A DNA stretch of 64,000 bases from assembly GCA_914767715.1 (NCBI GenBank), contig OU612075.1, positions 16,926,001-16,990,000 on the forward strand, in the 5' to 3' direction. Below are positions 1 to 64,000 of the stretch, one piece after another. How positions within the stretch are numbered: the stretch's first letter is position 1; each line of letters starts with the position of its first letter. Both the position numbers and the translations under genes were made by a program. This stretch comes from Membranipora membranacea (lineage: Eukaryota; Bryozoa; Gymnolaemata; Cheilostomatida; Membraniporidae). The notes beneath the pieces are model-generated. The model searched no databases, had not been told where the DNA came from, and saw only the letters and a program-made list of their open reading frames with translations.

Positions 1-115
1 CATTATTTACAAAAGAGAAAGCTTACAGATACAGCACGTGCGAGAGCAAAGTATTTATGACTATCGCTCCCAAGATTCAAACAGACAACAGCTTTATGCA
101 GCTCCGTTTAGGCTG

Positions 116-3100
116 TCACAATTCTTGTATGTAAAATGTCTCTTGTTTCTGAAATGCCGCCTCCTCAAAAGTTAATTGTGGGGACAATTCCGAGATCTTT
201 CTACGTGGAAAGTTGGCAACCAATTCATATTTCTTCATATCATAACCCATATCACTGACGTATAGTAATAATGCCTACAAGAAGAACAAGTAATTGTAAT
301 ATTGGACTCGGCTAGCTATGATATTAGCATTCGGCTTCCGCAGCTTTTACTTTGTGCTTTCATAAAAAGCCAGTATTTCCATAACAGGCTCATGATGTGC
401 CTTTTGCATCATCCTACACAATTTTGAATAGTATTGAGTAAACTTGACATGGCTCAACTTCGTTTATCGGGGTAAGTAAATTCATGTGTCCTTATTATTT
501 ATTGCTTAGAGTTAGCTAGTCATATGAGGGAATATACATATTAGAGAAGGAAGAAGTATTCCAAACTATCAACTCAAAGCGAAAAGATGAATGAGGTCAG
601 AGACTTTTTTTTAAAAGTTGCTGAGTATGAGATAATAAGTAAGAGGTTTATTGAGATTTGGGTGTGGATCATTACTCTACATACTTTGACTGTGTATTGT
701 GTTTTGGTTGTCCACTGAGATCGTGATTGGTCAGGTTTCCTGAATAGAATCTGTATATCAGTACCTACAATCAGATAAATGATCAGATGGTTAACAAATA
801 ACAAACCACATGAATTCTGTATGCGAGAACGTTTGGTTTCTGTTATGCTATGACTATTAGACAGGGATTCAGTTCAACAATTTGGAGTTATCTACTCAGG
901 TCGGGTATAAATAGAGAGCTCCACACAAAAACAAACCAAACCCTTCAGACACTAAAAACAAAACCAAAACACAAGTGGATGGGTCTCTACAGAAATAGTA
1001 CATGAGTAGATAACACCACAGAAGCAATATCAAGCAAACCCCATAAGACAGACACTGTTGGCCTGAATCCCAGGCTATATGGCTATGTGGAAACTCAGTA
1101 ATGCTAATCAAACATTCCAAGAGGTACAATTTCTGATAACTAGGTATGAGTGACTCACTGTGGAATATGATGCAGACAATATCATTATACCAATTGGAGC
1201 CTTGAGCCTGGCATCAGCATCTAAATGGGCTCAGTGCATTAAATATCCAAAGACCAGCAGTTGCAACACATAAGTCAGAGATAGGCTGATGAAATTAAAC
1301 TTATGTTAACTTGTGTTTGAATTATAGTTAGAGTACTAATCAACATATATAATAAAAAGACATCATGTAAATCCAACCTTAAGGTAGGTCATGGCCATCA
1401 CTGATATTATGCTTGATGTAAATTATGTTGATCCTGTTCGCCTTTATTTGGGATTGCCCTCGCTTACCAATAAGCTTTATGTACAGGGGAGCAACTCTGA
1501 ATGCAGGCAAGCTGGAGAAAACTTGATCTAGACGGATAGGCCAAGATACCATAGAAATCAGAGTCACTATTGTAATCGTGGCTTTTCGTTGACCACACGC
1601 CATGATCCAGATAGTTTTCACAGTCTCTATGCATCCATAATGATAATTATATTAACCATGACATTTTAATTTTACCTGTTTCAGAAATGTAATCCTTCCA
1701 GTTTGTACTCTCATCAGACTGGAATGTGGGCGCTGTTTCAGTGTTAGAACTGTCAGTACTTGATTTGATTATATTTGTGTTACCATTACTTGGCTGTGAG
1801 GAAGATTTGGCCACATTTGTTCCTGACTTCGGTTGTTTGCCTTTATTTTTGGATTTCTGCGAGATTTTGATTTGATTTGGCTACAAGAAAGAGCAAAAAA
1901 TATGGTGTATAGACAGTTTTCTGAGCTCTTATTTATGCCTCAATTCGGAGTTGTCCTCTCTCCAGTTTGGTCCTTTAAACCCACGCCGCATAGGAAAACC
2001 TGCTGAAAGAGGGTTATCTTGAAAACTGCTTATGATAGGATAAAAAATGGCTTTTGATTCAGAGTCTGCACCATTGAAAACCCTGTGAGACAGCGTTTCC
2101 AAATCATTGGAAGCTTGAATGTTGATAATTCTTTATTTTAGTGACGAAACTCATGAAAGATTCTGCCAAATTGTCCGCAAAACAGGCAGGAAATGCTATA
2201 ATTGACTATCCAAATACTAAAATTATTTCCCAAACTATGTCCATATGAGTTTTCAATGTTACAGATTCTGAATCAAACATGATTTTTATCCTATTATAAG
2301 CAGTTTTCAAGATAACCCTCTTTTCAGCACGTTTTTCCTATGCGGTGTGGGTTAAAAGTACCAAACTGGAGAGAGGACAACTCCGAATTGAGGCCTAAAT
2401 CAGAGCTCAGAAAACTGTCTATTAGGGAAACATACGAATATTATTTTAAATAGCTACTAAGAAATGGTTACTCTTTAACACTGAAAATTTAATAACCCCA
2501 ATTATAAAAAGAATGCCAAACAACCTAATCAAGCTATGATCTTCAGTTGATATCTTTGTTTGCATTGGAGCCTTGTGGATCATATTATAGATGATACTAG
2601 GAAATACCAATATGCGCTTTCTAATTATGACAGACTAATCTACATGCAGAAGTACCATTCTGATCAGAATTTTTTTCAGATTCGTCAAAATTTCATCAGA
2701 GTGTGTCATAAATTATATAACACTAGTCTGAGTGCTAAAATATATAAGAGCATTGGGTTGCAACTACCCAGAGAAGAAGACATTAGCTCAAGATTATTTA
2801 AGCCAGATTAGCGATTTAAGCTAGCCTCATTATTTCGCTAGCTAAATTTGAAAGTAAACAGCAAAAGTAAATGGTAGCTTGCTGTAAATTTCACTATTTC
2901 AAGCATGTGCAACGGGAAAACTTTTCCTCAGCTAGTTTTTTACCATTCTAGGGTAGTATGATATATAGTATATGCTGGATATGTATGAGTATTACTTACC
3001 TCATCATTATCACTACCACCATCAGAACTACCAGTGAATGTCTCCAGCTCATCTCCCGAGTTGTCCCCCTCCTCTGAGTCTGACTCAAACTTGAGGTCCT

Positions 3101-6100
3101 GAGAGTGAACCTTCTCTGCCTCCCTCATAGAAGCTTTTATCGCTGCTTCTATCTGTGACTCTTCACTTGCCTCCAGCAGCGGGTCAGCCTACAACAGTGA
3201 TCAAAATAGACTCTTAGGTGACACTGTTACTGCACAACATGACATGTATGGTTTATTTATCAATAGTGATATAATAAAGGTACATACATACATATAGCGA
3301 ACAGCACACACATACAGCTCGATAACACTCTCAGAGTTTGAAAATAGCAACCCTAGGTTTGGGTTATTCAATTTGCAGAAAATATTATCAGTGAAAATAT
3401 GCTCTAGCAACATGAGACAGGCAGTTGCCATGTCTGTGAATGAAAGAAAAACAGGATTAACTATTATTGTAATCATAATGTACCTTCATAGGAGTACTTG
3501 TATTTGAGCTGATTCCATTGGGTGCGACTCCATCTGGGGGATTAAGTAACACAAAATCTCTCAGCTCCTGAAAAAGTCAAGAAGATCTTTATTGTCAATT
3601 GTTGACAGTGATTGGCCAGGGTGGAAACTTATCAATGTCTATGCTATTCAACCTCATCTCTGATGGAGAACCGGACTAAATACAACCCAGAAATTCAGAC
3701 ATGGATGCTGTGTTATAAGACAGTATTAATATTCCCTGACACAAAGTTGGTTGCCTTATCTCGACTCAGAAGATTCCTAATTTCGAGTACTTCAGATGTT
3801 TAGCTTACCTGTAGGAACTCGGTTAGTTTGATATCAGTCCAGCTTTTCTGTAGCTCAGCTGTGATAGGATGTAGTATTGATATATAAGGCCAGCTTGATA
3901 TCGGATAGAACTGGGAATATTTTCTCCCTTCAACGCTATCATGATACACCTGAGACAGGAAATAATAATGTCAAGGGTCAACTGCTCACAGTAAAATGAC
4001 TGCTTATGGGGCTGTGGTACGGTGTCAACGTAAACGTCATCATTCAAAAATTGAAAATTTGCCCCAATGTGTAAGGTAAAAATTGTTTTCATAGACAGTT
4101 TTCTGAGCTCTGATTTAGGCCTCGATTTTGAGTTGTCCTCTCTCCAGTTTGGTACTTATAACCCACGCCTCATAGGAAAAACGTGCTGAAAAGAGGGTAA
4201 TCTTGAAAACCGCTTATAATAGGATAAACATTATTTTTGATTCAGAATCTGCAACATTGAAAACTCATGTGGACATAGTTTGGGAAATAATTATAGTATT
4301 CGGATAGTCAATTATAGCATTTTCTGCCTGTTTTGCGGACAATTTGGCAGAATTTTTCATGAGTTTCTTCGCTAAAATTAAGATTTATCAACATTCAAGC
4401 CTCCAATAATTCGGAAACCCTGTCTCTCAGGGTTTTTAATGGTGCAGACTCTGAATCAAAAAATCATTTTTATCCTAACATAAGCGGTTTTCAAGATAAC
4501 CCTCTTTCAGCAGGGTTTTCCTATGCGGCGTGGGTTAAAAGTACCAAACTGGAGAGAGGACAACTCAGACTTGAGGCATAAATACGAGGTCAGAAAACTG
4601 TCTATTAACATGACAACAAATCACCAAATCTATAAAACTGCACCAGAAGAAAAAAGATAAACAACAGAAATATTTTGAGTCTGTAGTAACTGTGGAATCG
4701 TGATGGTAAACGAGTTTTACCTGCCAGAAGATAAAGTGTTTTTGTATGAGTGTTCGCACAGAAGCATCCTTCCATATATCCCTGTTGAGCACCTGACAAG
4801 CAAACTCCGACGTATTTTGAATGTTGACTAGGAGCCATTTGTTCTCTAATTTACCCTTACCCTGTGCCTGCAATCATAAAGAAATCAAGGTCAGTAGTTC
4901 AACTCAACACTGTATCAATTCTATTAAGAATACAAGGAGGGAACATCTTTCTTCATATGACTCATAAGAATTTTAGTGTGAGCTTTGACAATGAAAACTT
5001 ACATCAAATGTTTAATATCTTTAATATTTTTGAAACATGTAAGATCAACACCAAGGACAGCCCTGGGCGAGAGTTTAAGGTAACCGAAAAATTGTTCTTA
5101 TCCAAGGTTTTTTTACTCATTGAGTGTCAAAAAACCTACCGAAGCTAATGTGCCGTGATGTATTAGTTCTAATGGTGGTCTGAAAAGATCTTCTAATTTT
5201 ATAAGGTGAGCTGATTTCTTGTTAGACGCTGCTCGACTGCTTTCTCCTTCATTTAGTAACTCTTCTTGCTGTTCTGAAAATTAGAGTCATCATGAATTGT
5301 ACAACATCAATTTCAATTATTTACTTTCTAGCTGGTCATCGTCACACTTAGGCTAGCAGCGTATTTATATTGAACTATTTTATATTTGGTCAACATATGG
5401 TTTGATGATCCATTGATTACTTACTGGCCTCTGCTTGGAAGTCTCTGAATTTATCGAATACTGAGGTAGGGTTATTTTGGCGGCGCCTCTTGTGTGAAGC
5501 TATGTATATATCCTGCTCGACTAACACCTCCCTCTTCTGTGGTATAGGAGCTCTTACCTCATCCTCCATCATACTGATCAATGGAGAACAGAATCATATT
5601 ATCCTTACCGAGGACTTATTGTGTCGGCACTTCCATAGGCCTGATCCTTGCGGACATCAATCGACTCACCGCCAAAAATGTTGGGGTAGTCCTCCGTTCG
5701 ATCTAACTAACTGATGATGTAGTGATACCACAAGCGATATACAACTTTGATGCAGACAGTCACAATATCTAAAAGGGTCTGACAAGATATTGAATGAAAA
5801 ATAAAGCAACAAATTTACTTGCTGAAATTAACAATAAAGGCATATATTGAATAGTATGATCATATCAGTTGCCTGTTACTGTTGGTTGCAGCGCTTGTGT
5901 CAGCTGTTGTACCAGAGGCTGCAGGTATATTATCCATATGCATCTCCACAGCCATTTCAATGTTGCCTCCACATGCCTCCAAGTAATTCTTAGCAAGCTC
6001 TGCATTTTCAATTCCTATGCGAAACATAAACACAGAATATTATATTATTCACAATGAGTAAGCTCACTATAAACAAGGGTGCATTATCATCTAAGTACAA

Positions 6101-8062
6101 ATTGCACAGATAACATCACAAAATAAAGTACAGTTGTACAATACCCTTTGCCAGTGGTTCCTTCATATTGTAGCAGCGGGTGGATTGTGTATACCCACAA
6201 ATGAGTGTAGCAAAAGTGGAGGACTGAGGCTACAAGATAGGTCCCCCAACCATCGATCACACACATCCAACACGTATTCAGACAAGCAAACTTTAGGGCA
6301 CCAGGGCCTATCCAAATACTACAGCATAATTGTACTTTATTTTGTAATGTAGTTGTGAGCAGCAGGGAAATTCATATTCACAACTATAGAAATAGAGCCA
6401 ATAGAAACCTAGACCGCTCTTGGGAGTCGTCCCACTTTTTGCCAATCACCTGTATATACGTAATCAGTGGTAGGGTTTCTTTCAAAAATGAATTAGATGA
6501 CTAGCTGAAAAACTAACCCACTATCCTTATTACTATCTGGGTGTCAGAGGAATTTTTTCTGGACATTGAAATTCATCAAGATAACAGGCTATCCCTACCA
6601 CTGATTGTGGTAAACCAATAATAACGAAAACCGCAAATTACTGGTTAGGCATCTATCTATCGATGTCTGTGGGTAAGCCCAAGTAGAAACAACATTAGGT
6701 AGTAATAATGATCAAAATTGCATTGATCAAAACCAAGAATGAAGAGGTCATGTATAAACCCACTTCTACACTTCTCGGCATACAAATGCAATCAAACCTG
6801 AAGTTTGACAAACATATAGCGCCCAAAATAAAGAGATCATCGAAAATTCTCGGCTGTATAAAATACTCTCTACATGAATAGTCCGAGAGAGGCAAGTTGC
6901 TTGCATATACCGGTCTCTGTCGGCCAATCCTTGAGTATGGTGATACCCTCTCGGACCCATCTGACAATACTACCAGTGATGCTATAGAACATGTACAATC
7001 CCAAGCAGTGCACTTTATCAAAAACATCAAAGGTAGACGCGGAGTAACTGAAGGGCGAGCGCTACTTGAACTAAAACTGCTAAAAGATAGGCAAAAATCA
7101 CACAGGCTGTCCTTACTGATGAGAATACTCTCAGATGAAACTAGACACCAGACCCTTGCCTCAGCATATGATGAGCTGGTTAACAGAAGAAGCCAAACAA
7201 CTATGATTACACAAGCTGCTAACAGAGGGGAACCAACCTCAATATATGCCTCGAGTCAGACGTATTACAACAGCTTCCTTCCGCGTAGTGTGAGGGATCT
7301 AAGGCTGGGGTCAAATAACACTTAACAATAAGCAGCTATCGCTGCCACACTGAAATTACACTGACAAGACACTGACAAAAGAGGCACTCCCTGTTTGCAC
7401 CGTTAGGTGATTAAGAGTGTTCTATATACTACGAGGTACGAGGTATACATTTGGAATGACCAACTGACACATGAAATGAATCATATTGCTGAAGCTGTAT
7501 ACTTGAATTAGTACATTTCGAGTAATGTTAACAGGAAACCTGCTTGCTGAGCAACATTGAACATCAAGGTTTGGGCCTGAGGTCTGAATGACAATAATAA
7601 TGGACTGGATGAGGATTGATTGGCAGACGAACTAACTTACATTACGATTACATTTCCAAGTTACCAAAACTTTTACCAACCACGTCCACTGTGAATCGTG
7701 ATAGCAGCTGATCTCCAGTAGGCCCAAGCAAATTAGCAATCACTCTAATTCAAACAATAAAGAAACTGACAACTAGAGCCTTCTACTACTAGACCTTAGT
7801 TTAACAGTAGACCTGTAAATTGCATGATCATTCCACTTTCAGTTCCATGATGATGATTTTCTTCCTCTTCTTCTACACATTTTTTTCTTGGTTATTATCT
7901 TCAGATTTTCTGCTCATTCATAGGTGAAAAACAAACTGCGACATGGCTGATTGCTTGGCTCAATTGCAGTGGTTGGACATACCACATTTAGAAGTAACTC
8001 ATCTCTATATGCACCAGTTTATTACCTGTTACTGAGCAGAACTGTTCAACAAGTTTTTCCAT
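116..8062 (-). CDS. UBXN7: UBX domain-containing protein 7 (p97/VCP-ubiquitin ligase adaptor), 12 exons
   Basis: Exons read from the minus strand: 8026-8062 (start ATG), 5873-6014, 5425-5573, 5140-5273, 4721-4867, 3809-3949, 3484-3567, 3000-3188, 1676-1880, ~1568-1626, 351-400, 116-254 (stop). Together they give 1,476 nt with consistent phases, 491 aa, close to the roughly 490 aa of vertebrate UBXN7. Domains: UBA at 1-45 (LVEQFCSVTG, YLEACGGNIEMAV), the family signature EVRAPIPQ near 60, LEDLFRPP near 135, thioredoxin-like UAS at about 155-250 (KWLLVNIQ, HFIFWQVYHDS), UIM at about 286-300 (EESQIEAAIKASM) followed by an acidic stretch, and C-terminal UBX at about 413-491 (NFPRRKI). Known role: bridges p97/VCP to cullin ligases and ubiquitylated substrates in nucleus and cytosol. 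The second exon ends at a GC donor. The borders of 1568-1626 and 351-400 are the least certain; there UBX strand 1 reads ACGQRK where PDGxR is usual. Confidence 0.93.
1909..2422. mobile_element. Foldback MITE, copy 1 (514 bp)
   Basis: Long terminal inverted repeat element in a UBXN7 intron. It begins ATAGACAGTTTTCTGAGCTC and ends with the complement, GAGCTCAGAAAACTGTCTAT. The arms stay complementary for about 190 bp around a centre of roughly 140 bp. No coding capacity. A second copy of nearly the same length lies at 4091-4605 in inverse orientation. I could not identify a convincing target-site duplication, so the superfamily is unresolved. Confidence 0.88.
4091..4605. mobile_element. Foldback MITE, copy 2 (515 bp, inverted relative to copy 1)
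   Basis: Same family as 1909-2422: identical 8-bp ends ATAGACAG/CTGTCTAT and long terminal inverted repeats. The internal sequence is the reverse complement of copy 1 (compare the TGTCCGCAAAACAGGCAG block of copy 1). It lies in the UBXN7 intron between exons 4721-4867 and 3809-3949. Confidence 0.88.
6730..7325 (+). mobile_element. 5'-truncated LINE tail (C-terminal reverse transcriptase region), degenerate
   Basis: Opposite to UBXN7 and inside its first intron. The translation shows the usual non-LTR post-catalytic region: LLGIQMQSNLKFDKHI, a frame change near 6890, then LCRPILEYGDTLSDP, an EHVQSQAVHFIKNIKGR segment and a terminal YYNSFLPRSVRDLR block ahead of a stop at 7323. The palm domain and endonuclease are absent, so this is a dead 5'-truncated insertion. 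Family knowledge: the combination of PILEY, QxxAxxFI and FLPRSVRD is typical of CR1/L2/Jockey-like LINEs. Confidence 0.8.
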
Positions 8063-8386
8063 TTTGCCACCAATTTCTTTTAGCCTAATTAATCACAGAT
8101 TCATATAATTTCCATATGGGAAGGAACGTGATTCCCATAATATCACACAACTTCTTATTTCAGATCTTCGGTTAAAGATGACCTTCATTTGACCTAAGAG
8201 AGAAGTACATTTATTTGATTGGCCAATGTTAGAGTTAAATCCCACAATGGAATGCAAAATCACGCGGGCTTTAAAGACCAGAACTAATTTTCTGCACATG
8301 CACACAAAATTATTATAAGATGATAGTTTTCCCAGAAGGAGAAAGCACAATTGACTTGCCTTGGCAACAAGGAGTTTCTGTAACTC

Positions 8387-8419
8387 CCTGTTGGCATAAC
8401 CAATGAACTAAAGGTTTAG
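8387..8419. repeat. Short perfect hairpin
   Basis: CCAATGAACTAAA, a 2-nt loop, then its exact complement TTTAGTTCATTGG. A similar CAATGAACT hairpin occurs near 52707-52732. Possibly the centre of a small MITE; it lies 5' of the UBXN7 start. Confidence 0.5.
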
Positions 8420-8504
8420 TTCATTGGCATAAAATATACCCCTGAACATATAAAATTATATGTTTATGCATATACCTGAACCTGATAAAACACAGGTCAC
8501 AGGT

Positions 8505-9063
8505 GCGGTAGCTGTAAATTACTGAACAGGCTGAACGGACTGAACAGCTGAACAGAATTTCTCAGACTAAAATTATTATTTGTTATCATTTCTCTGGCTG
8601 ACTATCACTTGTCAAACCAAGGTCAAACACATGCCTCCTAACCAAATGATTTGATGAGTCACTAAGTTCCTGTTGGCACCTAATATAACCAATTTAGGGC
8701 AAGCAAATGAAGCAATCAATATGCCAATTATGACAAAATCTGATGGTGTTCTGGAAATTGGATACCAGAAACATTATCCAGCTCAACCTTCCATCTAGCC
8801 AGTCTTAACAAGCTTTGTTTATAGGGGGGGGGGGGGGGGGGGGGCTATTTTCCATCCATTCACTAGTCGTGTAATGCCAAAAAATTTGCTGTGCATATAA
8901 TTGAAAGAAACCAAGGTGAATGCAAACTTAAAATAAATAATTTAATGAGAAAAATATAAAGAATTGTCCATGCTTATGCAAAATTAGCCAATCATGTAAA
9001 GAATCAAACAAATAGTAGTCTGAGAAATTCTGTTCAGCCTGTTCAGCAATTTACAGTTACCCG
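8505..9063. mobile_element. hAT-like non-autonomous foldback element (559 bp) with 8-bp TSD
   Basis: Terminal inverted repeats begin GCGGTAGCTGTAAATTACTG and end with the diverged complement (CAGTTACCCG); they continue through GAACAGGCTGAAC and CAGAATTTCTCAGACTA for about 60 bp. The flanks are a perfect 8-bp duplication, TCACAGGT, at 8497-8504 and 9064-9071. An 8-bp duplication is the hallmark of hAT elements. No transposase. A 21-G run lies in the interior at 8824-8844. Confidence 0.75.
8824..8844 (+). repeat. Poly-G run of 21
   Basis: Uninterrupted guanine tract within the hAT-like element. Homopolymer length in an assembly is uncertain. A tract like this could form a G-quadruplex. Confidence 0.95.
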
Positions 9064-9159
9064 TCACAGGTGTGAGAATATGATAATGGGATGATATGAT
9101 GGCTGCAGTTTGGGTTTCTGGGAGATCTGACCATTAATATTTATTATATATATATATAT

Positions 9160-9385
9160 ATCTCAGGCCTGTAGTTCTAGGGGAGGCAGGGACGCTCTGC
9201 CTCCCCTAGAATGCTTTTTAATGGAGTGGCCTAAAAATGCTATAATTAAATATGCCATGTCCATGTCATGTTAAAACACTTTAGGGACTGGGGATGATAT
9301 TACAATATCCAACCTGGTGTTAGTTCACACCCTCTAGGATTTTTGCCTCCCCTACCATTTTTCCTAAACTACGGCCCTATATATA
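9160..9385. mobile_element. Small terminal-inverted-repeat element in TA-rich flanks
   Basis: The left end reads CAGGCCTGTAGTTCTAGG and the right end, reverse-complemented, AGGGCCGTAGTTTAGG, both at the edge of (TA)n runs and both followed by GGGGAGGCA. Inside the left end is a perfect 13-bp hairpin (CTAGGGGAGGCAG at 9177-9189, complement 9197-9209). About 225 bp, no coding content, probably a MITE. Confidence 0.55.
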
Positions 9386-9468
9386 TATTATAGTAATATA
9401 GTCATACTCATGACATTGGCCTATATATATATATATACATATAACAAAAGGGCTAGTTAAGTTGCTCC

Positions 9469-12296
9469 CATAGTTATTATATACTCTAGAGTGGACAATG
9501 CAGTGCTCAAAACGTCCTACATAATTATTGCGAAATTCATGACGCGACGCAATCTGGTTGTGCATGGCTAGTGCCTGTATCATATAAGTCATAAGGCCAC
9601 GTGACTTTGATATAGCCTGTGATTTTTGTCAGTGGGTGGGGGTGGGCAAGAAGAGAAGAATGAGTATAGGGGGGAACCATCAATGTAATCTCATGATACT
9701 TTTTCGATGTGTTTTTTTTCAATTTTGTGTGGGTATCTATATATATATCTATGTTGTTGTTTGCTTTTCTATGGCCATCTATCTACGTTAGTTTTCTTCT
9801 GGCAAGGCTTAATTATCTATGAGCTGGTGTGGCTTAGGGAATAAAAGGTATAGCAGTAAATTCTTGTGTATGCTGATGTCCTTGTGTTGATTTGAGCTGC
9901 AAGTAGAAGGCCACTTACTTTCCTCTACTAGTCTACTCAAGGATTTAAAACCCTTAAGAGCTTCAAATCCTAGGCTACTTCTTCAACTTGCCAGAAGAAA
10001 ACTAACATAGATAGATGGCCATAGAAAAGCAAACAACAACATAGATATATATATATATAGATACCCACACAAAACTGAAAAAAATCACATCGAAAAAGGA
10101 TCATGAGATTACATTGATGGTTCCCCCCTAACTCTTTCACTCATCTCCCACCCCCACCCACTGACAAAAATCACAGGCTATATCAAAGTCACGTGGCCTT
10201 ATGATATAAGTTATCATTGAGAATATAGGAATTGAGCATGAAAATTTATGTTTTAGAGCGCTATTAGCCATTTTTTTGGAAAAATTTTCATGTCACACCA
10301 TGTGGAACACTTGTAGGTATTTTCACTTGCAGCCATTGGAAAATTTTCTATGTTTTCCCATGAAAATAAGCCAAAACCCCAACCGCAAACACATCATTGT
10401 GATGAAAAAAAATTACCGGGCTAGCTTGTTTTTTTCCACGTTCCTCTCAACCATAAGATGGATTCTCTCTCTTTTACTCATATGTTATCCATCAAGTGAG
10501 TTAATGTTATTTGTTCAGTATAAGGTGTACACATAGCTTGTGGAAAAGCTGACTGGAGGTTAAAAGTCGGCCGCTAAGTTCCGCCATTTGCAGAAGCAAT
10601 TTACATACGGTTCTGACTAAGATTCGGCGTTTAGATTTGGCAATGTCATTCGAAGCTCTAAATTTCCTCCCCGGTGATGTCCTCTAGTTTTTGAATTCGC
10701 AAAACCATTCAACCATACACAGCAGATTTTGAAAGCATATAAAGGAATGTATTTTGCAACAAACTTTTTTGATAAGTCGCTGAGTATCAAGTAAATCTTT
10801 GAATGGGAAACTCACATACATACCTATCCAGACTGACTCCAGATTTTTCAGAACAAACACTCACTAATGTGACATTTTAAGTTGACGGATATTTCTGATT
10901 TCTCACCATACTTGAAATAAGGGACCATTTGCTTCAGAGCGGTCGTTGTGGATGTTTGATACAATTTTCTGGTATGATTATTATGACAATGGTTGTTGGT
11001 TTGTGTTTGTAAATTAGTTGAGATGGCAACTTCAGCATCATACATAATATTTTGTATATACTCCAGTAAAGGCACTGGCAGTAGACGTATACATGTGTAT
11101 TTGTTTGCATATTTTTGAGGGAAGGGGGATTAGTGTAGTGGTGTTCAATCCTTTGAAATGACCAGAGTTAGCATTTCATACAGCTGTGATTCTCTGTCAG
11201 AAATGGATTGATGCTATAAATTATAAGAGAGGCAACCAGAAAGTGATCTTATGAGCAATGAGGACTGACAGTAACACCACATCTGATTTTAGCACCAATC
11301 TTAATTGATCTTCTTTGACATAAGAAACAAAAAAGCTTATAATAATACCCTCAATAAAGTAATGTTATCTGGAGAGCAAATCTGAATCTTGACATTATGT
11401 ACACTGTGACTGAAAATGAGGCAAGCTGCAAAACTTTACACCTCCGATCACTTGTTCACAGGCTTCTTGTACTTCATTTAATCAAAACTAAAACAAACCC
11501 ATTGAATGTGTAACATATGAGTAAGAGAGACAGGACACAGCTTATATGACTGGCAAGTTGCAGTAGAAAAAACAAGCTAGCCTGATAGTTTATTTTCATC
11601 ACAATGATGTGTTTGTGGTTGGGGCTTTGGCTTATTTTTATGGGAAAACATAGAAAATTTTTCCAATGGCTGCAAGTGAAAATACCTACAAGTGTTCCAC
11701 ATAGTGTGCCATGAGAATTTTCCGAGAAAATGCTTTAAGTGCTCTAAAACTTAAATTTTCATACCCAATTCCTAAATTCTCAATGATGAATTATATGATA
11801 CAGCAAGGATTTCAAGAGAGGATTGGAAACGAGCTGTAATTTATTGTCGATGTGTGTCACCATTAAGTGTTGTCTGCCCATGGCAATAAAAAAGTTTTCT
11901 ATGTAATAACAGCAGTAAGCAGCCAATCAACAGTTGTATTCACCTCCTTTTTACATACAAAGAATTTAAGTTGAACCGCTATATATTTTCAGACAATGAG
12001 AGCAATGCCAATTCATCCCACTTCATCTGAGGGTGTCAGAGCATCCAACAGTAGATGTTTAAGAGGGAGTTTAGGTACTTTAGCCAGTTAGCCCAGTAAC
12101 ATAATCCTATTTCAGTTGATCTACATATCTCAAACCATAGATAAGTTTTAACAAACAGAGCATACTCGGTCTGGACTTCAGATGAGATGGCACAACCAGA
12201 TTGCGTTGCGTCATGGATTTCGCAATAATTAAGTAGGACAAAAACTGATGCTATTTTTGTACACATTGTCCACTCTAGAGTATATAATAACTCTAT
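9469..12296. repeat. Large interrupted palindrome, outer arms of a ~2.8-kb foldback structure
   Basis: The left arm is 9469-9581 plus 10212-10436, split by a nested element. The right arm is 12296-12187 plus about 11815-11567 read in reverse complement. Shared blocks include TATATACTCTAGAGTGGACA and, further in, CACTTGCAGCCATTGG and GGCTAGCTTGTTTTTT. The right arm has about 370 bp (11816-12186) not matched on the left. The 1.1-kb centre (10437-11566) has no ORF I trust. No transposase or clear target duplication was found at the outer ends, so it may be a foldback transposon or an inverted segmental duplication. Confidence 0.75.
9590..10203. mobile_element. hAT-like foldback element (614 bp) nested in the left palindrome arm
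   Basis: Two 217-bp arms (9590-9806 and 9987-10203) are near-perfect inverted repeats. Ends are CATAAGGCCACGTGAC and GTCACGTGGCCTTATG, around a 180-bp loop. Flanked by a perfect 8-bp duplication, ATATAAGT, at 9582-9589 and 10204-10211, as expected for hAT transposition. The other arm of the outer palindrome carries the unfilled site (ATATAATT within TGTATCATATAATTCATC). No transposase inside. Confidence 0.88.
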
Positions 12297-15200
12297 GGTT
12301 GCTCCTCAGGCAGCAGTTTCCTCACTAGAAGTGGGTGTGGGCAAATGAGAGACAGACGAGAATGATGATGAGATCTTTTTAGTTATTCCTGGCCCTCTGC
12401 ACTCTTTTAATAATTTGCCCTCATATTTTTCATACGCTGCCTTCTTTGTTTTTTTACAGACGTCTAAGCCTGAAGTTTGTTGACTCAACCCATATTATCT
12501 GATCCATCGTAAAGCGCACAGGAGCTAGCAACGGATACTAACTCAGAGTAGATCAGTAGGCTAACTGAGGGATTAGTCTTGTTAAGTCAGTGACATCAAT
12601 TTACGCATTGGACCATGACCTGATGATGGCGACAGTGGCAGAAATGGCCACTTAAAAGAGAAATCTGTAGGTATGGAAGTCAACCACCATTATGTTGCAT
12701 ATATATGCTAAACAACATTAGGGAGCAATTCATTTCATTCGGGAGGTCCCATGTTCGATTCCCGGCGTATCACGTATCACAGTTTGTCCATGTTTTGATT
12801 TTACTGAACAAGCATAGACGAACGGATAAATTATTTAAAAACATAGTCTATAGCCTATAAGGTCATTGTCAGATCAGCCCCTGTGTTGAGTGTTTTAATT
12901 GGATAGGGTTATGCTAATATTTCAATTCTATGAGAAGAATTTAGTTCTGTGGCAACAGGTATATTGCAGGACGAACCAAATATGCTGGATGGGCAGATAA
13001 TTCACTCATGTTCAATCTGAAGCCTCTACTGGCTGGCTCCTAATGAATTTACATTTTTGCCATCAAGCATGGATGTATTTAGGAAAACAATAACTCAATA
13101 TACATCAATATATTTTGCAAAAAAGCCAGCTAGTCAGTCAGCTAGTATAAGTATGATTGGTCTTGAAAAACATATCAAACTACTTTTGGGCATTCCTTAA
13201 AAATTTGGCTGGATTCATTTTACTTTAAAATGTTTGACAATTATCAAAATATTGCCCCGCGGGACGCCTCAATACTGCTGCAAGTTATTATGTCACTTTT
13301 GAGGATTCTGATAGAAAACAAAACATAGACTGCCTAACTTCAAATCTCCGCCTGCCTAAACAATTCACAACAATTTTCTAAGCATTTCTTAATTTCAAGT
13401 CAAAAGTCAAGGCCTTGGTTTATAACCAATCATCTCCCCCTGTGGATACTATGTTAGTATCAGTGATCAAAACAAAAAAATTTCCCTCAAACTGATAAAA
13501 TTCAATGAAACAAAATCAGGTGGGAGTTGTACCTGGTGCATTTAGCCTAAAAGATCCACGTCACTTGCAGACAGAATTGTGTGTTTTTTGAAGTAAATTA
13601 TTCTCTAATCTCCTATTTACCGTCTCTGCGCCCGTTTAAAGAGGTAGGATTCGTTTCTGTCAAACCTGTGTTTATCTTTTTCTTTACTTACTCAAAGGCA
13701 GGGCCACTGTTAAAATGTCATACACCAAAAAGTTTCTTTTTAAATACTAGTTGCTTCTTGGCTTCATTATCTCAGGCTCAAACGGATATGGGACTAAGAG
13801 AGCAGGGGACATAGTGGCAGTAACATTACATGATTATGATAGTTAATTCTCTCATCAAAACAAAAGTAATGTGACTTTCTTTTGTCACCCCTTTCTAAAT
13901 TAGCTGAGTTGATTACTGCATTACATAACTATACAACAATCGAATATGAAACTTTTGCAGTAGCCAGTAACACAGTGTAAATTTATACAGAAGGAAAATT
14001 ACAAAGGTAGCTCAAAGCATACTTTTGCTCTAAATTCTCCTGATACTCGCCATTCGCAGTACAAATAATATTTCAATCATGATTTCAATGAACATTCTGA
14101 GACTAATTAACTTCCAACTTTTCATGTTTCAGTATGAAACGACCCAAAACAAATAAATTATAAATTGTATTCTGGGTTGTTACCTGAATTTTGTTCTCAA
14201 AAGTTTTATCGGCCAGACAGCATAAAAGGAACCATATAACATGGTTTCAGGTTTGGCACAGTGCCGAGTAACTTTCAATGATATACAATAGCCAAGGTGA
14301 ATAAGTTATTGGGCAGGGACGGGGTATAGATTTACCTTGATAAGCAGATGTACACTAGGAGAAGAAACTTTTTTCTAAAATGCACAGATAGATATTGCAA
14401 AGCTTAATTAGACAGAAAGGAAAGTCCAACATACCCGTCGGCCAACATAGCATCCACTTAATTGGTCAGATAACAATAAGGATATAACTATTCCTAAAGA
14501 ACACCCTTAAATGGACATTTTTATAATCAACGGACAATGTTGATTTTGAAGCTCTTTGGATAGTCAGAAATAATCAAGTGAATGGAAAGATAACCCAGTC
14601 GTAGATTTATTTGGTAACAATTCTGTCTGAATCTTGTGTGATCAAACTGCAGCTAATACATTCACCGATATTTTTGTTTCTAAATGTAGTCCAGTTGGTT
14701 GGTCTTGCGGTAGGAAGCATTGAATATTTTATTAGTGGAGTAATTGAGGCCAGAGAGACAAAGGCCTAGCAAATCACAGTATGATGTGTTTCAAGACATT
14801 GCTTTACTGCTAGTGTTAGGCCAATAATCTTTTACCCAGATGTTTGAAGGTGGTTTAATCTGATAAATTTTTGGCTAATATATTATCAAGATTGGCCTTT
14901 TTCACCCAACCTTCTATATTGCTAGTGATGTGTGAACTTCTTAACAACCTTTATTTTTTGCTGAATACTGCATCAAACCTGGATGGATTTGTGCGATTGT
15001 ACTTCAGCCATAAGGGTTAATGGTTATGATTACAATGGAGTCTGACGACAATCTTGAGCTGCTGAAGAAGGTTAACAGCTGGGATATGGATGGAGTATTC
15101 AAGTCTGCAAAAGGTCAATTTTCTCAGTATTTGGTGGTTTGTCTAGCAAGGGTTATATGACTGGAATACTTTGCAGACTGAAGACTCAACATAAAGAGAC

Positions 15201-17858
15201 TAGAACCAGGTAAGAGTGTGGTGTGTTTGTTTGCTGAAAAAGTCTCAATATTAGATAACTGTGAGGACGGTCACTCCTTTCTCAATGTTTAGATACCGTA
15301 AGTCAATGGCAATAGTAGGATTATTCTGGCTCAGTACATTAGAAGAATCAATAGCAAGACTGCCATCTACTGAAATTACTATATAAATACTAAACTATCT
15401 TAGAAATTAGATCACTTGATGCAAGAAGTAACCTGTTACTCCTTTCTTGATGTAATAGGATCATCCACAACATGAAAATAACTTGGACCTTAATTCGAAA
15501 TCAGCACATAAGTAAACCATTTACTTTAATGTTCTTTTTCCATAGTCTAGATACATAACTCCCAATTCCCGGATACCGTGTCTGTACCTCTAGAAATAAG
15601 TGGCTCCTCGATACCTGACTTTTGCGATATCCTTCTGCCACAAAAAAGGGAACAACCTCGCTCTAGGTCTACTCTGTCACTAACTTTATTGTTACTGTTA
15701 TTTATTTGGGCAGTAAAAACATGCTGAAATCTTTCAAGAGAAGAACACACAGCAGTACGGTACGATACCATTGAAGATCGAAGTTGTGACAAGATACAAA
15801 ACAAGACTTTACTCATGCCAGTATTCAACTGAAACAGAATCTTGCGTTGTGCTCTACTGCCTGAGTAGGTTCCATGGATGAAGCTATAAGGTAAGTAAGC
15901 ATCAAATTATAAATGTTTGTTACACCATAATTTATTGTGTTGTATTTACTATGTTATTACCAGCCAAACAGATTATTCATAACTATCATGCTGCTCAATA
16001 CCTAAAAAATCGCTGTAAAACAGTGAAAATACATGTTACAAATATCCTGTATATTTTAAATTTAGGTTTATGTAATAACGCCCTTGCGCAATTTCCCTAT
16101 GCGTGGGTAGGTGTCATGACTTGACACACTTCTATTTCCACCACGGAGAAGATTTATGGTAGTCTTATATCCTTATCTGCAAAAAAATATCACTTGGCCC
16201 TTTTTATAATGGTGGTTAATAGTGAACATTTATTGTTCGCTTTCTATACATCAAGTGCTCGACTCTATTCGCTATCGAAGCATCGGTACAATATTTGTAT
16301 GGCTGTATATTTTTTGGATTTTATTTGCAATCTTTCATTCTCATGGTGGGCTATATATATATTATATAAATGAAATGTGCTGTCATAATGATTTAAATTA
16401 CACTAATCAAAAGAGTGTCTTGTCATACTGTTGGCTGAACTAGTCAGATAACATACAGAAGGCAACAGATGCTGATGTCTTAGCAAACCTCATTATGGTC
16501 TGGTAGTTATTGTAGGGAAGGATATACAGAGGCGACACTTCATTAAATAGTTATGTTCCCCACGGATAACAGACTTTCCTCTCAATACACCACTTTTACA
16601 TTATCACTTCGCCACCATGAGAGAGCCAACTTGTTCGAGCTGGCTGCCAAACATCCATCATCTTTTTTTTCTATGCATGAAAATAGCACTAAGACTTACA
16701 AAACAACCTACCTGCGCAGGCAAATGTTTGCAAATGAGTAATCAGAATGACATTCCTCATATGTGCCAAATAAAAATACCAATACAAGGAAAGTGAGGTA
16801 CTAATCAATCTTTATGAATCTCCATAGCAACGTTAAAATTTCCTTTGGCACATTGGTGAGTGACACTATTGATTACGCACAATTTAGTTTCTAGCTGTGG
16901 TAGTAGTAGGATTTCACTGTCTGTGCTCACTCCCGTGAAACTGAATCTAGATACAGTATTTTCAACCATCCAAACATCCCAGCGGTGGCCTTGTTAGTTT
17001 ACAATTATTACTAAAAAAAAACAATAATATCAGAGAAGAGGATTTAACCCAAGATTGAGGAATTATACTGCAAGAGGTGAACTTTAGATTGAATAAAATG
17101 GAGACTAGGTAGTAAAAGTACCAGCAGATAAAATATCAAAAGGAAGTTACAAAAAGCTTGGATGTAATGCGGGAGCAGCCACTTCAGTAAAAGCAATTTT
17201 GAAGCAGATAATAATCAGAACCGATTATGTTTGGACCTGGAGGCCAGCATGCTGCACCTATCTATTCTCATACATTCAGGTAGGTGTATCTCACGGGATA
17301 ATTGGTGTGTGGTTATTTAGTAAAAAGGAAATGCAGCAGGCTGGTAATCATCCCATGCTATCTATCTATCATTGGCTTTAGCTCGGTTTGAATGAGTGGA
17401 AGCTTGAAAACACCCCTGCCATTTTAATGGGTTTGACTTCATGCCAGCAGCTGTGTGGCCTAGAGTCACTCAAATGTGATGCTGATCTGTGATTTGAAGA
17501 TTGAGTTAGGGATCATAATTCAGGAAGAAGCTACAAATCATTGCTTTCACTGCTAATCTACGGTAATCAAGATTACCAATTGGACCAACAAAGTCTAGTC
17601 AATAGCAGAAGTAAGGCTGTGCATAACATGCAATGGAGACATATTGTAACTTAGCTGGTTTCTATTACAAGCCTCAGTATTGTGTAACACTGTTTATCTT
17701 GATTCATGCCATCAGCTTTACACCTTTTCCTTAATAATAGAATCGATTATTCTTACAGGCTGATTACCAGTTTCTACGCAGTAACACTACTCTGCCTCAC
17801 ACAATCACCTCAACTGGCACACTGCATAAAATTTAACAAAATTATTTCCCCAACGCAG
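12297..17858. other. 5.5 kb with no supportable gene
   Basis: Scanned on both strands. Open frames are short and unlike known families: a 60-residue minus frame at 12306-12488, 13581-13814 plus, and 15547-15828 minus. At 15018-15190 there are short coding-like stretches with donor-like sites near 15116 and 15210, and a good donor (AAG|GTAAGT) follows a short ATG frame near 15893. One of these could be the missing 5' exon of the receptor gene downstream, but none gives a signal peptide with the required phase-0 junction. Confidence 0.5.
12690..12790 (+). repeat. Possible tRNA-derived SINE remnant (B box only)
   Basis: GGTCCCATGTTCGATTCCCG matches a tRNA T-arm with an intact polymerase III B box (GTTCGATTCC). 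Upstream sequence at the expected A-box distance is not convincing, and the flanks do not fold as a tRNA by eye. Weak call. Confidence 0.3.
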
Positions 17859-20800
17859 GCTATCAGCAACCTGCGAGGATCATATGAGGTGGACTTAGGT
17901 CATGCGGTGCTAACCCCAGCTCTAGAGGATCCTTCTGTCACCCCTGTAGAAGCCAGTCAATGTACTCTATCTCTAGCCAGACAGTGTTATGTGCCTCTCC
18001 CTCAGCTGGTGAGTTGGTTTTATCATGCTGCGGTGGTGCTTTGTGGTAGCCCTGTGGTACAATGTATGAAGGGTGCATTTAGAACCCTGAACCAATACAT
18101 GTCAGCAGTGCCAAAAGTCCCTCTGAATTGATCCTCTAATTGGTGAACACTTATTCACTGTGGGGACGTTCCACTCCAACCCAATACGATGGTTTTGGTG
18201 CCCTATTGGTATATACATTTATCGGAAAGAAAGCTGAGGTGTTTTTTTTTTGCATTATCAATCTGACCATTATGTCCCAATCTCTATCATTATCATGCTT
18301 CAATAGTTCAAAGGAATTAAGCTTCTAAGTTTTACTCATTATAGAAAAGTATTGTCATAGCAATGCCTCATTAGAAAACTTCCTGACCCACTGGTTGTAA
18401 ATTAACACCTAACCTGTGATCTCGTAGCTATTTCTTGCATACAAGCTAGATAAATGGTAAGGCCTGTGTTGCCTATTAAAGGGTATTGTAGTCACAAATC
18501 CCAGAGGATTTGCTTCATAGAAATAACACAAAATCAAAGGGACAATATATACCTGCTATTCCACTTACTCCATAAATGTTGCCAGATCAAGATTATGAAC
18601 AAGCGGTGGATTGGCACAAGAATTTCCAAAGGCTCAGGATGTGCTCTGATCACGTCATGCTATCAGAGTTCCATTCACTTCACTTTGATACGATCAAGCC
18701 ACTTCCTGGTAATCATTTCATTTTGCAATTTTTGTTGTGGTTATAAATACCATGGTGCAGTTTTATAGTATGTTTTATTATTTATTTTGGGTGGCTTATA
18801 ATAGAATGCCACTACCACCAGTCTGGTTAAAGTTTAAGCTATTGCTTCTATGACTTCAAACCATTCGTTTCAGATTGAAGGAGGTCGTGATCACGTGTCT
18901 GATGTCTGCACTATATGTGAAAGAGTCTGCCCTGAACTTGACATTGATAGCATGGAAAAGTATGATGTTATCAACACAAATTATACTGCTGGTACTACTG
19001 CTGGAGCTTTACGGTATAGCACCATTAACGCCTATGTTAGAAAAATCTTGCTACCAGGTAGGCTTAGACAATTTTCATATTCAATTTAAAAGTTCACGTT
19101 AATTCTTGAAATCGAGACTCGGGTTTTTTCCTCATGCATTATATAGCAACCGTACCTGCTATGTCTTCTCTTTGCATTGAAGTGTATTTTTGGCCCTACA
19201 CTGGGAATTAATTGCCTGTAATATCTTACAGCTAAATTGTTTTACTATAATTATGACTTAAATCCAACCACTCTACGAATTTTCCAGATGGTTCATATGG
19301 CTTAGACAGTGACAATTCAGAAAAAGAATCCCAGAAATATGGAGCGAGGATATGGAAGGCTTCTAATTATTTCGACCATGTATGGGCGGATGGGACAAAT
19401 TTTGCTTTCGAGCAGCAAGTGAATGCAACAATAAGTTTCAGGCTGCATCTTAACACGACCAACATCTATCAGTAAGATACCTCAATCAATGAGTTCATTG
19501 CCTCAATGTCATGAAGTTCGGGTCTCCCTTGCCATTTCGAAATCTAATTAAAGGGAATAAAATACGTTGATCTTACTTTCTCAATTCGGTTGATTTTTTT
19601 TTACAAATCTCTTTATTCCACTCGACTACAAGTGGTTGTACAAGCTGTGTGCCTTGATTATGTGGTGCATATAATTTTAAAGTTCTCTTACTACCCAATT
19701 ATTGTTTTAGAAAGCGGGATGATAGTGGAGAACTTGAAGCATGTGAAGATGTCCGTCTGTTTGCCGTTACGAATTACGTTCCTAAGATATTACTCAAATG
19801 CAACGAGGTCAGTCTTACCGCTTGCCTCATTTGACCAGGCAACAGGCAGCATTTCCTTGTCTAATACTACCAAAGTCTGTGGTAGAGAGGTCGATAGGTC
19901 ACACAATTGGGGTAATGCGGATTGATCACCTATTATTTGCTAGTAGGGTCTGAGGGAGAAAAACAAAAATCCTCTTCTTTTAGCAAAGTATATAAACCCT
20001 GCCTATAATAAAATAAGATATGAACGTACATTTGGTAGTCCATGCTTCTGGGAAATTATTGATAGATACCAGTAATCATTCATTCATTTGGAGCCTATCA
20101 TTATAACACATTAATTATAATCGGGGCTCTCAAGCTAGGAGCATCCAAATCCTGAGGTCTGCCGAGAGCTTGTGGAGTATTGACGCTTCAAAGGCGAAAA
20201 ATGTGCATGTGCCTTGTGCATAAACAGCTCAGGGTTTGGGGTCTTTGTAAGCCGCCCCAACATGTCCGGTCGTGGAAGCCTAGAGAGCAAATTTAGAAAG
20301 CTCTAAAGATGAATACCATTGGGTTTCAGGGTATCATCAACAAAAAATCAACTGTATATTGTTGTATTCTCCAACTTAGATGAATGTGAGGCAATAACTG
20401 AGTTTTTAGCTCATATTCTGAAATCCCCTGAGTTGCCTGATTTAAACTCAAAAACCTGACTAATTCAGGTTAAATCTGAGTGGTTGAGCCCTGAGAGCCC
20501 TGATTATAATACAACAGTTTTGCAGGCAAGAGATAACATGGATATTTACTTTGGTGATGACTTCATACAAAAATCTGTGTTAAATGATGAAACTATTCCG
20601 ACTGTTAATAACAGTATCCACATAGCCTCGACGGTAAGTTGTATTTTTTGGTTGAATCTTATGATTCTGAAGTTGCGTGGTAAATGGGGGGAAAACTGTC
20701 AGGTGGAAAATGTGGCTCTCTGTATGTATGGAGATGCTACACCATTGACAAAATTTGTGAGGCTACATGAAATAAACACTGCATGAAATATGTGCTTTTT

Positions 20801-23800
20801 CCCAACTGTTCTATGTCTGAACAGATTGGAATAATTATAGTTATTCCCACATATTCCTTAATTATTCACAAGTTTTTCTCTGGTTAAATATTCCATGATG
20901 TGGAATAACTGATCACTAATTATTCCCTTTCTGGGAATAACTGAAATTTGAATTCCAATGAGTTGTTTTCTCATAAAAATAAATCCTCATATAATATCAC
21001 TATTACTGTGACAATGCTTGTATAATGTTACCTCAAAACTGCACCTGGGTGCAGTTTGTCTTATATCACCATTCAACTGTTGTGGTGGTCATAAAACATA
21101 AAGTGATCTTTGTTGACAAGTCTAGGAAATACGAAGATACCTAACGTATCTTTAGTTACTGTAATGTTTTTCTTTCCAGTTTGATGCAGTCCGAAATTCT
21201 AACACACTGTATGTGAATGGCAGACTCCTGCAGTCAAACAAATTTGATAGATACACTGAAATCGCACGTAATTTAAATCATTTTGAGTTATTTGGTGATT
21301 TGGGATACACTGGCTTGTTGTATGATTTCTTCATATATCGACAACCTCTAACAGAAAGGTGAGTTGTCACTGGCTGGTTTCTGGTCAACACACCTTGAAG
21401 GAGGCAGACTGACACCCAACTCGATCACATGAAATAGAAAATTCAAAATCATTCTAATCACGAGTAATCACGAGTAAATCGGTAAATTGCGAACATGTTT
21501 AACTCTGGTAACGGCGACTTATATATAAATAATTCTGTCTTTCCCACAAATAAAATATGGCATTGCTTCAATGTGAATTTCCATGCCCCTGGTGTCGCTT
21601 TGGTTAAGTATCATCAGATTAGAAATGAGGGTAGTCTCCTGTGCCATCATTATATGTTGTTCACATCTCTGTGAGAGGTGAATTTAGCTACAATGCACGC
21701 TGTTATAGCTTAGGTTGTAACTTCAGCTTGTCATCTGCACGTTGTGTTGGTCTAATTCCCCAACTTTTTTTGCTATGACGATAATTTCCTGACACACCAC
21801 TACATCGTGGTTGAGACAAGAGTTTTTTTGCAGGGAATTTATCTCTTATCCCTGTTGGAATATGATGGCATAGTTTTTTCTGGTGTTCTAAGATCTAAGT
21901 TTGCTAGAAAAAAGCTCTGAGTGGAGGTTTTGTCATGAGCTTATTAAACACAAGTCATATCAACCACTTACAATGTGCCATTAATGCTAATTTTACCGCC
22001 CACCTAGTAACTAAATGAAATTTGAATACTTTGTGTAAAGTAAAAGCTGACAATAACAAATAACATCATATTAATCTATTCTTCAGGCTGATTATTGAGC
22101 TGTTTAGGAATGAGACAGTAGCAGTCTCACCCGGAGGGAATTGCTATTGTCCAATCAGTCATCCCATGTTTGTGCCCTCATCCACAATGACAGGTGGATT
22201 TGAGGCCACTTCTTGGTCTGGCACTCAATGTGCATCTGTGCAGAACATTACTGTTGATACGACTTCAGCTGAGAGGGAGGTGATATTGAGGTAGATAAAC
22301 TAGATTATACTTATTTTTAGCATCATCTGAATTCTCATGTGACCCTTAGTGATGTGAAGTTCTGGAAACCAGACTAAGATGCAAATGGACCATATTATAT
22401 GCAGAATAATTTTTTCTGGCTTATTCTCGGCAAGCTATGTATGTCCACCCATAGAACTTAACAGAGAATGACACGCATTGATGGTTGTAATGTGAAACTT
22501 TGAAGTTGCTTGACAAAATGGCCCCAAGAGTTTATGTGGAATACCATCGGGCGAAGGCCTGTCAGGGCTATGCTGCTTAAGTAAGAGACAAACCCCAAAC
22601 CCCAATGCACGTATTGTGCATTGGGTATGTCCAGGGTGCTATGCTCCAACATCCGTCTCATACTTATGTCCAAGTCTAGACCTTTCGTCTTGGATACTTT
22701 TTTGGATTGCTCTCGCATTGTTTGTATCTCGGATGCTAAGATGAAAGGGTTTGCAATCATCAAAGGTTTGACCAGCATTGCAATGTTGTTACTAAACTTT
22801 ACATGTATCTTATTGAAGGCAATCAGTGGTAGGCAGAATCACTGGTCACTCAAATCCGTACCAGAATTTGGTGAACTCAAAGGATGATGAGTTTTGGATA
22901 TCCGGAGATCCTAAAGATTTCAAACAAGCTGTCATAGAACTCAGGCTAGCTGATTTCTATCATGTGAGTTGATGACCTTGTCATTATTGTTTAACACAGT
23001 TACAAGATGTAAATTTCCAGTGAAATTTTGTTGTTTATATATTACCGTCAAATTCTTCTTGAAAAAAGCCCTGAAAAACTACAAGATGCTTTGAATTGAT
23101 AAAAAAGTTATTTTTCTTGGCCTTCATAAATTTAAACTAGTCAACAAACCCTCAAAACTGTAAGTTGAGTAAAGATAAATTTAGCTATAGAAGAATATTG
23201 TTTGTTGTTGTAGATTCTTGCGGTATCAGTGAGAGCTGAGACTCTCCCTCAGTCTCTGATGATTCGGACACAGCAGCCTGTTCTTGTATATAACCACAGC
23301 TGTACCACCTTACCCGCACCGAATATAACATGTAAAAAATGGGCAGATACTGAATTCTTTGGGTGAGTAGCTACTGTGTAAACATAAAATACATCTCAAA
23401 TAAATAACAATTATAATAATATGATAACCATTATCATTTGCTCTTTATGTAGACCAAATCGGCCAGCTTCACTTTGCTTTTTGTCCAATGAAATTTTATC
23501 TGTTGCGGACATATCACAAACAAGTATGTTGAGCTAGTATGCGTTACAATTTTATAGATATAGATAAAACGGGTCGGTCATATCAATTTTGTTTGACATT
23601 GTCACAAGTCTGATAGCTGCGATAATATGACATGGTTGACAAAATATCCATGTCTTATATCCATGTCATCTTTAGCCAGATAAAAACAACTATAAGGTTC
23701 CTGAATTTTTTATTACCTAAGCTGCATTTCTACATAATATAATGGGAGAGACATTACAGAACTACATTCTAATTGTTGTTCCAGTCAGGTTAAAGCAAAC

Positions 23801-25026
23801 CCAAAGTTATTTAAGTTAGGGACTTTGGGTGTTGCATTCAGACCTTATATTGTCTCTACTTATAAAGTGACTTACTCTTGATTGACCTGAAGGAGGCTGT
23901 ACCTAACGACCTGAAACTGGACCTTCGGAGGACTGACAGATTAGAGCTTGTGCTTGAAGGAAGCTATGACCCTGAAACTGTGCAACCATATGTAATGAGA
24001 GATATCCAGATATTTGCAAGGTTTGTGATCTTTGCCTTTTCAACATATGTGAAGAGGATTATCAAATCTGAACCACTAACAAACCAATCATTGTTTCTTG
24101 GCATGCTTTCCAATGAGACAATATCTACAATCACTCAAACAAACCTAGTATCACATTCCTTATGCAGCAACTAGTACAGTGACTGATGTCCAAACATCTA
24201 ATGTTATCTAATACAGTTGTGGATGTTTAAATGGACACGGCGATTGTATAGTACTTGACTCTGAGACTGGAAATTTCAGCTGTCAGTGCGACAGTAAATA
24301 TCTCGGTGACTACTGTGAAAAGTAAGTATGTAAACATTCCCTCACACTAATATACCAGGACTCACCCAAATATATCAGTACCAACCTCTTCCTATACAAC
24401 AGGACTTACTTACTCTTATACAGTACTTACTCCAATAGTATCGGGACTTACTCCTATATATCAGAACTTATCCTATTTACTAGAACTTACTCTATATCAG
24501 GACTTACTGTAACATATCAAAATTTGCCCTTCAATTCTTGCACTCTGAAATGTTCTAATTTAGGTGATCGACTCATTGTTCAGGGGAACATAAATTTGGG
24601 CCTGATCTGGACTTAAGTCACGAGAAAAATATAGACCCCAGTCCCCCTTGACAAAAGCTAAAGAAAAAAGATCAATTTTTTCAATTTCTTGGCTAGCCTA
24701 TTTATATGGTTAGAAATCATTGCCACATTTGCTTACAAGTAAATTTTCAATGTAGCAAAGCTTACCGTGATAATATAGCAAAGCGGAATTATAAAATTGT
24801 TCTATCATATGCTGTCCGATCTATATAATATAAATATAACTATAAATATAAACATATATAATTTATTTTCAGATGTAACACAAACTACACGAGTAACCCT
24901 TTGGGTGGAGGAGACTGTGTACCATGTGACTGTAACCTTGAGGGGGCAGATAATCAAGTCTGTGATCCGATAGTGGGCACCTGTTCTTGTAAAGAAGGCC
25001 TGTCATCATTGGCAGGTAGACACTGT
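17859..25026 (+). other. Receptor head: usherin-like cysteine segment, LamG-like, laminin N-terminal and laminin-EGF modules
   Basis: Residues 1-632 of the traced protein follow the order seen at the start of usherin. First a cysteine-rich lead ([14 protein letters not shown], then [10 protein letters not shown]). Then a LamG-like jelly roll (19288-21358), with YVNGRLL and [16 protein letters not shown] as its closing strands. Directly after comes [11 protein letters not shown], matching usherin's CRCPGSHP linker. Then a laminin N-terminal-like domain (22087-24020) ending in [11 protein letters not shown], and EGF-type modules [10 protein letters not shown] and [10 protein letters not shown]. 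Family assignment rests on remembered usherin and laminin patterns, not a search. Likely role: binding matrix or another cell's surface. Confidence 0.78.
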
Positions 25027-27207
25027 GTAAGTTTGTTAGTGTATCTAAAAAAATGTTTATAGTGTCATAGCTCTTGGGAAAAGCAGTTTTTTCATCACCG
25101 TACAGTTTTTCCGACTATGGGCAGTTATTTTATTGGCATGTACTATACTTGCTGAGTGAGTAAGTCTTAAGCTTTTTCTGCTACCAAGCAAGTATTTTTG
25201 GAGAGTGGAAATATTACTGTTGATCCTTTGGCACAACATTTTGATCTATCAAAGTATGCTACCCATAATACCTTGTTTTCAGTCAATCGATCGATCTATG
25301 CCTACTGCACTTACACCGCCCTTTTGACCAGGTATTTTTCATGCATAATAAAGGTTACCCCTCTATGTATGATATACTTGTCTTGTAACAATCCTTTTAC
25401 TATGTGGTTTTAAGGAACCTTGTGACAGTGGTCTTGCTTGCAACAAGGGTCAGACAGTAACTGAGTATTATGTCTAGCTATGACCTACATGTTTTACAGA
25501 ATCCATATCTGACATCAGCGAATCCTAAGACAGGGCCTAAGGCTGGTGGAACAAAGATTGACCTGAGAGGAGAGTTACTAAATCAGATAACAAATATATC
25601 CCTGGATGGCCAGGAGTGCTCAATATTAGAAGAGGGAAGGTAGGGTCTGGTTAAGCAATTGGTAAATAGATCTCTACACTAGAAGAGTATAGTCATTTCA
25701 GTAGGTAAAAAATTGCCATCCCGCACAGGTTAAGAATAGCGAGATTTACAGCTACCAAACAATACTCAACCTCAATACTTTATGTATACTCCCACCTTAG
25801 CTGGCTAAAATTGGTGCCTGTTATAATAAGTTCATCCCCAAATTAAAATCTAGCTAGTATTCACTCCTATAGGGCATGTTTAAACAATGAGCTCCATTGA
25901 TTAAGGTATATAAGTATAATATAGGTATTTAGGTATATAGGTATATATGTATATTGGTATTTATGCATATAGGTATACGGGTATACAGATATACAGGTAT
26001 ATAGGTATATATGTGTATAGGTATATTGGCAACAAACAATTTATAAAACTGCCTACAATCATTGTTTTTTTCCATCAGTAGACATGAGATATAGAATAGC
26101 AAGTACCTCATTTCATCTTAGTTTTGTTCTTCTTCTCAGCCGGACGAAAACTTCGTTAAGTTGCACCACAAGCCCGTTACTAAATGATGACAATGTGAAC
26201 AAACTTCTTCTGTTTGTCGTGACTATCGATGGTACGCAGGACTCCACACCATACAACTCAAACTTGAAGTTTGAATACCACAGAAACCCTAACATCACTG
26301 GACTAAACAGAATATCCACTATCCAAAGGTTTGTCCTGTGTACTTTGTCTTTGTAACACTGCTGTAGCAGATCAGGGATTGAGGATTCCCTTGTTCTGGG
26401 AGATTTACATCTATGAAATGAGCTATCAAGCATAGTTCAATATTTTGTTTGTTGGGGAACCATGTAAATCGATAACTGATACACATTGATTGCAGCGACA
26501 ACCATCTGGCAGGCAGGATGGCGTAGTGGTTGAGATGCAAGCTAGACAATCTGAAGGTTGCTTTGTTTGCTAATGGAGGTGAGCTCTCCATCCAGCCGAG
26601 CTTACCCACTCCTACCTTGTACAGAGGTTGAATTTCATTTGCATATGTAATATGTTTCATGTCATGTAAAGACATTTGGAGAGCTGCTAATAAAAAGTGA
26701 TTTACATTATTTATACTTACATGTTATCAAATTATAATACTATTTGTACTCATTCACATCTTTTTATATAATTAGCGGCGGTCTAAATGTGACATTTAAC
26801 GGTACAGACCTACAGGGAGTTCAGAGCCCCTTACTCACTCTGAATGTAGTATGCAAAGGTTCAACTGCGCCAATCGGAACTTTTAAACAAGTGAGTCTTG
26901 TCTATTATTTTTATGTTAAGTTGATGATCCTATAAAGGTGTATGAGTTAGGGAATCAAGCTGTAATTAAATTTAGTCTCACAGAAGTGGGATGAATTTGT
27001 GCTTCACAGGTCCTTGTTTCCACGGCGTACATCAAAGCAATAGACTAAGGCAGCTCAGATCTAGCAAGTATAACATTTCAAATGAACGCCTGCCCACACG
27101 TTTTAAGCTAGTACTTGTACAAAAGCTCTGTCAATCGTGTTCACCCCTATAAACTTAACCTTGAAAACTAAATAATTTACATCGCCAAAACTCAATACAA
27201 ATGTAAC

Positions 27208-27277
<70 letters not shown>

Positions 27278-30200
27278 CGATGATGACGATGACGACGACG
27301 ACGACGACGACGATGATGATTTCACTGTGTCTATGTGCGAAAAACTTCAAATAGGTGTTATGACAAATTTGATTTGGGATTCTATGGTTCTAAATTAGCC
27401 ACAATAACACAACGGCAAAACTGTTAATGAGCAGCCCATAAAACATATTAGATCAAAAGGTAATTTACGTTCCGAGTCTCAGTCATAGCTCTTATGGTAT
27501 TTGATCTCGTTAATAAGGTTTTAGAAATTTATTTATTCTGGTAATTGCTTAGATAACACCATATCTTATCAATTTTGTTGCGACAACATTGTAGAAATGT
27601 ACCTACAGAACTCTTGGTAAATATGCGTACTCATGTAAACTACCCAATGAGAAAGAGATAAGTGCTTATACTCAGCAATGTGAGAATACCCGAGAGAAGC
27701 GCCAGGCTAATGACGCTCAGGTAATATAATGACGCTCTATATCATCACCATAATTTATTTTTATCTCTGCATACTACATCATGATAACTCTCACAGTGTG
27801 GCTATGGTGTGAAGCTGAGCTGAATCAAGTAGTCTTTAACTCCTTGACTGAACATACTGTTACAAAACAAAATGTTTCTGCCTTTCTTGGATTGTTTAAC
27901 CCAATTATCAGGCTAAAAACGCATATCAGAAAACCAAGAATTTCAATTTAATTTGACCGGAAGATCTAAGTAACAGCCTCGCTATTGCTTGCTCAAATCC
28001 ATCGCTCGTTTGGTCTTTTAATTCGTTCCCAAATCATTTGCTGAGATCATCAAGCAGCAAATAATTTAATAGCCAGATAGAGAGTTTGGCAGTTTTAAAA
28101 TTGTAACTGCTTGAAAAGGCTGCTGTGACCTGTCATCATATATCATAGATTCCCATCACTCATGGTATCATCCACAATCTGCCAGGTCTAAGTGCTTAGA
28201 CTCCTAACATTCTAAGTGTTCAGACTCCTAATCAGTGATCATTGAGGGACACTGATCTCAGCCTGTTCAGTGTCTGAGCACATAGGCGACATGGTAGATA
28301 AAAGTAATGTAGGCTGCTATCTCTTCTCAGGTGGCTCACAAGCTGTGGATGGGACTAGAACTTGATGGTTACACGGTATTCAACAATCTCAGTGATGTCG
28401 ACTGGCTGAGCGTACCTGAGTTCGTTTTCCAGCCTGATCCTGTTTTCAATAAGTTTGAGGAACCTGATGGCATAAGGACCTTCAAGTAAGTTGGTATATC
28501 TTTCCCATACTAGCATACATCCCATCTGATTTATTTTGGTTGATTAGGGAGTCTCACTGACAGTGTTTTCAAATTGTGTACTGTATTGAAAACTAGATTA
28601 GATGCCTTTTCCAGTTCTTAACAAGAAGGAATGAAATCAGCAAACAGTAATTAGTTGAGATTGAAGTTGACACCTGAGTCAGCTAATCAATTATACAACA
28701 ATGCAGACATATTTCTGTTATATTGTCTGGTAATTAATATATATTTTGAATTTGATGCCGATGCTCAAAGTCATGTACATATACCTAATAGTTATATCAA
28801 TTCTATGGTCATATACACCGATATTTAGGCTTGTCAAGCGACCACTTTAAAACAAAAAAAGATGGCCTCCTGATAAGGCTGACTGACCGTATGAATTCTC
28901 CCTACAGGGTTAAGGATGATACTGATGACAAAGGACCACTACTGGTCATAAAAGGGGACCATCTCGCCCTCTCAACAACTGTAACAGATTATAGTGTTAA
29001 AGCTGGTGAGTAAATATTGTGAGTTTAATCAGGGAGCTTAAGCCCCCTGGTTTAATGTTGTTAGCAGACTAGCCAAATTGTCAATTTTTACACGAAGAAT
29101 ATCTCTTCAGTGACTTAAATTTGGCTATTTCCCAAGCCGGAAACTCGCCTGGTATTAACTCCACCGAGGAATAGGAGATGGCTCAGTTGGTTAGAGCGCT
29201 GTCCCTAAACATGCACATGTTGAAGGTCGAGGGTCCGAATCCCACTGCAGTCATCGACTACTGGGGTTTGGTTGGCCCCCAGGTGTGCTCCAACCTGCCT
29301 GCTAACAGAGAGCAAAATTGGCGCAGATATTGCGGCCTCGCCATTAAGGCGCTTCAATTTCGCCGTCCATGCTTCGGGATTTGGCGAGTGATAAGACATC
29401 GATTTTAATCAACCTCTTCCTTAATCAATTGGAATTCCAGAATCAAAAGTACTCTGCTGATCCGTGAGGTCGATAATTCTTAGTCTGGCCCCCACAGTTA
29501 ATCAGTTAATTTCCAGAACGAGATTATCCCGAAACGCTACAGTATTAGCCTGAAACTTGCAGTGTTTAGTATCAATGCACTAAACTTGTCTCTCCCTTCA
29601 GGTCAGAGTAAATTAGAGATCGTTAGTCTTAACAACACCCACCTTATCTGTCAGCTAGATAGCACATTCCCTGGTTATGAAGATGATGATAAGGGTCCGG
29701 AGGTAGATGGTCAGCCTACTGCTCCTGTTACCGTGAGTTTAACATCACAATTACTGTAATAAAGCCGATAACAGGGACACCTTTACCCTTTATTACTGTC
29801 ATAAAGCCGTTAACGGGGACACATTTCCCTTTTTTACACAATAGAGCCAATAACAGGGACACATTATCTGTATACAATGTGATGGCTCTGATCTGCTTGG
29901 CTGTTCGGCGCCGGCAGCGTTTATCAAAGCAGCGCATTGTCTATCTTTACCTGCTCTGACTAAAGAAGGGAAATTCAGAAAATTAAAATCCTCCTATTAA
30001 GACCAGTGCAGGTGTTCTCTGTTGCAAACTGAACCGATGACTATTTTTTTCACAAAGTTGTCGGATCTATGGCTGTTCAGTATCAGTCATTGACACAAGG
30101 AAATACTCATCACAGTAACTGGTGCTTGATTGGAATGGGGCTGCTAGCTGTCACTATCACCAATGATAGTGAAACCTAGTTTGCCTTTTTGGTGTCTGGT

Positions 30201-33200
30201 ACTATATCTTCTGTATGTGTGCGGTGGTCAGCATTACCTGGTGGTGAGCTTACACATTTTCATTATGACCTTTCAACAGGTGCATTGTGTTGTGGGCTCT
30301 ATGTAGTTTTGTTATTTCTTCGGTTAAGGACTAGTTGGGGGGCGGAGTTTTTGAGTATGCTCTTCGAAACACATTGTGTATTTGTGGTTCGTCCGTAATT
30401 AATGCACTCGGAAGTGTGCTATGCTGTAGTAAATAATTTCACACATCACAAAGTTGGCGCTTCGAGTTTTATCCTTCATTTAATACACAAGTTTAGCTGA
30501 AGTGAATCTAAATTTTCAATTTGTGAAAACTGCCCAGCAGGACACATCATGAGTTATCATAAGTAGTATATCAATAATGAAGAACAACACAGCTGGAAAC
30601 CTGATCTTATTGTTTCCCTATGTAATTATATCTGGTGGTCAAAATCAATATGAATGAATTAAATTTACTATGAACATGGTGTCATTGATATAACATGGAG
30701 TGGTAAACAATGAAACATATTAAGTTGTTCAGTTGAGTTTTGGAGGATTCTGAAGTCAGCCTGACGGATTTACTTTCCGTGAATTGGTATGTTTATCTGT
30801 CGGTGTTATTTGTTGGTAGTTACAACACATGTTTTCAGTATACAATAAGTGATATCTATAGTAACTGAAATGGTTGAATTTTGGCTGTTTTATTTTAGTT
30901 TCAATTAGTTTAACAATTCTATTGTAATTATATGGGTACGGTAATTGACAGAGAGGTCAACTGGGTGAAATGGTAAAAAAAAAAACGTTTAGCAATACAT
31001 CTTACAATTATCTTAAATATAAGGACAGGTTGTTCATATAGAGCTAATCGTCAAACAAATCAGAAGAGGTATTTCCATACTGTAATATCTCTCAGTGCAT
31101 GCCACAGATGATACCAGGGTGTTTTCTCATAACATCCTCAAATCTATACACCAGTCCATCATAGCTTTCAGTACATCGAGTGGCAGTTCCTCTGTAGATA
31201 TCCACTGGTTGTGGATCACACCCATAAAAGAAAACTATCTCAGTTGATTCGCCGACTTCCTGTGGCATAGTAGAATTACTCCAGTACGCGTACTCCTCTC
31301 CCGTGTACCTCCCACATCCGTAAGACACACCCACATATACAGGCGGACAGGAGGCTGCTAACCTGTTACCGGCCTTGTGTAGAAATCTGAACCAAACTCT
31401 GCCTGAATCGAGGAACTTGTAATCCTGCTGAAGTTCACTATAAGAGCTGAAATACTGCCGCTTACTCTCTGTCAAGTTTAATGTCCACGCAGATGTACAT
31501 TGTGAGGGTAGTTTGGGATGTGGATCCGTAACTGATGACTTGTGTTTCCTGGAGGAGTTTTTGTGTTTTGTCACCTCTTTTGCTGCCGATACATGTTGTG
31601 CTGCCGTTACATGTTGTGCTGTTGAGCTTGTATGTGTTTGAGATGTATGATTGCCCTTTGAATTTGTGGTATTTGCAATTCCAGATTTTTCTTTCTCATC
31701 GGTCTTATCCTTGGTGGTTGATTCAGCTGAGGCGATAAAATTTCTCTCCGGTTTTCGCTTTATATCAGTACATTGTTCAAGTAGTTTGAGGATTTCGTCC
31801 TTCACCTCAAGAGGGCAATATGCTCTCACTCGTCTCATGTGCTTTGACCTGAATGTCAGAGCCAAGCTCTCAGATTCACTTTTTGCACGGCTGAATACAG
31901 AACCCCTCAAATTAATGTTAAAAATTAGAAGCAAAAACAAACCCATCCAAACTGTCGCCATGTTTTTAAAGTTTGAATATAGTTACCCTATCGAACAACA
32001 TGAGTGAAAGCTGTCAGCTTTGTTTGTTTTATAACTAATCTCCGTTTGAGTTGCTCTCCAAAGTTTAACAGTATTATTATGAGAAGGCTAATAATCGAAA
32101 TAATTATGTTTTAAATGGCCGCTATCCCAACACAGACACTGTGGGCTGTGAAACTACTTTGTGTTGTCTGATGCTGAGGTTGTTAACAGAGAATTGATTT
32201 GATCCAGTTTGTTTCTTCAAAAGGTTGGACTGTCAAAATAATGTATGTAATTTAAACCCAAATTTTTATTTGATAATCCTCAGTCACGCATAAATAAGTA
32301 CATGTGCCCTCTCTTCTTACAGGCAAAAATAGGCTTAATACCCACAAAAGTGCCCTTAAATTGTCTTTCTAATCTCAGATCTTTAATCAAGTTGGTGATG
32401 CTGCTTTAAGACTAATGCCAATTAGGATCATGATAGTGTTATTCTTGATTTTATGGCACACACTTAAGAATTATCTTCACAGAAAACAAGAGAACATAAC
32501 TTACTTATAATACAAGATGAATGAGTTCCATGACAATTCTGTTCAGAGTTCTCTTATTCTAAGCTCAGTGAAGAAAATTAAAACACCGTTCGTGATCAGG
32601 CTGATCAAGGAGCTGATCTAATTCCTAGATTGAACTGATCAACTCATTTCTTCAGGCAGCCTAGCGAATTTCTACAGTCGTTCATTGCTCTTTTTCTATC
32701 CGTGTATTTTTTCCTTCCGATACACTTTTATGCTGAGATCAAAGGTTTGGACTGCGTACTCAATGACCTCTGTCAAAGTTTAATGTATCTGCCAAGGAAA
32801 TGTTATTGCTTATGTCAAATGACTGTGAGCTTCGTGTAAAGTTTATTAACTAAGTGTACAAAGTTCAGCTTCACAACGAGATTGCGGTCGATCACTGAGA
32901 TTAGATTCTCATCACCGGAGATTAATCGGGATCGATGTTATGTTCTTCAATTGAGATCTCTAACATGATTTCACTGTAAATGCATGATGTCACACCATGA
33001 TTGTACTTAGGAATCTCTCAGGAAAAAGCTCTCTGCTGCGGTGTTTTGTGGGAATCATGAATGTTACTTCTGTAGTATAACATTCACATTTCATTTTTTA
33101 TTTTATTAACATGTCAATGTATAAAAATTTATAAGTATTTTATTGACCGGATAAACACATGTTTGATAAAATCCGCAATTTATAATATAATAATGAAATC

Positions 33201-36200
33201 TTGCAAGAAAGAATGAATTGTTCAAAATATATAATTGTGAGCACATATGATTGTGTGACTGTATATAAAAGCTGACATAGGAATATTTAGTTCTTATTTC
33301 TAATTTTTCGTTTTGCATATTTGTGGTCATTTAAAGTCAATTTGTGTAATATTTTGTCATACATAGAGGTCGCGGCTGTGTTTAGTTCACTACTAATCAG
33401 TTCATCCCACAGATTTTTCCTTGTTGCTCTGTCATTTCATCCTCAAATCTGTAAACAACTCCATCATCGTACTTTGTACATCTGGTAGCCGAGCCAAAAT
33501 AGATATTTCTTGGAAGTGGATTACATGTATGATAGAATATAATAGGAATGGTATGGCCCAGTTGAGTTGGCATTGTGCTGTTACTCCAATATGGTGAGAT
33601 TGGGCTATTGAACGCACATCGGCTTTCTTGGCATATATTTGCAAGTCTTTTGCCTGCACTGCCCTGGAACCGGAACCAGACTCGGCCCAAATCAAGAAAT
33701 TTATAATCATAACTGTAACCACATCCTGGAGTTATCCATCGATCGCTCTCTGTGAGGTTCAGAGTTCTCAATGAAGTGCACTGATGTGGAAGGTGTCGTG
33801 AAGGAACTTGTGTCTCTTCCTCATCAAGTGAATGCCTTGCAGACTCCTGGGTTGCAGGTGTGATTGTGTCAGCTGTTGTTGGTAGATTGATATCTAGGCC
33901 ATCTGTAGAGGAGGCCTTGTGACTTTTTGTGACGCTATTTGTGGACTGTGTGGTAGTATTCTGATTCAGAATCCAAGCCCCTGCTGGAGTCTTTTGATAG
34001 CTACTTGTCCCCTCAGGAGAAGATGTAACAGGGGTAGTCATATCCTCAGGTCCTGCAGTAATATTACTACGTATAGTAACTGTTGATTGTTCTTTTTTCT
34101 CCAGCTGAAGTTCCCCTTGACATTGTTCCATCAGTTCTAGTATGGCCTCATATATGTCACTCGGACACTTGGCCTCCAGTCTCTTTGTCTGTTTTGCTTT
34201 TATAGTTATTGAATACACGTCAGAGATGGCGGAGTCTTCAAGCTGGGCTTCTATAACACCAGCAGCCACCAGATGAATACAGAGTATAAATATCAGAACC
34301 TTCATTGGCGCCATTTCTAATAAATATTTCCAACCTATTTATTGCAGTAGATGAGGCTGAAATGCTAGTGACACGGCGACACAGAGAAGATTTATCTGAA
34401 ATGTTTCTGTACCTTCGTAATTATTTGTATGTCTTCTAGTCCTAACGGGCAAAGGTTGTGCCCTTTGTCTTGACTTGTTTATCTGTAAGTAGTTTTCAAT
34501 CAGGAATAATTTGGCTCAGTTTGTTGTGAGAAGATGGTATCGCACGTCACTCCTATGTTACAAACTTGGGTTTGATTACAATAGGAATGTTTTACTGAAA
34601 TATTGAGTCTTATTATTGACCCATTAGTGAAAACGCCAGCTGCCAACAAATTAGATAAATTTTAATGGGGTGACTTTACACGTTTATTCTAACCGTCTTT
34701 AAATTGCCACAAACATGTTTGAAGTTGCAGTCTCTCTCAAAAGAAGCACACAACTCCACATTACTGTCAGCTCTCATAATTAGTGTAATGTTACAATGTG
34801 CAGCCACCTTAGGATGGGTATATTCTGACAATTGTCATATTTATTTTGATGTGTGACCTGACTTTTCCTTTTTTTCAAGCTGGGTTCCTGTAATGCAAGC
34901 AACTCCCGGCTGAATACAAAATAAGATATTAAAATTTGATCTGTGCCATTTTTCAATGGTTCATGACAGTATATGTGACTGAAATTCCAGTGCCACGAAG
35001 ACACAGTGAAGATTTTACGGGATATTTTATGTAACTTATAATATAGTAGCTCTATCTCATAGTCCTAACCGGCAGAGGTCATTCCATTCAACTTGACATG
35101 TTTATCTCTAAATAGATTTCATTCAGGAACAGTTTGGCTCAGTTTGTTGTGGGGAGAAAGGTATCACACATCACACCTGTATTTTGTTACCTTATTATTG
35201 ACTCTTTAGCAACATTAGACATTTGTGGGATGTCATTTCTGGTTATGATTTGGTATGCTGAACTAAACTCTACTTTACTAAAATAAATAGAAGGCATCAT
35301 GATGGGAACATGGATTATTATTTGCCACATCAAAAATAAAACAACACTCGCATGTGATCGTTTCAATTTTTCACCAGAAATATACAGCAGAAAACTAAAA
35401 GTCCAGCGACAACAAAAAGACATATGGTTGTAGCAATTCTGAAAATCTCGAGCTGGATCAATAATAAAAGCTATGTTATCCTATACACAATTGACAACGA
35501 TTTCTTGACTGTCAATTGAATGATGAATTTTGACTTGCAGGAGTAACATTATTGTAAATATTCAGAGATACTATAATATGCCTGATATGAATGTGATTGA
35601 CTCTGATAGTGGTGTACAGCCATATATAATCTTCTACTCAGTTCATCCCACAGATTATGCCTCCTCTCTCTGTCATTTCATCCTCAAATCTGTAGACAAC
35701 TCCATCATCCTCTTCTGTACATCTGGTAGCCGAGCTGACGTAGATTTTCTCAAGGCGTGGATTACATGTGTGGTAGAATAGAATGTGCGTGGTTTGGCCG
35801 ATCAGTGAGGGCATTGTGCTGTTACTCCAGTATGCACAGCTAGAGCCTGAACTAGAATATCCACACCCGTGTGATGCTGTTAATCCTGTTGATCTTGTTG
35901 GACAACTACTTGCCAGCTTCTTATTAGCACGCCCTTTGAACCTAAACCAAGCTCGACCAACCAAGAACCTTGTAGCCTACATAAAATCTTCGGGCATCGG
36001 TGAAGTTAATATATGCAATCCTTTGATTTTCAGTAAGGTTAAGGGTTTTGACTGAGTTACACTCCGGTGGAAGATTAACTGTTTTTTTTTTGTATTCCTA
36101 CTGGTTAATCGGTGAATCTTTGTTCTTCTGACTTGAGTCTGATGCTTTACCTGAATGTGTAGAGGTCTCAGCGTATTATACTGTTGTTGATGATGTTGGG

Positions 36201-39200
36201 TAGCTTACTGTACTCTCATGAGATGACGTAACAGAGTTTAGGGTTGAGACGTCATTAGATCTTAAATTGGATTGATTTCTCCCCAGCTGATGACCTTCAC
36301 TACATTGTTCCATCAGTTCCAGTACAGCCTCATATATGTCACTCGGACACTTAGCTTCCAGTCTCTTTGTCTGTTTTGCTTTCATTGATTACTCGAGAAT
36401 TTGTGTAAGGTGGAGCAATGAACGAGGGAGTTCATTGGGTGGAGATATCACTGTAGTTTTCCCACTTGCACAGAGGCGAGATAACTCTAATGCAACTCAA
36501 ATGAATCAAAGGCTATATCAACACAATCAGGAACAGAATTAATATTGATCTGTATCTTTTACACACTGTATAAGTATCAAACTTTGGCGGCCCATGATCA
36601 GTAAGATGATTTCAAATTTATCCGTTTCATCCGTGCCCCGTAACAATATCTAACGTTGATGTTTTAGGTGTAAATGGTAATGATAAATAAATGCAATAGG
36701 CATTCACCAACAGTATCAGGTGTAAAATCATAAACCTTCATTAGGAGTTTAAAAATTGGCTTGTTCCAAATATATGAGAATGGTACCGTAGCAACATCGA
36801 AAAAGTCTCGCTAACAAAGTTTAATAATTCCACCAAAAAACCTGCCAAATGGATTTAAACGTGATTTATAATTATTGTGTTTGTAGGTGTCGGTGGCAGA
36901 AGAGAGTTACAGGCTGGGATTTGTGTACTTTGATCAGATGATGCCTCTAGAGACTGTATATATAGCTGTCATAGTCGTAGTATTAGTCATTATAGTGTTA
37001 GCTGTGGTCATAGGAGTCTTAGTTTACTTGAGACATGCCAAAAAACTCAGAAAGGAAAGAGAACGAACCATGATGAGGGGCTTTGAACTCATTGAACGTA
37101 AGAATTCAACATAGGTGTCAAAATTCCCTCCTTTATATATCTATGGTATTTACAGACCTAAGTATGAATAGTAATAGCAAGCTTTATCCCGCTATAACTG
37201 CTTATATATTATTGATGCTCTTAGGCAAAATATATGCTGGCCCCATAGACTTATCGTTAAGTCTTTGGTTGGCACAGTCCTTGGATTATGAATAGTCAGC
37301 TTTTTTGGTATAAAATAGGAATGGATACCGAATTACCAATGTAAATAAAACCTCCAAAAAATCAACACAAATGTTAATCTCCAAACAGTTACAGGCTTGA
37401 GGATCCATTCTTCTTTATTTGTCTGATGATGGTGACCTGTTTATTTCTTCTATATTTCAGCGAGTTCCCTGCAGACGGAGATTCAGTCACTGCTTATAGA
37501 AGAAGAGCTAAACCAGAGTCTGTTCAATCATCTCATTCCATCAAACTTTGTAACTCAGGAGGTCATTATAGGTCAAGGTCATTTCGGCCATGTCTATCGT
37601 GGTAAAGTTTTCGTACCGGAGCTCAACATAAACAAGGTCATCGCCATCAAAGCTTTGAAGTGTAAGCACAGAAATTGTTTCAGCAAAACAAGAGACAACA
37701 TACAGAAAAACCTTTCCTTATTATATGCCCTAAAGTTAATCTCATGTGGCTACAACCAATGACAGTTTCTCAATACAATACCACTATATCACTAGAAGTC
37801 ATCGCCAAACACACAAAAAATCAGCGATTTGAGAATTACGGAACTTCTGGGCTGTCAGAACATAGAAATGTAATTGAAGGGTCTTATCTTTAGTACACAG
37901 GTCGCATATAGGGATCCATGTCTATGTTTTCTATATATGAGGAATTTCGTTTTTTCTTCAGCGTCTGGATTGACAGCTCGAGATGTGGTGAACTTTGTGA
38001 AGGAGGCTCTGCTGATGAAGGATTTTAAGCACATGAATGTGCTGCCGTTAGTCGGTATAGTGTATGAGCATGCTGAAGTGGATGCGCTGCCTCTCGTTGT
38101 CACACCTTTCATGGAGAAAGGGGATCTGAAAACTCTCATCAGTGACAGCACCTATGTGAGTAACAAGACTATAGTGCTGGTCAATAATTAACCTAGATAT
38201 TTAGTTATAATTCCACACTACGATATGTAATGACCAGAGTAATCAAGTGAAATATTATGCAATTAGCACCCTGTCAAAATGATGATGATAACATCCGGGA
38301 CTGTTCACCCAAGGTTTTTTTCCTTCAAGTTTTCGTAGCATTTAATGGCTAAGACGGTTTTTTGAATTTAGCATTTATTTGGTTCGTTCAATGATGGATT
38401 ATAATATTGAAATACAAACAATTAACAAATGGGGCCCATGCACGCAGAAGCAGAGTTAGTCGAGGCTTGAGGCTGCCTGTTTTTATCCAGTTTAGTTGGT
38501 TCTTTGTGAAATAAAAGACCTTTCTATGCGCTGTTGTTTCTCTACTTCAGGAGTTCACGGCTGGAGATCTGCTACACTTTGGTCTGCAGGTAACAGCAGG
38601 AATGTCCTACTTGTCTAACCGAAAGTTTATACACAGAGATCTCAGAGCTGCTAACTGCATGTGAGTTAAGTCAGGCTTTTGTTGGGTCAATCTTGAACAT
38701 TGCACTGATATTAAGAATAATATCAATATATATATTAATATCATATACATATACTATCATATCTTAATCATCTATAATAATGTAGATAATTAATGTATTT
38801 AATTATCATTTATAACTATGATATATTTATCATCATATATATATAAATATGTAAGAATATTAATATCACATTATGATATAAAACATTCAGTGGCGTGAAA
38901 AAGTATAGTTATAGTGAATCGTCTCTTCATTGATATAAAGAGGACAACTCTGATAAATAACATTTGCAGAAGTCTTTTAATTTAATTCGATAAGACTGGA
39001 AGACATTTTATGGTGGAGTGATGTTGTACAATATGAAATTGACTTCCATTATCAGGGAACAGGAAAACTTTCCAAGCAGAGCATTTAAAAACTAATAACG
39101 GAGGGGTGTTGTTGAATATTTAAGCACATGCTTCCCTTTTTATGAACACACATGTTTTATAACAATCTGCATATTCCGATATCTGCAGGGTTGACTCCAT

Positions 39201-42200
39201 GTTCATAGTGAAGATTGGAGATTTTGGCTTGTCGCATGATATATCAGAGAGTGATTACTACAGGCCACAGGATAAAAGTAAACCACTGCCCGTTAAGTGG
39301 ATGGCTATAGAGGTTCTCTCTGAGGAGAGTAAATATACTACCAAGTCTGACGTGGTAAGTATGTAATGTGGTGTCCTTTGCTTGTCAAAACTTATGTACT
39401 GTTTTCAATTTATTGAGAATTAATATAACCGTAAAAATCATTGAACTAGAAAACCAGGAACATACTCATGCCTAACATAACTTGAGTCCAAGTATGACTC
39501 ATAAGAAGAGAAACCTGTCATCGACAATCAACTCGCTATGATACTTTACTGGTTTTGTCATAAATCAACAATTAATAAAGTTCTTGTTTATCAAATCATC
39601 TTACCAAGTTTTACCATCCAATTGCAATGCAGCCATGGGAACTTACTCGCCAGGTGACATGACGTACTCTACGCTCTACCATATGTATAACTAGACATCT
39701 GGCAGTGATTATGAGTTACACATCAGAAGTTTTATAGTTGTACTCCCTTTGTTGCAGTGGTCATATGGTGTGTTGTTATGGGAGTTGATGACTCGAGGTT
39801 ACCAACCATATGCTGACATACAGAATTCACAGATAAAGAATTACATCATGAACGGACACAGGCTATCGAAACCTGACCATGTGCCTGATAAAATGTTAGT
39901 GTAATTGTCAATGGTATTTTTCTACTGTCTCTTCATTGTCTGTTAAACTCACAAGGTCTGTGTCAATCTGATGACTGAGAATTAACGATGCCTTATGGCC
40001 AAGGCTGTCATATTCGGCGCGGAATTTCTCACAGTTTTCAAGCAGAATTGAGCATATAACTCGTAACTAACATTCGGAAAGTAAGGGAGATCTGTACCTG
40101 GAACTTGTTAGTCTGATGAAGTCAAATTTGAATCACAGCATTTTAAGGCCTCTGCCCTACTGTTGGCTCCGTTTAATTTTTGTTACTGGCGAATAATCTA
40201 GACCGTTTGGGAATATGCTTCGTCTCATGATCTCAATACAGCTGAAGTATAAGAGATAGTGTTTAAAATTACACATCTCATATCAATCAAAATATAGTTC
40301 TACATATATATATATATATACTAGGAGTTGGAGGTGGCTCAGTTGGTTAGAGCGCCGGTTGTTCAACGCGCAAGTGATGAAGGGCGTGGGTTTAAATCCC
40401 ACTGCAGTCCATCAACTATTGGGGTTTGGTTGGCCCCCAGGTGTGCTCCAACCTGCCTGCCTGCAAACTGAGAGCAAACTGGCGCAGACATTGGGGCCTA
40501 GCCCTTAAGGCAACTAAATTTCGCCGCTCATGCTTTGGGATGTGGCGAGTCCTATGACATCTGATTTTAATTTTGATTTTTTAAATCTACTAATAAACAC
40601 TAATATAACTGTTGTAGATATGACATCATGACTGCATGCTGGGCTGTAGATCCTCTAGGCAGACCTTTGTTTGAAGAGCTCACTAAAACCATCTCTGCAC
40701 TGCTGAAGCAAGCTGATGCTGGCTCTCAGAGGTAAACATCACATCTGTTACATATTTACACAGCTCTTTTTTCTCTCTTTGTACTATACTTCAAGTGAAC
40801 TTCACTGACACAATAAACGCTTGCCCACATAGATACTGTCATTGACTCATAGTATTTTAGTAGGACATATACGTTTTCTCTGTTGAATCCCAGCTGCAAC
40901 CTATGACTCCGCATGGAAAATGGTAAAAATTCTGCTCCATGCATATATAGGCGATCATCTTTATCCGCTGACGTTGATAGGTCACATGATCTGTAGCATA
41001 TGTACCTATTTCAGCTCGTATCACACAGACTACACGAGCCCACTGAAGGAGGTAGATTATGTGAACCCGGAGTCTATGGAGCACTCTGAGCTGTGTACAG
41101 ATGAGTGGTCAGCTATCATTCCTCTGATCAAAGCTCAGACTGGCAGTGAAGACTATGCAGATACCGGCAGGTGAGTGTGTCACTAACCAAGGTCAATCAG
41201 TGCTAATGAGTGAACCTGATACAGATACGTTGTTTGAGCGCTTGTTAAATTGAGAGATTCATTTGTCTGATATGGTGTTTGGATATAGCAGTACCTCACC
41301 TTGTTCTGAACAGGTAACATATATTATGAATTCAGTGGGTATATGTGTTGTATTCAAGTCGTAGTTGGGTAGAATTCAAGACAACAAAGATTCATTTTTG
41401 AGTCCTATTTAAGTGTATTTCGGGTCAAATTTGTACTCAAACCGTAGCCAGATTCATGTCGTATCCGAGTCGTATTCTAGTCAAGTTGATGTCCTATTTG
41501 AGTCTTATTGAAGTCATATAGGATATAGTGTATGTTTTTATGATGATGTTATTAGGATCGGCGATGATGAGAACAGTGAGTCTGAGACAGAGCAGGCTGC
41601 TTCTACTTCTGCTGCTGCCTCCACCTCAGCTCCTGGGGAGGTACAACTACGTCAGCATGCCCGTGGCAGTGCTCTACTCGATTCACATCATCATCGCGAG
41701 GACTCACTAAAGAAGGAGTTAGTGAGGATGAGCGCCGGACCATCGACTGTAAATCACTACGCCGCTCTGAGGGATGAGGATGAGCTAGAAGAAGTGAGTG
41801 AATGGCTGGATAGGCCTGTACCTGTCAGTGATGATCTAATCCCACTAATCTAACCTCAGTGAATATCTGACCTGAGTCGGTCAGTCAGTAATAAGTGCCT
41901 TACATACGGCCTGCAGCCTTGGTTATTGATTGATTGATTGATTGATTGATTTATTTGTATTCTATCACTAACTGTAAGAGTTGCGAGAAAAAGGTTGCTG
42001 GTACACATACTGTGCTAAAAAATAATGAAGTTGCCTTGCATGCAAAAATAGTATTATTAAAAAGTAGTTAAAAAATTGTATTATTAATATAAATGCACAT
42101 GTTATCATAATGTAGTGTTTTTATTTTCGTTAATATCGGACACAACATTTAACTATAGTGTTCGGGACCAAGATTTTTTCCAGAGTAAACATTATGCTCA

Positions 42201-45200
42201 TTAGATGGACAAGTATTCCTAAACCAGAGTTTCTCTGAGGCTGCATCTTCTTAACGCCATTCCAAAAAATCTATTGGTGCTTGATGAATGTCCTCTTATT
42301 TGCATTATTACTACAGGTAATTTCATGTTATGTTTTTTATTTATTCAAGGTCACTTTTAATTTAATAAAATCATCCACCCAATTATTTCCTCCGTTGGTT
42401 TCATGACTTGTCATTGCGCATGTTACAGTAGTATTCACCAAGGTTTTATTTCTACCCCTGTGCCAGGTAAAGGAGCCTCTAAGAGTGAACCTCGGAGCTA
42501 ATGGAAGAGTCTTGTCTGGTCAGTTAAGCTCGCTGGATAATGAGTTGCCTCCTCCGATTCCAGAGCGAAGACCATCAAGTAGGTCACATCACATTATATA
42601 CTCTGCCCATCCCTCCAACACTTGCATAACAGACAAATATCCGCATTTTTGAAAATCAGATTAATCTGCACATCCTACAACAGAATATAATGCTTTCGTT
42701 TCTTTGCATATTGGAAAAATAAAAATGGCACTGCCATTGGCTGATTAGTGCCAGTTTCATTTTTGGCAGCTTGCTGCCCACTCAGCTCAGTAGGTCTTTC
42801 ATAGCCTCAAGCTTCTAGATGCATTCTAGTTTAAAACATTCTCAGTATGAGGATTTGCGGCACCTTGCGACCCTCTTTAGGTCACGCCCAATTTTCAGTT
42901 GTCTTACTATAAAGCATATTTTTATTTTAGATACCAATGTGGATGAAGAATCCAGTCTCGGTATATCCGCTGATTATGCCAATGGTCCTCACATGGAAGT
43001 ATGACTTTATTAAAATGTCATGTTATAACCAAATTAAAATGTTATGATGATGAATAATCATGATAGAAAACTCATAAATATCACTAATAATTAAAAATCC
43101 ACATTTTCACCAAAATACACTTTTTTCTGACCTTTTGAATTGGCTGCTCTTTCCTATTACTGGTATAGCAAAGGGTTATTGACGACACAGCCACATTATT
43201 ACATTTTCAGTTATTACTCAACTAAAATATGAGAGCACTAGCAACAATAAGTGCCTCAAAATCACCCTAAAAACTTACTGGGTGCTTCAGAAACAAATGC
43301 ATGAAGAGCCAGCCTATTTATTCTAAAACTATTAAGTAATAAAAAAAAATGGGAAAACAATTCCTGTCTTGAGATGTGTTTATTGCTCTTACTTATCTTA
43401 TTTAGCCTTTTCTTCTTCTTTTTTTTCTAGGATTCTGAACTGAATCTCCCAGAACCCAAAGCACCGGCTGCGACAAAAAGCAAGAGGATCATTGTCAAAG
43501 TTCCTCTCAGTCAGACTCGAGGACAAAGCAGTGGTAACGAGTCTACTGTCTATGAGGAGGCCTGTGAGGTTGTGAATAATATACCCAGTCCTCTACCTGT
43601 GCTCACTCGTACAAACACGCTAGTGGCTTCAGATGGCTACCTTGAGTTTTCCGAGATCAAGGAGGAAGATGAAACAAAAGGAGGTGCTGATCCTGATGAC
43701 ATAACAGGAAATAAAACAGACTTACCGATAACAGGAAATACAACAGACTCATCTACTGCAGAAGATAGCAGTGGTAAAGCTGAAGAGAATGGTGCTACGG
43801 AAAACGGAAATGTGGCTAAGCCAGCTGGCAAAAAGAAGGTGCCACCACTGCTGTCCAAACTTTCCTCATCTTCTCTGGGTAAACCAGCACTGAGCAGTAC
43901 GATGTCACTTGATAGCTCCAGGTTACCTGAGCATAATAAGAAAAGGGTGAGATTGCTGAGTCATTAGATATGTTGAAAGTTATCATGATGCCATCTGTAA
44001 TTCTGAATGCAATCACTTTTGGTGTGATGTATTTAACTGCATTGTGTCTTTGTTTCTTATACACTAGGTCTTATTAGACCGTCTTTCTTTAATGGATCCC
44101 CCTTGAGCGCAGGTAACTTGTGTGGGGTAGATACCCTAAACCCTTACCCGCGACTCTTTTTTGATTAGGTATAGGGGGGTCTTTATAGTGTGTGCAAGCA
44201 CACAGCAGACCTCGTGTGTTTATGGTCCTGATCCAAACAGTTTCTTATGTGATAATCTATATAACCACATTTAGGCATGTGTTCAGTAATATGACAAGCA
44301 TGTTGGTACCTAATTGTGTGAGTGAGTTAAGTGAGGTATGCAAAAAAACACCCATATTCAATCTGACTCTTAGTTTGTTTGTTCATAGATTAGCAAGTCA
44401 TTGAGTACAAGCTCTCCAGGTAACAGTATGGATGATCTCTCATCTGCAACAAGCAGCAAACTCAGACTGTCTACTATAGTACCTGTAAAAAGTCAGAATA
44501 GTCTCAACAAAGCTAATTCTATAGAACAGTACGAGGAGGCCTGTTCTGTGTGGTAAGTGCATATCTAGTGGAATCGGAATATACAAGACATTTAAGGACA
44601 TGCATGCATACATATCTCATATTTATGTCAAAATCAGACTAAAAAACAGGAAATAGGAAGACAACTCCTCTGTTCTGTTATTGTACCTTCAGTTCCATGC
44701 CTGAACTGGTCACAGCCAGCCCTTAATGTCTGACCCTCAACAGAGTCTAGACTTACAGATTGTCCAATTAAGTTTATATGTGGTATGTATAAGTATTTCC
44801 TTATTATTAATATAGGAAACGTCAGGCCAGTAGCGTGGTGTCGACGCCCAGTGTAGCCTCCAGCACACAACCATCAGAAGTATCACAGAGACATCCAACG
44901 ATCACTTCAAGCTTCGCTTCAGATGGATATCTACAGTTTGAGTCTATTGATGAGAATGATGTCAATACAATCATACCTCCTGCTACTCCAGGGTGAGCGG
45001 TGTAAATTTTTACTTCAGAGTGAGTGGTGTAACTTACTACTCCAGAGTGAGTGGTGTAACTTACTAATCTAGACTGTGTGGTGTAACTTACTACTCACTA
45101 TACTATAAGCATGGTTTCAAAGAGGACCTTATGTTGAAAGCTGTTGGCTTGAATCATAATATATTATGTTATTTATAGTACATTACATTATATCATGAAA

Positions 45201-48200
45201 AATGACCGATTAATATATATCTTATGCTGGCCAGATGTTGACTTGTATGTAACAGTCAATCTGTGTTTGCCACGTTAGCTACCTCCTGGTATTAAAATAA
45301 TTTGACATGCCGAAATTTTTCAATCTGAAAACATAACTGATATAACCAATACATGTACACATGTGTATCTTGATGGGTCCAGCCCTATTGCTACTGCAAC
45401 TTAGAATATCCTAGTTTTATCAGGAGTATTTCTATTAGGGTTTTATATCACATAGTCAACTGTTTCAGCTCGAGACTAGATGACGTATCTCGGCAGGCTG
45501 GTTATATTGATTTTGATGAGGTCTTCGAAGGGGATGACATTAGAATGCCAAGTATGGAAGCTCCCCACCCGGGTATACAGTGAGTGTTGAAAGTCCTATC
45601 GAATCACATTTAATAAGTCAAATGCATATTCTTCTATGCTGAAGTTCAATGGAGAGTGAAATGAAAGAAGAAAGTATATATGAGAACAACCCACCTAATA
45701 TCTGCGCTCAATAAAACTATAACTATCATCATTTGGTAGGCAGGATACTGAGAAAAAGAGGTCTTCTAGACCTAGGGGATTACAGAGACAGCAATCTGTT
45801 GAATTCTTTATTGGTGAGTGTAAGCTGTGACTTTCAAAGCACCTTCTCCACATGTGGTCAAACTGATCACCAATTATTCGATGTGTTGCACCTGTTGTAC
45901 TGTTCTGAACCAAGGCTGAACTTATTGTGTTTGATTCTAACGGTTAATGGATGATTCTATTACTGGGATACTGACTGTATCTCATGGGATAGAACAAGGG
46001 GCAATCTCTTGCAATTCAATATGTGAATTTCAAACTGGCCTAGTTACACTGAAACCAAAAATTTGAGGTTATGGGATGTATGTTGTCATTCAAGCAGCCT
46101 ATAAATGCTAAAGCACAATTTTCAAACCATTCAAACTGGATGAGAGATGATTTATTTATCACAACTGTTATACCAATAATAACTTTACAATGTTATGATC
46201 ATATAGAAGAACCAGGAATGACACCCGGGAAATCACCAGAGATAGGAGTAAGGAGAAAGCAGAGATTAGCCACTCCCTCAAGCTCATTCGACCAACCAGA
46301 GCAGCCTAAACCTGTAGCTAGGATCACACCAATGGCAAGAGATGATTGGGAGATGGTTATACCACCACCACTAGAAAAAGGTAAACAACTGCTCAATATA
46401 GATTTAGACCTGGTGTGACAAACTCTAACTCATCGTCTACATCTGGCACAGCACCTGTCCGGTTTTTACTGAAGTTTATGGAAGAGACCAGAGAGATAGA
46501 AGGCTTCGAACTGCATAGCATGGTTGACTTTTTATACATTGTTCAATGCTCACACTTCCTAGAGCTAATGTACTGGGACCTAATTTTAAAGTAATAAGCA
46601 CATGATTTTATGGGCATTACTATGTTATAGTTGGAGGTTGCTCAGCTGGTCAGAATACCGGTCTTCAGCATGCAAGTGTTGAAGGTTGTGGGTTCGAATC
46701 TCACTGCAGTTCACTGCCTATTGGGGATCGTTGGCCCACGGGTGTGCTCCGGCCTGCCTACAAACTGATAGCAATTGCCGAAGAAATTTCGGCTTTGCCC
46801 CCTAACTCGCCACCCATTATTCGGAATGTGGCGAGTGACTGAACCTTGCAATTTTACCCAACATTTGATTCAACCATTCTCTCAATAATTTCAGGAGGCA
46901 GTGCCACTAAAGGTGGAGCGACATACATGAACCCAACAGTGGACATATCAGATGAGAGTAACGCTCACTCCCACTCACCGTATTTTAATGTCTCAGATAT
47001 GAACCAACTCGCAGCTGGTTCAGCTTCCAGACCGACCGCTCCTACTGTCAAAAAGAAACCAATACCTGTCGCTAGAGTAACACAGGTACTTGAGTGTCAA
47101 ATTTTCCTATGAGACCGGATCGATTTTACCCTTGACCTGATTTCATCGCGTGTTCGAAAATCCCATTTTTAATTTACTTGACAAAATCTGTCTGCAAATT
47201 AGTTACGAACAGTTTTTCGAATGGTTAGGTTTTGAACCGATCTCTTTTCCCAATGCTCGCACAGGTTTAATGCTCCTCTAGGTTGTTTTGTTTCTACCAA
47301 TCTGTGTTTTTTTCAGGGAGGAGCTCGTAATGCACTAAGTCAGGATTTAACCGATCAACCTAACAATCAACAGGTTGAGAATAACACATCATTGAGTGTT
47401 AACAATATGAACAAGCCTGTCTTAGCTCCGAGTCCCAATACGAGGAGGAGAACTATACAACAGTCTTTAAACTCACAAGTATGCTATATTATTATATTAT
47501 TTCATCTTCATATTAGATTTGTGATATAAAATCTACTCATGATCATTATATTGCTGTGTAGTAAGCTGTGTGCTGCTGGATGAATATCAACATTTGTAAT
47601 AATTTTTAAATGTTAATGGGATCGAAAGATGGGTTTTCATTGAGGTCTCAATAATTGTATCTCAGTAACAGTTGTAAATTATTCTAAATTCACCAAGCTA
47701 GGTAAATTTGATAAATTGCTTGAAGATTCATGTGTTGACTGGGCCCAAGGAGTTACAGAAACTCCTTGCTTGGCCTTAGGCCAACTTCTGACCCTCTGAT
47801 ATCAAAACGCACAAATTTGATCAAATATATGCACCGTGAAAGAACTGGGAATTATTTCAGATTGATTCTGGTTTGAATTCATATGTAAATATATGAATTC
47901 TCCACCACACAGGTAAGGTTGATGTGCTGCGTTTTCATGTGCATTTTCTGTTTCATGTTTTCTTGCTGTGATAGAATAAAAAGCTCCAGATTTAAGTAGA
48001 ATTTAATCTTATAGTTTTGTCTGTGAAATGATGCTGATTGATGAATATTTCTTTTCCTGCTTTTTTAGTGATTTTAAAACTAATTTGTGTACCTGTCACC
48101 AATGATGATTGGATGATGAATGAGTGGGATAAGTTTGTACTACCAGTTTACAAAATCAGTAAACACTATCTGTGCTTTGATTATTAAATTTGTTCAATTA

Positions 48201-48490
48201 ATTGCCAGTGAAAAGTCGCCTTAACTTTCGTATTGTGCCTTCTACATCTCTTGCTGTCTGCTCATCAAATCTCGTGTAAAATGAATAAGCCATGCTTCTC
48301 CTGTTATTCTTTACAGATACCTTCTCCATACAGAGGGAATAGCCCTGTACCCTATCAGGGGGAGGGGTATATCAATCTAGCGTCCCCTAGAGAGGAGGGA
48401 CCTCAGTATATCAATGCCATACCTGTAAGCAATGAAGGTTCAGAAGAACCTGCATATATAAACTATGCATTCCATGGTGCTAACCCTTAA
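17859..48490 (+). CDS. Receptor tyrosine kinase: usherin-like head, IPT repeats, MET-like kinase, long docking tail (40 exons, 5' partial)
   Basis: Forty exons with matching phases give 6,300 nt, 2,099 residues and a stop at 48488-48490: 17859-18008, 18874-19057, 19288-19471, 19711-19807, 20526-20633, 21180-21358, 22087-22290, 22819-22963, 23214-23362, 23453-23536, 23868-24020, 24217-24321, 24873-25026, 25500-25639, 26140-26328, 26776-26890, 27595-27720, 28331-28485, 28908-29005, 29602-29732, 36887-37097, 37461-37661, 37962-38155, 38551-38660, 39189-39354, 39758-39894, 40618-40731, 41015-41170, 41556-41793, 42467-42578, 42931-42998, 43431-43946, 44389-44552, 44816-44992, 45469-45579, 45740-45813, 46207-46380, 46895-47085, 47317-47478, 48317-48490. 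It should act at the plasma membrane, phosphorylating its own tail on ligand binding. The first exon begins at a splice acceptor in mid-protein, so signal peptide and promoter are missing. The least certain junction is 23536/23868. Segments are described separately. Confidence 0.92.
24350..24520 (+). repeat. Intronic minisatellite, ~20-bp degenerate units
   Basis: About eight imperfect units around CAGGACTTACTCCTATATAT within a receptor intron. No coding content. Confidence 0.6.
25905..26030 (+). repeat. TA-rich minisatellite (GGTATATA-like units)
   Basis: Tandem 8-10-bp units such as AGGTATATAGGTATATATG in the intron before exon 26140. The open frame across it is an artefact of the repeat. 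Confidence 0.8.
26505..26700 (+). mobile_element. Possible second tRNA-derived SINE family
   Basis: GGATGGCGTAGTGGTTGAGA looks like a tRNA D-arm with an A box. The downstream B box is decayed (GAAGGTTGCTTTG). The element would end near GCTGCTAATAAAAAGTG, an A-rich tail. Single copy here, so the call is tentative. Confidence 0.4.
27208..27319 (+). repeat. (ATG)n/(ACG)n trinucleotide microsatellite
   Basis: About 37 trinucleotide repeats: a long (ATG)n run, then interspersed ACG units with a pure (ACG) block near the end. Intronic. The shift from ATG to ACG at one end suggests polar mutation and spread. Confidence 0.97.
29174..29409 (+). mobile_element. tRNA-derived SINE, copy A
   Basis: The tRNA-like head has an A box (TGGCTCAGTTGGTTAGAGCG) and B box (GGGTCCGAATCCC). 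It is followed by a family-specific body (GGTTTGGTTGGCCCCCAGG, CTCCAACCTGCCTGC, a TTCGCCG..CATGCTT segment, GGCGAGTG) and a short 3' end GACATCGATTTTAAT. The body is shared with copies at 40330 and 46633. Intronic, same strand as the receptor gene. Confidence 0.88.
29751..29874 (+). repeat. Three tandem ~45-bp units
   Basis: Units centred on AAAGCCGATAACAGGGACAC, AAAGCCGTTAACGGGGACAC and GAGCCAATAACAGGGACAC, just inside the 5' end of the 7-kb intron. Confidence 0.8.
29875..31091. other. Intronic spacer without a recognised gene
   Basis: Start of the long receptor intron. A 69-residue plus-strand frame at 30189-30398 has no recognisable family and no splice context. The last part is the 3' flank of the first D8C-like gene. 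I see no repeat with a partner elsewhere. Confidence 0.5.
31092..31961 (-). CDS. Secreted D8C-like (uromodulin-type) domain protein, copy 1, intronless
   Basis: A single 289-codon exon nested antisense in the receptor intron. The start is chosen because it opens a clean signal peptide ([16 protein letters not shown]). Residues 45-66 form a small conserved block ([14 protein letters not shown]). Residues 70-150 are a Ser/Thr/His/Lys-rich, mucin-like linker. Residues 155-287 are a D8C-like domain: [46 protein letters not shown]. Six cysteines are visible in the domain rather than the eight that name the family. Known D8C proteins are extracellular, often ligand- or pathogen-binding (uromodulin, GP2); function here is unknown. 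No membrane anchor is visible. Confidence 0.85.
   Translation of the reverse strand: MATVWMGLFLLLIFNINLRGSVFSRAKSESESLALTFRSKHMRRVRAYCPLEVKDEILKLLEQCTDIKRKPERNFIASAESTTKDKTDEKEKSGIANTTNSKGNHTSQTHTSSTAQHVTAAQHVSAAKEVTKHKNSSRKHKSSVTDPHPKLPSQCTSAWTLNLTESKRQYFSSYSELQQDYKFLDSGRVWFRFLHKAGNRLAASCPPVYVGVSYGCGRYTGEEYAYWSNSTMPQEVGESTEIVFFYGCDPQPVDIYRGTATRCTESYDGLVYRFEDVMRKHPGIICGMH
32026..32034 (-). promoter_or_regulatory. TATA-like box of D8C copy 1
   Basis: On the minus strand it reads GTTATAAAA about 66 nt upstream of the start codon at 31961. This spacing would fit a short 5' leader and supports an independent promoter inside the receptor intron. Copy 2 has a comparable AATAAATAGG about 20 nt upstream of its start. 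Confidence 0.35.
32035..33396. other. Spacer between the two intact D8C-like genes
   Basis: Holds the upstream region of copy 1 and the 3' flank of copy 2. The latter has an AATAAA polyadenylation-like signal on the minus strand near 33139-33144, about 255 nt past the copy 2 stop. No other gene recognised. Confidence 0.5.
33397..34314 (-). CDS. Secreted D8C-like domain protein, copy 2, intronless
   Basis: A single 305-codon exon with signal peptide [19 protein letters not shown], the conserved N-terminal block [19 protein letters not shown] with a following EQC, a Ser/Thr/Gln-rich linker, and a C-terminal D8C-like domain: [49 protein letters not shown], ending CGMN. It is a tandem paralogue of copy 1, clearly diverged in the linker but conserved at both ends. 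Probably secreted. Same six-cysteine pattern in the domain plus an extra CQESRC pair. Orientation is opposite to the host receptor gene. Confidence 0.87.
   Translation of the reverse strand: MAPMKVLIFILCIHLVAAGVIEAQLEDSAISDVYSITIKAKQTKRLEAKCPSDIYEAILELMEQCQGELQLEKKEQSTVTIRSNITAGPEDMTTPVTSSPEGTSSYQKTPAGAWILNQNTTTQSTNSVTKSHKASSTDGLDINLPTTADTITPATQESARHSLDEEETQVPSRHLPHQCTSLRTLNLTESDRWITPGCGYSYDYKFLDLGRVWFRFQGSAGKRLANICQESRCAFNSPISPYWSNSTMPTQLGHTIPIIFYHTCNPLPRNIYFGSATRCTKYDDGVVYRFEDEMTEQQGKICGMN
34865..35180 (-). pseudogene. 5' relic of a further D8C-like copy (promoter and signal-peptide region)
   Basis: Matches the start of copy 2 and its upstream flank (34240-34550) in order: a CAAGCTGGGTTCCTGTAATG block corresponds to the signal-peptide end, GCCATTTTT to the start region, and CAGTTTGGCTCAGTTTGTTG to the upstream flank. 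The start region is followed by a stop and no D8C body is attached. Read as a truncated tandem duplicate. Confidence 0.6.
35638..36395 (-). pseudogene. Broken D8C-like copy 3
   Basis: The N-terminal block ([20 protein letters not shown]) survives at 36176-36385 and the D8C-like domain ([11 protein letters not shown], then [34 protein letters not shown]) at 35638-36060. A stop follows the first part, frames change in the linker and again just before WFRF, and no signal peptide precedes the first block. These lesions indicate a pseudogene. Spliced rescue is unlikely because the paralogues are intronless. Confidence 0.75.
36887..37097 (+). other. Transmembrane and juxtamembrane exon of the receptor
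   Basis: Residues 951-1020. A hydrophobic run of about 25 residues ([20 protein letters not shown], residues 976-995, plus flanks) is followed by the stop-transfer stretch [12 protein letters not shown]. This fixes the topology: upstream exons outside, kinase inside. The intron before this exon is 7.15 kb and hosts the D8C-like gene cluster on the other strand. Confidence 0.92.
38690..38890 (+). repeat. AT-only low-complexity intron stretch
   Basis: Runs of AATATCAATATATATATTAA type within the kinase intron between exons 38551-38660 and 39189-39354. No other content seen. Confidence 0.7.
40330..40571 (+). mobile_element. tRNA-derived SINE, copy B
   Basis: The best-preserved copy: A box TGGCTCAGTTGGTTAGAGCG, B box GGGTTTAAATCCC, body GGTTTGGTTGGCCCCCAGG and GGGATGTGGCGAGTC, 3' end GACATCTGATTTTAATTTTG. 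It lies in the intron before the last kinase exon, preceded by a (TA)n run. Confidence 0.9.
41928..41953 (+). repeat. (ATTG)n microsatellite
   Basis: About six ATTG units in a tail intron, 3' of exon 41556-41793. Confidence 0.9.
44983..45100 (+). repeat. Minisatellite that reiterates a splice donor
   Basis: About four ~28-bp units of the form CTACTCCAGAGTGAGTGGTG followed by TAACTTA. The first unit overlaps the real end of exon 44816-44992 (CTACTCCAGG|GTGAGCGGTG). At least two later units recreate a donor-like AG|GTGAGT-type context (AGAGTGAGTGG). Confidence 0.8.
46633..46845 (+). mobile_element. tRNA-derived SINE, copy C (older)
   Basis: A-box region TTGCTCAGCTGGTCAGAATA, intact B box GGTTCGAATCTC, body CGTTGGCCCACGGGTGTGCTCC and a GGAATGTGGCGAGTGA end. 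More diverged than copies A and B and missing part of the 3' end. It sits just upstream of exon 46895-47085. Confidence 0.85.
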
Positions 48491-49102
48491 CATTCCACTA
48501 TATATGACATACTATATTATCTCAATATTACGGTAAATCTGTAACCACATTTATAATGTTTAATTTGGCTTTTCACATTAATGGTGCTTTGAAATATTAA
48601 TCCAAAAAAGTATTCTTTTATTTTAGTCACCCTATGTATTTTACCATGATATAATTATTGCTTGAAAATTAAAATCCTATGAAAATGATCAAACAATGGC
48701 AGTAGTTGTAGGGAGCTTTTTTTGACCAAACATCGAGTGTATATAATTACTTCTTCTGATGTCTTTAATAGTTCAACCTCTGGGGATTTTTCGCACTCAT
48801 TTAAAGTGACAACAAATCTACACCCATGTAATGGAGGTAGTTGAAAGGGTTGGTTTCAAGGGAAGGCCGCTGTTGTAAAATAGCGTTAAGTCATTAGTTT
48901 AAAACAAGATTTATCATTAAAGCAAGGCATGGCATGATTCTTAATGATTTTTTTTGTTGCGGTATGCCTTTAATCTACAATGTGAAATGTAAAAATAATT
49001 CCAAGTAAATTCACTGCCACAAGCCAACAAGCTTAAACAATTGCAGTTAAGTTGCATGATGCATAAAAGTGGATTGAGCGGTCAATTATGTTATGTCATC
49101 TT
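48491..49102. other. Convergent intergenic gap (612 bp)
   Basis: Holds the 3' flanks of the receptor (plus) and the fibrinogen-related gene (minus). ATTAAA-type signals are present on both strands (plus near 48667, minus near 48968). No gene or repeat recognised. Confidence 0.6.
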
Positions 49103-51692
49103 TCACACAGTTATTCTCATAGAAACTTTTTTAAGCGAATAATTATGTCCTCTGTATGCCTGCCAGTTGATGCCAACAGCGAATCCTCCAACACTAGCTG
49201 TATCTCCGCCTTCCACCCATAAACCATTGATATTAACATGATGGCAGCCAGCATACCAGAATGCCCCTGCAAATTATAGATCGTGAATCAACTGGAATGG
49301 AACTGTAATGTATTGTGGTCAAACTTATAAATGACATGATCATGATAGAATTTCTGTGTCATAGCATAATGATGTTAATTATGACCTGATTTTGCAGTCA
49401 CTTACATCATACAAATTAATATCATATATGTTCATGTTATGCTATCTAAATTCACACTCAATATTTTTGATCAAAATTACATTCTTATAAGAGAAGACAA
49501 CTGGAGTTAAAACAAAAGAATGCAAAATTTCAATTGTAATCTATAAAAGTCTGAAAAGGGAAAGGGATCGATGTTCTACATTGCCTGCAACATCTTTGTG
49601 ATGTATGCCTGGGTATTTAAGGACACTCCTCATTGGTGGCTTGTTGTGGGTTGGTGGATTGGTTGGTGGATTGGTTGTTTTCTGTTACCTTGGTAAGGTA
49701 GCTCAGCTGTAGCGGAGTGCTGGGGGCTGAACGGAAATGTCTTAACTCTAGACTTAAATCTTCTGAACTATCCGATGAACCCTTCGTATTTTAGTTACAT
49801 CTTAACAACCTTACTTAATTGCAATTAATTGCAAAAGGTAAAATACAAAAGGTAAAATAAATAAATATATGGATACAAGTAACATACCTTTGTATGTGAC
49901 TGCACATGACGTTGCTGTAGGTCCATGATCAAATGCCGAAAATTGTCTATTGTTGTGATAACCTAACGAATTCCCTGCATCTCCAGTATAGCCCGATACC
50001 TGCATATCAAGTTTACAATCACAGTCATACTGACTCTCGTGATCTGACTGGGCATGTAGATCACTTATAAACTAGGCTATCATTACCACTATTATCTTCT
50101 ATATATAGCTACCATAATTATGTTTGTCATAACAATTATACATGCAACATTTCTGAGAGCAAGCAAACTGTTGGTATTACATTAATTCAACTATTAGATC
50201 AAAATATTTACACTTGAAGCCATCATAGTAGTTCTTCAAACTAAGTTTCCTAAGAGCAATATACCGACGTAACTTGACAATTTTTCACTGTGCTTTATAT
50301 TTCATTTTCATCACTGATATGAGTCCTGTGATGCAAGTTAATCCATCAAGTAGGCCTAGTTTACGCAGAAGGAAATGTTCGCTTTTTTTGCACAGAGTCA
50401 AAAATTAGCTATCTAGCTAACATTCCTTCACTCTCTTTACATAATATAGACTCACTGCTCAGCTAGTCACTTGCTTACATTGAGTCAGCCCGAAACAAAC
50501 TAAACAAAACTCTAGCTAAAACTTTCTCCTCTGGTATAGAATAGCTGTACCTACTAGCCCCATTTCCTACTTACGTGAAGGGTGTAGCCCGCATTCGCCT
50601 CATCTATGTAGAATGTAGAGTAGTTGGCTATTGCGCTGATCCCATCATGATCCTCCATGTAAACACTGAGCTTAGAATTACTTTGTGTAAGGAAGTGGAT
50701 GGCATCTAAACCTGGAAGGATATAATACTCATGTCTGAATACAATAGTCCGCCCCATCACCAGAAAATGCTAAGTTAATTTTTCCATGCAGGCTCACAGT
50801 AAACATGTCGCAATAGGTAACCATTCTGATTAAAAAAATTCTCCAACATGAGTATTCCGCCCATGATATACATGCACCGTTCGTTTCAGTAAGTTTGAAT
50901 CTTGGTGTTTATAATTATTATATTTGACCATGTGATCTTCTGCTGCTATACTAAACAATTGATCTCTTAGTTTTGCGTAAGAGTTGTCCCACAGCTTCTG
51001 CCATTATATTTGTCCCCACTAGGGTTTTATCCATAGAAATAAAATAAATAATAAATAATATAACAAAAATATAAGCATACTCCCTTTTTTATAGCTATGG
51101 TTTTAGCATGCTGCCTCCCAAATGGTAACTGAGAGCTTACCTATCCAATATTCTCCGCATAAGTCACCAAACCCATCAGTATAGTTAGCATAGTTTCTAA
51201 AGAAGTCGACAGATCCATCTAATCTCCTCTGTATAACAGTCCATCCATTATCAGAGTCAAACTCACATACAGATCTTATTACTCTCCATGAGTCAGACGG
51301 CTTCAGATAATATGTCTCTCCTGGTCTTATGTCTCCTGCCTCAAACGCTGCCTGGCAGTCTACGATATACAGATTTGTTTCATTATTGAACATTGATCAC
51401 TCCTCTGAAAATGATTATCATTTACATAACATTATAACAAGACCCTAGTCAATGAAACTCATACCTTTGAAAAGTTCCACTTATCTGCACACAATAATCT
51501 AATTATTTCTGGTACACATGCACTCTGACTATGGGATAGCCTTGAAGCATCATGATGTGTAAACCTTCATCAAAAATATGACCGGCGAAAAAGTTGCTAA
51601 AACTCATTTTCATAATCATTAGGCTTTTTTTTGGTCTCTTTACCTTGATAAATAGGTGATGCAGTCGATTCATTTTCAACGTCACAACATTC
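49103..51692 (-). CDS. Fibrinogen-related protein (FReD), 5' partial, at least 5 exons
   Basis: Exons on the minus strand: 51644-51692, 51141-51359, 50575-50711, 49888-49999, 49103-49266 (stop at 49103-49105). Phases agree throughout. The fibrinogen C-terminal domain appears complete, about 210 residues: DCQAAFEAG; NGWTVIQRRLDGSVDFFRNY; GFGDLCGEYWIGLDAIHFLT; MEDHDG; VSGYTGDAGNSLGYHNNRQF; CAVTYKGAFWYAGCHHVNING; YSLKKVSMRITV. Such domains mediate carbohydrate or acetyl-group binding in ficolins and adhesion in tenascins and angiopoietins. The 5' exons (signal peptide, any partner domains) were not found; exon 51644-51692 is less certain. It runs tail-to-tail with the receptor gene. Confidence 0.88.
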
Positions 51693-53167
51693 CTATAACA
51701 AGAAAGAGACTGTGTGTTTTGTCGACGAAAGAGACACTCAATATCCTCTTAACACCCTCTTAATTATACTGGTGCAGAAATAATTCACGTTAAATCACAA
51801 TCCATGAAACGGTTAAATTATACTCAACATAATAATAATATGATATAATGATAATAAATAATAATAATAATATAAAATGTCACTAATTTCTACCCTTTAC
51901 TGTGGCTGTAGCTGTTTGCTTGATTATCAAATAAACTTTTCTAATAATGAAAGAGGAAATGGGAAAACGTTCAATTAAACATAAGCTCCATTGTCAAACA
52001 TAACCTCTATGCTATTGCTATAACTAAGGACCTCTGTTACCAAACAGATGTGTATGTACTGCTGTCAGAAATTCATTGTGCTAAACTTGATCAATAACGG
52101 AAAGCACAAACAATTGCAATGCTTAACTATCAAAGTTTGTTTGACATATATATTCCATGTTTATTCTGGAGAAGAATAAGTCCTTAGGACTTGTACCCAG
52201 AAATAGGCCAGCAGCAGCACCTCACTATTGTTTCATTGTGTGTAAGGATGATGAACAGAGAAAATTAATAGCAAATAATCAAATGATATTTATTATTGTT
52301 TGGATTTTTGATGGGGTACTATTCCATAATTGGGGCAATAAATAATGTTTTGCTAAAATTCTTTTCTGATGCAGATTCTACAATATTTCTGCAGAACTAA
52401 CTTGCAAAAGTTACTTGGCAACATTTAGCCAATCAAAATGGATAATTTTGAAGATTAGCCAATGACAGCGCAGAGCATTTTTGTTTATAAAAGATGGCCG
52501 CCAACCATGAGGCTTGCTGCATTAATTCCCACAACACAGAGCATATGATAAAATCCACTGATTAAATTGTCACAACAGCAACTGGACAATGCTCTGAGCA
52601 AAGCTGAGGATTGGGTTTTGCTAGACAAACAGCCTGAGCTGCAGGAAGCTACTGATATACTCTGGATCAGAGAGATAAGCTACCATCATAATGCATATGA
52701 TCAATGAACTTAACCTTAGTTCATTGATATGATCATGGTATATATATTGTGATAGAATGGAGAATGATGACAATAGAAATGAACATTCTTTCTATGCTCA
52801 CAAAATCTGCTATCTGAGATTTGCATAACAAAACTAGTAACTGCACAGAAAGCCCACACCAGGAAAAATGTGAGTGTTAAGATGAATGATTGTGATAGTT
52901 TACTTCACTTTTAGGTTTCAATGTTTTTGTTTACTATAAGTACATTTATTTGTTTATTTCATGAACATACTAGTGTCTCTTCTAGTACTAGTAGCCTATC
53001 CTCATCCCAGGTGTTTCAATGTGATGGTAGGTTATCAATATTATTAGAAAATCAATAATTTAAAAGGATTGGGTTTATGTAAAAAAAATAGGTCTATGGA
53101 ATTGTTGACCTTACTTTCAGCAAGGAGTAACTTCGCTATTACAGCTTACTCCAGTCCAAATCACAGG
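51693..53167. other. Upstream of the FReD gene, no gene recognised
   Basis: AT-rich. It should hold the 5' exons of the fibrinogen-related gene, but I found no signal-peptide frame with a fitting donor. A loose inverted repeat around CAATGAACT lies at about 52700-52740. Confidence 0.4.
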
Positions 53168-53283
53168 CCTTCTGTAGTTGGTGCAAGTCCAGTGGTCGAG
53201 TGCCCCAGTGGTCAAGGCCTAAGAGAGAAAAGGCCTCGACCACTGGGGCACTCGACCACTGGACTTGCACCAACTACAGAAGG
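53168..53283. repeat. Near-perfect 116-bp hairpin (53-bp arms, 10-nt loop)
   Basis: Arms 53168-53220 and 53231-53283 are complementary at 52 of 53 positions, with loop AAGAGAGAAA. The arms contain the internal near-repeat CAGTGGTCGAGTGCCCCAGT. GC-rich relative to the surroundings. The plus-strand frame across it is an artefact of the palindrome. Confidence 0.95.
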
Positions 53284-54416
53284 ACTGTGGGACTGGATTG
53301 CTGTTACTACTAGCAAGGCAAAACACTTCTGTTAGCATTATTAGTAGTGTTAATGTGTTGTGATAGCAGTGTTATCAAACTATCATTTATGTATTTAGAA
53401 TGAAGATACATCTAGTAGTGATGATGACAACGGAAACAAGGTGACAGCTTGGTTACTCTTTACTGTTCAGAGTTTATGAATTACAGATGCTCAATTCGTT
53501 TTTTTTTTTCAGCTGGCTTGTACCAAGCGGCTCAAGCTAATGAAATAGAGAGCTTACTATTATATATTTGAAAACTCTGATGATGTGGCAAGAGAAGCAC
53601 ACTACCATCAAATACTATTCCAGGAAGACTTATGAAAGGTGAAGGATAGTTCAAAACCTTGAAAACTCTAGAGGAGTAAATAGTTTGCTGGAGGAGATGT
53701 TCACCATTTCACACACTCCTAAGACAGGTGACATCCAAGCCTTACTTCATTTAGACTCTCACCTCAGTACTGCTTGCCAAAAGTTAGTGCTAGCTAACAT
53801 TAAGTCACCCATAAACTAGCTAAACTAAGCCAAATATTACTCCTCTAGGGTAACTATAGGTTATTTCTGTAGTGTTATATCTATGTCAGCATCTATGTTT
53901 TATTTAAAGAAGAGTCTGCTTGTAAAATATGTGTAGGGTGATGTCATAGGTCTAAGCAGTTGACATCCATTACAAGAAAGCCATAACCCCCCTTCCTCCC
54001 CCCCCCGTGTTTATTTATCTACTTGCTTATAATACGAATAACATATTCCTCCAACAGATTTGTTTTGCAGGCTTTTTAACTTAGCTGCTAGATGTGATGT
54101 GAGATAGAATAATTTTTTGTTCAAAGGTTGTTCTACCTCCTGCTGTTAACTTGAGTTGAGATCCAGTTATGCGATTATATTTCCACTCCTTAATCTTGAG
54201 TTTTATCATTCTTTCAGTGATACAGCGAAGGAGGAAGAACCACGCAAATAGGCTTAAAATAACTATTCCGATCATAGATCATTGCCAAAGTCCAAGACTA
54301 AGAAGCGCCAAATTTAACATGATGACCAAGTACAAAAATACTCTGCATGCATTTGTGTCAATGCATGTTTTCACATGAATTTTATATTCTTGATGTCCTT
54401 TGTTGCATGCCCACAC
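53284..54416. other. Region without a recognised gene
   Basis: Short frames only. A GATGATGACAACGGAAACAAG|GTGACA stretch at 53415-53445 looks like an exon end, but no partner exon was found. A C-rich run lies near 53998-54006. Confidence 0.4.
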
Positions 54417-54890
54417 GTTGACATAGGTCACATTGCAGGTATGTGTTTTACTGCTGTATATATTCATTTGATACAGGCTTGTACCAATATCTACTTTCCA
54501 ATTGGTCAATGAAGAGGATTTGTACCTTGAATGTATTTATCAATACTGGTTTTCACAGCAGGAAATACTCCTTTTTTTTGCTTTCCTTCTTGTTTACCCA
54601 GGTCATATTATTGTTGGTATTCACTAATTGTATTTTTATGTAACAATTTTATATATGTTTGTACATATATCTCACCTTCCAATTAGCCATTGACTGGATT
54701 TTTACCTTGATAAAGAATGTATTATATCAATACAGGTTTTCGATGCATTTGATAAGCACATTAGTTCGTCTTTCTTTGCTTTCCTTCACATTGACACTGG
54801 TCACATTGTGGATATATCTTTGTTTATACTGGTGTGACTTGTATTGCACCTCTCAATAAGTCAATAAAGAGGATCTGTTTGTGTCTTGGT
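54417..54890 (+). repeat. Diverged ~180-200-bp tandem repeat, 2.5 units
   Basis: Units start near 54417, 54592 and 54790. Shared landmarks in order are an AGGTCA(C/T)ATT block, CTTTCCAATTGGTCAATGAA versus CTTCCAATTAGCCATTGACT, TTTACCTTGA, and TTTGCTTTCCTTC. Probably an old satellite. Confidence 0.65.
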
Positions 54891-55138
54891 AGATAATACA
54901 CAACAGAATGCTCATTAAAAAACGAAATTTTGCAACTTTTTTGTCTTTTCTTAGCCTCTGTAGAAAGAATATGCACTCGGAGAGTTATGAACTTTACATA
55001 ATTGGATTCGCAGCGAAATTCGGGTCTAGTTTCACTCAATTCTAGGTGACCCCAGAGAGATAATTATTATTAAATGCAATTTTTTGATCACTCATTAGCA
55101 AGAAGTTTCTGGACTCAACCTGTTTTTCGCATCTTAAC

Positions 55139-56333
55139 AGTTTTTCACATCTTAACTGGATCCACCCTGTCCCAATATATTCCCAATTTATAATTAGACT
55201 GCTACCAGTTATTTTATAATAGGGTCTTCTTATAAAAAGATAATGAAAATCACATATGAAATTTGTTTATCGCTGTTATTCTGGAAAGGTTGCGCAAAAC
55301 CTATTTTTATGCCACAACTGTGTTTGAGGGGTGTCTACAATCTGTCTGTAAAACGTCAATAGATGGATTTAGCAGTATGATATTTTCTCAAAAACCACTC
55401 AAGATATGCATGATATTGATAAAAAAATTTCAATGACGCCAATTCATTCTATGATCTTTGCCGAAAGAAGTTAAATGGTAAAAAATGCTCTATATACCCC
55501 CCTTTTCCACGTTTCTTACTTGGATCCGCCCCCTATTGCCCCATTTGTAAAATAGTACATATGCGCCATCAGAACGGCCATAAAAAACTACCCCAGACAA
55601 AAGCGGTGGATGCTCATGTTTGAAGGCCGGTTTGCATTGTACGCAATTGTGTGGATACCTTCAATGCGACAATGGCAGGGACGACACTCAGCAAGATGAG
55701 TATGACCAAATTACCGATGATGAAGACCTTGACCTTTAAACTAGTATGAATTTGCATCCTTTCTTTGTTTTGTTTTAGCAGTGATACTTATGTGCTCTTT
55801 AAAATAGCTATTAAATTCAAAATACATATCAGATTACACGCTTTACCAGAATAAAACTTCATAAACGTTTACCTGTTTTTCACATCCCAACTGGATCCAC
55901 CCCTTTCTCATATATTCTCAATTTATTATTACACTACAACCAGATACTTTATGATGGGGTCTTTTTATAAACAATCATGAAAAATGACGTGAGAAGTACA
56001 TTTATCAATGTTATTCTTGCACGCTTGCACAAAACCTATTATTATGCCGCAACTGAGTTCGAGGGGTGACTACAATTTGTCTGTAAAATGTCAACCATTG
56101 GGTTTAGCTGTATGATATTTTCCCAAAAACTACTCAAGATATGCATGATATTGATAAAAAAAATTCAATGACACTGCTTCATTCTATGAACTTTGCCAAG
56201 AGAAGTTAAATTGCAAAAAACGCCCTTTTAACCCCCTTTTCCGTGTTTCTTACTTGGATTCGCCCCTTTTTGCCCCATTTGTGAAATGGTACATATGCGT
56301 CATCAGAACGGCCATAAAAAACTACACCAGATA
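55139..56333 (+). repeat. Direct repeat: two ~460-bp copies, 736-bp period
   Basis: Copies 55139-55598 and 55875-56333 align throughout, from CTGGATCCACCC past AAGATATGCATGATATTGAT to CATCAGAACGGCCATAAAAA. The separating 275 bp is unique and includes an exon-like segment. The second copy ends where the LINE 3' end begins. The ends are not TG..CA, so LTRs are not supported. Confidence 0.8.
55602..55740 (+). pseudogene. Isolated terminal exon-like segment with CxC cysteine cluster
   Basis: After an acceptor-like TACCCCAG, a frame of about 45 codons reads GGCSCLKAGLHCTQLCGYLQ then CDN, an acidic end and a stop at 55738-55740. The cysteine spacing resembles CXC-type metal-binding motifs found at the ends of some transposon-encoded proteins. 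An in-frame stop lies just upstream of the acceptor and no upstream exon was found. Confidence 0.4.
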
Positions 56334-56335
56334 CT

Positions 56336-59300
56336 GTCTTCAATTTTCTCTGTTCAAGACACTTACGCAGATGTTATTTTTAGAGCCTTTTATGTATAGC
56401 CGCTGCTGGCCTAAAAACAGAAAAATTGATAAAAATATGGTGTAGAATTAAAAAGACATGTAACTAAAAATCAAGAACAATGACAGGTAAAATTACAAAG
56501 TACACGCAGGCATTAATTAGCAGTAAAACATTACACAAGTTAATACACAATAGCTAGGAAAAAAAAAGTTAGAACAATGTAGCAGTAGGCTAAAATGAAA
56601 TGATAAGAACTGACTCATTAATTGAGAAGTTTGAGGATGTGGCTCCGAGTGGCATTTTTGAATGTAGCAAGGGATTGACTCAGCTTAACATGATTGGGTA
56701 ATTCGTTAAACTTCTGAGCACCGAAGTTAGCTAAAGCAAATCTAAAATTTTCCTTGGATAGTCTAAACCCAGAACTTTTAGCAAGCCGAGTTTCACTAGT
56801 TAATTTCTCGGGGAGCAGATTGGTATCAATTACTGGGACTAAACTATTAACAATTTTATAAAACGTCAATAGATACAAATATTTGAAACGCAAAGTTAAA
56901 ACAGGGATGTTGTAGGTCTTTCGAGTATTATATTTAGAACTGTTATAGTCTATAATTTTCAAAAATCTATTCTCAATTTTTAAAAATTCTTTTTTGACAT
57001 AGTCGTTTGTGGTAAATAAAACAGGAGAGCTGTATTCCAGATTAGAACATATAAGTCCAATGTACCAAAGCTTAGCTAATTTAGGTGTCAGGAATTTTCT
57101 ATTACGTTGAAAGTTGGTGACTATTGGATAAAGTTTTTGTTTAATTTTACTGCTATGAGATTTAAAATTTAATTTGTTATCAAGAATCACACCTAAGTAC
57201 TTAATTTTGTCAGATTGTTTGAAAATGAGATTTTAAATTTAAGATCCGGAGGCTTGATGTTACGTTTATTAGAAATGGTCATGACATCCGTTTTACCGCT
57301 GTTTAGAACAAGGCAATTTTCACTGTACCAACTGGATGCTTGATGAATGCTTTTTTCCATATGTTTTGTGGAAATGTCTGGTTTTTCCCCACTGGTGACT
57401 AGTAGGCAGTCATCAGCATATAGATAACAATTTTTGAGCTCCATCAGATCGTTAATAAACATGATAAACAGGAGGGGTCCAAGTACAGACCCCTGCGGCA
57501 CACCAGTTATAACTTGACTGCATTCAGATACACAACCATTAACTTTCATGGCCTGCTCTCAACTTGAAAGATAATTTTTAATTAAATTTGACGCATTAGA
57601 GTGGAAATTGAATTTCGTTAACAGTTTACTTGCAAGGATCTTATGGTTTACGCAATCAAAAGCTTTACGGATATCAAGTGCAGAAACTGTGACAAATTTT
57701 GACTCGTGCTTTGACAGCAGGGAAAGAAATTTGTTGAGTTAAAATTTGATCAGTGGATGTTCCATTTCTGAAACCAAATTGGCGAGAGGCTATTAGATCA
57801 TTAATTTCCAGGTAATCATGAATTTGGTAATTTATGATCTTTTTTAGGACTTTACTTAATATTGGCAATAGCGAAATTGGTCTATAATTATTTGGCAAAC
57901 TTTTCTTGCCACTTTTGAAAATTGGAATTACTAAGGCTTTTTTCCACACATCTGGAAACTCGTGACGTTTAAGGCTCAGATTAACAATATGTGTCAATGG
58001 ATTCAGAATCAAAGGCTCTAGGATTTTATAAATAAAGGCAGGGATCTGATTTAATCCCCCAGTTTTACGTGATTTCAATGTGTGCAGATATTTAGACACC
58101 TCACTCGATGTAATTTCTTGAAAAGCAAATTTTGGAAAACTGAAAGCTTTATCATTATCAAAGCCTGAGTAACTTTTGTTGGACAATAATTTAGCCTCTT
58201 CATTGAGATTGGCACCAATGCTAGAAAAATACCTATTTAGACATTCAGCGATCACTGGGCTTTCAGAAGTGGTGCAATTTTCAGATTCAATTTCTTGAAT
58301 GACATTATTGCCTTGATAATTTTTACCTTGGAAAATTTTGATTTTTTGCCATTGGTCTAATGTTTTATCATTAAGAACTGCTCTCATTGCTCGCTTTTTG
58401 GCATCTCTTACTCTGTTTGTTGCCTTGTTACGGATTAAACGATAATGCTCCCAGGCAGTAGAATTTTTATCAAATCCCGTCTCAAAAAACTTTTGAAATA
58501 CATCTTTTTTAAGTCTTGTTAGTTTAGATGCCACTGGACACTTCCAACAAAGATTGTTTTTCTGCTTTAAGCGTTGGGTTTTAAATGGTGCAAACTGCTC
58601 CACCAATAATTCTATTTTTGATTCTTAAATATCTGCTGCTTCGTGAACACAGTGAACATTCTCTACAATATTAAAATCGAGAGATTTCGCACTATTAAAA
58701 AACTCAAAATCATCAAAATTTCTGAAATCTCGCTTAGTGACATAAGAAAATCCGGCCTTAGGCCTTTTTAGATTAACTTTCATTTGAATTGCAAAATGAT
58801 CACTAATATCACTTTTTATAACCTTGTGTTCAGGTACTAAATTTTGAACATTTGAGAAAAGTAAGTCGATCGTAGTATTTGAACCTTTAAAACATCTAGT
58901 ATACTCTCTAACGAGCTGTTCATATTGATGAAGTCTCATGAGGGTTTCAAGATTTTCTTTCGCTTGTGAATTACCGGACCAGTCAATGTTAAAATCACCT
59001 ATAATTACAGTTGGCTTTCGTAAATTGTGAGCATCCAATAGCTTTTCAAAATTACAGGAAACATCGGTGCTTGCAACACAAGGTGGATTGTAAACAAGGA
59101 CCAAACAAAATCTAGACTGAGCAATAAAAATTTCGATGCATAGAACTTCGGTCCCACCATGTGAAGTCAAATCAACTTTTTCGAATTTTATGTTTTGTTT
59201 AACATAAACAGCCATAAACATCACATCATATTCAACCACAAACACTAGGCTGCCATAATTTGTAGCCATTGTATACAATCTCACATTCTTTTTCATGAGT

Positions 59301-59340
59301 CCCAAAAAAAGGGTCGGAAAATTGTATCAAAGTTGATGTA
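56336..59340 (-). mobile_element. Broken CR1/L2/Jockey-type LINE (endonuclease plus reverse transcriptase)
   Basis: Minus-strand order: apurinic-like endonuclease fragment at 59305-58625 (VIIGDFNIDW, SDISDHFAIQ), linker and RT fingers/palm at 58606-57674 (NNYRPISLLPILSKV, SRQFGFRNGTSTDQIL), palm at 57549-57193 (GVPQGSVLGPLLF, YADDCLLV), and thumb/tail at 57190-56618 (ILDNKLNFKSH, the tail motif FNELPNHVK). Catalytic motifs are intact, but the coding region is split by a stop and frameshifts in at least three places, and the N-terminal endonuclease half is missing. The 3' UTR runs to about 56336. Defective copy; the superfamily is judged from motifs only. Confidence 0.88.
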
Positions 59341-60884
59341 AGATGGTGCATGAGTTCCCTCTGAAACTATACCGGAGAGCCTCTCATACTTTATCCTTCA
59401 ATTCATATAGTGTTTGGCACCTAACTTCTTTTTTCATTTGAGCCAATGGAACAACAAGTCATTTTAAAGCTCACGGCTGCAAATCGGGTCCTAAATATTA
59501 TATCATAACAAGAATAAACTAAATAATAATTATGATATAAAATACCTATTCATATATATATAATATTTAATGACCATATTATAAGATATGTGTTATGATT
59601 TTATTATGTAAGGCCTACTACAGTGGAGGATGAAATATTACCTGTTGTGATTTTCTACCAGGGGAGTTACAGCTAAAGAGTTGTTTCTCGTGGTAGATAA
59701 TTGAAGTTGTCTTGTTGGCGGTGCTGAGCCATACACCTTGAGAACCTGTGAACAGCAGGCAACAACCATCAACTCCATCATAGATAACTGAAACACATCT
59801 CTCCGCCTCCAGGGTGCAGAGAGTTGTGCAGTATGAGTGAATCCAAAAGACAGGAAGTTAGGTCAGCTTACAATGACTCCTGTCTCTCTGATTCCACAAG
59901 TGTGTCATGATGACTTGTTACAAGTGCAATGGAATGTGTGTGAAAGATTAACAAACAGTGTTAATTATACTTAATTGGACAATTAAAAATTTTGACAACA
60001 AGGATATCAAGGTAGTTATGTAATTATGCCTGTCACTGGCCAATCTCCCTGCTGTGGCACTCAAGCTGACAGATTAAAATTTATTACATTAAACGGTGTT
60101 GCCACTAGTCTAACATTTTAATACTATCTGTACTAGTGCCAACACCTACTAGGGGACTACCATCCAAGAGTGAGAGAGAACTATGCCAGAGTTGCTTCCT
60201 GTACACCATATAACTGAGATGGCTGAGAATTATATAGTATAACATCAAGAGCTCCTTTGTAGACAGGTAATGAATATATACCAGGCTTACGATAGTTGAT
60301 TTACCTTTGCCTCCCTCAGCCCACATACCATAACATTCAGAGCTAACTCCATGCTCAGAGCATCTTTGGCCAACAAATAGAAATAGCTGAAAGCCATTCA
60401 CTCTCAATAATCACAAGGGGCATAGTTTAGACTATGCCAATAATCAGCACTCATACTACTTGCTGTGACACCAATTTTGAGTTTTTTTAGCATCAGTCAG
60501 CATATTTTCAGTAGTCAGTGGTTCTGTGGTTAATATGGCCTCATTCACATATCACTTCTCTCCACTTAGGCATGTAGGACAGTTGATACAAAGTAATTCC
60601 TCGCTCATCTGGGGAGCGATGTTGTACATTTTTACTAGTAGCAAAGTTTTCTGATAATTCTGCTAGCATAGTTTAGCTGATGTATTCTATTTATGCAGTT
60701 GCTCCCAATATTAAAAGATTGCACAAAATATAACGTAGGGTATGGTAAAACACAGAAGAGTTGAACATAAGTATTTTGTCGCGTCATCATACTCATTACT
60801 AAGAGTTTTCCGTGCTTACAAAAATTGTGAGCCAACAATTCGAATGGAATGCTTTCATTTTCCATCATGATGATACGAAAAGAA
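59341..60884. other. Region without a recognised gene
   Basis: Short frames, AT-rich. The acceptor/donor-like sites around 59640-59850 are not linked to a recognisable protein. No repeats noted. Confidence 0.4.
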
Positions 60885-60992
60885 AAGACTTGCCCCGGCG
60901 GGGATTTGAACCTAGGCCTCCCACAATATAGATTTTGATGCTACCTTGCACAGCAATATCTATTCATTACAGCATATCCAATTGTATGATAT
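60885..60992 (-). mobile_element. tRNA-like sequence, probably SINE or tRNA pseudogene
   Basis: On the minus strand CCTAGGTTCAAATCCCCGCC gives an intact T-arm and B box. About 65 nt earlier GGATATGCTGTAATGAATAG resembles a D-arm with a degraded A box. The 5' side of the acceptor stem does not pair with GGGGCAAG, so it is not a functional tRNA. Confidence 0.5.
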
Positions 60993-60999
60993 TGACTAG

Positions 61000-61876
61000 A
61001 ACTGTAAAGGCGTATACTATGGCTATACAATATCAATAATGAAAGTAATAATTTTATTTAGCAGGCAGGGTTAATTACACAATAATGGTTGCTGGTTGGG
61101 TAATGATATATAGGTCAGTTCATGACAATTCTAGAATTGTACAGAATTGTCAGACAATTCTTGGGTATGAAACGCAGTGTAAGGTGGTGCAGGCAACGAG
61201 CAGAAGACTAACAATTGTGTATTCCATCATATCAAACTTACACATAATAATTGTTCAATTGAGTGACAGTTTAATTTTAATTCAGACTTTAATGAGGAAT
61301 GGTTATTGATCAGTTTCTGTTCAACATAAAGACACAGGACATGCAGTTTCCTGTTTCAATAAATAACTTAACTTTCCATTGCGTCATCTATGACTGTGCC
61401 GGTGTACATTAAAGTTGCACTAATAATTCCTTAATGGAAGTAGATATCAACCAATCTCAAAATCTATATTTTCAATTTCCAACTGTGGTGTTGAGTTTCC
61501 TCTCTCATTACATTTCTAATCAGTGTTTGTTGTCATGCATCCACTCCATTATTAGAATGAGTTGTGATCAGAGACTTGATAATAAAGCTTTAAGGTTTAA
61601 AGGTTTATTATTAAGTCTATGGTTGTGATTTATTTGCAATGTCTGTGTGTGCAGGAAAGAACTACAATGCATCAAGAATACCTTATGTATTCAACACTTT
61701 TGGAAATTGTCTTGCTTCCTCAGCTCATTGATATATTCGATAGATAGATTTGGTTTATTTCTTTCTGCCATCATCAAAGACGATGGTATTGAATGCAGTG
61801 CGATGGTGTGGCATGTGAGGTGAAAAAGTTTAAAAATAGCAACCAAAAAATTTATTCTTTGAATAACAGTCTGTTG
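61000..61876. other. Region without a recognised gene
   Basis: Only short frames (for example 61085-61309 and 61434-61628) with no family resemblance; no repeats with partners. Confidence 0.4.
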
Positions 61877-62205
61877 TCATGGTAGGGTCATGGAAAATTT
61901 GACAAATCTCTTACGCCCTCTTTCGGTTAGACATAGCTTGGGTCTGAAAATACATTTAGCTCGAGAGGATGTTAGGGTAGAATTGTTAAAAACTATCTTA
62001 CTAAAAATAGGGTGTGCCTCGCTAGCAACAATCTTCAGAAAATGAGCATAAGACATGTCAAAAAAGGAGCCACAGAACCTCGGAATGTGTATACCTTCCA
62101 GTCTTTGCCCGTATTCTATGTCAGGCTTTAAAGTTGTCAAGGCAGCTCATCATTGGAGAGAATACCAGGCTGGAGCGGCATAGCCCAGTATTGAAGTTAG
62201 TCCAA
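61877..62205 (-). mobile_element. LINE remnant, C-terminal RT tail
   Basis: The minus strand reads GYAAPAWYSLQ followed by stops, then YGQRLEGIHIPRF and MSYAHFLKIVASEAHPIFSK ending near GRKRFVKF. The AAPAWYS element and the HP..(R)F end match the post-palm region of non-LTR reverse transcriptases. Clearly degenerate; different from the LINE at 56.3-59.3 kb. Confidence 0.5.
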
Positions 62206-62370
62206 TAAAATGTCAATAATCCCGCTCATTTAAACTAATAGTCTGCACACAGAGTGCACACAATTGTCTTTATAGCTGAATTGCCTCAATAACAGAATGT
62301 GTTATATCCTCAGGATGTTTCTTCAGCAAGGCTTCTTTACAAGAATCACCAATGGGTACTGAATGTGATC

Positions 62371-62518
62371 ACCCAAAAAGCCACTGGCCAAAAAGCCACT
62401 GCCCAAAAAGCCACTGCCCAAAAAGCCACTGACCAGAAAGCCACTGACCAAAAAGCCACTGACCATAAAGCCACTGGCCAAAAGGCCACTGGTCATATGA
62501 CCACTGGCTGAAAGGCCC
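62371..62518 (+). repeat. 15-bp minisatellite array 1 (about 9.5 units)
   Basis: Tandem units of the form AAAAAGCCACTGACC, with variants ending GGCC or GCCC. The open frame through it, repeating QKAT/DQKAT, is an artefact. Confidence 0.95.
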
Positions 62519-62976
62519 ACACTGATTTCGAGATTACACTATTAGTATGTGTATCTCTGATCGATAGAGCTTCTGTCGCAAATATTGAGCACCTACATCT
62601 GGCTAAAAAAGAGGACAACTTTAATTTTATGAAACAGACATGATCGAAACAGATTTACCTAGCTCTGCATTATTAGTTCTCTCTTCTGAGCTTAGGCTAG
62701 CAATACACCGTTTCGATGTCACTTTTCTTGTCAAAAACATGTGTTTAATGCTCTTCTAAAACTGTTAAAAGGTGATATCAGATTTTCTAACTATAAATTA
62801 GAATATTTTAACAAAGAATGAGCAAATGATAAGTGTATATCCAAAAGTTTGGGTAATCATCCATACGTCTCCTAAATACTGAATTTCAGCTGCACTCAAG
62901 CTAAGTGAATTAATTCACTCTCTATCGATCAGAGATATACATGCAATAGTATATCACGTGATCAGTGTGTGAAAGG
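62514..62976. mobile_element. TIR element between arrays 1 and 2
   Basis: About 58-bp diverged inverted repeats: the left end CACACTGATTTCGAGATTAC continues to TGTATCTCTGATCGATAGAG (to about 62570). The right end (62918-62976), reverse-complemented, reads CACACACTGATCACGTGATA and continues to ATCTCTGATCGATAGAGAG. The 350-bp interior is non-coding. Confidence 0.65.
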
Positions 62977-63024
62977 CCACTACCCATAAGGCCACTGGCC
63001 AAAAAGCCACAGGTCATAAAGCAT
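62972..63024 (+). repeat. 15-bp minisatellite array 2 (about 3.5 units)
   Basis: Same unit and strand as array 1 (GGCCACTACCCATAA, GGCCACTGGCCAAAA, GCCACAGGTCATAAA). It follows the TIR element directly. Confidence 0.9.
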
Positions 63025-63790
63025 ATATCAATAATAATATTGGTATTTTTTATGAAATTTCTCCCCCCTGAAATAAAATCATATAATTTTATGGTGTTAA
63101 GCATGATTTTTTTTACAAATGTATAGTTTATTTTAGTTCGCGAATTTAACCACTGTACACACACCAAACACATGCCGAGTACGAGTGAGTTGCATATCCT
63201 ACTGGGAACAACAGAAAAAGTCAGTGATCAGGTTACAAAACTTTAAGCAATAGCGATCAAGTTGAGTCGGTTGGATAGATTTCTGTAGGGGCTTGTATTG
63301 TTCACAAGAGTGTTTAGTTTTTGTTTAGTATCAGATCCGATATATCCATGTGATAATCAAAATGGATCACAGGGTGCATTGGATAAAAAGGATACTAAAA
63401 ATCTTTCCATGTGTATGTGAATTATTGTCACATTACAAGCAAAAAAATCAAAAAAGCTATCTCTCCTCAGTACAGCATTGCTTCGATCTAAAAGTGCTGA
63501 CTGTTTGTTTGAGATTACTTTAATTTGTTCATAAAGATACATTGTAATGTATAAATTGGGGCTTACTATACAGATAAAATGTGTGAGAAGATGTCCGAGT
63601 GGAGTCATTCATAATTATTATTTGCAATGGGTGAGTGAGATCTTTTCTAACTTTACTATCATTGGAATCAGTGAGAAGAAATAAAAAATCATTGATAGAT
63701 GGCATATCAAGAGCTAGAATTTAGTTTTATGGGCCCAAAAGACATGTCAATAGAAAGTTGTTATCAGACTTATTTTATTTAACCATCGAA
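63025..63790. other. Spacer between inverted arrays
   Basis: No gene recognised. Bounded by array 2 (plus orientation) and array 3 (minus orientation). Confidence 0.5.
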
Positions 63791-63953
63791 CCAGTGGCTT
63801 TATGACCAGTGGCCTTTTGGCCAGTGGCCTTATGGGTAGTGGCCCTTTGGCCGGTGGCTTTATGGCCAGTGGCTTTTTGGCAGTGGCCTTATCACCAGTG
63901 GCCTTTTGGCCAGTGGCTTTATGGCCAGTGGCTTTTTGGCAGTGGCCTTTTGA
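63791..63953 (-). repeat. 15-bp minisatellite array 3, inverted (about 11 units)
   Basis: Units such as GCCAGTGGCTTTATG and GCCAGTGGCTTTTTG are the reverse complement of arrays 1 and 2; two units are 14 bp. Arrays of opposite orientation flanking 0.8-1.3 kb resemble foldback-type terminal repeats. Confidence 0.92.
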
Positions 63954-64000
63954 CCCGAAATTGTACTGAAAGTTAGTAGTTAGTACAGTTTTAATGATCA

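Follow-up and report, generated by a model that had tools for sequence, protein, structure and literature searches.

MET and the plexins bear sema, PSI and IPT domains. Vertebrate usherin (USH2A) starts with a LamG-like domain, a laminin N-terminal domain and laminin EGFs, in that order, and continues with many more laminin EGFs than the protein described below and with fibronectin III repeats; its tail is short. Matrix-sensing receptor kinases are known in the discoidin-domain receptors DDR1/2. Lophotrochozoans and echinoderms have Met-LP receptor kinases, which a survey describes as carrying a complete plexin ectodomain with sema (PMC6374515). In the 64,000-nucleotide stretch of DNA analyzed here (the window), we find what is fairly likely one gene for a single-pass MET-family receptor tyrosine kinase, in which the sema-PSI head has been replaced by an usherin-type head. 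It shares with Met-LP (PMC6374515) a tyrosine kinase under a plexin-type ectodomain, but its head is of LamG/EGF type and not sema. No description of an architecture combining an usherin-like head, IPT repeats and a MET-like kinase was found in the full-text literature searched.

The gene model comprises 40 exons spanning 17706-48490 on the forward strand, with GT-AG boundaries at 39/39 introns, a single stop and a product of 2131 aa (Table 1). The sequence-only reading had placed forty phase-consistent exons in 17859..40731; the phase consistency holds, but the range does not, as 28 exons lie within 17706-40731, with the lead beginning upstream of 17859, and 12 more follow in phase. A gene end at 40731 was ruled out because phase and tail continue to the stop at 48490. 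The exon-chain score for 17001-48500 was 317, far above 60 dinucleotide shuffles, which averaged 7.7 and peaked at 19.6; this gap is somewhat inflated because the codon table was trained on the present gene. The reverse strand scored 68. Automatic exon chains favor an upstream start exon at 17227 over the first modelled exon. A point against the model is exon 23453-23527, whose donor is poor (-5.6) and which lacks coding signal in the gene-model comparison.

Table 1. Features of the receptor gene (positions in the window)
Feature	Coordinates	Strand	Basis or remark
Initial modelled exon, with putative signal peptide RLITSFYAVTLLCL (judged by eye) and the beginning of a cysteine-rich lead	17706..18008	+	True 5' end uncertain
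Cysteine-rich lead preceding LamG	18874..19057	+	Without Pfam match
LamG-like domain (exons 19288-19471, 19711-19807, 20526-20633, 21180-21358 and start of 22087-22290)	19288..22120	+	Pfam Laminin_G_3
CxCPxSHP linker between LamG-like domain and laminin-N position	22133..22165	+	Aligns to CRCPGSHP of the reconstructed usherin
Region at the laminin-N place of usherin, not established as that domain (exons 22087-22290, 22819-22963, 23214-23362, 23453-23527, 23868-24020)	22166..24020	+	Position
Two laminin-type EGF domains	24217..25456	+	EGF_laminin; PDB laminin/netrin matches
IPT/TIG stalk, three repeats, seven exons; last repeat finished by exon 36887	25500..29732	+	TIG match
Closing part of last IPT (by eye), one membrane span (~36959-37036), juxtamembrane	36887..37097	+	Translation
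Tyrosine kinase domain, six exons	37461..40731	+	Pfam 6e-81; PDB best kinase match MET; trees
Cytoplasmic tail, 12 exons, 748 aa, to stop	41015..48490	+	Exon chain

Membership of the kinase in the MET family is well supported by sequence comparison, and the catalytic residues are in place. Among the best 60 of 472 PDB kinase matches, the best chain per family was MET at 256.8 bits (kinase constructs), followed by RON (233), MER (231), TYRO3 (224), AXL (218) and IGF1R (188). In trees of 18 and 11 rows, which left out DDR, ROR, RET, RYK and others and in which most reference kinases are reconstructed and not database sequences, the kinase is sister to MET+RON with support of 97/96 and 98/97, respectively. 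Placement with the TAM kinases (p-AU 0.017) and outside MET+TAM (p-AU 0.024) was rejected, in agreement with the MET-like kinase proposed from the letters. SDYY, literal in the translation, aligns to KEYY, the paired activation-loop tyrosines of MET, a position which we take to be that of Y1234/Y1235. Besides clade and paired tyrosines, the protein shares with MET/RON the IPT repeats, the single span and a YxN tyrosine a short way past the kinase domain (YVNP, residue 1405). It differs in having three IPTs as opposed to the four of MET, HRDLRAAN in place of HRDLAARN, and a long tail with six Grb2-type YxN motifs (YVNP, YMNP, YFNV, YINL, YINA and YINY) among its 18 tyrosines, a number reached in 4/20000 shuffles. 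These YxN tyrosines are predicted to be candidate docking sites; the last 419 residues are without a Pfam family. The alignment of SDYY to the paired tyrosines of MET and the six tail motifs are new here.

The proposed IPT repeats and single membrane span were likewise recovered, with TIG matching at 8e-15 in the full-length Pfam scan, which covered residues 1-1723, and at 1.2e-7 for the second part in a segment search; the membrane exon is literal in the translation, with the span placed by eye. The stalk is co-linear with the IPTs of plexin-A1/A4, including an FLYYPDPVL-like step ahead of the last repeat, and in its first part with MET 657-785, and it is nearer to plexin-A1 (E 3e-10) than to MET (1.2e-5). 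Plexin-A differs in that a kinase here replaces its Ras-GAP domain. The exons at 29732 and 36887 are joined in phase 0 (APVT to VSV) across a 7154-nt intron.

The usherin sequence used for comparison was a reconstruction and not a database sequence, and all matches between head and usherin rest on it. The head aligns to it co-linearly, starting at the LamG end, crossing CxCPxSHP and reaching the EGFs (43.9 bits with blastp, 26.4 bits with phmmer), and an 11-residue stretch in the first exon aligns to its FKKVSIVPTQA at 20.4 bits (E 0.22). The LamG-like domain of the sequence-only reading was recovered: Laminin_G_3 matches residues 96-189 of the isolated 198-aa segment (E 5.5e-5), but its 23.8 bits lie below the Pfam gathering cut-off of 27.6 and the domain is missing from the full-length scan of residues 1-1723. 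The same model matches the reconstructed usherin at the corresponding place. In the PDB, the LamG segment has no relative by sequence (four matches at E 1.2, all to one tRNA ligase), and an NCBIfam search of the head gave no match. The linker of the sequence-only reading aligns to the usherin motif, and the laminin EGFs directly following the laminin-N position are confirmed by EGF_laminin (5e-5 in the scan of residues 1-1723, 1.9e-8 on the segment alone). Eight cysteines were counted in the second EGF, the seventh and eighth provided by a 42-nt exon (25415-25456).

A laminin N-terminal-like domain had also been proposed for this head, with a failed domain search named beforehand as a refutation, and it is not established: within the 228-aa segment Pfam reports no such domain up to E 10, while the same library detects the domain at 1e-33 in the reconstructed human usherin. 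Local support is weak: a hand-made laminin-N profile gives 2.8 bits, with 14/2000 shuffles equally good, and hhalign gives P 0.0055 and a probability of 6.6%. In global alignment, the body of the region reaches z -0.8 to 2.0 against four laminin-N references, which score at least 22 among themselves. The Pfam and global-alignment results speak for a single receptor whose head is not usherin-type, the LamG-like domain, an unrelated spacer and the EGFs having arrived separately; we consider this rather unlikely, however, as there is agreement with usherin and netrin in domain order, in CxCPxSHP and in the YxxxDIQI...CxC step that leads into the first EGF. The usherin-type head stands in its order, linker and pairwise match but not in its laminin-N part: lead, LamG-like domain, CxCPxSHP, laminin-N position and laminin EGFs follow each other as in the reconstructed usherin, which differs in lacking IPTs and a kinase. 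The fibronectin III array of usherin has no counterpart here, as fn3 gave no match up to E 1, either in residues 1-1723 or in the last 419 residues, which were scanned separately. A sema-headed MET of ordinary architecture with an unrecognised head would account for the MET-like stalk and kinase, but is very improbable. As the sequence-only reading had held, no sema or PSI was found at E ≤ 1 in these same parts of the model, nor in 47/88 other forward-strand ORFs of at least 45 aa (29/29 upstream, 18/59 intronic), and LamG and laminin EGF sit where sema-PSI would be expected.

The locus might also hold two adjacent genes, one for a secreted usherin/laminin-like protein and a separate IPT-membrane-kinase receptor downstream, which we regard as improbable. 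If the 43-nt intron after exon 25415-25456 is left unspliced, the reading frame runs on for 20 residues to a stop at 25475-25477 inside the intron, giving a secreted head. Two-gene models score 6.7-19.7 log units lower over nine cut points, and only 10.3 units are lost at 25200 and at 25460; of this loss at the EGF/IPT border, 6 units are a fixed gene penalty. Against two genes, exon 25415 joins the first IPT exon (25500) in phase across this GT-AG intron. The right-hand gene of the 25200 and 25460 splits starts without a signal peptide (by eye), unless an unseen exon supplies one, and this counts against two genes because an IPT ectodomain would need one. A single gene is probable under these gene models. 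The locus probably encodes a genuine variant of the MET family whose head has been exchanged.

In such a receptor, the IPT stalk would hold the head away from the membrane, and the head may bind matrix, or a partner on a neighboring surface. Binding would cluster receptors, and the clustered kinases could trans-phosphorylate the paired tyrosines of SDYY. Phosphorylated YxN motifs, comparable to the YVNV site of MET, might then recruit Grb2-type adaptors to Ras/MAPK-type signalling. The whole would function as a matrix-sensing receptor kinase with MET as its chassis; DDR1/2, whose kinases are absent from our trees, would work alike but differ in ectodomain.

We tentatively propose, with limited confidence, that this is a MET-lineage kinase of an early-branching animal, perhaps a sponge. 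Its IPT-membrane-kinase unit, joined to an usherin head, would be older than the bilaterian ancestor and would have moved between heads apart from sema. Usherin-type contacts (matrix, or collar-cell microvillus links) would be read directly into kinase signalling, and retention of the 43-nt intron could switch the product to a secreted head. The origin of MET has been dated to the bilaterian ancestor in a survey that searched with plexin, sema and semaphorin as keywords and with sema-domain queries in BLAST (PMC6374515); such a search would overlook MET kinases that lack sema. Sponge orthologues of usherin and VLGR1 are reported to be enriched in collar cells (PMC4942974). If the gene is non-bilaterian, the dating of MET is reopened, the IPT-kinase chassis is shown to accept other heads, and usherin-type adhesion and kinase signalling gain a testable link.

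ARAGORN gave no match, and with the kinase query 0/10 pattern matches in genome contigs and 0/1 in viral contigs were confirmed. Some automatic exons were rejected. Exon 46654-46741 is apparently repeat-derived, and donor 46380 restores phase without it. Exons 32660-32744 and 33763-33857 lie inside the 7154-nt intron, the latter antisense to a nested gene. This intron, from 29732 to 36887, contains three minus-strand gene copies, a point against the single-gene model.

Automatic exon chaining and manual modelling were both applied to the plus strand. As finally modelled, the candidate receptor kinase gene (17706-48490) comprises 40 exons with GT-AG boundaries at 39 of 39 introns and encodes 2131 residues in 6396 nt, the single stop lying at its end. 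The sequence-only reading had also counted forty exons, which agrees in number, but only 28 are located up to 40731, where it ended the gene. On 17001-48500 the automatic exon chain scored 317, against a mean of 7.7 and a maximum of 19.6 for 60 dinucleotide shuffles, a gap somewhat inflated because this same gene model had served to train the codon weights; the reverse strand scored 68. The hand model scored 307 and the free automatic chain 327, the latter with additional exons in introns, which were rejected. The first exon is uncertain, and the weakest (23453-23527; coding -1.3, donor -5.6) falls within the supposed laminin-N region.

A Pfam scan of residues 1-1723 found both the TIG repeats (8.1e-15) and the kinase (6.2e-81) that had been read from the sequence, and the catalytic residues are present in the translation by eye. 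Among the best 60 of 472 PDB matches at E<=1e-40, the highest-scoring chains by family were MET (256.8 bits, kinase constructs), RON (233), MER (231), TYRO3 (224), AXL (218), and IGF1R (188). A full-length MET chain reached 273.8 bits, of which its kinase stretch accounts for 250.5, and the top match (281.6 bits) is an EGFR chain carrying two kinase copies of 139 and 141 bits. The kinase is 46% identical to that of MET. As the MET-like assignment predicted, it was sister to MET and RON in likelihood trees of 18 rows (97/96) and 11 rows (98/97), in which most reference sequences were supplied by the analysing model and several receptor families lay outside the sampling. The MET/RON/TAM group containing it was supported at 97/94 in the larger tree; in the smaller, forcing it together with the TAM kinases gave a p-AU of 0.017, and a constraint that grouped MET and RON with TAM to its exclusion gave 0.024.

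The stalk of three IPT repeats is co-linear with plexin-A1 (E 3e-10) and plexin-A4 (2.2e-9), the plexin step FLYYPDPVL being matched by FVFQPDPVF, and its first 140 residues align in the same order to MET 657-785 (chain E 1.2e-5). The membrane exon completes the last IPT in phase across a 7154-nt intron, a fit made by eye. This intron contains three tandem paralogous genes on the minus strand, of which the first two have open frames that begin, as judged by eye, like signal peptides, and the third is apparently broken. No Pfam family came close to cut-off for them; their pattern of cysteines and a 12-residue protein motif is perhaps reminiscent of D8C-type domains.

We favour a single gene from the head to the kinase. 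The 42-nt exon 25415-25456 provides the second laminin EGF with its cysteines 7 and 8 and joins the first IPT exon in phase over a 43-nt intron (25457-25499). Possibly there are instead two genes, a secreted head and a separate IPT-kinase gene, as reading past this exon gives a stop at 25475-25477 that would end such a head, but the right-hand gene would be without a signal peptide (by eye). Split models at nine cut points scored 6.7 to 19.7 units lower. Within a single gene, since read-through of the 43-nt intron meets this stop, a secreted head may be a second product, and intron retention could act as a receptor/decoy switch yielding a soluble head.

The head consists of a LamG-like domain, a CxCPxSHP linker, the supposed laminin-N region, and two laminin EGFs (EGF_laminin, 1.9e-8). 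The proposed LamG fold was recovered in part, as Laminin_G_3 (5.5e-5) in a search of the segment only and at 23.8 bits, under the cut-off of 27.6; this segment had no relative in the PDB. The proposed laminin N-terminal domain fared worse, as the 228-residue segment at its position matched no Pfam family at E<=10. Against a profile built from three PDB chains and usherin, the laminin-N body scored 2.8 bits; of 2000 shuffles, 14 did at least as well (best 8.0; score reported for 1462). Global alignments to laminin-N references gave z of 1.0, 2.0, 0.4, and -0.8, whereas known domains gave at least 22 among themselves. The hhalign P was 0.0055, yet the probability was 6.6%, and PDB laminin and netrin matches were restricted to the last strand and the EGFs. 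Given these results, we infer the laminin-N identity from position only. An usherin (USH2A) sequence supplied by the analysing model matched the head at 43.9 bits (blastp) and 26.4 bits (phmmer), with one-sequence E-values and hence modestly; the match runs from the end of LamG across CxCPxSHP and into the EGFs. As a control, this usherin sequence gave Laminin_N (1e-33) and Laminin_G_3 (5e-16) with the same Pfam library and matched laminin-N chains in the PDB, so it appears sound enough as a reference.

The tail after the kinase has 748 residues and 18 tyrosines, six of them in YxN motifs (YVNP, YMNP, YFNV, YINL, YINA, and YINY), a number that 4 of 20000 shuffles reached; in the ectodomain, the motif occurs at two of 42 tyrosines. 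A shorter, incomplete version of the tail had five (22 of 20000 shuffles). The first YxN of the full tail, at residue 1405, lies 29 residues past the Pfam kinase match and 24 past the last residue aligned to MET, whose own YVNV lies about 15 residues past that last aligned position. The last 419 residues matched no Pfam family. Repeats of SDGYLEF/SDGYLQF/AGYIDF and VYEEACEV/QYEEACSV (43453-45579) look like a duplicated docking module.

Excerpts of a survey based on keyword and sema-domain queries place MET in bilaterian clades only and Met-LP in lophotrochozoans and echinoderms, with six plexins in the sponge Amphimedon (PMC6374515). Sponge collar cells are enriched for usherin and VLGR1 orthologues, according to an excerpt of PMC4942974. 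This head-kinase architecture was not found in excerpts of PMC8662651, PMC6792448, and PMC5890393, nor in titles and abstract starts among the matches listed from a library with few subscription journals and no bioRxiv preprints.

Other features of the window, with the evidence for each
Feature	Position	Strand	Evidence
UBXN7-like gene	739-5573	minus	thioredoxin-like 7.7e-13; weak ubiquitin-interacting motif, E 0.44
Piece resembling retroelement reverse-transcriptase tail	6882-7289	plus	by eye
tRNA-like short interspersed repeat, two copies within introns	29175-29400, 40330-40560		
Nested paralogous genes	31092-31982, 33397-34338, 35638-36388	minus	repeat families, ORFs
Fibrinogen C-terminal domain gene	49888-51692	minus	Pfam 2.5e-32, spliced piece
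Short tandem repeats, ~15 nt unit	62373-62508, 63791-63955		

ARAGORN called no tRNA, despite the tRNA-like repeats. The two arrays of short tandem repeats apparently share one unit in inverted copies.
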